Position numbers and translations under genes: made by a program
Assembly: GCA_937864815.1 (NCBI GenBank)
Contig: CALMJY010000342.1
Span: forward strand, 1 to 33,361
Source of the DNA: an uncultured Bacteroidota bacterium
GTDB lineage: Bacteria; Bacteroidota; Bacteroidia; Bacteroidales; VadinHA17
Length of the DNA: 33,361 nt
Direction: 5' to 3'
Notes under the pieces: model-generated
Databases searched by the model: none
What the model was told of the DNA's origin: nothing
Seen by the model: the letters and a program-made list of their open reading frames with translations, nothing else
Part shown: positions 1 through 33,361 of the stretch, one piece after another
How the letters are laid out: every line of letters starts with the position of its first letter
Numbering within the stretch: position 1 is the first letter of the stretch

Positions 1-38
1 GCCCGAATTTTCAAAACCTTCATAAAATAACGAATTAT

Positions 39-1472
39 ATGATTTCCTATTTAAGATCTATTCTGTCAGACAGCAGCAGAAAAATGTTTTTAATGATTTT
101 AGTCCTACTTTCTCCGGTAACACTTTTTGCAGCGGGAGGGCAGGTTCCATCATTAGGTCCCGTAAGGATTGAATTTATTATTTTCGGACTAATACTCCTT
201 GGGGTTGCGCTTTTTCATAACCAGACATTCTGGGTTGCAGTAATCGGACTCAGCGTATTGATAACTTTTAAACTGCTATTTGACCACGGATTTCATTTCG
301 GAGAACATATGTGGGGAGAAAACTCATTGACTGACCAGTTGATAGACAAGGGAATGCGCCAGGGAGAATGGGGTATTATACTGAATTTAACTGGTCTCCT
401 TCTGGGTTTTGCAATTCTTTCAAAAATATTTGAGGAGTCAGGCGTTCCTGATGTGCTTCCGAGATTCCTCCCCGATGACTGGAAAGGACCATTCATCTTA
501 CTTGTTTTTGTATTTGTTCTTTCTTCATTTCTTGACAATATTGCAGCAGCCCTTATAGGCGGAACAATAGCACTGGTTGTTTTCAGGAAAAAGGTGCATA
601 TAGGTTATATTGCAGCTATTGTTGCAGCAAGCAATGCCGGAGGATCAGGAAGTGTTGTTGGTGATACAACAACAACAATGATGTGGATTGACGGGGTAAG
701 TGCCCTGAATGTTTTCCACGGATTCATTGCTGCCGGAACAGCTTTGTTATTCTTCGCCTGGTTTGCAGCACATCAGCAGGATAAATATCAGAGTATCCAC
801 AAGGAAGGTGATATGTCAGTTAAGATTGACTGGCTGAAGATATTTAATGTTGCTCTCATCCTTGCCGGTGCCATTATTTCAAATATTCTTTATGATATGC
901 CTGCACTTGGAGTATGGATAGCGATTGTTATCGGAGCAGCAATTCGTCCTGTACCATGGAAGGAAGTGCCCGGAGCCATAAAAGGCACCATATTTCTTCT
1001 TTGTCTCGTATTCTGTGCTTCTCTAATGCCTGTGGAAGAACTTCCGGATGCATCCTGGGTTACCGCATTTTCACTTGGATTCCTTTCAGCTGTTTTCGAT
1101 AATATCCCTCTTACAAAACTTTGTCTTGAACAAGGTCATTATGACTGGGGTATGCTGGCTTATTCCGTTGGTTTCGGCGGATCGATGATCTGGTTTGGAT
1201 CATCAGCTGGTGTGGCTATTACCAACAAATTCCCTGAAGGACGTAATGTTTTTTCATGGGTTAAAAATGGATGGCACGTTACTGTTGCCTATGTGATCGG
1301 GTTCTTTGTTCTTTTACTTACCATGGGATGGGAACCTGCTGATAACAAAGAGCATAAGATTGTTGACTGTCCTGTCCCCGGCTGCCCTATGGCTGGTCAG
1401 AATGAAGCTGTTAAAGAAAGCGGAGCCCCGGGAGGAGTTGTAAGCCATTTGCACACAGGTGATAAATTCTGA
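39..1472 (+). CDS. NhaD/citrate-type ion transporter (SLC13/ArsB-NhaD fold)
   Basis: Polytopic inner-membrane transporter of 477 aa in the ion-transporter superfamily that includes NhaD Na+/H+ antiporters and citrate carriers. The sequence shows about a dozen hydrophobic helices and an internal duplication typical of the fold: SSFLDNIAAALIGGTIA near residue 160 and SAVFDNIPLTKLCLEQG near residue 350 both carry the Asp-Asn pair of the re-entrant substrate-binding half. GGSGSVVGDTTTTMMW near residue 200 and the glycine-rich GFGGSMIWFGSSAG near residue 385 are the companion loops. A hydrophobic segment with Ala-Ala at about residues 15-33 could be a signal peptide or first helix. The soluble tail carries CPVPGCPM and a His-rich end, which is odd for the family. 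Its ion is not evident: Na+/H+ exchange is the default reading of NhaD-like proteins, citrate or another anion is possible. The start is near the window edge, with no clear ribosome site. Confidence 0.8.
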   Translation: MISYLRSILSDSSRKMFLMILVLLSPVTLFAAGGQVPSLGPVRIEFIIFGLILLGVALFHNQTFWVAVIGLSVLITFKLLFDHGFHFGEHMWGENSLTDQLIDKGMRQGEWGIILNLTGLLLGFAILSKIFEESGVPDVLPRFLPDDWKGPFILLVFVFVLSSFLDNIAAALIGGTIALVVFRKKVHIGYIAAIVAASNAGGSGSVVGDTTTTMMWIDGVSALNVFHGFIAAGTALLFFAWFAAHQQDKYQSIHKEGDMSVKIDWLKIFNVALILAGAIISNILYDMPALGVWIAIVIGAAIRPVPWKEVPGAIKGTIFLLCLVFCASLMPVEELPDASWVTAFSLGFLSAVFDNIPLTKLCLEQGHYDWGMLAYSVGFGGSMIWFGSSAGVAITNKFPEGRNVFSWVKNGWHVTVAYVIGFFVLLLTMGWEPADNKEHKIVDCPVPGCPMAGQNEAVKESGAPGGVVSHLHTGDKF

Positions 1473-1483
1473 GCAGGCAGCTG

Positions 1484-1499
1484 AGGAATAAAAATTCCT
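1484..1499 (+). terminator. weak terminator-like hairpin
   Basis: AGGAAT, a four-base loop and ATTCCT lie just after the transporter stop codon, followed by a short T-rich run. The stem is only six pairs, so this is a weak call. Confidence 0.25.
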
Positions 1500-1529
1500 T
1501 ATCTTTAATAGCTAATTCACATTCATCTT

Positions 1530-3140
1530 ATGAAAAGATTTTATTTCATATTAACCGGTATTCTTTTTGCCTGTTTTTATGTAAACGGACAATCAGAAAA
1601 AGAGATAAAGGCTGAAATAAAACATGTTACGGTCTTCCCCGACAGGGCTCAGATCGATCATGAAACACAGGTTAACATTGCTGCCGGAAAAGCAGTTCTG
1701 AAGTTATCTGCATTATCACCATATATTGATCCGCAGAGTGTTCAGGTGAAAGGATTTGGCGAGTTTACAATTCTCTCTGTAAATCATCAGAACAATTTTA
1801 TGCAAAACCTCGAGGAGTCGTCTGAGATAAAAACTTTAAGAGGACAGCTTGATGCACTGCTGCTAAAGGTGGAAGACGAAAAAGCGGCAATAACCGTTCT
1901 GAAGGAAAAGGAGGCTTTCCTGGTAGCCAACAGGGCGATACTCGTCAAGGAAACAACATTTTCTGTTGAACAACTGAAGAGCGTCATGGAACTTTACACA
2001 AGCAATATGGACCAGGTAACCATGACAGTCCTGAAGAAGAACCGTCAGATTAAAGATTATGAAAAGCAGATTACAGCACTACAGAAACAGATTTCTGACA
2101 GGCTCGGTAAACAGAATCTTCCGTCCGGTGAAATTTATGTAACTGTCTCATCTGAAAAGCAGGTTAGCAGTAAACTGACATTCAGCTATGTGGTAATGAA
2201 CGCAGGATGGTACCCGTCCTACGACATCAGGGTGAATGATATAAAAAATCCTGTTACAATTTTCTACAAGGCAAATGTCTATCAGAACTCAGGTGTACCA
2301 TGGAATGATGTAAAGCTGAGCTTTTCAAATGCAACTCCCTGGATCAGCGGCGATATCCCTGTATTATATCCCTGGTTTGTTGATTTCTATATACCGGTAC
2401 CCGTAATGAGACAGGCCAAATCTGCCGGAGTTGCCCGTGATGCTGCCCCGGCTGCAGCAGAAGTTATGTTAATGAAAGAGGAATCAGTAGCTATGGAAGC
2501 CGCACCTGTCCCTGTTATGAAACAGACCGGTGAGACAACAATAACATTTGATGTGGCAATTCCATATTCAGTACCATCTGATGGCAAAATTCAGACTGTT
2601 GAAATACAAAGACTCACAGCTCCTGCTGAATACAAGTATGTTACCCTTCCCAAACTTTCACAATACGCCTACTTAACTGCCAATATAACAGACTGGTCAA
2701 AACTCAGCCTCCAGTCAGGAGAGGCGATACTTTACTTTGAGAACTCTTATGTAGGTAAATCCAATCTGAGTGTAAACCAGCTGACTGATACCTTAACACT
2801 ATCACTCGGCACTGATAACAGCATACTTGTCAAACGTGAAAAGAGACAGGACTTCACAAGCAAAAAGATTATCGGTGCAAACAAAACCGAAAATTATTCA
2901 TTTCTTCTGACCATCAGGAACAATAAATCAACCGGTATTAAAATTACTCTTAATGATCAGATACCTGTATCATCAAACAGCGGGATTACGGTTGAAGCTG
3001 TTGAACTTTCCGAAGGAAGGCTGAACCCGCAGACCGGTGAAATAAAATGGGATCTTGAAATGAAACCACAGGAGTCAAGACAGATAGTGCTTTCTTATTC
3101 GGTAAAATACCCGAAAGACAAGAGTGTAATCCTTGAATAA
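1530..3140 (+). CDS. secreted DUF4139 (mucoidy-inhibitor MuiA-like) protein
   Basis: 536-aa exported protein. Residues 1-21 are a signal peptide (MKRFYFILTGILFACFYVNG) ending before QSEK. Residues about 28-125 match the DUF4140 N-terminal region (VTVFPDRAQIDHE), 100-195 are a charged coiled coil with many Lys/Glu, and about 205-530 are the DUF4139 beta-rich domain, with the characteristic SYVVMNAGWYPSYDIRV near residue 225 and a closing PQESRQIVLSYSVKYPK. A low-complexity Ala/Pro/Met stretch near residues 295-335 looks like a flexible insert. The family is named after MuiA, reported to inhibit mucoidy when overexpressed; its biochemical role is unknown. The YccF gene follows 17 bases later and may be cotranscribed. 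Family call secure, function not. Confidence 0.85.
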   Translation: MKRFYFILTGILFACFYVNGQSEKEIKAEIKHVTVFPDRAQIDHETQVNIAAGKAVLKLSALSPYIDPQSVQVKGFGEFTILSVNHQNNFMQNLEESSEIKTLRGQLDALLLKVEDEKAAITVLKEKEAFLVANRAILVKETTFSVEQLKSVMELYTSNMDQVTMTVLKKNRQIKDYEKQITALQKQISDRLGKQNLPSGEIYVTVSSEKQVSSKLTFSYVVMNAGWYPSYDIRVNDIKNPVTIFYKANVYQNSGVPWNDVKLSFSNATPWISGDIPVLYPWFVDFYIPVPVMRQAKSAGVARDAAPAAAEVMLMKEESVAMEAAPVPVMKQTGETTITFDVAIPYSVPSDGKIQTVEIQRLTAPAEYKYVTLPKLSQYAYLTANITDWSKLSLQSGEAILYFENSYVGKSNLSVNQLTDTLTLSLGTDNSILVKREKRQDFTSKKIIGANKTENYSFLLTIRNNKSTGIKITLNDQIPVSSNSGITVEAVELSEGRLNPQTGEIKWDLEMKPQESRQIVLSYSVKYPKDKSVILE

Positions 3141-3157
3141 TTGTTAACTCATTAACA

Positions 3158-3532
3158 ATGAAAATCCTGGGAAATCTAATATGGCTTATATTCGGGGGCA
3201 TAATAATTGCCATTGAATACTTTATCGGAAGTATCCTTCTTATGATCACAATTGTAGGAATTCCCTTCGGAATTCAGACTCTTAAGATGGCGGCAATGGC
3301 AATCTGGCCTTTTGGCAGAGATACAAGAGTACATTCGAGAGCATCCGGATGCCTTTACATACTGATGAATATCCTCTGGCTTGTATGCGGCGGATTATGG
3401 ATTGCAATAACACATGCCTTCTTCGGGGCTCTTCTCTGCATAACAATAATAGGAATACCCTTCGGGCTTCAGCATTTCAAACTCACTGCAATTGCCTTAA
3501 GTCCGTTCGGCAGGGATATTGTAAATATTTAA
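3158..3532 (+). CDS. YccF domain inner-membrane protein
   Basis: 124-aa small membrane protein made of two tandem YccF repeats. Repeat one runs from GNLIWLIFGGIIIAIEY to IVGIPFGIQTLKMAAMAIWP and repeat two from NILWLVCGGLWIAITHAF to IIGIPFGLQHFKLTAIALSP; both end in PFGRD. Four hydrophobic helices are visible. The length agrees with typical YccF proteins of 120-150 aa. The role is unknown; some YccF domains are thought to act in membrane sensing, but nothing here proves that. It lies 17 bases after the DUF4139 gene and before a hairpin repeat that could end the transcript. Confidence 0.85.
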   Translation: MKILGNLIWLIFGGIIIAIEYFIGSILLMITIVGIPFGIQTLKMAAMAIWPFGRDTRVHSRASGCLYILMNILWLVCGGLWIAITHAFFGALLCITIIGIPFGLQHFKLTAIALSPFGRDIVNI

Positions 3533-3542
3533 CAACATAATA

Positions 3543-3615
3543 ATCTGCGAAAATCAGCGTGATCTGCGGGAAATTTTAATTGTTTTTCCCGCTGATTTCG
3601 CAGATTTTCGCAGAT
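3543..3615. repeat. long imperfect hairpin, 'ATCTGCG' repeat
   Basis: Left arm 3543-3573 and right arm 3583-3615 are near-perfect reverse complements; each contains ATCTGCGAAAATC and GCGGGAAA blocks, separated by a short A/T loop. It fills the gap between yccF and thiL. Similar CTGCG-rich palindromes are, to my knowledge, dispersed in many Bacteroidota genomes. It may act as a transcript end or stabiliser. Confidence 0.7.
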
Positions 3616-3628
3616 AAATTTTACTACC

Positions 3629-4657
3629 ATGAGTGAGAATAAAACACCAATAAGTGAATATGGTAAATACGGACTGATAAACCATATTACAAAAAAATTC
3701 AGGAGTGTCAATAAAACAACAGTTACAGGGATAGGAGATGATGCTGCCGTAATCGATTCAGGTAAGAATCTTACTCTGCTGTCTACAGATCTTTTCCTGG
3801 AAGGCATTCATTTCAACCTTATTTATACTCCCATGAAGCATCTCGGCTATAAAGCCGTGATCAGGGCCATTTCTGATATCTATGCCATGAACGGAACTCC
3901 AACCCAGGTATTTGTATCACTGGGTATCAGTTCACGGTTTTCTGTTGAGCAGATTGAAGAGCTGTATGAGGGTATTAATATGGCATGCAATAAGTATAAG
4001 GTTGACCTTGCAGGTGGTGATACAAGCAGTTCTGTTACCGGATTAACAATAAGTGTTACGGCCACAGGTTATGCAGAAAAAGGCAGCATAATCAAACGTG
4101 ACGGGGCCAGACCTAACGATCTCATCTGTGTAACCGGCGACTTTGGTGCAGCATTTATGGGACTGCAGCTTTTAGAAAGAGAAAGAAGGCTGTTTGAAAA
4201 GGAAAAGGTTATCCAGCCTGATCTTTCGGGTTATGAATATGTAATAGGAAGACAACTGAAGCCAGAATTCCCTTCGCCTGTTCTGAGTGAGCTCAAATCC
4301 CTTAATATAAGACCTTCATCAATGATTGATGTTTCTGAAGGACTTGCCTCGGATCTGATCCAGATATGCAGGCAGTCTGATACCGGTTGCAGGATCTTTT
4401 ACAGTAAGATACCTGTTGATTATGAGACCTCTAAGCTTGCGGAAGAATTTAATATCGATCCTATTACACCAGCCCTTAACGGAGGAGAAGATTATGAGCT
4501 TCTGTTTACACTACCTCTTGAAAATATTGATAAGATTGAAAACCTTAAGACGGTCAGGGTTATAGGTCATATGACTTCGTCAGGTACAGGTAATTACATA
4601 GTAGGAGATGATGGTTCCGAAGTTGAGATCTCAGCCCAGGGTTGGAAAGGAGGCTGA
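3629..4657 (+). CDS. thiL: thiamine-monophosphate kinase
   Basis: Catalyses the last step of thiamine diphosphate synthesis, ATP-dependent phosphorylation of thiamine phosphate in the cytoplasm. The 342-aa length is usual. Family motifs in order: GIGDDAAVI (about residues 36-44, Mg-ATP loop), STDLFLEGIHFNL (metal-binding Asp and substrate region), DIYAMNGTPTQVFVSLG, DLAGGDTSSS (about 130), CVTGDFGAA, SSMIDVSEGLASDL, and the C-terminal NGGEDYELLFTLP. All are as expected for the AIRS/PurM-like fold, with no missing key residue noticed. No other thi gene is in the window. It ends immediately against the convergent lpxA gene. The start follows the hairpin repeat; no ribosome site stands out, as usual in this phylum. 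Confidence 0.93.
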   Translation: MSENKTPISEYGKYGLINHITKKFRSVNKTTVTGIGDDAAVIDSGKNLTLLSTDLFLEGIHFNLIYTPMKHLGYKAVIRAISDIYAMNGTPTQVFVSLGISSRFSVEQIEELYEGINMACNKYKVDLAGGDTSSSVTGLTISVTATGYAEKGSIIKRDGARPNDLICVTGDFGAAFMGLQLLERERRLFEKEKVIQPDLSGYEYVIGRQLKPEFPSPVLSELKSLNIRPSSMIDVSEGLASDLIQICRQSDTGCRIFYSKIPVDYETSKLAEEFNIDPITPALNGGEDYELLFTLPLENIDKIENLKTVRVIGHMTSSGTGNYIVGDDGSEVEISAQGWKGG

Positions 4658-5431
4658 TTACCTTGCCCGGATTATTCCTCTTTCAGAGGTCTTAATAAAA
4701 TCAACTATGTAATCCTTCTCCTTTGATGGTTTGAATTCATCAACGACCTTCTGCAGAGCCTGTGAGTTATTTAAACCGCTCTGAAAAAGTACCCTGTAGA
4801 TATTGTGGATCTCATCAATAGTTTCTTTCTCGAATCCTCTTCTTGTAAGCCCGACTGAGTTTAATCCCATGTATGCGAGAGGTTCACGATCTGCTTTAAT
4901 ATAAGGAGGAACATCTATTCTTACCTTTGAACCACCTCCGATCATAACATGAGCCCCGATCCTGGCAAACTGGTGAACCAGAGTACCGCCGCTGATAATT
5001 GCCCAGTCATGTACCTTAACCTCTCCGGCAAGACCACAACCATTGCCAATTATACAATAATCGCCAATCGCACAGTCGTGACCAACATGAACATAAGCCA
5101 TCAGGAGACAATTGTTCCCAACCACAGTTTTACCAACTGCTGCTGTTCCCCTGTTAACAGTTACTCCTTCACGTATTGTTGTATTGTCGCCAATCTCGGC
5201 AGTACTCTCCTCTCCCACAAACTTAAGATCCTGAGGTATCCCCGAAACAACGGATGAGGGGAAAATCTTGCAGTTCTTACCTATCCTTGCTCCATAAAGT
5301 ACAGTTGCATTGGGACCAACCCAGGTTCCATCGCCTATTTCAACATTTCGGTCGATATATGCAAACGGATCAATTTTAACATCCTTTCCTAATTTCGCTT
5401 CCGGATGTACAAAAGCTAAATTTGAGATCAT
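4658..5431 (-). CDS. lpxA: acyl-ACP--UDP-N-acetylglucosamine O-acyltransferase
   Basis: First enzyme of lipid A synthesis: transfers a 3-hydroxyacyl chain from ACP to the 3-OH of UDP-GlcNAc. The start chosen is the ATG at 5431 (MISNLAFVHP), which gives 257 aa, the normal length. The longer open frame to 5524 would overlap the lpxC-fabZ gene by 89 bases with unconserved residues. Hexapeptide repeats forming the left-handed beta-helix run from about residue 7 to 185. The catalytic region AYVHVGHDCAIG has His115 and His118, matching E. coli His122 and His125. The C-terminal helical part begins at LAYMGLNSVGLTRRGF. The lpxC-fabZ stop codon lies four bases upstream, so the two are likely translated together. 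Confidence 0.95.
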   Translation of the reverse strand: MISNLAFVHPEAKLGKDVKIDPFAYIDRNVEIGDGTWVGPNATVLYGARIGKNCKIFPSSVVSGIPQDLKFVGEESTAEIGDNTTIREGVTVNRGTAAVGKTVVGNNCLLMAYVHVGHDCAIGDYCIIGNGCGLAGEVKVHDWAIISGGTLVHQFARIGAHVMIGGGSKVRIDVPPYIKADREPLAYMGLNSVGLTRRGFEKETIDEIHNIYRVLFQSGLNNSQALQKVVDEFKPSKEKDYIVDFIKTSERGIIRAR

Positions 5432-5435
5432 TATG

Positions 5436-6833
5436 CTATATTTTATTTTTAACCACCTGTGCTGTAAGTTCTCCTTCAAGTACCAGTTTATTGCCAACAA
5501 ATGCCTGCCCGAACATTGTAACAATGCCCCTCCTTATCAGATCGGTCAGTTCCATCTTCAGGATTACCGTATCGCCCGGAACAACCTTGCTTTTAAATTT
5601 TACTTTATCAATTTTAAGGAAATAGGTAGAGTATTTTTCAGGATCATCTACAGTGCTCAGTACCAGCAGACCGCCTGTCTGGGCAAGTGCCTCCACCAGG
5701 AGGACACCCGGCATGACAGGCTCTTCCGGGAAATGTCCCTGGAAAAATGCCTCATTGAAAGTAACATTCTTTATACCGACAATTGAGCTCTCCCCGAGTA
5801 AAATTACCTTATCAACAAGCAGGAACGGAAACCTGTGAGGAAGCTTTTTACGTATTTCCTCAACTGTGTAAACCGGTGGCTGTGTTGGGTCATAAACAGG
5901 AACTTCTTTTTTGGACAGGGCTTTCTTCATCTCCTGTCTCATAATCTTTGCAAGTCTTGTATTTGCAAGATGTCCCGGGCGTGTTGCAACTACTTTTCCC
6001 TTAATAGGATGACCTACAAGAGCCAGGTCGCCCATAATATCAAGGAGCTTATGACGCGCAGGTTCATTCGGATATCTTAACTCAGTATTATTCAGTATTC
6101 CTGCAGTGTGAGTATTTATTCCGGGACGGTTAAACAGTTTTGCTATCCTGTCTATCTCAGCCTGTTCAACTTCCTTCTCGAGAATTACTATTGCATTATC
6201 AAGATCTCCTCCTTTGATAAGTCCCATTTTAAACAGGGGCTCAAGCTCATGAAAAAATACGAAAGTACGGCTCTTTGAAATATCCTTTTCAAAATCATCA
6301 ATCGAGTCAAGTATTGCATACTGATTGCCTAGTATGTGTGAATTATAATCGATAAGGACATTTATACTGAGATGGTCATCGGGATAAACTATAAGGTCAA
6401 CCCCGTGTTCTTCGTCGGAATATGTGATCTTCTGTTTTACAACAAAATAATTCCTGTCTTCTTTTAGATCAACTATACCGGCCTCTTTAATCGCATCAAC
6501 AAATTTCCATGAAGACCCCCCCATGATGGGAGCTTCCGGTCCGTCCATCTCAATCAGTGCATTATCAATCCTTAGTCCGTGCAGTGCGGCCAGCACATGT
6601 TCTATCGTCTGCACTGATGCGTTATTATGAACAAGTGTTGTTCCCCTGGAAGTATCGGTAACATGCTCAGCAAGTGCATCAACTACAGGTTTTCCTGGAA
6701 GGTCTGTCCTGCAGAATTTGTATCCGTGATTTGCCGGTGCCGGCTTGAAAGTAATTGTGACATTTATTCCTGTATGTAATCCTTTTCCTGTAAGGCTTAT
6801 TTCCTTCGCAAGAGTCCTTTGCTTTTCACTCAT
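5436..6833 (-). CDS. lpxC-fabZ: bifunctional LpxC deacetylase / FabZ dehydratase
   Basis: 465-aa fusion, a hallmark of Bacteroidota. Residues 1-305 are UDP-3-O-acyl-GlcNAc deacetylase, the committed lipid A step: QTIEHVLAALHG supplies Glu78 and zinc ligand His79, ARHKLLDIMGDLALVGHPIKG supplies zinc ligands His261 and Asp265 and catalytic His275. Residues about 320-465 are 3-hydroxyacyl-ACP dehydratase FabZ: LPHRFPFLLVDKV, then FFQGHFPEEPVMPGVLLVEA with His367 and Glu381 as the catalytic pair. The fusion ties lipid A and fatty-acid elongation, which compete for the same 3-hydroxyacyl-ACP pool. It sits 121 bases after lpxD and four before lpxA. All catalytic residues of both halves are present. 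Confidence 0.95.
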   Translation of the reverse strand: MSEKQRTLAKEISLTGKGLHTGINVTITFKPAPANHGYKFCRTDLPGKPVVDALAEHVTDTSRGTTLVHNNASVQTIEHVLAALHGLRIDNALIEMDGPEAPIMGGSSWKFVDAIKEAGIVDLKEDRNYFVVKQKITYSDEEHGVDLIVYPDDHLSINVLIDYNSHILGNQYAILDSIDDFEKDISKSRTFVFFHELEPLFKMGLIKGGDLDNAIVILEKEVEQAEIDRIAKLFNRPGINTHTAGILNNTELRYPNEPARHKLLDIMGDLALVGHPIKGKVVATRPGHLANTRLAKIMRQEMKKALSKKEVPVYDPTQPPVYTVEEIRKKLPHRFPFLLVDKVILLGESSIVGIKNVTFNEAFFQGHFPEEPVMPGVLLVEALAQTGGLLVLSTVDDPEKYSTYFLKIDKVKFKSKVVPGDTVILKMELTDLIRRGIVTMFGQAFVGNKLVLEGELTAQVVKNKI

Positions 6834-6954
6834 GAGTTTCTTTTATTGATTCACGATTCAGGATACAAAAAAAGTAAAAAAAAATCGAACTATCCATATA
6901 AATGGCCTATAACTATAAAGAAAACAGCATATTCTGTATCGAATAAGGATTGAA

Positions 6955-7992
6955 CTATCTCTTTTTCAGCGCCTCTACATCTTTTACAAGAGTTTCAAGC
7001 TTTGTGTTCATATCTGGCAGCTTTCTGAACAGAACTGATGATTTCATGAATTGTTTTATCTCAATTGCAGGAGATCCCTGGATTATTGTGTTTTCCTCTT
7101 TGATATTGCTGATTATGCCGGCCTGTGCACCAACCTTGGTTCCATCTGCAATCCCTATGTGACCGCCGATACCAACCTGGCCTCCAAACATACAATTCCT
7201 TCCAATCTTTGTAGATCCAGCTATCCCTGTCTGTGCTGCCATTACTGTATTCTCGCCGATCACTACATTATGCCCTATCTGGATAAGGTTATCGAGCTTA
7301 ACCCCCTTTTTTATAATTGTTGAACCCATTGTTGCTCTGTCAATCGTAACATTGGCTCCTATCTCAACATGATCTTCAAGGATTACATTTCCCAACTGGG
7401 GAATTTTCATAAATTCGTTTTCCGACTGCGGTGCAAATCCGAAACCATCACTGCCTATAACACTTCCTGCATGTATAATACATCCTTCTCCCAGGATACA
7501 TTCATGATATACTTTAACTCCGGGATATAGGACAGATCTGCTTCCAATCCTCGAATTATCACCTACATACACATTTGGATAAAGCGAACATCCGTCTCCA
7601 ATAACGCAATTATCTCCGATATAGGCATATGGGCCTATATATACATCAGATCCTACTTTGGCTGACGGTTCAATAACTGCAGTCGGATGAATCCCCTGCT
7701 TTCGTGGACGTGCCTGGTCTACAAGCCTGAGAAGTGATGCAAAAGATTCATATGCATTATCTACCCTGATAAGGGTTGCCTTTATTTCAGCTGTAGGTAC
7801 GAATGATTTATTAACAAGCACAATGGATGAATTGGTTGTATAGATATAGTGCTCATATTTAGGATTCGCGAGGAAAGAAAGGGCACCTTCATGTCCTTCT
7901 TCAATCTTGGCAATTGTGTTTACCTTTACTTCGGGATTTCCTTCTACCTCACCCTTTAAAAAACCTGCAATTACTGAAGCTGTAAATTCCAT
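6955..7992 (-). CDS. lpxD: UDP-3-O-acylglucosamine N-acyltransferase
   Basis: Third lipid A enzyme: N-acylates UDP-3-O-acyl-glucosamine using 3-hydroxyacyl-ACP. 345 aa, normal length. Residues 1-100 form the uridine-binding N-terminal domain (GALSFLANPKYEHYIYTT). Residues about 101-315 form the hexapeptide beta-helix (IHPTAVIEPSAKVGSDVYIG onward). The catalytic His241 lies in NLIQIGHNVVIGENT, and GSDGFGFAP near residue 180 is the usual LpxD loop. The C-terminal helix ends in LVKDVEALKKR. It follows the HD-domain gene by 15 bases and precedes lpxC-fabZ, the conserved order in the phylum. Confidence 0.95.
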   Translation of the reverse strand: MEFTASVIAGFLKGEVEGNPEVKVNTIAKIEEGHEGALSFLANPKYEHYIYTTNSSIVLVNKSFVPTAEIKATLIRVDNAYESFASLLRLVDQARPRKQGIHPTAVIEPSAKVGSDVYIGPYAYIGDNCVIGDGCSLYPNVYVGDNSRIGSRSVLYPGVKVYHECILGEGCIIHAGSVIGSDGFGFAPQSENEFMKIPQLGNVILEDHVEIGANVTIDRATMGSTIIKKGVKLDNLIQIGHNVVIGENTVMAAQTGIAGSTKIGRNCMFGGQVGIGGHIGIADGTKVGAQAGIISNIKEENTIIQGSPAIEIKQFMKSSVLFRKLPDMNTKLETLVKDVEALKKR

Positions 7993-8007
7993 AATAATAG
8001 ATTTTAA

Positions 8008-9261
8008 TTACCTGCATTCTTTTGGATAACAAATAAAATATTTTGTAACTCTTTCTGAGATAAACCTCTGATCGAACATATCTGAAACTGATGAAATGAC
8101 ATCAGTTTTACCGCTTTTTAGCAGAATCTTAACCTCAGGAGCGTCAGGGGTGTATGCCAGGTTTGAAATTGTCCCGGTAAAAACATAATAACAAAGATGT
8201 TCAGGATTAATTTTCATCAGTTCCGCTGCAGTATTTCTGAGATTGTCAAACTTTTCCTCAGGGAAGGGATCATTCTGGAGCTCAATTGCAAACAGATTCC
8301 TGTTTATTAAGCGGCCCGCAAGGTCTGAGAGAATCCTGTCGGAATGATCAGTCCAGTATTTGGCTGAGGCAAGGATATCAGTATCATCAAGACGGACAAA
8401 ATTTGTGGCAATAAGACCCGGAGTAAACATCCCTTCGCGCCAGAGATCATGTTTCTCAAACTTGTTTCTCAGAAAAAACTTTAATGCCGGTGTGGTATAT
8501 AAGTCAACCCCTGTTGTTGAAAGTTCCCTCGCTCTCTGAAGAAGCTTAACGAGTAGACTTTCAGATGACAGTACAGTCTTATGCATATATACCTGCCAGT
8601 ACATCAGCCTCCTGGCAATAAGGAACTTCTCGAGAGAATATATACCTTTTTCATCCACAACAAGATGCTCATCGGCAACATTCAGCATCCGGATTATCCT
8701 TTCAGAACCTACTGATCCTTCAATCACTCCTGTGAAAAAGCTGTCACGTCTCAGATAGTCAAGCCGGTCCATATCCATCTGGCCTGAAATCAGTTCATGT
8801 AGAAATTTTCTGTGGTATCTGTCAAGGAAAATATCTATTGCCATTGAAAGCTTCCCTGTATACTTTTCATTAAGTTTCTGCATAAGGAGAAGCGAAATAT
8901 CTTCATGTGTAATGCCTTCTATAATAGAACTTTCGAGTGCATGTGAAAAAGGACCGTGACCGATATCATGCAAAAGAATTGCAAGATAAGTAGCCTCCTC
9001 CTCCTCATGAGAAATCTCAACACCTTTACTTCTGAGTGTACCTACCGCCATTTCCATCAGGTGAAAAGCCCCAATAGCATGCTGAAACCTGCTGTGATTC
9101 GCACCCGGATAAACAAAGCTTGTAAGTCCCAGCTGTTTAATGTTTCTCAGCCTCTGAAACCAGGGATGCTCAATAACATCAAAGATAAATTCACCGGGAA
9201 TACTTATAAATCCATAAACCGGATCATTGATTATTTTTCTTTTATTCGTCTGATAGACCAC
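8008..9261 (-). CDS. HD-domain phosphohydrolase (dNTPase-like)
   Basis: 417-aa cytoplasmic metal-dependent phosphohydrolase of the HD superfamily, most like dGTPase/SAMHD1-type proteins. Motifs: RLRNIKQLG (about residues 37-45), YPGANHSRFQHAIGAFHL with His61, and LLHDIGHGPFSHALE with the HD pair His98-Asp99. GQMDMDRLDYLRRDSFFTG near residue 160 carries the later conserved Asp of the family. The substrate cannot be read from sequence: dNTPs are the family default. The start is a GTG at 9261, 15 to 20 bases after a good promoter. Genes of this type usually head the lpxD-lpxC/fabZ-lpxA cluster in Bacteroidota, so it is probably cotranscribed with lipid A genes. Confidence 0.85.
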   Translation of the reverse strand: MVYQTNKRKIINDPVYGFISIPGEFIFDVIEHPWFQRLRNIKQLGLTSFVYPGANHSRFQHAIGAFHLMEMAVGTLRSKGVEISHEEEEATYLAILLHDIGHGPFSHALESSIIEGITHEDISLLLMQKLNEKYTGKLSMAIDIFLDRYHRKFLHELISGQMDMDRLDYLRRDSFFTGVIEGSVGSERIIRMLNVADEHLVVDEKGIYSLEKFLIARRLMYWQVYMHKTVLSSESLLVKLLQRARELSTTGVDLYTTPALKFFLRNKFEKHDLWREGMFTPGLIATNFVRLDDTDILASAKYWTDHSDRILSDLAGRLINRNLFAIELQNDPFPEEKFDNLRNTAAELMKINPEHLCYYVFTGTISNLAYTPDAPEVKILLKSGKTDVISSVSDMFDQRFISERVTKYFICYPKECR

Positions 9262-9279
9262 CAGCTGATATTTAGGCTA

Positions 9280-9308
9280 CAAAAATATGAATTAGTTTTA
9301 TTATGCAA
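9280..9308 (-). promoter_or_regulatory. promoter of the HD-lpxD-lpxC/fabZ-lpxA unit
   Basis: On the minus strand TTG (9308-9306), an 18-base spacer and TATTTTTG (9287-9280) match the Bacteroidota consensus TTG-N17-19-TAnnTTTG exactly. The predicted start of transcription lies only about a dozen bases before the GTG start, giving a very short leader. Confidence 0.6.
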
Positions 9309-9348
9309 TAAACGGCTATGTCAATCATTTTCTTTCATGTAACTTCTG

Positions 9349-9356
9349 TAAATTTG
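9349..9356 (+). promoter_or_regulatory. possible -7 box for the export cluster
   Basis: TAAATTTG fits TAnnTTTG about 118 bases before the ABC ATPase start. No convincing TTG was found at -33, so the call rests on one box. A second, imperfect box TAACTTTC (9447-9454) lies inside the palindrome described next and is an alternative. Confidence 0.35.
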
Positions 9357-9439
9357 ATTCACTGGAATTTTATTTTTCAAAAATCCCGATATTCACTGTC
9401 ACAATTGAAATATTTACCGTCTTTATAGCGTCTAATAAA

Positions 9440-9456
9440 GTGAAAGTAACTTTCAC
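9440..9456. promoter_or_regulatory. palindromic operator candidate
   Basis: GTGAAAGT-A-ACTTTCAC is a perfect 8-bp inverted repeat around one base, 17 bases before the start of the first gene of the export cluster. Its size and position are those of a site for a dimeric repressor (TetR or MarR size class). No regulator gene is adjacent, so the binding protein is unknown. Confidence 0.45.
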
Positions 9457-9473
9457 ATGATTTACAGACTTTT

Positions 9474-10367
9474 ATGAAAATTGAGATCCGCGGTCTTAAC
9501 CAGATATACCCAAACGGCAACCATGCACTTAAAGACATAAATCTTGAACTTGGAACAGGTATGTTTGGACTGCTTGGTCCAAACGGTGCAGGGAAATCAA
9601 GTCTGATGAGAATCCTGGTTGCACTGATGAAACCCACATCAGGTGTTGTGCTGGTTGATGGTATGGACATTCAGAAAAACAGGGAGAAACTAAGGTTCAT
9701 GCTTGGTTACCTTCCGCAGGATTTCCGGTTCTTTACTTCTCTCAAAACCTGGGAATTTCTCGACTACTCAGGTTCCCTGGCCGGGATGAAAAACAGGAAA
9801 GAGAGAAAAGCAGAGGTTGACAGGCTTCTCGACCAGGTTGGACTGCTTGAAGTCCGTGACAGAAAAGCAAACAAGCTATCCGGTGGAATGAAAAGAAGAC
9901 TTGGAATTGCTCAGGCCCTGATAGGAAATCCAAGGATAATTGTGGTGGATGAACCCACCACAGGACTCGATCCCGATGAGAGAATAAGATTCAGGAACAT
10001 CCTTTCACAACTCAGCAGGAAAGAGGTTATAATCATTCTTTCAACACATATTGTTGGTGATATATCATCAACATGTCAGGGGATGGCTCTGCTTAATAAG
10101 GGAGAGATGGTATTTAACGGGTCCCCTGAAAATCTGGTAAACCAGGCTGAAGGTCATGTTTTCCGCATGGTACTGAGTCCGCATGAATATGATATTGTAA
10201 AGGAGAAATACAATGTAATCTCAACTGTTCCCGTAGAAACAGGATGGGAGGTACAGATAGTGTCTGATGATATTCCTGAATTCAGGGCAACAAAGGTTAA
10301 GCCGAATATCGAAGATGCTTATGTTTACTATATGGAGCATAAACTCAGGACATATATTACTGATTAA
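9474..10367 (+). CDS. ABC transporter ATP-binding protein
   Basis: 297-aa nucleotide-binding subunit of an ABC-2 type transporter. Walker A GPNGAGKS (residues 35-42), Q-loop at GYLPQDF (about 78-84), signature LSGGMKRR (135-142), Walker B IIVVDE (155-160) followed by PTTGLDP, and H-loop His192 (STHIV) are all intact, so it should hydrolyse ATP. Residues 220-297 form a C-terminal extension (AEGHVFRMVLSPHEYD...IEDAYVYYMEH). The same extension occurs in the ATPase domain fused to the second RND pump of this cluster, so the two are paralogues. The permease gene starts 14 bases downstream and is the obvious partner. Confidence 0.93.
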   Translation: MKIEIRGLNQIYPNGNHALKDINLELGTGMFGLLGPNGAGKSSLMRILVALMKPTSGVVLVDGMDIQKNREKLRFMLGYLPQDFRFFTSLKTWEFLDYSGSLAGMKNRKERKAEVDRLLDQVGLLEVRDRKANKLSGGMKRRLGIAQALIGNPRIIVVDEPTTGLDPDERIRFRNILSQLSRKEVIIILSTHIVGDISSTCQGMALLNKGEMVFNGSPENLVNQAEGHVFRMVLSPHEYDIVKEKYNVISTVPVETGWEVQIVSDDIPEFRATKVKPNIEDAYVYYMEHKLRTYITD

Positions 10368-10381
10368 TTGTTAAATAAAAG

Positions 10382-13300
10382 ATGTCATTTCTGCACAATG
10401 CAGGTACTGTAGCTAAGTATGAGACAGTAATCCTCAGGAGAAGCTGGTTTTTCAGACTTTTCACAATAGGATCACTCGTCATCTTTAGTTTCATGAATAT
10501 AGGGTTGTTTTCCCCTGTTGGCGGGCAGCCCTGGGAACTTATATCAATTCCATCAACTATCCCTCTGATTAATCTCTATCTTCTGAATATAGGGCAGGCT
10601 ATTGTTGTGATATTCCTGGCAGCCGATTTCCTCAGAAGGGACAAGAAACTTGATACCAATGAAGTTCTCTATACCCGTTCTATGTCAAACTTCGAATATG
10701 TCCTTGGAAAAACATGGGGAATCATCAGGCTTTTTCTCGGTCTCAATATAATTATTCTTTGCATCGGCCTGCTGATGAATATAATCTCAAAAAGTATATC
10801 GGTTGACATACTCTCCTATCTGCAGTACATCCTGATATTTACAATACCAACCATTGTATTCAGTCTGGGATTGGCTTTTCTCCTCATGTCAGTAATAAGG
10901 AATCAGGCTATTACTTTTCTGATATTACTTGGTATTGCTGCACTTGACATGTTCTGGTTCTGGTACAGGGCCGGATCAATTTTTGATTACATGGCATTTG
11001 GTCTGCCGGTATATAAATCCGAAGTGATCGGTTTCGACAACGTTGAAGGAATAATAATACAACGGCTCCTCTTTTTCTTCGCAGGCATGGCAATGGTTAT
11101 GGGTACCGTACTGATATTCAAAAGACTGCCACAGTCAAAACTCCACACATCACTGGCTGTACTATTTCTGATCCTGTCTGTATCAGCATCTGTTTTTTGC
11201 GGATACAAAATTTACACTGCTGTAACAAACAATTATGAGACCCGGGAAAGAGTCACTGAAACAAACCGTGAATTTGAAAACCGGATATTCCCTGTGCTTA
11301 CAGATGTTTCAATTGAACTGACACACGAAGGCGAGACTATCGAGGCCGAAGCTTATCTTAAGATTACCAATGATAACGGAGAACCTCTTGAAACTTACCT
11401 GTTCTCGCTGAATCCTTCACTCACTGTTAATAAAATAACAGCACAAGCCCGTGATCTTGAATATAAGATATATAACCATGTTATAGAAGTCATGCCCGGT
11501 AAAGTACTTCTCCCCGGGATGAGTGACAGTCTGAAAATTGAGTATACGGGCAGAATAAACGAAGCTTATTGTGCACCTGACTTCAGTGGTAATCTGAAGG
11601 ATAATATTAACAGGATTGCAATGTTTAATGTAAGCAAAAGGCAGTATTTCCTGACTGATAATTATCTTCTCCTTACTCCTGAAACTAACTGGTATCCGGT
11701 GGCATCACTGAATTTCTATCCTGCAAACCCGGCCAGGATAAAAATCGATTTCACAAATTACACGCTGAAAGTAAAATCTGTGAAAGGACTTGTAGCAGTT
11801 TCCCAGGGAAGGAGAGAATTTGATTCAGCCGGATATACGTTTACACCTGAAAGTCCTCTTACAGGACTGACGCTTGCAATGGGGAACTACCGCTCTGATA
11901 CCATAAAAGTTGACTCCATAACATATATAACCCATTTTTTCCCGGGGAATGATTACTATAAAAAAGACCTGACAGAACTGAAAGATACTCTGCCAAACCT
12001 TATTTCAGGCATCATGAGAGATCTTGAAACATCATTCTCATCTGATTATCCCTTTAAAACACTCAGCCTTGTTGAGGTGCCTGCTCAGTTTTATTCTTAT
12101 ACCCGGCAGAGTACACAGACAAGAGCGGAAGTTCAGCCATCACTAATCCTTCTGCCAGAAAGACTCTCTTCCCTTGAAAACGCCGGCTTTGGTCAACGGT
12201 TCAAAAACCAGAAAAAAAGGATGGCAAGGAACAACCAGGTAATAACAGACAAGGAGTTACAGATAAGGCTTTTTAATGATTTCATGAGAGAAAATTTTAT
12301 AAGCGGTACCAATACTGTATATGCCAGGAACAACAATGATGAAAGCACTTATTCTGAACCTTCGCGATACCGGCTGGGACCAAGCTTTTATTTTTACCGG
12401 AATAACTTCCATTCCTCTGAGTTCCCGGTAATAAATGCAGTGTTCGAATCCCATTTGCAGCATCTTTTTCAGCAGGGATCAAGAACCGGATTTTTATCGA
12501 TGCTCGGCTCACTCTCCGAAATCGACAAAGCAAACCTGATACTGAGAACAAAGAGTTTCAGTGAACTTCTTGCCGAAAACCCCAAAGGAGATACAGTAAG
12601 GGTAGTACTCGGAGTTAAGGGTGACTGGTTGTTTAACCTGCTGCGATCGGAAGCAGGAATTGAAGAATTCAATAAATGGTTCAGAAAATACTGCGACGAA
12701 AATCAGTTCAGGAGTGTCGATTTAATGAAATTCAGAAGTGATGTTAAGCAAGAGTTCAACTTTGACTTTTATCCCTACCTCGATAAGTGGTTCAATGGCA
12801 GGCAGCAGCCGGGGTTCCTCTTTTCGGGTCTAAGAGTAAGTGAGATTGTTGTAGATGAAAGATCAAGATACCAGGTATCCTTTACGGCTTTAAATCCTGA
12901 AGCGGTACCGGGAGTATTCAATATTTCATTCAGAGGTGAAGGTCCGGGGAGGCAGGGAAGACCGGGAGCCGGAGGCTTTTCACCACAAGGTCCTGGTTCG
13001 GGACAATCATTTATGCAGGGAAGAGGAATGGAGGCATCAGATATAGAAAAGATAGTGCTTCTTGGACCCGGGGAGACAAAAATGATCTCTATCGTTACCG
13101 ACGTGCAGCCAAGAGCAGTAGTTATAAATACCCTTTTTGCAAGGAATATTCCGGGAGAAATAAACATGCCGGTTGACAATATAATTAAATCAAGAAGGAA
13201 TCAGAATAGCTTCACTTCTGATGAAAAAATTATTGCTACGTCAGAAAATGGTGATCCCGGGGAAATAATTGTAGATAATGAAGATCCGGGTTTCAGTTCA

Positions 13301-13834
13301 GGTGCTGATATTGTTGAAGCACCTCTGAAAAGGCTTTTCGGAATTACAAACAGAAGAAGTAAATCTTATATGCAGGTAGCCCAGTGGAATATTCCAGAAT
13401 ACTGGCAACCTGTTGTCCAGTCATCCTACTATGGAAAATATGTAAGATCAGCAGTGTACAAAAGAACAGGATCGGGTGACAGGCCTCTGACTTGGTCTGC
13501 CAATATCACTGAACCCGGTTATTATGATGTCTACTGCTATATAGGTAAAAGTATGGAAAGAAGACGGATAAGAACAGACAGGGAAGGTGGTCAGGAGGGG
13601 CCGGTTGCCAGGGAAGGAGAACAGGAAGAAAGCCGGTTTAAGGATCATCATTACAAAGTTTATCATGATGATGGTGTTGAAGAAATAACTGTTGACTATG
13701 AAAATGCAGAGGCAGAATGGAACAATATCGGAAGATACTACCTGTCGAAAGATACAGCCAGGGTCATCCTCTCAGACCAGTCTTCAGGCAGGCTTGTAAT
13801 TGGCGATGCAGTGAAATGGGTAAAAGTGGAATGA
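10382..13834 (+). CDS. ABC permease with M1-peptidase-like and golvesin-like domains
   Basis: 1150-aa membrane protein. Residues about 1-285 hold seven hydrophobic segments of an ABC-2 permease half (first RRSWFFRLFTIGSLVIFSFM, last LHTSLAVLFLILSVSASVF). Residues about 300-860 resemble the M1-aminopeptidase-like exterior of a known class of Bacteroidota ABC permeases, but no HExxH zinc motif exists anywhere; the nearest string is FESHLQHLF near residue 690, so peptidase activity is unlikely. A Gly/Pro-rich linker lies near 855-880. Residues about 998-1150 (GYYDVYCYIG, HYKVYHDDG, NNIGRYYLSKD, VIGDAVKWVKVE) match the golvesin C-terminal-like/xanthan-lyase-type fold, a probable carbohydrate- or protein-binding module outside the membrane. 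It pairs with the upstream ATPase. A seven-base repeat array begins at its stop codon. Confidence 0.8.
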   Translation: MSFLHNAGTVAKYETVILRRSWFFRLFTIGSLVIFSFMNIGLFSPVGGQPWELISIPSTIPLINLYLLNIGQAIVVIFLAADFLRRDKKLDTNEVLYTRSMSNFEYVLGKTWGIIRLFLGLNIIILCIGLLMNIISKSISVDILSYLQYILIFTIPTIVFSLGLAFLLMSVIRNQAITFLILLGIAALDMFWFWYRAGSIFDYMAFGLPVYKSEVIGFDNVEGIIIQRLLFFFAGMAMVMGTVLIFKRLPQSKLHTSLAVLFLILSVSASVFCGYKIYTAVTNNYETRERVTETNREFENRIFPVLTDVSIELTHEGETIEAEAYLKITNDNGEPLETYLFSLNPSLTVNKITAQARDLEYKIYNHVIEVMPGKVLLPGMSDSLKIEYTGRINEAYCAPDFSGNLKDNINRIAMFNVSKRQYFLTDNYLLLTPETNWYPVASLNFYPANPARIKIDFTNYTLKVKSVKGLVAVSQGRREFDSAGYTFTPESPLTGLTLAMGNYRSDTIKVDSITYITHFFPGNDYYKKDLTELKDTLPNLISGIMRDLETSFSSDYPFKTLSLVEVPAQFYSYTRQSTQTRAEVQPSLILLPERLSSLENAGFGQRFKNQKKRMARNNQVITDKELQIRLFNDFMRENFISGTNTVYARNNNDESTYSEPSRYRLGPSFYFYRNNFHSSEFPVINAVFESHLQHLFQQGSRTGFLSMLGSLSEIDKANLILRTKSFSELLAENPKGDTVRVVLGVKGDWLFNLLRSEAGIEEFNKWFRKYCDENQFRSVDLMKFRSDVKQEFNFDFYPYLDKWFNGRQQPGFLFSGLRVSEIVVDERSRYQVSFTALNPEAVPGVFNISFRGEGPGRQGRPGAGGFSPQGPGSGQSFMQGRGMEASDIEKIVLLGPGETKMISIVTDVQPRAVVINTLFARNIPGEINMPVDNIIKSRRNQNSFTSDEKIIATSENGDPGEIIVDNEDPGFSSGADIVEAPLKRLFGITNRRSKSYMQVAQWNIPEYWQPVVQSSYYGKYVRSAVYKRTGSGDRPLTWSANITEPGYYDVYCYIGKSMERRRIRTDREGGQEGPVAREGEQEESRFKDHHYKVYHDDGVEEITVDYENAEAEWNNIGRYYLSKDTARVILSDQSSGRLVIGDAVKWVKVE

Positions 13835-13875
13835 GGCGTCAGGCGTCAGGCGTCAGGCGTCAGGCGTCAGGCGTG
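13834..13875. repeat. six-unit 7-bp tandem repeat (AGGCGTC)
   Basis: Five exact AGGCGTC units and a sixth AGGCGTG follow each other, the first base being the last base of the TGA stop of the permease gene. A related six-unit 7-bp array lies at 25407-25448, just past the other end of the same cluster. Confidence 0.9.
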
Positions 13876-13900
13876 AGGAAGAGATTTTGGTTACAGAGTT

Positions 13901-13933
13901 CCCCTCCCGGGGAGGGGTTAGGGGTGGGTTTTT
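13901..13933. repeat. GC-rich palindrome with T tail
   Basis: CCCCTCCCGGGGAGGGG (13901-13917) is a perfect palindrome, followed by TTAGGGGTGGG and five T. It lies between the ABC pair and the tolC-like gene and could be a terminator that divides the cluster into two transcripts. It resembles the CCCCTCC...GGAGGGG block of the element at 31502-31975. Confidence 0.5.
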
Positions 13934-13952
13934 AAAACAAAATATTAATTGA

Positions 13953-15443
13953 ATGAATATGAACCGCTTAAGAATGAAAGTCAGACTAAAGCTATTATGT
14001 ATTGTATTCCTGCCTGTATTTAATATTTCAGGTTTTTCTCAGCAGGGACTTACACTTGAGCAGTCGCTAAGCACTGCTGAAATGAACAGTCCTTCGATGA
14101 AGAAGACAAGACTTAACCTTATCCGGAACCAGGAGAATCTCAATGCCCAGAATGCAGCTCTCAAGTCGCAGTTTTCACTGACACTTAACCCGGTTAGCTA
14201 CACCCAGAGCAGGGAATTCAATAATCTTATCTCAGACTATAATACATATAATGCCACCGAGAGTTTTGGAACATTCTCAGTGATGCAGCCGATTAAGCTC
14301 ACTGATGCAAAAATTTCACTGTCTAACAAATTCGGTTATACCGATTCATACAGTGAGTATTCAGGTACATCCACAAAAGGATTTAATAACAATCTGTCCA
14401 TCAGTCTCGATCAGCCGCTATTCACTTACAACAGAACAAAGCTGACCCTGAAGGAACTTGAACTGGCGCTGGAGAACTCACAGCTCAATTATGCAATACA
14501 GCTGCTTGGACTTGAACGTCAGGTTGCCCAGGCATTTTACTATGTATACCAGCAACAGCAGAGTCTTGACATAGCGAAACAGGCCTATGAGAATATGCAG
14601 CAAAGCTACGAAGTATCGAAAAACAAGGTAGATGCCGGAATATCAGCAAGGGAGGAGATGTTCCAGGCCGAACTTAACCTGGCCACAACAAAATCAGATT
14701 ATGAAAATGCACTTGTTTCACTTGAGAATGCAAAGGATGATTTCAAACTACTCATAGGAGTCAGTCTCCTCGAAGATATAATTGTACTTCCAAATATTGA
14801 AGTCGATACTGTCAATGTTGATATAAGCTTTGCAATTGATCAGGGGTTGGCAAACAGGATGGAACTCCGTCAGAGAGAAATTGACATAGAGATTTCACAA
14901 TTTGACCTGATCCAGACCAAGTCACTGAATGAATTCAAAGGGAACCTCGGCGTAACCGTCGGCATTTTCGGAGATAGTGAAAATCTTGAAAACCTGTATG
15001 AAAATCCAACCGACAACGAATCGTTTGCCCTTTCACTTTCAATCCCGCTCTGGGACTGGGGTGAAAGGAAAGCAAGGATCAAAGCATCGGAAGCTTCCAT
15101 AGAATCAGCCAAGGTATCATCTGAAGAGGAACAGAATAATATAATCCTGGGCATCAGGAAAATCTACAGAAACCTGATAAACCTGCAGAACCAGATTGAA
15201 ATAGCAAGACAATCTGTAATAAATGCCCAGCTAACATACGATCTTAACCTTGAAAAATACAAGAATGGCGACCTCACAGGTATGGATCTTAATATCTTTC
15301 AGAATCAGCTGTCGGAAAAACAGCTTTCCTATACCAACTCGCTTATCTCCTATAAACTGGAACTGCTCAATCTGAAGATACAGACACTTTATGATTTCGA
15401 GAAGAAAGAGCCGGTATCTCCTGTAATGACTTTGGATAAATAA
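13953..15443 (+). CDS. TolC-family outer-membrane efflux channel
   Basis: 496-aa outer-membrane factor that forms the exit duct of a tripartite pump. A signal peptide ends near GFSQQ; the ATG at 13974 (MKVRLKLLCIVFLP) would give a more typical signal peptide than the first ATG at 13953, so the start is uncertain by seven codons. The two OEP repeats are visible as long amphipathic Gln/Glu/Asn-rich helices (EQSLSTAEMNSPSMKKTRLN; later QVAQAFYYVYQQQQSLDIAK and the mirrored RKIYRNLINLQNQIEIARQS), each with strands such as SLSIPLWDWGERKARIKAS. It is followed after 18 bases by the adaptor gene. Substrate unknown. Confidence 0.9.
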   Translation: MNMNRLRMKVRLKLLCIVFLPVFNISGFSQQGLTLEQSLSTAEMNSPSMKKTRLNLIRNQENLNAQNAALKSQFSLTLNPVSYTQSREFNNLISDYNTYNATESFGTFSVMQPIKLTDAKISLSNKFGYTDSYSEYSGTSTKGFNNNLSISLDQPLFTYNRTKLTLKELELALENSQLNYAIQLLGLERQVAQAFYYVYQQQQSLDIAKQAYENMQQSYEVSKNKVDAGISAREEMFQAELNLATTKSDYENALVSLENAKDDFKLLIGVSLLEDIIVLPNIEVDTVNVDISFAIDQGLANRMELRQREIDIEISQFDLIQTKSLNEFKGNLGVTVGIFGDSENLENLYENPTDNESFALSLSIPLWDWGERKARIKASEASIESAKVSSEEEQNNIILGIRKIYRNLINLQNQIEIARQSVINAQLTYDLNLEKYKNGDLTGMDLNIFQNQLSEKQLSYTNSLISYKLELLNLKIQTLYDFEKKEPVSPVMTLDK

Positions 15444-15461
15444 ATATAAAAAGATACGATC

Positions 15462-16514
15462 ATGAAAAAAGGATTTTTCATCTTAACACTTTTCCTTACA
15501 GTACTTTACTCCTGTAAAAACAGGGATCAGAACCTGAATGCTGATGTGGAAATACCTGTATCGGTTGAAGATCTAAAACTCAGGCATATAGGTGAATATA
15601 TAAGCACCACCGGGACCGTTTATCCCAAGGGAGATATTGAACTCAGGACAAAAATAACTGCAACATATTTCCTTGAGAAGAATCCTGAAACCGGCAGGAA
15701 CTGGCAGCTGGGTGACAGGGTCAGAGCCGGATCCCTTATTGCCAGGCTTGAGGATAAGGAATATGTAAATTCTATTCAGCTGGAAACAAATGAGCTTAAC
15801 ATGGAGCTTATGGAAAGTGAACTGAAAAAACAGGAATCACTTTATGAAAAGGGAGGTGTAACCCTGAAGGAGCTGAAAACAGCCAGTATAAACTACAGCA
15901 ATGCCAAAACAACAGCTGAAAATTCGCGGTTACAGCTTGAAAAAACGAGGATCACCTCTCCCATCGATGGTGTTATTGTTGATCTGCCTTATTTTACACA
16001 GGGGAGCCAGGTAGAAACAGGGTCAACAATAGTTAAAATTATGGATTACAATATTATGTATCTCGATGTGCAGCTTCCTGAAAAATATATATCGGAGATA
16101 AAGCCCGGACAAAAGGTAAGCCTTACAAACTATACTATTCCCGATGACACAATAACCGGCAGTATTACACAGCTGTCACCTGCAATTGATCCTGATACCA
16201 GGACATTCAAAGGAAATATTTCAGTTTCAAATGCGGGTTTGCTGCTCAGACCAGGTATGTTCGTAAAGGCTGATATCCTGATTAACCAGAAGGATTCGGT
16301 AATAGTGATCCCTAAAAACCTTATTCTTTCAAGGCAGCGTGGCAAGACAGTTTTTGTTGTTGACAGGGGAATTGCCAATGAAAGGATAATCGAAACGGGG
16401 CTTGAAAACCTTACAGATATTGAAGTTACAAGAGGGATTTCAGTAAATGAAAAGCTTGTAACAAGCGGTTTTGAGACACTCAGCAACAAGTCGAAAGTAA
16501 AAATAATCAGGTAG
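15462..16514 (+). CDS. RND efflux periplasmic adaptor lipoprotein
   Basis: 350-aa membrane-fusion protein linking RND pump to TolC channel. Residues 1-18 are a lipoprotein signal with lipobox LYSC (Cys18). The split lipoyl/barrel-sandwich domain occurs at STTGTVYPKGDIELRTKI...GDRVRAGSLIARLED (about 48-98) and ITSPIDGVIVDLPYFTQGSQ (about 165-184), enclosing a short helical hairpin (about 105-160). The beta-barrel includes YLDVQLPEKYISEIKPGQKV and DPDTRTFKGNISVSN, with the membrane-proximal domain after residue 280 (VIPKNLILSRQRGKTVFVVD). The pump gene starts four bases after its stop, indicating tight coupling. Confidence 0.93.
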   Translation: MKKGFFILTLFLTVLYSCKNRDQNLNADVEIPVSVEDLKLRHIGEYISTTGTVYPKGDIELRTKITATYFLEKNPETGRNWQLGDRVRAGSLIARLEDKEYVNSIQLETNELNMELMESELKKQESLYEKGGVTLKELKTASINYSNAKTTAENSRLQLEKTRITSPIDGVIVDLPYFTQGSQVETGSTIVKIMDYNIMYLDVQLPEKYISEIKPGQKVSLTNYTIPDDTITGSITQLSPAIDPDTRTFKGNISVSNAGLLLRPGMFVKADILINQKDSVIVIPKNLILSRQRGKTVFVVDRGIANERIIETGLENLTDIEVTRGISVNEKLVTSGFETLSNKSKVKIIR

Positions 16515-16518
16515 CAAC

Positions 16519-19500
16519 ATGAACAGGATTGCACAATTTGCAGTAAAATATCCGGTTACTGTCCTCATGCTGGTGCTGGGAGTTGTCCTGCTTGGTTATA
16601 TTTCATTCGGCAAACTGGGTACCGACCTTTTTCCCGATCTGAACAATCCCAAGATCTACATTGAACTGAAGGCAGGTGAGAGACCGCCTGAAGAGATAGA
16701 AAAGAATTACGTCGACCAGATTGAATCACTGGCCATGCGTCAGAGTGATGTTGTGGAAGTATCTTCCGTTTCCCAGGCAGGATCAGCTACCATTACAGTG
16801 GAATATAACTGGAACAAGGATATGGATGAGGCCTTTCTCGATCTGCAGAAAGAGCTAAACTCATTCAGCCAGAATTCGGACCTGGAGGATTTCACGATTT
16901 CTCAATATGACCCGAATGCAGTTCCTGTGATGACTATAGGGCTGAAGCATGAAACCATAACCAATATGGATGAGCTCAGGAAAACAGCCGAGAACTACAT
17001 CAGAAATGAGCTTGTAAGGATTGAGGGTGTTGCCGATGTAAAACTTTCAGGGATCGATGAAAGTGAGGTCGTCATTGAAACCAGCAGGTATATCCTGGAA
17101 TCATTCGGGCTTACTTCCGACGTTATTGCAGCCCAGATCAGCAACTATAACAGAAATGTTTCAGGAGGATCGATAATTGATATGGGTCTCAAATATGTGG
17201 TTAAGGGAGTAAGTGTACTTGAAAATACAGAAGACATTGGAAATATAATTGTCGGATTCAGACAGGCTGCTGAAACCACTCCAGCCTCCCCAGCATTATC
17301 CACAGGAGCATCTGCTGCTGCACTTTCAGCCAGGGTTCCTGTATACCTTAAGGATGTTGCCACAATAAAATTTGATAATAAGGATCCGGTGAATATTGTT
17401 ACCCTTAACGGAGAACGATGCGTGGGACTTCTGATTTACAAGGAACCAAAATTCAATACAGTGGAAGTCGTAAAGAGTCTCGATCTGGCTATTGCGGATC
17501 TTGAAAAAGCATTACCCGGATACAGCTTTACGAAAGTCCATGATCAGGGAAACTACATTGACAATGCAATAGGTGAAGTAAAGAATACTCTCATAGTTGG
17601 TATCCTGCTGGCAGTATTTATACTTTATGTATTTCTGAGAAGGATAGGCACCACACTGGTTATCAGTATGGCAATTCCGATTTCCATCATTGCCACTTTC
17701 AACCTGATGTATTTCAACCATCTTACACTTAACATAATGACCCTGGGAGGACTTGCCCTTGGAGCAGGGATGCTTGTTGACAATGCAATCGTGGTTCTTG
17801 AGAACATTACCAGACTGAGGGAAGAAGGAGTTCCATTTATAGAGGCAGTGACAAGAGGGACCAGTGAGGTAGGTGCTGCAATAACTTCTTCAACTGTTAC
17901 TACAATAGTAGTGTTTCTCCCTATAGTTTACCTGCATGGTGCTTCAGGTGAGATGTTTAAGGATCAGGCATGGACAGTTGCATTTTCGCTTTTGTCTTCA
18001 CTTGCAGTTGCAATGCTTATCATTCCAATGCTGGTGTCTGTCCTGCTGCCGGATAAAAATAAGCCTGCAGCATCAGCAAAATCGTTAAAATTCAACTGGT
18101 ACAGCAGGTTTCTTGAAGCAGTTATTGTGAAAAGAATAACAGTACTCGTTGTATCTCTGATAATTATGGGATTTACCGCATTGCTGATTCCCGGACTGGG
18201 GAGTGAGTTTATGCCCAGATCAGAATCTGCTGAATTCACGGTTAATCTCAAATTACCGGAAGGAACAAGTCTCGAACTGACTTCAAAAACAACATCGGGT
18301 GCCGAAAGAATGATAAAAGAACTGCTGGGTGATAAGCTGAAGCTGGTTTACAGTCAGGCAGGAAGTGATAATAACTCAACCTTTAGTCAGACCGGACAGA
18401 CCAAAGGTGATAACACTGCAACAATAAAGGTGGTTTTGAATCCTCAGTATTCGGGTTCTGCAGAAGAGTCAATTTCGGTAATAGAGAAATGGCTTAAAAC
18501 AATTCCTGATCTTGAAACAGGATTTACAAGGGATGAAACTGCCCTTCAGGCCTCACTTGGAACTAATGAGGCACCATTTACTCTTGAGATTTCGGGTGAG
18601 GATCAGTCTGAGCTGGAAAGAATCCTTCGTGAATGCAGGGCTATACTTGAAACAAATTCCGGGCTCTACAATATTTCAACATCGCTCGATGAAGGGACTC
18701 CGGAGGTGGAGGTTGAAATTGACAGGTTCAGGGCGAGCTATTACAGTGTTACTGTCGAAAGCATTATCAGCCAGGTTAAGAACTACCTTTCAGGATCTCC
18801 TGCAGGCAGCTTTGAGAAAGACGGAGAGATGAAAGACATTACAATCAAGCTCGGAGATCTGTCGCTTTTGAGTCTGAAAGATATAATGATAAATACGGGA
18901 AATATCAAAGTCCCCCTGAGTGAACTGGCAAAGATAAAAACAGTTACAGCTCCCAGGCAGATTACCCGCAGAAACCAGTCAAGAACATGCTATATATATG
19001 CTATGGTAAAAGGCAATGCGGCATTTGATAAAGTAATAAATGAAGCTGAAACATCACTTGCCGGTGTTAAGCTTCCGCTTGATTATAAATTAGAATTTAC
19101 AGGAGAAGAGCTAAAGAGAAAAGAGACAATGTCAAATCTATCATTTGCCCTGGTTCTTTCCCTGATACTAGTATTCATGGTATTGGCTGCACAGTTTGAA
19201 TCAGTAATTCAGCCGTTTATTATTATGCTTACCATTCCCCTTGCAGGTGTGGGTACCGTTCTTACCTTCTTCCTGCTGGGGAAACCTCTTAACATGATGG
19301 CCTATATCGGAATAATTATGCTGGGGGGTATAGCTGTCAATAACGCAATTCTGCTTGTTGACAGGATAAACCAGCTAAGGGAATCAGGAATTGGTAAAAA
19401 GGATGCGATAGTACTTGCAGGTGCTCAAAGAATAAGACCAATTCTGATGACAAGCCTGACAACCATTCTTGCACTGCTTCCGCTTACGGTAGGAATTGGC

Positions 19501-19671
19501 GAAAGTGCCTCACTCAGAGCTCCTATGGCCCTAGCAGTAATAGGAGGCATGGTTTCATCAACCATACTTACACTTATTGTAATTCCATGTGTATACTGGG
19601 TATTCGACACTCTGAGCAGTAAGATTTACAGGCCAGCCAGAATCACTGAAGGGCAGACAAAAAATATTTAG
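16519..19671 (+). CDS. RND efflux pump, inner-membrane subunit 1
   Basis: 1050-aa HAE-type resistance-nodulation-division pump with the usual 12 helices and two periplasmic porter loops (about residues 35-340 and 560-860). TM4 carries GAGMLVDNAIVVLEN, with Asp421-Asn422 in place of the Asp-Asp of AcrB; TM10 carries GGIAVNNAILLVD, where AcrB has its Lys. This VDN/VNN pattern is common in pumps of this phylum, so proton drive is still plausible. An Ala/Thr/Pro-rich insert near residues 252-275 interrupts the first porter loop. It is followed eight bases later by a second RND gene; such pairs can form hetero-oligomers like MdtB-MdtC. Substrate not deducible. Confidence 0.92.
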   Translation: MNRIAQFAVKYPVTVLMLVLGVVLLGYISFGKLGTDLFPDLNNPKIYIELKAGERPPEEIEKNYVDQIESLAMRQSDVVEVSSVSQAGSATITVEYNWNKDMDEAFLDLQKELNSFSQNSDLEDFTISQYDPNAVPVMTIGLKHETITNMDELRKTAENYIRNELVRIEGVADVKLSGIDESEVVIETSRYILESFGLTSDVIAAQISNYNRNVSGGSIIDMGLKYVVKGVSVLENTEDIGNIIVGFRQAAETTPASPALSTGASAAALSARVPVYLKDVATIKFDNKDPVNIVTLNGERCVGLLIYKEPKFNTVEVVKSLDLAIADLEKALPGYSFTKVHDQGNYIDNAIGEVKNTLIVGILLAVFILYVFLRRIGTTLVISMAIPISIIATFNLMYFNHLTLNIMTLGGLALGAGMLVDNAIVVLENITRLREEGVPFIEAVTRGTSEVGAAITSSTVTTIVVFLPIVYLHGASGEMFKDQAWTVAFSLLSSLAVAMLIIPMLVSVLLPDKNKPAASAKSLKFNWYSRFLEAVIVKRITVLVVSLIIMGFTALLIPGLGSEFMPRSESAEFTVNLKLPEGTSLELTSKTTSGAERMIKELLGDKLKLVYSQAGSDNNSTFSQTGQTKGDNTATIKVVLNPQYSGSAEESISVIEKWLKTIPDLETGFTRDETALQASLGTNEAPFTLEISGEDQSELERILRECRAILETNSGLYNISTSLDEGTPEVEVEIDRFRASYYSVTVESIISQVKNYLSGSPAGSFEKDGEMKDITIKLGDLSLLSLKDIMINTGNIKVPLSELAKIKTVTAPRQITRRNQSRTCYIYAMVKGNAAFDKVINEAETSLAGVKLPLDYKLEFTGEELKRKETMSNLSFALVLSLILVFMVLAAQFESVIQPFIIMLTIPLAGVGTVLTFFLLGKPLNMMAYIGIIMLGGIAVNNAILLVDRINQLRESGIGKKDAIVLAGAQRIRPILMTSLTTILALLPLTVGIGESASLRAPMALAVIGGMVSSTILTLIVIPCVYWVFDTLSSKIYRPARITEGQTKNI

Positions 19672-19679
19672 TTAACAGG

Positions 19680-22600
19680 ATGGACTTTATAATCAAGAGA
19701 AAGATACTGATCATAATGCTCTTCACAGGGCTGACAATGCTTGGCTGGGTATCGTACAACAAGCTGTCAGTAGAACTGTTCCCCAATGCCGAATTGCCGG
19801 CCCTTATTGTACAGGTAGGCACACCCCTGGAAATGGATCCATCATATATTGAAACACAGGCAGTAATTCCGGTCGAAGGGGCGGTTGGCACTCTTGAGGG
19901 TATTGAAAAAATTGAATCAAATATATCCTCAAGATATGCAACAATAGTGATTTACTATAATCAGAATGCCGATCTCAAATATGCAAACCTGAAATTACAG
20001 GAAAAGATAGACATAGTAAAAAATTCAATCCCTGAAGAGTTTATAATTAATGTAATAAAGATTGACCTTAAACAGCTTACCAACCAGTTCATGGAACTTC
20101 AGGTAAGAGGTGAAGGTGGAATTGACAGGGTAAGAAATATTGCTGACAGGGAAATAAAACCGGAGTTTGAAAATATTGACGGGATAGCCGGTGTACAGGT
20201 TTATGGCGGCCAGGAAAATTCAATTGAGGTAAGACTGAATGAAAAAGCCTGCAAGGCAAATGGGATATCACCAGGACAGGTAAGAAACCTTCTTAATAAT
20301 AATGGAGCAGATAAGACCTTTGCAGGAAAAGTTGTCGATGGCAACAGGGAGTTGTTCGTCAATATTACTTCTGAATACACCGATGTAAATGAAATAGGCA
20401 GGATAATAATAAAAAGTGACGGACCTGTATTGCTCGGCGATGTGGCAGAAATCATTTACGGTGCAAAGGAAAGATCTTCTTACAGCAGGGTAAACGGACT
20501 TGATGCAGTTACCATCACACTTGTAAACGATAACCAGGCAAATCTGATAGATCTTTCACACGAAGCACTCAGCCAGGTAGAAAAACTTAACAAACAGCTG
20601 GCTCCTGAGGGTGTTTCCATTGCCGTGCAGAATAATACTGCCGAGATTATGGAAAAAAATATAAATCAGATCATAAATCTCGCAATTACAGGAGGACTTA
20701 TGGCTGTTCTTATCCTGTGGATGTTCCTGAGAAATATAAGACTTGTTTTTATAATTGCTGTTTCTATTCCATTGTCGGTCTATTCAGCCTTTAATTTCTT
20801 CTATGCATACGGCATCACCATCAACAGTCTTACACTTATAGGAATGGCTCTTGCTATCGGAATGCTTGTGGATAACTCAGTTGTTGTACTGGAAAATATC
20901 TACAGGCTTGCCGGCCAGGATTATACCCCTGAAAGAGCTGTTAAACAGGGCACTTCCGAAGTTTGGAGATCGGTATTTGCTGCGACTCTGACCACACTGA
21001 TAGTATTCTCTCCATTTATCTTTTCCGATAATTTCATGGTCAGGATCATCGGGAAGAATATCGGAGTGTCTATTATTTCCACACTTACAATATCACTGGT
21101 AGTCGCCATGCTGGTTATTCCTATGGCCACTTACCACCTTCTCAGCAGATCATCAGGAAGGACTTCTGAAATATTTAAAAAATTATCAATAAATGACAGG
21201 CTGATACAGTACTATTATCTGGTCCTTAAAGCAGGGATGAGGAATCCTGCCTTAACTATTATAGGTACACTTGTACTTTTTTTCACAGCCCTTCTTATCA
21301 GCCTCACTTTAAGCATAAGTTCCACTGAAGAAGTTGAAGCACCGACCTTCCGTCTTACAGTTGCAATGCCCGGAGGATCAACGCTTGAAAAGACTGATGC
21401 TGTTGTGGCAGAGGTTGAATCAAGGTTATCGTCTATAACTGAGAAGGAAGACCTGGTCAGCAGAATAGAAGAGGATCAGGCTACTGTAACCATTAATCTG
21501 AAAAAGGATTGGGATAAGGCAAGTAAAAGAACTCTCCCGGAGATTAAAAATGATATCGAAGAGAAGGTGAAAAATATACCTGCTGCCGAGATCAGCATGA
21601 ATGAACTCTCAACAGGAGGTGGATTCGAGGGTGGCAATGGTAGTGAAAATTATAATCCCGGAGCTGATTTCATGAATCTGCTGGGAATAGGAACCAAAAG
21701 GGAAAGCATCATTATCAAGGGACAGAATTTCAGTCAGATGAAAAACCTCGCTGATGATATTAAAGCATATACAGAGGATCTTTCAACAATCAGCAGTTCA
21801 AATGTGAATGTACAGGATAATAAACCTGAAGTCAGGTTGTTTTTTGACATGGATTACATGGGCAGGAATAACTTTACTCTCATAAATCTTTCTGCAGCTC
21901 TGGCCACTTTCTCACCCGAATATTCCTCCGGTGCTACCTTCAGGCAGGGATCGGAGAAATACGATATCATGATAAAATATGCAGAGGAAGATACACTGGC
22001 TGATAATCAAAAGGACAAAACAATTGACGATCTGAGACATCTGGAGGTCAGCGGCAACAATGGTACTGTAATGGAAATGGAAGAACTTTCCAGGATTATA
22101 TTTTCTTCTGGAATGGGTAATATCCACAGGGAAAACCAGGAAAAAAGGATAACTGTGTCATACTCCTTTACAGAAGAAATAAGAGACTCAAAGGAGCTTC
22201 TTGAAGGAGCCAGGAGCGAGCTTGAATCAATTGTTTCGGGCCTTAATATTCCATCGGGTATTGCAGTTGAGATTGTCCATGAGGAAAACCAGCTTGAGGA
22301 TTTCTATTTTATGATAGGTGTGGCTTTCCTGCTCATTTATATGATACTTGCTGCTGTCTTTGAATCACTTGTAACTCCTGTTGTATTGATGTTCAGTATT
22401 CCACTGGCTGCACTTGGATCCCTCCTCGCACTGATTATTACCCAGAACTCTCTTCTGAATGCCAATACACTTACAGGTTTTCTGATTCTGCTCGGGGTTG
22501 TTGTCAATAATGGTATTATCCTCATAGATTATACAAATATCCTTCGCAAAAGAGGATACCGTTCGTACAGAGCACTGATGATAGCAGGAGTAGCAAGGTT

Positions 22601-24434
22601 CCGGCCTATAATGATCACAGCGGCAACTACGGTTATAGCACTTGTACCTCTCGCAATGGGAGAAGCTGAATTTGTATCGGTTATCGGCGCTTCATTTGCC
22701 ATTACGGTAATCGGAGGTCTATCAGTCAGTACTCTTCTGACACTGGTTTTTATTCCGACTTTCTACATCGGGCTTGAAAATGCCCTTAAATGGATTTATT
22801 CTCTTGACTGGAAAATAAAGGCAGTTCAGCTCCTGATACTTGCATTATCCATCTTGCTCATTTACAACAATATTGATAAGTTCATCTGGAAGATGATTCT
22901 CATAATTCTCGTAGTGATACTCATCCCGGCTACCACATGGTTCATTCTGAAAAGTCTCAAAAAAGCAAGAGCCACTGTGATTTCACCTGATGACAGCATC
23001 ACAATTTTTGTACAAAGTCTTGTTAAAATATATGAGAGGGAAAACAGCTGGACAAGAGAACTGAAGGCGGGTGAGAAGATCAGAAAAAGACTGGGACTTG
23101 AGAAGCAATACCGGTCAGTCAGGGACATCAGTGATATGATATGGAAAATCCCTGTCCTGGGATTCCTTATATATTTTACCTATTTCTATCTCGACAAAGG
23201 ATTCTGGATCTTCCTTTTCAGTATCGGAACATGGTTCTTCCTTTCGTTCACATGGAATCCTGTAAGGAAACTGCTGCAGAACTTTGGCACTCAGTCAGAT
23301 AAAAAGCTGCTGAAAATAGTTCCCGCAATTATCGATTTTATTGTTTTCTGGATAATTCCACTGGCAAATCTGATCCTGTTTCAGCTCAGATGGGACAATA
23401 TTGTTGTTGTACTGATCCTGGGATCTTTGTGGTTAACAGCTCTTTTCATCTATAAAACCGGACTGAAGCTGTCAAACGAGAACATTGACATTTACAGGCT
23501 CGAAGGAAGATTTAAAACACTAAGGAAAGTGATTTACAGAATTGTTGCTGCAGTTCCTCTCATAGGGAAAAAGAAGAAACCATTCAAAGCACTGGGTTGT
23601 GTAACGTTGTCGGTAGGTAACGGGATGTTCGGTTTGCTTGGTCCGAACGGAGCAGGAAAAACAACACTTATGAGAATTATCTGTGGCATCCTTGAACAGA
23701 GCTACGGCAAGGTATGGATAAATGGTCTCGACACACAAAAGATGAGAGAAGAGCTTCAGGGACTGATCGGTTACCTCCCCCAGGAATTCGGAAGTTATGA
23801 AAATATGACAGCCCATGATTATCTTCATTACCAGGCTATTCTTAAAAATATCACTGATGCCCGGACCAGGGAAGAACGGGTAACCTATGTACTCAGGGCT
23901 GTCCACATGGAAGAACGTCGTTATGAGAATATCGGGTCTTATTCCGGAGGTATGAAGCAAAGAATGGGTATCGCACTTATTCTGCTGCATCTGCCCAGGA
24001 TCCTTGTGGTTGATGAACCAACAGCCGGACTTGATCCCCGTGAAAGGATAAGATTCAGAAACCTCCTTGTGGAACTGAGCCGGGAAAGAGTGGTTATCTT
24101 CTCGACTCATATTATAGAGGATATTTCCAGTTCATGCAACCAGGTAGCTGTGCTTAACAAAGGACGGCTCAGATATCTGGGAAAACCTGTCGATATGACC
24201 AGGGAGGCAGAAGGACATGTCTGGCAGCTGACTATTCATGAGTCAGAATTCCAGGCATTTGTTGATAAGTACCTTGTGGTTCATCATATGTCGGATGGTG
24301 AAAATATAAGGCTAAGAGTGGTATCTGAAGCAACTCCATCGCGTTCTGCAGTGAATGTAACACCAAGTCTTGAGGATGCCTACCTCTGGCTTCTGAGAGG
24401 ACACGAAAGCTTAAACAATAATATAACCATTTAA
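19680..24434 (+). CDS. RND efflux pump fused to an ABC ATPase domain
   Basis: 1584-aa single reading frame joining two transporter superfamilies. Residues 1 to about 1040 are a complete RND pump: VSYNKLSVELFPNAELPAL at the N-terminus, TM4 AIGMLVDNSVVVLEN (Asp398), porter loops about 35-330 and 565-855, and TM10 LLGVVVNNGIILIDYTN. Residues about 1041-1265 add six hydrophobic segments and a soluble stretch near 1090-1150, a membrane domain not found in ordinary RND pumps. Residues about 1299-1584 are a full ABC ATPase: Walker A GPNGAGKT near 1321, GYLPQEF, signature YSGGMKQRM near 1420, Walker B ILVVDEPTAGLDP near 1440, H-loop STHIIED, and the AEGHVWQL...LEDAYLW extension shared with the separate ATPase of this cluster. 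No stop or frameshift lies at the joint. A small ABC-2 permease follows seven bases later. Confidence 0.9.
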   Translation: MDFIIKRKILIIMLFTGLTMLGWVSYNKLSVELFPNAELPALIVQVGTPLEMDPSYIETQAVIPVEGAVGTLEGIEKIESNISSRYATIVIYYNQNADLKYANLKLQEKIDIVKNSIPEEFIINVIKIDLKQLTNQFMELQVRGEGGIDRVRNIADREIKPEFENIDGIAGVQVYGGQENSIEVRLNEKACKANGISPGQVRNLLNNNGADKTFAGKVVDGNRELFVNITSEYTDVNEIGRIIIKSDGPVLLGDVAEIIYGAKERSSYSRVNGLDAVTITLVNDNQANLIDLSHEALSQVEKLNKQLAPEGVSIAVQNNTAEIMEKNINQIINLAITGGLMAVLILWMFLRNIRLVFIIAVSIPLSVYSAFNFFYAYGITINSLTLIGMALAIGMLVDNSVVVLENIYRLAGQDYTPERAVKQGTSEVWRSVFAATLTTLIVFSPFIFSDNFMVRIIGKNIGVSIISTLTISLVVAMLVIPMATYHLLSRSSGRTSEIFKKLSINDRLIQYYYLVLKAGMRNPALTIIGTLVLFFTALLISLTLSISSTEEVEAPTFRLTVAMPGGSTLEKTDAVVAEVESRLSSITEKEDLVSRIEEDQATVTINLKKDWDKASKRTLPEIKNDIEEKVKNIPAAEISMNELSTGGGFEGGNGSENYNPGADFMNLLGIGTKRESIIIKGQNFSQMKNLADDIKAYTEDLSTISSSNVNVQDNKPEVRLFFDMDYMGRNNFTLINLSAALATFSPEYSSGATFRQGSEKYDIMIKYAEEDTLADNQKDKTIDDLRHLEVSGNNGTVMEMEELSRIIFSSGMGNIHRENQEKRITVSYSFTEEIRDSKELLEGARSELESIVSGLNIPSGIAVEIVHEENQLEDFYFMIGVAFLLIYMILAAVFESLVTPVVLMFSIPLAALGSLLALIITQNSLLNANTLTGFLILLGVVVNNGIILIDYTNILRKRGYRSYRALMIAGVARFRPIMITAATTVIALVPLAMGEAEFVSVIGASFAITVIGGLSVSTLLTLVFIPTFYIGLENALKWIYSLDWKIKAVQLLILALSILLIYNNIDKFIWKMILIILVVILIPATTWFILKSLKKARATVISPDDSITIFVQSLVKIYERENSWTRELKAGEKIRKRLGLEKQYRSVRDISDMIWKIPVLGFLIYFTYFYLDKGFWIFLFSIGTWFFLSFTWNPVRKLLQNFGTQSDKKLLKIVPAIIDFIVFWIIPLANLILFQLRWDNIVVVLILGSLWLTALFIYKTGLKLSNENIDIYRLEGRFKTLRKVIYRIVAAVPLIGKKKKPFKALGCVTLSVGNGMFGLLGPNGAGKTTLMRIICGILEQSYGKVWINGLDTQKMREELQGLIGYLPQEFGSYENMTAHDYLHYQAILKNITDARTREERVTYVLRAVHMEERRYENIGSYSGGMKQRMGIALILLHLPRILVVDEPTAGLDPRERIRFRNLLVELSRERVVIFSTHIIEDISSSCNQVAVLNKGRLRYLGKPVDMTREAEGHVWQLTIHESEFQAFVDKYLVVHHMSDGENIRLRVVSEATPSRSAVNVTPSLEDAYLWLLRGHESLNNNITI

Positions 24435-24441
24435 AGGAGAA

Positions 24442-25161
24442 ATGAAAATCAGCAATGTATACAATTTCAGCAATCTGATCCTTAAAATGGTTGTTTACAA
24501 CCTGAAGATCATATTTGCAAATAAGTTTATATGGTTTCTGGCAGGATCGGTTGTATTTTATCTGGGACTGTCAGTAATTTATGTATTCGCCAATGATATT
24601 TCAAGAATGGATGACCTGTACGGAGTATTTCTCTTTTCAGGATTGCTTCTTGTTTTTTATCCTGCAGTATTCGGGATACAGAATGATCAGGATGCAAGAA
24701 CAATTGAAATACTTTTCGGAATACCCAATTACAGGTATAAGGTATGGCTTGTCAGAATACTTCTAATCTTTCTTGTAGCCTTCCTGATTATGCTCGTTTT
24801 TACATTTCTCTCTTCAATATTGATTGTTAAATTCAGGATTCTCATGGTCACACTGCAGGTAATGGTTCCTGTACTTTTCATGGGGATGCTGGCATTTCTG
24901 CTGTCGACAGTTATAAGAAACGGTAACGGGACAGCTGTCATAATGATAATAATCGGCTTAATTTATCTGATTTTAATAGACACCGGTCTTGGAAGAAGTC
25001 AATGGAATATTTTTCTTAATCCCTTTGAAGTCCCGCGTGGTGTTAATGAAACCTCCTGGGCTATAATAACATTCAAGAACAGGATCATCCTTATAACAGG
25101 TTCGGTTATATTCCTTCTTGGCGCTCTGCTCAATCTTCAGAAGCGTGAGAAATTCATGTAA
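24442..25161 (+). CDS. ABC-2 type permease, small
   Basis: 239-aa membrane protein with about six hydrophobic helices, typical of ABC-2 permeases: FIWFLAGSVVFYLGLSVIYV, GVFLFSGLLLVFYPAVFGI, IQNDQDARTIEILFGIPN (the cytoplasmic loop with the Asp-Ala-Arg-Thr-x-Glu pattern of the family), two helices at about 105-160, and a last one near 215-232. AAAGGAG lies only two bases before the ATG, close for a ribosome site; Met16 (MVVYNLKIIF) is an alternative start. Its position right after the RND-ABC fusion suggests that it works with the fused ATPase domain. Confidence 0.82.
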   Translation: MKISNVYNFSNLILKMVVYNLKIIFANKFIWFLAGSVVFYLGLSVIYVFANDISRMDDLYGVFLFSGLLLVFYPAVFGIQNDQDARTIEILFGIPNYRYKVWLVRILLIFLVAFLIMLVFTFLSSILIVKFRILMVTLQVMVPVLFMGMLAFLLSTVIRNGNGTAVIMIIIGLIYLILIDTGLGRSQWNIFLNPFEVPRGVNETSWAIITFKNRIILITGSVIFLLGALLNLQKREKFM

Positions 25162-25406
25162 CCTGTATCCTAATACAGACCGATTACTGATTACCGGTTA
25201 CCTTCCTAAACCTTATGCCTGTGTCGTGCGTCGTGCGCCTGTTATTTTATTAACATCACTTCCCTTCCTCCGGAATATTATTCTAAATTTGATCCCGCAG
25301 TTCAATCATATAGGTAAAAAATTGTTGAGCATCGCATTATTTATGGTTTACAAGTGCTTTGCTGGTCGATTTGCCATTGTGACTGACGGGGCAGAGCTTT
25401 GGGAAG

Positions 25407-25448
25407 GCACAGGGCACAGGGCTCAGGGCGCAGGGCGCAGGGCTCAGG
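25407..25448. repeat. six-unit 7-bp tandem repeat (GCNCAGG)
   Basis: Units read GCACAGG, GCACAGG, GCTCAGG, GCGCAGG, GCGCAGG, GCTCAGG: a fixed frame with variation in bases 2 to 3. The frame AGG...C also fits the six AGGCGTC units at 13834-13875. Confidence 0.85.
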
Positions 25449-25642
25449 ACGATACAGGGCACTACTGAAATATACACACATGTTGGCAACAAGTGTAAAG
25501 ACAGACGACTAGACAGATACGATATTGACATAATTAAAATAAGAAAGGATTTAGCTTTTTGACAGGACAGTGCAAATTTGATAGAAATTTTTTTTGTTTT
25601 TTTCTTCCCCTCGCAAAAAAGAAGAAAGAAACCCCACCCACA

Positions 25643-25705
25643 TTGCACACATTGGCAAAGCCCCACGGGTCAAGGCTCAAACCAAAGCTTTGCCAAAGAG
25701 TGCAA
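25643..25705. repeat. hairpin repeat copy A, upstream of the Bro-N gene
   Basis: TTGCACACATTGGCAAAG pairs with CTTTGCCAAAGAGTGCAA (two mismatches), enclosing the loop CCCCACGGGTCAAGGCTCAA plus ACCAAAG. A second copy in the same orientation lies at 26703-26769 after the Bro-N gene. Confidence 0.8.
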
Positions 25706-25821
25706 TCTTGCTTACACACTGATTGAATACAAATGCAAATTACAAATGAAATACTTCTCAGTGCAAATTTCAAAACAAATCATTTCTCAAATTTTTACTT
25801 TCAGGGAAGAAAATTATATAA

Positions 25822-25829
25822 TACTTTTG
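25822..25829 (+). promoter_or_regulatory. -7 box of the Bro-N gene
   Basis: TACTTTTG fits TAnnTTTG, 27 bases before the ATG at 25856. No clear TTG is seen at -33. Confidence 0.4.
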
Positions 25830-25855
25830 AAGTGGTAAATAAAACTTGAATTTTC

Positions 25856-26689
25856 ATGAGCAATATAAAACTTTTTGAAAGTAAGCAAGTTCGCTCTGAG
25901 TGGAACGAAAAAGAGCAGCAATGGTATTTTTCAATAATTGACGTTATTGAAATCCTTACAGAAAGTCAAAGACCAAGAAAATATTGGGCAGACCTAAAGA
26001 AAAAGTTGTTACAAGAAGGTTTTGAGCAGTTGTCCGAAAAAATCGGACAACTGAAAATGGAAGCTTCTGACGGCAAAAAATATCTGACAGATGTTGCCAA
26101 TGTTAAAACATTATTACGTATTATACAGTCAATCCCATCTCCCAAAGCAGAACCGTTTAAACGTTGGCTTGCCCAAATTGGGTATGAAAGGCTTGAAGAA
26201 ATAGAAAATCCTGAATTAGCTACTCAGCGTACCCGAGAACTGTACAAAGCAAAAGGTTATCCTGATGACTGGATAGAAAAACGAATGAGAAGTATTGCCA
26301 TTCGAGAAGAATTGACAGAGGAATGGAAAAACAGAGGAGTTAAAGAGCAACTTGAATATGCAATATTAACCGCAGAAATTTCTAAGGCAACATTCGGGTT
26401 GACTCCTTCTGAATACAAAAAAATCAAAGGATTAAAAAGTCAAAATTTACGTGACCATATGACTGACCTTGAATTGATTTTTTCAATGTTGGGTGAAGCT
26501 TCTACAACTGCTATTGTAAAAACAAAAAATCCTAAAGGTTTTGTTCAGAATAAGGTTGTAGCTAAACAGGGCGGAACAATTGCTGGTGACGCAAGAAAAG
26601 CATTAGAATTAAAAACAGGAGAAAAAGTAGTTTCTGAAGACAACTATTTACCAGAATCCCAAAAAAACAAAAAATTAAAGGACGGATGA
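25856..26689 (+). CDS. Bro-N domain / DinD-like antirepressor-type protein
   Basis: 277-aa cytoplasmic protein of the BRO N-terminal family, often annotated as DNA damage-inducible protein D. Residues about 1-115 are the Bro-N domain: IKLFESKQVRSEWNEKEQQW, WYFSIIDVIEILTES, then RKYWADLKKKL and LTDVANVKTLLRIIQSIPS. Residues 115-277 are the helical, charged half seen in DinD-like proteins, with AQIGYERLEEIENPELATQR, AKGYPDDWIEKRMRSI and TFGLTPSEYKKIKGLKSQNL. Relatives occur in phages and mobile islands, and Bro-N binds DNA in viral members. The gene is A/T-rich and flanked by two related hairpin repeats, pointing to transfer. The target is unknown, and SOS control is not visible as a clear LexA site. 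Confidence 0.78.
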   Translation: MSNIKLFESKQVRSEWNEKEQQWYFSIIDVIEILTESQRPRKYWADLKKKLLQEGFEQLSEKIGQLKMEASDGKKYLTDVANVKTLLRIIQSIPSPKAEPFKRWLAQIGYERLEEIENPELATQRTRELYKAKGYPDDWIEKRMRSIAIREELTEEWKNRGVKEQLEYAILTAEISKATFGLTPSEYKKIKGLKSQNLRDHMTDLELIFSMLGEASTTAIVKTKNPKGFVQNKVVAKQGGTIAGDARKALELKTGEKVVSEDNYLPESQKNKKLKDG

Positions 26690-26702
26690 AAGCCAACCCT
26701 AT

Positions 26703-26769
26703 TTGCAAGCACATTGTCAAAACCCCACGAGCCAACGCTCAGACCAAAGCTTTGTCAAAGAGTTTGCAA
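26703..26769. repeat. hairpin repeat copy B, downstream of the Bro-N gene
   Basis: TTGCAAGCACATTGTCAAAA and CTTTGTCAAAGAGTTTGCAA form an imperfect stem. Shared with copy A are CCCCACG, CAA, GCTCA and ACCAAAGCTTTG followed by CAAAGAGT, in the same order and orientation. Confidence 0.8.
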
Positions 26770-27104
26770 CGCCAGCACGATTAACCGCCTTTCAGGTCGG
26801 TTTTAGGATTGCCCACGCTCAAAAAACAAAATAAATTTATGCTTCGTGGATAGGTTGGTGCAGATTGACAATGGCAAGAAAATAAAAGCTAAATAAATGA
26901 CAAACATAAGGTTATGAATGAACACCAGTTGCCAATGCGGAATAGTTAATTGCCGGTGCAGTGCGTATTCGAGCGGCATAGCCCGTATAAAAAGTAGTTG
27001 TAACTTGATAGGCAAGTGTTTCGAAATCGGCAACTAACCATACCGCCAAAGTTATTGGCAAGTTGCAGTAAACTAGTCAGATTCGTGATTCTAACAAAAT
27101 TCTG
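26770..27104. other. intergenic region without a recognisable gene
   Basis: Holds GCCAGCACGATTAACC directly after repeat copy B, the palindrome GCCAA-AGTTA-TTGGC at about 27045-27059, and CGGCAACTAACCATACCGCC just before it. No open frame with convincing protein features was found on either strand. Confidence 0.5.
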
Positions 27105-27112
27105 TACCTTTG
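27105..27112 (+). promoter_or_regulatory. -7 box of the first MNT gene
   Basis: TACCTTTG matches TAnnTTTG 17 bases before the ATG. TTCG at 27082-27085 is a near match to the -33 box at 19 bases distance. Confidence 0.5.
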
Positions 27113-27128
27113 TGAAAAATTCACCAGC

Positions 27129-27443
27129 ATGAGTAGTGATGTAATTTTAGAGAACATAACCAGAGCAATCCATAAACAGGATCCAACAGCGCAGGCATTT
27201 TTGTTTGGATCTCGAGCCAGAGGAGATAACAAACCAGACTCTGACTGGGACATTATTATTCTTGTTAACAATCAATCAGTCACAAATGAAATTGAGGACA
27301 GATTCAGAGATGTTCTTTATAACATTGAGCTTGATTCCGGACAAATAATTTCTACATTTATTTATCCTAAATCATTCTGGAACAATACCTTAAAGTATTC
27401 TCCTCTTTATAAAGCTGTAAAAAAAGAGGGAATTAAGCTATGA
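27129..27443 (+). CDS. MNT nucleotidyltransferase, antitoxin of a HEPN/MNT pair
   Basis: 104-aa minimal nucleotidyltransferase. The core motif FGSRARGDNKPDSDWDIIIL (residues about 25-44) has the GSxxRG loop and the Asp-x-Asp metal pair, and a later Asp lies in NIELDSGQIIS near residue 74. In characterised MntA-HepT systems such a protein inactivates the HEPN ribonuclease by adding AMP to a tyrosine. The stop overlaps the ATG of the following HEPN remnant (ATGA), the usual coupled arrangement. That partner is now broken, so this is probably an orphan antitoxin or may serve a HEPN protein elsewhere. Confidence 0.85.
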   Translation: MSSDVILENITRAIHKQDPTAQAFLFGSRARGDNKPDSDWDIIILVNNQSVTNEIEDRFRDVLYNIELDSGQIISTFIYPKSFWNNTLKYSPLYKAVKKEGIKL

Positions 27444-27627
27444 CAATTAGCAATAAAACAGAATACATCCGATATAGATTCAAAAGATCGCAGGAATCTT
27501 TTGATGAAGTCCTGATTATGATTCAAAATAGTAAATGGAATACAGCTTTGATGACAAAATTGTGCTCCCGTTGGTTGATCAGGTAAAAGAATTCTTATCT
27601 GAGATACAAATCCTCATAGAAGAATAA
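27440..27627 (+). pseudogene. HEPN toxin remnant with internal deletion
   Basis: From the ATG the frame reads MTISNKTEYIRYRFKRSQES and on to SKWNTA, the N-terminal helix of a HEPN-domain protein, then turns to unrelated residues and stops at 27586 (48 codons). In another frame the sequence from 27547 reads FDDKIVLPLVDQVKEFLSEI and ends in a stop at 27625-27627, which is the C-terminal helix of the same family. The middle of the protein, with the conserved helices and catalytic Arg/His region, is missing, and the joint is out of frame. A family member is about 125-135 aa; only about 62 codons remain. Loss of ribonuclease activity is very likely. Confidence 0.75.
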
Positions 27628-27908
27628 AGAAAAACCAGCCAATAACACGAATGGTATAATTCATAAGCTCGTCATGGTTTTTGCAAATCAACTCCTACCC
27701 TTCTTGTACCACGAAACACATATAACTCAACAAACATTGTACCTGTGCAGATAGCTATCGGCAGGCAAAAACCACGCCATACCCTCCTTTGGACTCCGAA
27801 GCCTTGGCGAAGGAGTTCCTTGCACCGTGACTCCGCCGTCAGCAACAGCAAGATGGACAATGAAATAGAAATTTGAATCAGAACATAATAATAAATAAAG
27901 GTAATCCT
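27628..27908. other. intergenic with repeat-like sequence
   Basis: No supported gene. CTCCTTTGGACTCCGAAG and CCTTGGCGAAGGAG (about 27781-27815) are G/C-rich, unlike the surrounding A/T-rich DNA, and look like a fragment of a dispersed repeat. The minus-strand open frame over it has no protein features. The upstream end of the hydrolase leader is at the right edge. Confidence 0.45.
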
Positions 27909-28406
27909 ATGCAGAAAAAGTCTTTAGTGGTAATTGACATTCAAAATGACATAACCAAAAACTACAAGGAAATCATTGACAATGTTAACCGGTCAATAGA
28001 TTGGGCAGTGGAAAATGAAATTCATGTCGTTTACATCAGGCATTATAACTTATCTGACGGCACAAGGACATTCAAACCTAATACTCGTGGGTCTGAATTA
28101 GTTTCGGACATGAAATTGGTTTCCAAAAACATTTTTGAAAAATCCAAAGGCAACGCATTGACCAGCAAAGACTTTGCTGACTTTATCAGGAAAAATGAAA
28201 TAAACGAATTTTACATTACAGGAGCAGACGCCACTGCCTGCGTGAAATCAACTGTATTTAATATGTGCAGGGAAAACTACAAAGTTACAGTCTTATCAGA
28301 TTGTATTACGAGTTATGATAAAAGGAAAATTGATGAAATGCTGAAATATTACGAAAAAAATGGCTGTAAAATAATCAATTTGAATTCCTTGTTAGATTCT
28401 AATTAA
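27909..28406 (+). CDS. cysteine hydrolase, isochorismatase family
   Basis: 165-aa cytoplasmic enzyme of the isochorismatase-like fold. The start chosen is the ATG at 27909 (MQKKSLVVIDIQND), preceded by AAAGG at a fitting distance; an in-frame ATG at 27873 would add 12 unconserved residues. The triad is visible: Asp10 in VVIDIQND, Lys78 (or Lys80) in NIFEKSKGNA, and Cys111 in ITGADATACVKSTVFN. The family hydrolyses amides such as nicotinamide or ureidoacrylate as well as isochorismate, and the sequence does not decide which. At 165 aa it is on the short side. It lies alone between two decayed toxin-antitoxin pairs in the island. Confidence 0.82.
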   Translation: MQKKSLVVIDIQNDITKNYKEIIDNVNRSIDWAVENEIHVVYIRHYNLSDGTRTFKPNTRGSELVSDMKLVSKNIFEKSKGNALTSKDFADFIRKNEINEFYITGADATACVKSTVFNMCRENYKVTVLSDCITSYDKRKIDEMLKYYEKNGCKIINLNSLLDSN

Positions 28407-28480
28407 AAATGCCAGCGGCTAACCAGATTAACTTATATAATCGCACTGATTTGACTCACAACTAAAACAAGACGGCAGCA

Positions 28481-28510
28481 TTGTAGAATGATCAATTATT
28501 AATAGATTTG
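28481..28510 (+). promoter_or_regulatory. promoter of the second MNT gene
   Basis: TTG (28481-28483), a 19-base spacer and TAGATTTG (28503-28510) match the phylum consensus. The ATG lies 14 bases later, so the leader is very short. Confidence 0.6.
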
Positions 28511-28524
28511 TAAAAACTTCCTCA

Positions 28525-28809
28525 ATGGATCAATCAGAGATTAAAAATATAATCCTGAGTCACTTAAAAGGTTTTGACCCAATCAAGGTTGGCATCTTTG
28601 GATCTTTTGCCAGAGGAGATAATAAAAAAGGTAGCGATATTGATCTGTTAGTTGAGTTCAAAGAGTCTCCATCTTTGTTGACACTTATTAAATTAGAAAA
28701 TGACCTTTCTGATATTCTTGGTATCAAAGTTGACCTGGTGACTACTGGCGCTTTGAAAAACAAGAGAATCAAAAAAAGCATAAAGAAAGACCTCATTAAC
28801 ATTTTGTAA
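28525..28809 (+). CDS. MNT nucleotidyltransferase, second HEPN/MNT pair
   Basis: 94-aa minimal nucleotidyltransferase with VGIFGSFARGDNKKGSDIDL at residues about 22-41: the GSxxRG loop and Asp-x-Asp pair are intact, and LGIKVDLVT near residue 70 supplies the third acidic position. It belongs to the MntA-like group that accompanies DUF86 (HepT) HEPN toxins. The last base of its stop is the first base of the next ATG (TAATG), as in working pairs. The partner is broken (see next entry). Confidence 0.87.
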   Translation: MDQSEIKNIILSHLKGFDPIKVGIFGSFARGDNKKGSDIDLLVEFKESPSLLTLIKLENDLSDILGIKVDLVTTGALKNKRIKKSIKKDLINIL

Positions 28810-28965
28810 TGATTAAGAACGATCTCGTTTACATTGAGCATATTCTTGATTGTATCAGAAAAATCAATGAATTTTGTAAAAGGCGTCGATCTTACTGTTG
28901 TCTGTAAGACTATCCATCAGGATATTCCCACACTTGAGAAGCTTATTAGGGAGACAGAAAAATAA
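28809..28965 (+). pseudogene. DUF86/HepT-type HEPN toxin remnant with internal deletion
   Basis: The first frame reads MIKNDLVYIEHILDCIRK and INEF, the conserved N-terminus of DUF86 proteins, then runs out of frame and stops at 28907. Removing one T from GAATTTTGTAAAA (28869-28881) restores EFVKGVD and continues directly into GVDLTVVCKTIHQDIPTLEK and a stop at 28963-28965, which is the C-terminal end of the family. The segment between, which in intact members carries the RxxxxHxY catalytic motif, is absent. About 50 codons remain of an expected 110-120. The remnant therefore carries a deletion and a one-base frameshift. Confidence 0.78.
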
Positions 28966-29016
28966 TATATACGTGTGCTAACCCGTACGGTGATTATTGA
29001 TTCAACGGGTGCCTGA

Positions 29017-31011
29017 ATGATAAACAATATGGAATTATCTATCCTGAAGGATATTGTAATTATTTTCGCTCTATCAACGGTTGTGAACCTGGTTTTCACA
29101 AGGTTTAAGATTCCTACTGTACTGGGTTATCTTCTCACTGGTATAATAGCCGGACCACATCTCCTCTCACTGGTTAGCGAAAGGCATCAGATAGAACTTA
29201 TTGCAGAGGTTGGTGTTGTGCTTCTGCTTTTTACAATCGGAATGGAGTTTTCTCTCCAGCATCTTCTTAAAATAAGGAAGAGAGTTTTCATCGGCGGCCT
29301 GGTTCAGGTTACAATAACTGCCGGGGCATTTTTCATAGCTGCTGTTTTGTTTAAATTGAGCTGGCAAAGCAGTATTTATATTGGTTTCCTGGCAGCGCTC
29401 AGCAGTTCAGCCCTGGTACTTAAAATACTGCAGGAAAGGTCTGAACTGACTTCCAATTACGGCAGAACCGTCGTAGGTATTCTGATATTCCAGGATCTCC
29501 TTCTGGCACCTCTGCTGCTTTTTGGAAACCTGCTGGCAAATACTACTCTGAACATTCAGGCAGAATTGCTCACACTCACCGGGAAGGTAATCTTCATTAT
29601 CGGCCTGGTATATGTCTGCAACAAATGGCTTTTACCCAAACTGCTGCACCGCATAGCCCTGACAAAGAACCAGGAACTCTTCATGATGAGTATCTTCCTC
29701 ATCTGTTTTGCAATTGCACTTCTGACATCCAGACTGGGAATGTCGCTGGCATTTGGAGCTTTCCTGGCTGGTCTGATGCTCTCGGAATCGGAATACAGCT
29801 ATAATGCTTTTGGAAATTTTCAACCCATTAAAGATGTCTTTGCAAGCTTCTTCTTCGTATCGATTGGAATGCTTCTCGATATCTCCTTTGTTATTGATAA
29901 TTATTTCGTTGTAATAATTATCGTGATCGGCCTCCTGCTTCTGAAAAGTATAATTGCAGCAGCCACAGGTTTTTTACTGGGACATACACTTCAGGGAACA
30001 GTGCTTATCGGACTGGCATTGAGCCAGGTAGGAGAATTTTCGTTTGTCCTGGCAAAAATCGGTTTTGACAAATCCATTCTGCCGGATTTTATCTATCATC
30101 TGTTTCTGGCAGTAGCGGTTATGACTATGGCTGTAACGCCATTCGTTTTTTATCTGTCAAAACCCATCGTTAGTCTGTTAATAAGATTTAACCTTCCGAA
30201 ATATATAATTGATGGTTTATTCCCACTCGAGGAGATGGCCATTCCTGATTTCTCCAACCATCTGGTCATCATCGGAAAGGATGCCAGTGCCATAAAACTT
30301 TCGACAATGGCCAGGATGAACAATATTGAACATATCTCAATAATTTTCGATCCCGCCCTGGCACGGGAGAAGATGAATAACGGTGAGAATGTGGTGTACG
30401 GTGATGCAGTAAATGAACCCATTCTGAAAAAGGCACACACTGACACTGCCGAGATTGTTGTTGTTTCAGTGGGAAGTGTTATTCCGGCAATGGCAATTAT
30501 TGAGAAAGTGAGAAGAATAAATAAGAATGCTTATATTCTTGCCAGGGGTACTCTGATTCAGAATGTTGAAATGTTATATAAAGCAGGAGCCGACCAGGTG
30601 ATTCCTGAAAAACTGGAAATAGCCATTGATCTTCTCAACCGGATACTTATAAAAAAGCTTATGCCACAAAAGGAAGTAAACAGGATACTTACACACATCA
30701 GAAATACAAGTCTCGGAGAATTCAGCCAGAAAGATATTGTAAGTCAGTCATCTGTCCTGGATGAATTCCCGAATATTACTATAACTGCAGTAACAGTTGA
30801 ACAGGGATCGCAGGCAGAAAACCTGTCTCTTGTGGAAATTGATCTCAGAAAAAAAACTGGAGTTACGCTTCTGGCTATCAGGAGAGGAAATGAAATTATT
30901 GAGCATCCTGTGGCGGAAACTGTTCTTTTACGGAATGATATAGCTTACCTCCTTGGAAATCCTGAACAAATCAATTTTGCATCAGAAATGTTGCTCAGGA
31001 AGACTTTTTAA
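29017..31011 (+). CDS. CPA2-family cation:proton antiporter with TrkA domains
   Basis: 664-aa inner-membrane protein of the KefB/KefC type, exchanging K+ or Na+ for protons. Residues about 5-390 form the antiporter membrane domain with about 12 helices, including FKIPTVLGYLLTGIIAGPH, FTIGMEFSLQHLLKIRK, ALSSSALVLKILQERSEL and LALSQVGEFSFVLAKIGFD. Residues about 415-530 are a TrkA-N (RCK) domain, and about 575-660 a TrkA-C domain (LVEIDLRKKTGVTLLAIRRG). The nucleotide loop reads VIIGKDASAIKL and has lost the usual GxGxxG. The start at 29017 or Met5 (29032) cannot be separated; the distal gene edge has a terminator-like palindrome. Confidence 0.9.
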   Translation: MINNMELSILKDIVIIFALSTVVNLVFTRFKIPTVLGYLLTGIIAGPHLLSLVSERHQIELIAEVGVVLLLFTIGMEFSLQHLLKIRKRVFIGGLVQVTITAGAFFIAAVLFKLSWQSSIYIGFLAALSSSALVLKILQERSELTSNYGRTVVGILIFQDLLLAPLLLFGNLLANTTLNIQAELLTLTGKVIFIIGLVYVCNKWLLPKLLHRIALTKNQELFMMSIFLICFAIALLTSRLGMSLAFGAFLAGLMLSESEYSYNAFGNFQPIKDVFASFFFVSIGMLLDISFVIDNYFVVIIIVIGLLLLKSIIAAATGFLLGHTLQGTVLIGLALSQVGEFSFVLAKIGFDKSILPDFIYHLFLAVAVMTMAVTPFVFYLSKPIVSLLIRFNLPKYIIDGLFPLEEMAIPDFSNHLVIIGKDASAIKLSTMARMNNIEHISIIFDPALAREKMNNGENVVYGDAVNEPILKKAHTDTAEIVVVSVGSVIPAMAIIEKVRRINKNAYILARGTLIQNVEMLYKAGADQVIPEKLEIAIDLLNRILIKKLMPQKEVNRILTHIRNTSLGEFSQKDIVSQSSVLDEFPNITITAVTVEQGSQAENLSLVEIDLRKKTGVTLLAIRRGNEIIEHPVAETVLLRNDIAYLLGNPEQINFASEMLLRKTF

Positions 31012-31025
31012 AGGGATCCCTTTTT
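31010..31025 (+). terminator. terminator-like palindrome
   Basis: AAAGGGATCCCTTT followed by more T overlaps the TAA of the antiporter gene. The palindrome has no spacer, so the hairpin would be short; a modest call. Confidence 0.4.
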
Positions 31026-31080
31026 CGCTTTTTTGCTTCACTGTGTGATAATATTTTTAACTTTAATAAAAAATAAAGCT

Positions 31081-31374
31081 ATGTTACTCTCAGCCTGCGG
31101 ATTAGTATGTGATGATTGTGAATTTTTTAACAAAACCTGTTCAGGATGTCATAAAGTGAATGGATCTACTTTCTGGGCGATTGAAATGATGCCTTCCAAA
31201 GTTTGTCCGTTATATGATTGTTCGGTAAATAAAAAGAGTTTAAGGGATTGTGGTGGATGCAGCGAACTTCCTTGCAATATATTCCTTAATATGAAAGATC
31301 CGAATTCCACCGAGGAACAGCATCAGAAATCGATCGGAGAAAGAGTCGCCAGGCTGAATACCTTTAGCCTGTAG
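31081..31374 (+). CDS. DUF3795 cysteine-rich protein
   Basis: 97-aa small protein. The start chosen at 31081 (MLLSACGLVCDDCEFF) matches the family N-terminus; an upstream in-frame ATG at 31033 would add 16 hydrophobic, unconserved residues. The family pattern of paired cysteines is clear: CGLVCDDCEF, TCSGCHKV, VCPLYDCSV, DCGGCSELPCNIF, enough to bind a metal or an iron-sulfur cluster. Function unknown. TTTG (31032-31035) and TAACTTTA (31058-31065) form a poor promoter. It stands alone between the antiporter and the inverted-repeat element. Confidence 0.83.
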   Translation: MLLSACGLVCDDCEFFNKTCSGCHKVNGSTFWAIEMMPSKVCPLYDCSVNKKSLRDCGGCSELPCNIFLNMKDPNSTEEQHQKSIGERVARLNTFSL

Positions 31375-31501
31375 CACCTGCTAAAAGACTATTACTTCAG
31401 GATTCATGTACCATTCACTTAGAAATAACCTGCAGATCTGTTTTCATACATTTTTTATATAATCAACCCCCTACCCCATTGCCGACTTTCCCCCTTTAAT
31501 T

Positions 31502-31975
31502 CATAGCCGTCAAGTTAAGGAAATTATAAACTGAATTGAAGGAGTAGTATAAGTTTCCCCTCCTTTTGAAGGAGGGGTGGCCGGGACTGTTGATTATCTG
31601 ATGTTTACAGGGTTCATTTCCCGGCCGGGGTGGTTGATTTTAGCAGGAAAACTTCCTCCTTTTTTGATAACTTCAACTTCTCATATTTTAAAATTTCAGT
31701 GGCATGAAAATCTAGTCTGTTTTGAATCTGAAAACAATGGAAGAATTGCTTCTGTTCCTATGAGATGGTCCAAAAGGATTTCAATGCTTTAGGTGAAGAG
31801 GTTTATGTTATAAATAATGACTTAGGTGGAAGAACCTAATAATCAACCACCCCGGCCGCAATGAGGCTTTCAATTCATTTACTATCATTGCGTTGCGGCC
31901 ACCCCTCCTTCAAAAGGAGGGGAAACTTTTTTTCGCATTCCCTCTACTAATAACAGTCTTAGCTTGACGGCTATG
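31502..31975. mobile_element. 474-bp nested inverted-repeat element (MITE-like)
   Basis: Three pairs of inverted blocks are arranged symmetrically. Outer ends CATAGCCGTCAAG-T-TAAG (31502-31519) and 31958-31975 differ at one base. Middle blocks 31551-31583 and 31896-31928 match over all 33 bases and each contain CCCCTCCTTTTGAAGGAGGGG, itself a hairpin. Inner blocks 31622-31639 and 31841-31858 match over 18 bases (CGGCCGGGGTGGTTGATT). Block spacings on both sides agree within two bases. The 201-base centre has no intact gene; one frame (about 31690-31792) ends GRIASVPMRWSKRISML, vaguely like a DUF2442 tail. No transposase is present, so if mobile it is non-autonomous. Confidence 0.6.
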
Positions 31976-32213
31976 CCCTATAGGTAGGCTTCCTTTTTAT
32001 ACACATTTATCTTAAAAGATTGTAAAGAATTTACAATTTCAATACTCAATACCTGAGCATTAGGAGGAATAAATCCAGTACAATCGAGACTTATTGTACA
32101 CTGTAGATAATTTAAACCCTTTCAAAATTAAAAATTTGGTTATAACCCTGTAATGATGTTAAATTATTTGCTATATTTTTAATCAGAAAAATGATTAAAA
32201 ATTAATCATAAGG
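31976..32213. other. intergenic leader of the radical SAM gene
   Basis: A/T-rich with no gene. TATATTTT at 32172-32179 is a near match to TAnnTTTG but lacks a -33 partner at the right distance. The in-frame stop at 32196-32198 sets the upstream limit of the next gene. Confidence 0.5.
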
Positions 32214-33361
32214 GTGATAACTGAAAAGATATTTGATAAATTAAAGATCCTTGCAGAGTCAGCGAAGTATGACGTATCATGTGCTTCGAGCGGAACCCAG
32301 CGGTCCAACAAGGCAGGGACAATCGGCAACACTTCAGCATGGGGAATCTGTCACAGTTTTTCGGAAGACGGGCGTTGTATATCCCTTATGAAAGTGATGC
32401 TCAGCAACAATTGTATTTACGACTGTGCCTACTGCATAAACAGAAGGAGCAATGATCATCCCAGAGCCACTTTCACCTCACAGGAAGTTTCAGATCTTAC
32501 TATCGGATTCTACCGGAGGAATTATATTGAAGGGCTTTTTCTCAGTTCCGGAGTAATCAGGAATCCTGATTATACAATGGAGCAGATGATTGCTGCGATA
32601 AAGCACCTTCGGGTCCGCCATCGCTATAACGGGTATATTCATATGAAAGTGATACCGGGTTGTGGTCAGGAGCTTATCCTTGAATCAGGAAGATGGGCTG
32701 ACAGGCTGAGTGTCAATATGGAGATTCCTACAGAGGAAAATCTCAAATATCTTGCTCCGGAAAAAAATTATGAGACAATTCTCAGGCCAATCAGGATGAT
32801 TACTGAAAAGATTTCCGAAAACAGGGAGGACAGACGCAAGTTCAGAAAGGTTGATAAATTCACTCCAGCGGGTCAGAGTACACAGCTTATTGTGGGTGCA
32901 ACGAATGATAATGACAGGACTGTTCTGAAACTGGCAAGCAGGCTATATACACAGCGTAATCTGAAGCGAGTTTATTACTCCGGTTATATACCTGTAAACG
33001 ATTACGACAGGAGATTGCCTGCTCTAAAAGTTCCGCCGCTGCAAAGAGAGCACCGGCTTTATCAGGCTGACTGGTTGCTTCGTTTCTATGGATTCAGTGT
33101 TGAGGATATAGTAAATGATGATTACCCGGACCTTGATCTGGCACTTGATCCGAAGGTCAACTATGCATTCAGGCATCCTGACATGTTCCCTGTCGATATT
33201 AATAAAGCTGATTATTACATGCTTCTGAAGATTCCCGGAATCGGACCAAGGTCAGCAGACCTGATTGTATCATCGCGCAGGCATTCCCGACTAAATTCTG
33301 ACCATCTGAAAAAAATGGGTGTGGTAATGAAGCGGGCCAGGTACTTCATTACATGCAATGA
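32214..33361 (+). CDS. radical SAM protein, putative DNA modification/repair family (partial)
   Basis: 382 codons are visible and the frame runs off the window, so the protein is C-terminally cut. The start is inferred as GTG at 32214 (VITEKIFDKLKILAESAKYD), the only usable start between the in-frame stop at 32196 and the conserved YDVSCASSGTQRSN; its ribosome site is poor. The radical SAM cluster motif is CIYDCAYC (Cys67, Cys71, Cys74), and MLSNNC, IEGLFLSSGVI and HMKVIPGCGQELI follow as in the family. VDINKADYYMLLKIPGIGPR (about residues 325-345) is a helix-hairpin-helix DNA-binding motif. Members usually precede a uracil-DNA-glycosylase-linked partner, which would lie beyond the window. 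The reaction is unknown. Confidence 0.85.
   Translation, partial: MITEKIFDKLKILAESAKYDVSCASSGTQRSNKAGTIGNTSAWGICHSFSEDGRCISLMKVMLSNNCIYDCAYCINRRSNDHPRATFTSQEVSDLTIGFYRRNYIEGLFLSSGVIRNPDYTMEQMIAAIKHLRVRHRYNGYIHMKVIPGCGQELILESGRWADRLSVNMEIPTEENLKYLAPEKNYETILRPIRMITEKISENREDRRKFRKVDKFTPAGQSTQLIVGATNDNDRTVLKLASRLYTQRNLKRVYYSGYIPVNDYDRRLPALKVPPLQREHRLYQADWLLRFYGFSVEDIVNDDYPDLDLALDPKVNYAFRHPDMFPVDINKADYYMLLKIPGIGPRSADLIVSSRRHSRLNSDHLKKMGVVMKRARYFITCN

Follow-up and report, generated by a model that had tools for sequence, protein, structure and literature searches.

A single protein joining an RND permease and an ABC ATPase, in a conserved seven-gene set of some Bacteroidota, suggests one two-type export machine

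The window analyzed here, a stretch of 33,361 nucleotides from the genome of an uncultured Bacteroidota bacterium (contig CALMJY010000342.1), carries seven consecutive genes, all on the forward (+) strand: a stand-alone ABC ATPase (ABCup), a large permease (Perm1150), a TolC-type channel, an HlyD-type adaptor, an RND permease (RND1), the protein that we call FUS in sixth place, and a small permease (Perm239). RND and ABC pumps belong to distinct superfamilies and draw on different energy sources, and FUS joins an RND permease and an ABC ATPase in one chain of 1584 residues, encoded at 19680..24434 (+) from an ATG and without an internal stop. An earlier note on this DNA had described a full RND pump, six extra hydrophobic segments and an ABC ATPase with intact Walker A, signature, Walker B and H-loop in a single open frame, and all of these parts are confirmed. 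Residues 2-1030 (19683..22769, +) constitute a complete RND permease, which matches Pfam ACR_tran with 521 bits against a cut-off of 28 (E 6.7e-156, profile positions 3-1018 of 1021) and whose closest solved chain by sequence, among the matches listed, is MdtB. Two of the extra segments lie at about 1044-1092 and four at about 1155-1262. In the same frame, residues 1316-1449 match Pfam ABC_tran with 91.8 bits (cut-off 25, E 7.5e-26). The motif residues are K1327 of Walker A, Q1368 of the Q-loop, S1422-G-G-M-K of the signature, D1445/E1446 of Walker B, D1452 of the D-loop, the switch H1477 and Y1118 of the A-loop, and these ATP-site motifs are each identical in all 58 distinct full-length FUS proteins that we collected, the window's copy included. 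A second copy of FUS is absent from the window's genome, where 43 other matches are partial, RND-only or ATPase-only. Although 185 NCBIfam models match FUS, none of the 25 among the matches listed reached its cut-off, and in each of the 60 of 398 solved chains listed the best stretch covers the RND part or the ATPase part alone. In profile comparison, the solved structures that score best with the fused ATPase are ABCA lipid transporters, but their scores add up two ATPase copies per chain.

The ATPase of FUS is not the contiguous fold that one would expect of this family. The stretch 1041-1300, with the extra segments, is not a mere linker ahead of the ATPase. Behind TM12 of the RND part, the order is two additional TM helices (residues ~1044-1092, 22809..22955, +), then ITIFVQSLVKIYEREN at 1107-1122, then an insert, and only then beta-2 and Walker A. 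The short stretch ITIFVQSLVKIYEREN resembles MKIEIRGLNQIYPNGN, the start of ABCup, and when a profile of ABCup residues 2-14 was slid over the FUS family the top of 1572 windows was 1108-1120, scoring 15.4 against 2.8 for the next. Residues 1107-1120 (22998..23039, +) already belong to the ATPase, as its beta-1 strand and its A-loop with Tyr1118, and are detached from the remainder of the domain, so the four TM helices that follow in the insertion (residues ~1121-1299, 23040..23576, +) lie inside the ATPase. The remaining part (residues 1300-1584, 23577..24434, +) holds Walker A, the Q-loop, the signature, Walker B and the switch histidine, together with a small C-terminal domain. FUS 1107-1584 is an ABC ATPase carrying an insertion.

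An AlphaFold2 model of the joint and the ATPase (36 aligned sequences, mean pLDDT 78.4, pTM 0.56) and a structural alignment of this model concur in separating beta-1 and the A-loop from beta-2 by a TM-bearing insert. In model numbering, the helices ahead of the ATPase are 12-32 and 36-61, beta-1 is strand 77-84, and four helices fitting the membrane (124-138, 142-173, 177-206 and 209-234) precede the rest of the ATPase, with which beta-1 is predicted to pair across the insert. In the structural alignment, 48 of the 50 chains among the matches listed begin at model residues 72-77, where the solved ATPase chain starts; the exceptions are two ABCA chains whose match starts earlier, at 4 and 37. 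The number of TM helices is even, 2 and then 4, so both parts of the ATPase should stay cytoplasmic. The TM numbers across the family are hydropathy counts, with four helices predicted for the insert by the model: there are 2 hydrophobic segments ahead of the ATPase in 57 of 58 FUS proteins and 1 in the other, and within the insert 4 in 40 proteins, 5 in 15 (the window's among them), 3 in 1 and 2 in 2. The insert measures 160-222 aa in 56/58; the short form of 106 aa in the other two, with two hydrophobic segments and not four, belongs to L072/L123 (one protein found twice) and L146. When the four-TM insert was used as the query against 395 genomes of the class, 5/395 were positive, all in frames of 1572-1640 aa.

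In the cassette around FUS, ABCup (297 aa, 9474..10367, +; ABC_tran E 1.6e-31) comes first, is 43% identical to the fused ATPase, and has its ATP-site motifs intact here and in all 32 proteins of its kind. Next comes Perm1150 (10382..13834, +), an ABC-2 half-permease with a degenerate M1-peptidase-like domain and a golvesin C-terminal domain, an assignment that comes from Pfam matches in relatives (at E up to 0.1, Golvesin_C in 33/33, ABC2_membrane_2 in 24/33 and Peptidase_M1 in 17/33), the window's own copy having Golvesin_C alone above cut-off. Hydrophobic segments number 7 in 29 of these 33 proteins and 8 in 4, and the window's copy has 7 within its first ~275 aa. A HExxH motif occurs in a single one of the 33, at residue 885 of L147. 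The TolC-type outer membrane channel (496 aa, 13953..15443, +; OEP E 6.7e-45), the HlyD/RND_mfp periplasmic adaptor (350 aa, 15462..16514, +; TIGR01730 188.7 bits, cut-off 94.9) and RND1, an ordinary unfused RND permease (1050 aa, 16519..19671, +; ACR_tran E 3.9e-217), follow, so that in the window and its relatives the RND genes are encoded with the adaptor and the channel of a tripartite system. Perm239 closes the set (239 aa, 24442..25161, +) and is by predicted fold a type V (ABC-2) half-permease, with six TM helices, a coupling helix and the type V arrangement. A comparison of the Perm239 and Perm1150 profiles gives an alignment of 151 columns, with an E no better than 0.1. The intergenic gaps of the cassette are 14, 118, 18, 4, 8 and 7 bp.

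This arrangement is kept wherever we could follow it. At the 58 loci where FUS is nearly full-length (each contig counted once, the window left out, and some found via Perm239), partners were present in every case in which the sequence reached their place: RND1 in 58/58, HlyD in 54/54, TolC in 52/52, Perm1150 in 30/30, ABCup in 28/28 and Perm239 in 56/56. All seven genes are full-length in 31 loci, exactly in this order in 30 of them; these 31 were selected by possession of all seven genes, so the partner counts are the fairer test. The fusion that the earlier note reported stands, and to it must be added the split ATPase and the seven-gene cassette, which that note had overlooked. One locus, L141 (G1008:C50:1500-20800), has an extra Perm1150-like ORF upstream of the cassette in the same orientation, 24% identical, with 718 aa visible and open at the edge.

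A stand-alone comparison locus in Bacteroidota, L172, indicates how an ATPase of this family may be paired with a permease. There, an ABCup-family ATPase (299.7 bits to the ABCup profile) adjoins a single permease of 1224 aa, in which 13 segments are hydrophobic, residues 67-123 and 338-490 give ABC-2 signals, and an M1 domain with a visible HExxH scores 55.1 bits for Peptidase_M1 (cut-off 27.7). The ATPase family and the ABC-2/M1 layout are common to L172 and the cassette, but L172 has all 13 segments in one chain and an M1 domain with HExxH, whereas Perm1150 has 7 segments and a degenerate M1 domain. With 7 segments against 13, a second half is to be expected for Perm1150, and Perm239 is the candidate. 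This comparison rests on layout and not on demonstrated homology, since a search of L172 with the Perm1150 profile gave no match at E up to 0.01. Beside 24 other stand-alone ATPases (L015-L038, with 1.5-kb flanks), the same profile matched in 1/24, L016, at E 3.6e-6.

Several searches for FUS and for unfused relatives were made with different parts of the cassette. Short peptides from the joint region were scanned against a genome collection of 84,980 species by its description, a scan in which exact short peptides reach close relatives alone; it gave 35 loci from Bacteroidetes, Bacteroidales and related groups, 34 of which match the joint over nearly its whole length, L073 matching over 31 residues at the start of an ATPase and nothing more. 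With FUS 1031-1584 as the query in 395 genomes of the phylum (three candidates scored per genome), 90 matched and 6 were fused, in frames of 1561-1640 aa. The remaining matches were ATPases in frames of 288-411 aa, bar one frame of 1432 aa in G344, which we rejected as a fusion because it is a GC-rich read-through upstream of a normal ATPase. The ABCup profile gave no match in a 1206-aa RND frame of G135. With the RND half as the query in the 395 phylum genomes (two best candidates scored per genome), the same 6 scored at least 1016 bits and were all fused, and the next best match, at 399 bits and 31% identity, was an ordinary frame of 1038 aa.

Perm239 offers a query that does not presuppose the fusion. 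It matched in 40 of the 295 genomes searched within the order, from 29/183 genera and 22 family labels. Of the positives, the window and G347 lie outside the 38 loci that were retrieved, and in 35 of these 38 the RND and ATPase parts share one frame; the other three, L119, L124 and L128, stop at a contig edge. The fusion was present in 20/22 of the Perm239-positive family labels, the other two stopping at contig edges. In all, we found the RND and ATPase parts in one frame at 72 related loci, some cut by contig ends and at least 3 pairs representing the same contig twice (L064/L114, L072/L123 with an identical protein, and L066/L115); L050, L060 and L065 contain frame breaks. The domain order singled out by the earlier note thus recurs in 58 distinct proteins, and separate-gene relatives, which that note had named as the finding that would overturn the fusion, were sought in phylum, class and order genome sets with the RND half, the ATPase half, the four-TM insert and Perm239 as queries, and no unfused close relative was found. 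Perm239 was without a match in G834 and G1012, of the window's genus, and in G932, of its family, so the distribution of the cassette is patchy. A tblastn search of the linker against 72,556 plasmid records gave no match that would indicate spread by plasmids.

Whether the RND proteins of the cassette use protons is uncertain. The proton-relay residues of TM4, TM10 and TM11 are, in AcrB numbering, D407, D408, K940, R971 and T978. At these positions FUS keeps D407, R971 and T978 in 58/58 proteins, has N in place of K940 in 58/58, and has N in 52, T in 4, S in 1 and C in 1 in place of D408. RND1 keeps D407, R971 and T978 in 57/57, with N in 52 and D in 5 at the position of D408 and N in 51 and S in 6 at that of K940. 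Since the set D-N-N-R-T is also found in 9/18 unfused Bacteroidota RND proteins, the replacement of D408 and K940 is no peculiarity of the fusion and gives no verdict on proton use. In a FastTree tree of 7 FUS, 7 RND1 and 18 other RND proteins, FUS and RND1 each cluster away from the 18.

The occurrence of RND permease and ABC ATPase as a single protein within a conserved seven-gene set of some Bacteroidota suggests one export machine of two types. The reading that we favor, and regard as moderately probable, is a hybrid trans-envelope exporter in which FUS couples a heteromeric RND-HlyD-TolC pump to a heterodimeric type V ABC transporter. If so, the N-terminal 1030 residues of FUS would be an RND protomer that assembles with RND1 into a heteromeric trimer, as in MdtB2C1, and the HlyD adaptor and the TolC channel would sit on top of this trimer. 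The FUS ATPase would hang below the RND part by two TM helices and by the TM bundle inserted in the ATPase itself, and in the cytoplasm it would pair with ABCup, the two together driving a heterodimeric type V ABC transporter with Perm1150 and Perm239 as its membrane halves. The substrate, hydrophobic and probably lipid-like, could then be flipped by the ABC part or extracted by it from the inner membrane, the RND-adaptor-TolC part would carry it out, and the fusion would force an ABC unit beside each RND assembly. What the computation itself shows is that the two parts are fused, that the ATPase is split but keeps its motifs, that Perm239 has a predicted type V fold, that relatives of Perm1150 carry ABC-2 signals and that gene order is conserved; the subunit roles, including the pairing of the ATPases and export by an RND heteromer, are those that appear most likely from gene content, folds and co-inheritance, and from these we infer the pairing, the stoichiometry, the substrate class, the direction of transport and the combined use of ATP and proton motive force. 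The guess of a lipid substrate draws on the type V relatives and on the DrrABC-MmpL7 case discussed below; the neighbor genes of related loci gave no hint of a substrate. A further, more tentative idea is that of a new class of trans-envelope machine, in which one covalent RND and ABC subunit mechanically links ATP hydrolysis in a two-fold type V ABC transporter to the proton-type cycle of a three-fold RND pump, one engine handing a single substrate to the other, and in which the ATPase, split behind its A-loop by membrane helices, is a new architectural variant; we would hold this possible but stop short of calling it probable.

The fused ATPase might instead gate or power the RND cycle directly, making FUS a doubly energized pump independent of any separate ABC transporter. 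Such a role would suit a single chain in which the ATPase is tethered right under TM12 of the RND part by two TM helices, and a family whose separated form was not found in the genome searches, but the ABC-2 half-permeases and the second intact ATPase, present in the cassette wherever the sequence reached, would be needless in a pump of this kind, and it is established that ABC ATPases act in pairs, whereas RND pumps are built as trimers. Because the cassette has these permeases and a second ATPase, the likeliest role of the fused ATPase is to drive an ABC transporter tethered to the RND part, not the RND part itself; direct ATP driving of the RND part is the less likely course, and we consider the doubly energized pump rather unlikely. 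The two mechanisms that the earlier note had offered fare differently in this light, ATP-gated loading of an RND conduit being the closer of the two and a single pump using both energy sources the less likely one. It is also conceivable that the fusion brings no functional coupling, and that a tied and co-expressed RND pump and type V ABC transporter move different substrates or run in parallel. Neighboring genes of an operon can fuse, and each half is equipped as a normal pump; yet one adaptor gene and one TolC gene serve both halves, and fusion and gene order are kept across 58 distinct proteins and 20/22 Perm239-positive family labels with no unfused descendant seen, so we regard this reading as unlikely.

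A different view of the extra membrane segments would make FUS an RND permease joined to a complete ABC half-transporter, with the six helices as an ABC half-permease. Six is the usual count for a half-permease, the model shows six, and the structural matches to ABCA4 and ABCA3 include TM helices, though with rmsd values of 9.6 and 6.3. The helices are, however, divided 2 + 4 around the first strand of the ATPase, and two profile comparisons with the permeases gave no match (the insert aligns to Perm239 over 18 columns at E 0.078 and the linker to Perm1150 over 27 columns at E 0.62). Mean identity in the extra-TM region is 0.59 against 0.86 for FUS 1300-1450, and the insert of 2/58 proteins has two hydrophobic segments only, all of which makes a half-permease quite improbable. 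As for an assembly chimera or a missed stop near the joint, which the earlier note had raised, the window does come from a draft genome of 348 contigs, but the one-frame joining of RND and ATPase at 72 loci (three same-contig pairs among them), in dozens of other assemblies and including L064 on a 752-kb scaffold not labelled as a MAG, already refutes it, and its probability is practically nil. The hybrid exporter, in which FUS would physically link the RND part and the type V ABC part, remains our preferred reading.

Functionally, the closest precedent for the FUS cassette is the pair DrrABC and MmpL7 of Mycobacterium, which is unfused. According to excerpts of PMC11539658, one lipid export pathway there needs an ABC exporter of type V together with a member of the RND superfamily, as the cassette might; DrrABC and MmpL7 are both required for PDIM export, and a scaffold role has been proposed for MmpL7, direct evidence for which, in those authors' words as excerpted, is still lacking. 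In the same excerpts MmpL7 is said to be without a proton relay. DrrABC and MmpL7 are separate genes and chains, whereas FUS is one chain, in an operon with an adaptor and TolC. Scores for the DrrA and GldA families fall short of their cut-offs (TIGR01188, 156 against 312.45 bits; TIGR03522, 163.4 against 402.6). The proposed RND heterotrimer has its precedent in MdtB2C1, as given in excerpts of PMC7015380. MdtABC-TolC and MuxABC likewise have two adjacent RND genes and an adaptor, and the nearest solved chain for both FUS and RND1, among the matches listed, is MdtB; these systems are without an ABC component, unlike the FUS cassette, and FUS reaches 249.3 bits against a cut-off of 1584 for the MdtB/MuxB equivalog and 250 against 1774 for MdtC. 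MacAB-TolC and other tripartite ABC exporters share with the cassette an ABC motor, an HlyD-type adaptor and TolC, but MacB is type VII, whereas Perm239 looks type V and the cassette includes an RND pump. Excerpts of a 2021 review (PMC8277102) describe tripartite assemblies as taking in type IV and type VII ABC transporters only. The type V transporters NosDFY and ABCA/ABCG have no RND part. The earlier note was not aware of a described example of such a fusion, and among the titles and abstracts listed in our searches of open-licence PMC literature neither an RND-ABC fusion nor an ATPase with inserted TM helices was found described.

If the hybrid exporter is real, a conserved single RND-ABC protein would be direct evidence of a physically coupled exporter with two engines, and the ABC-RND cooperation that is suspected for mycobacterial PDIM export would become testable in a linked form. 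It would also mean that type V joins the ABC types that work with an adaptor and TolC, and would bring in an ABC ATPase broken up by membrane helices. Proteins of the FUS type are probably entered in databases simply as RND permeases, though this is a guess; if they are, the class is easily overlooked.

Some other matches and neighbors may be mentioned. Among defence-system models, mad3 and AriA match the fused ATPase and further ATPase models match ABCup; we took this as generic ATPase similarity and rejected a role in defence. Divergent from the cassette in the window (5436-9261, -) lie genes for an LpxC joined to a FabA-like domain, LpxD and an HD-domain protein. A conserved link to lipid A through LpxC and LpxD was considered and is unsupported: none of the seven upstream genes of the window, used as queries, was among the matches listed for the related loci, in which ~1-3 kb upstream of ABCup is covered. 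The largest recurring group of upstream neighbors is found at no more than 4 loci. Downstream (25856-28406, +) the window has a Bro-N domain protein, a small nucleotidyltransferase-like protein and an isochorismatase-like protein. On the downstream side of the related loci, an opposite-strand ORF recurs at 13 and, as judged by eye, rimP-nusA-infB-like genes at 9-11, and we read these recurrent flanking genes as chance housekeeping neighbors.
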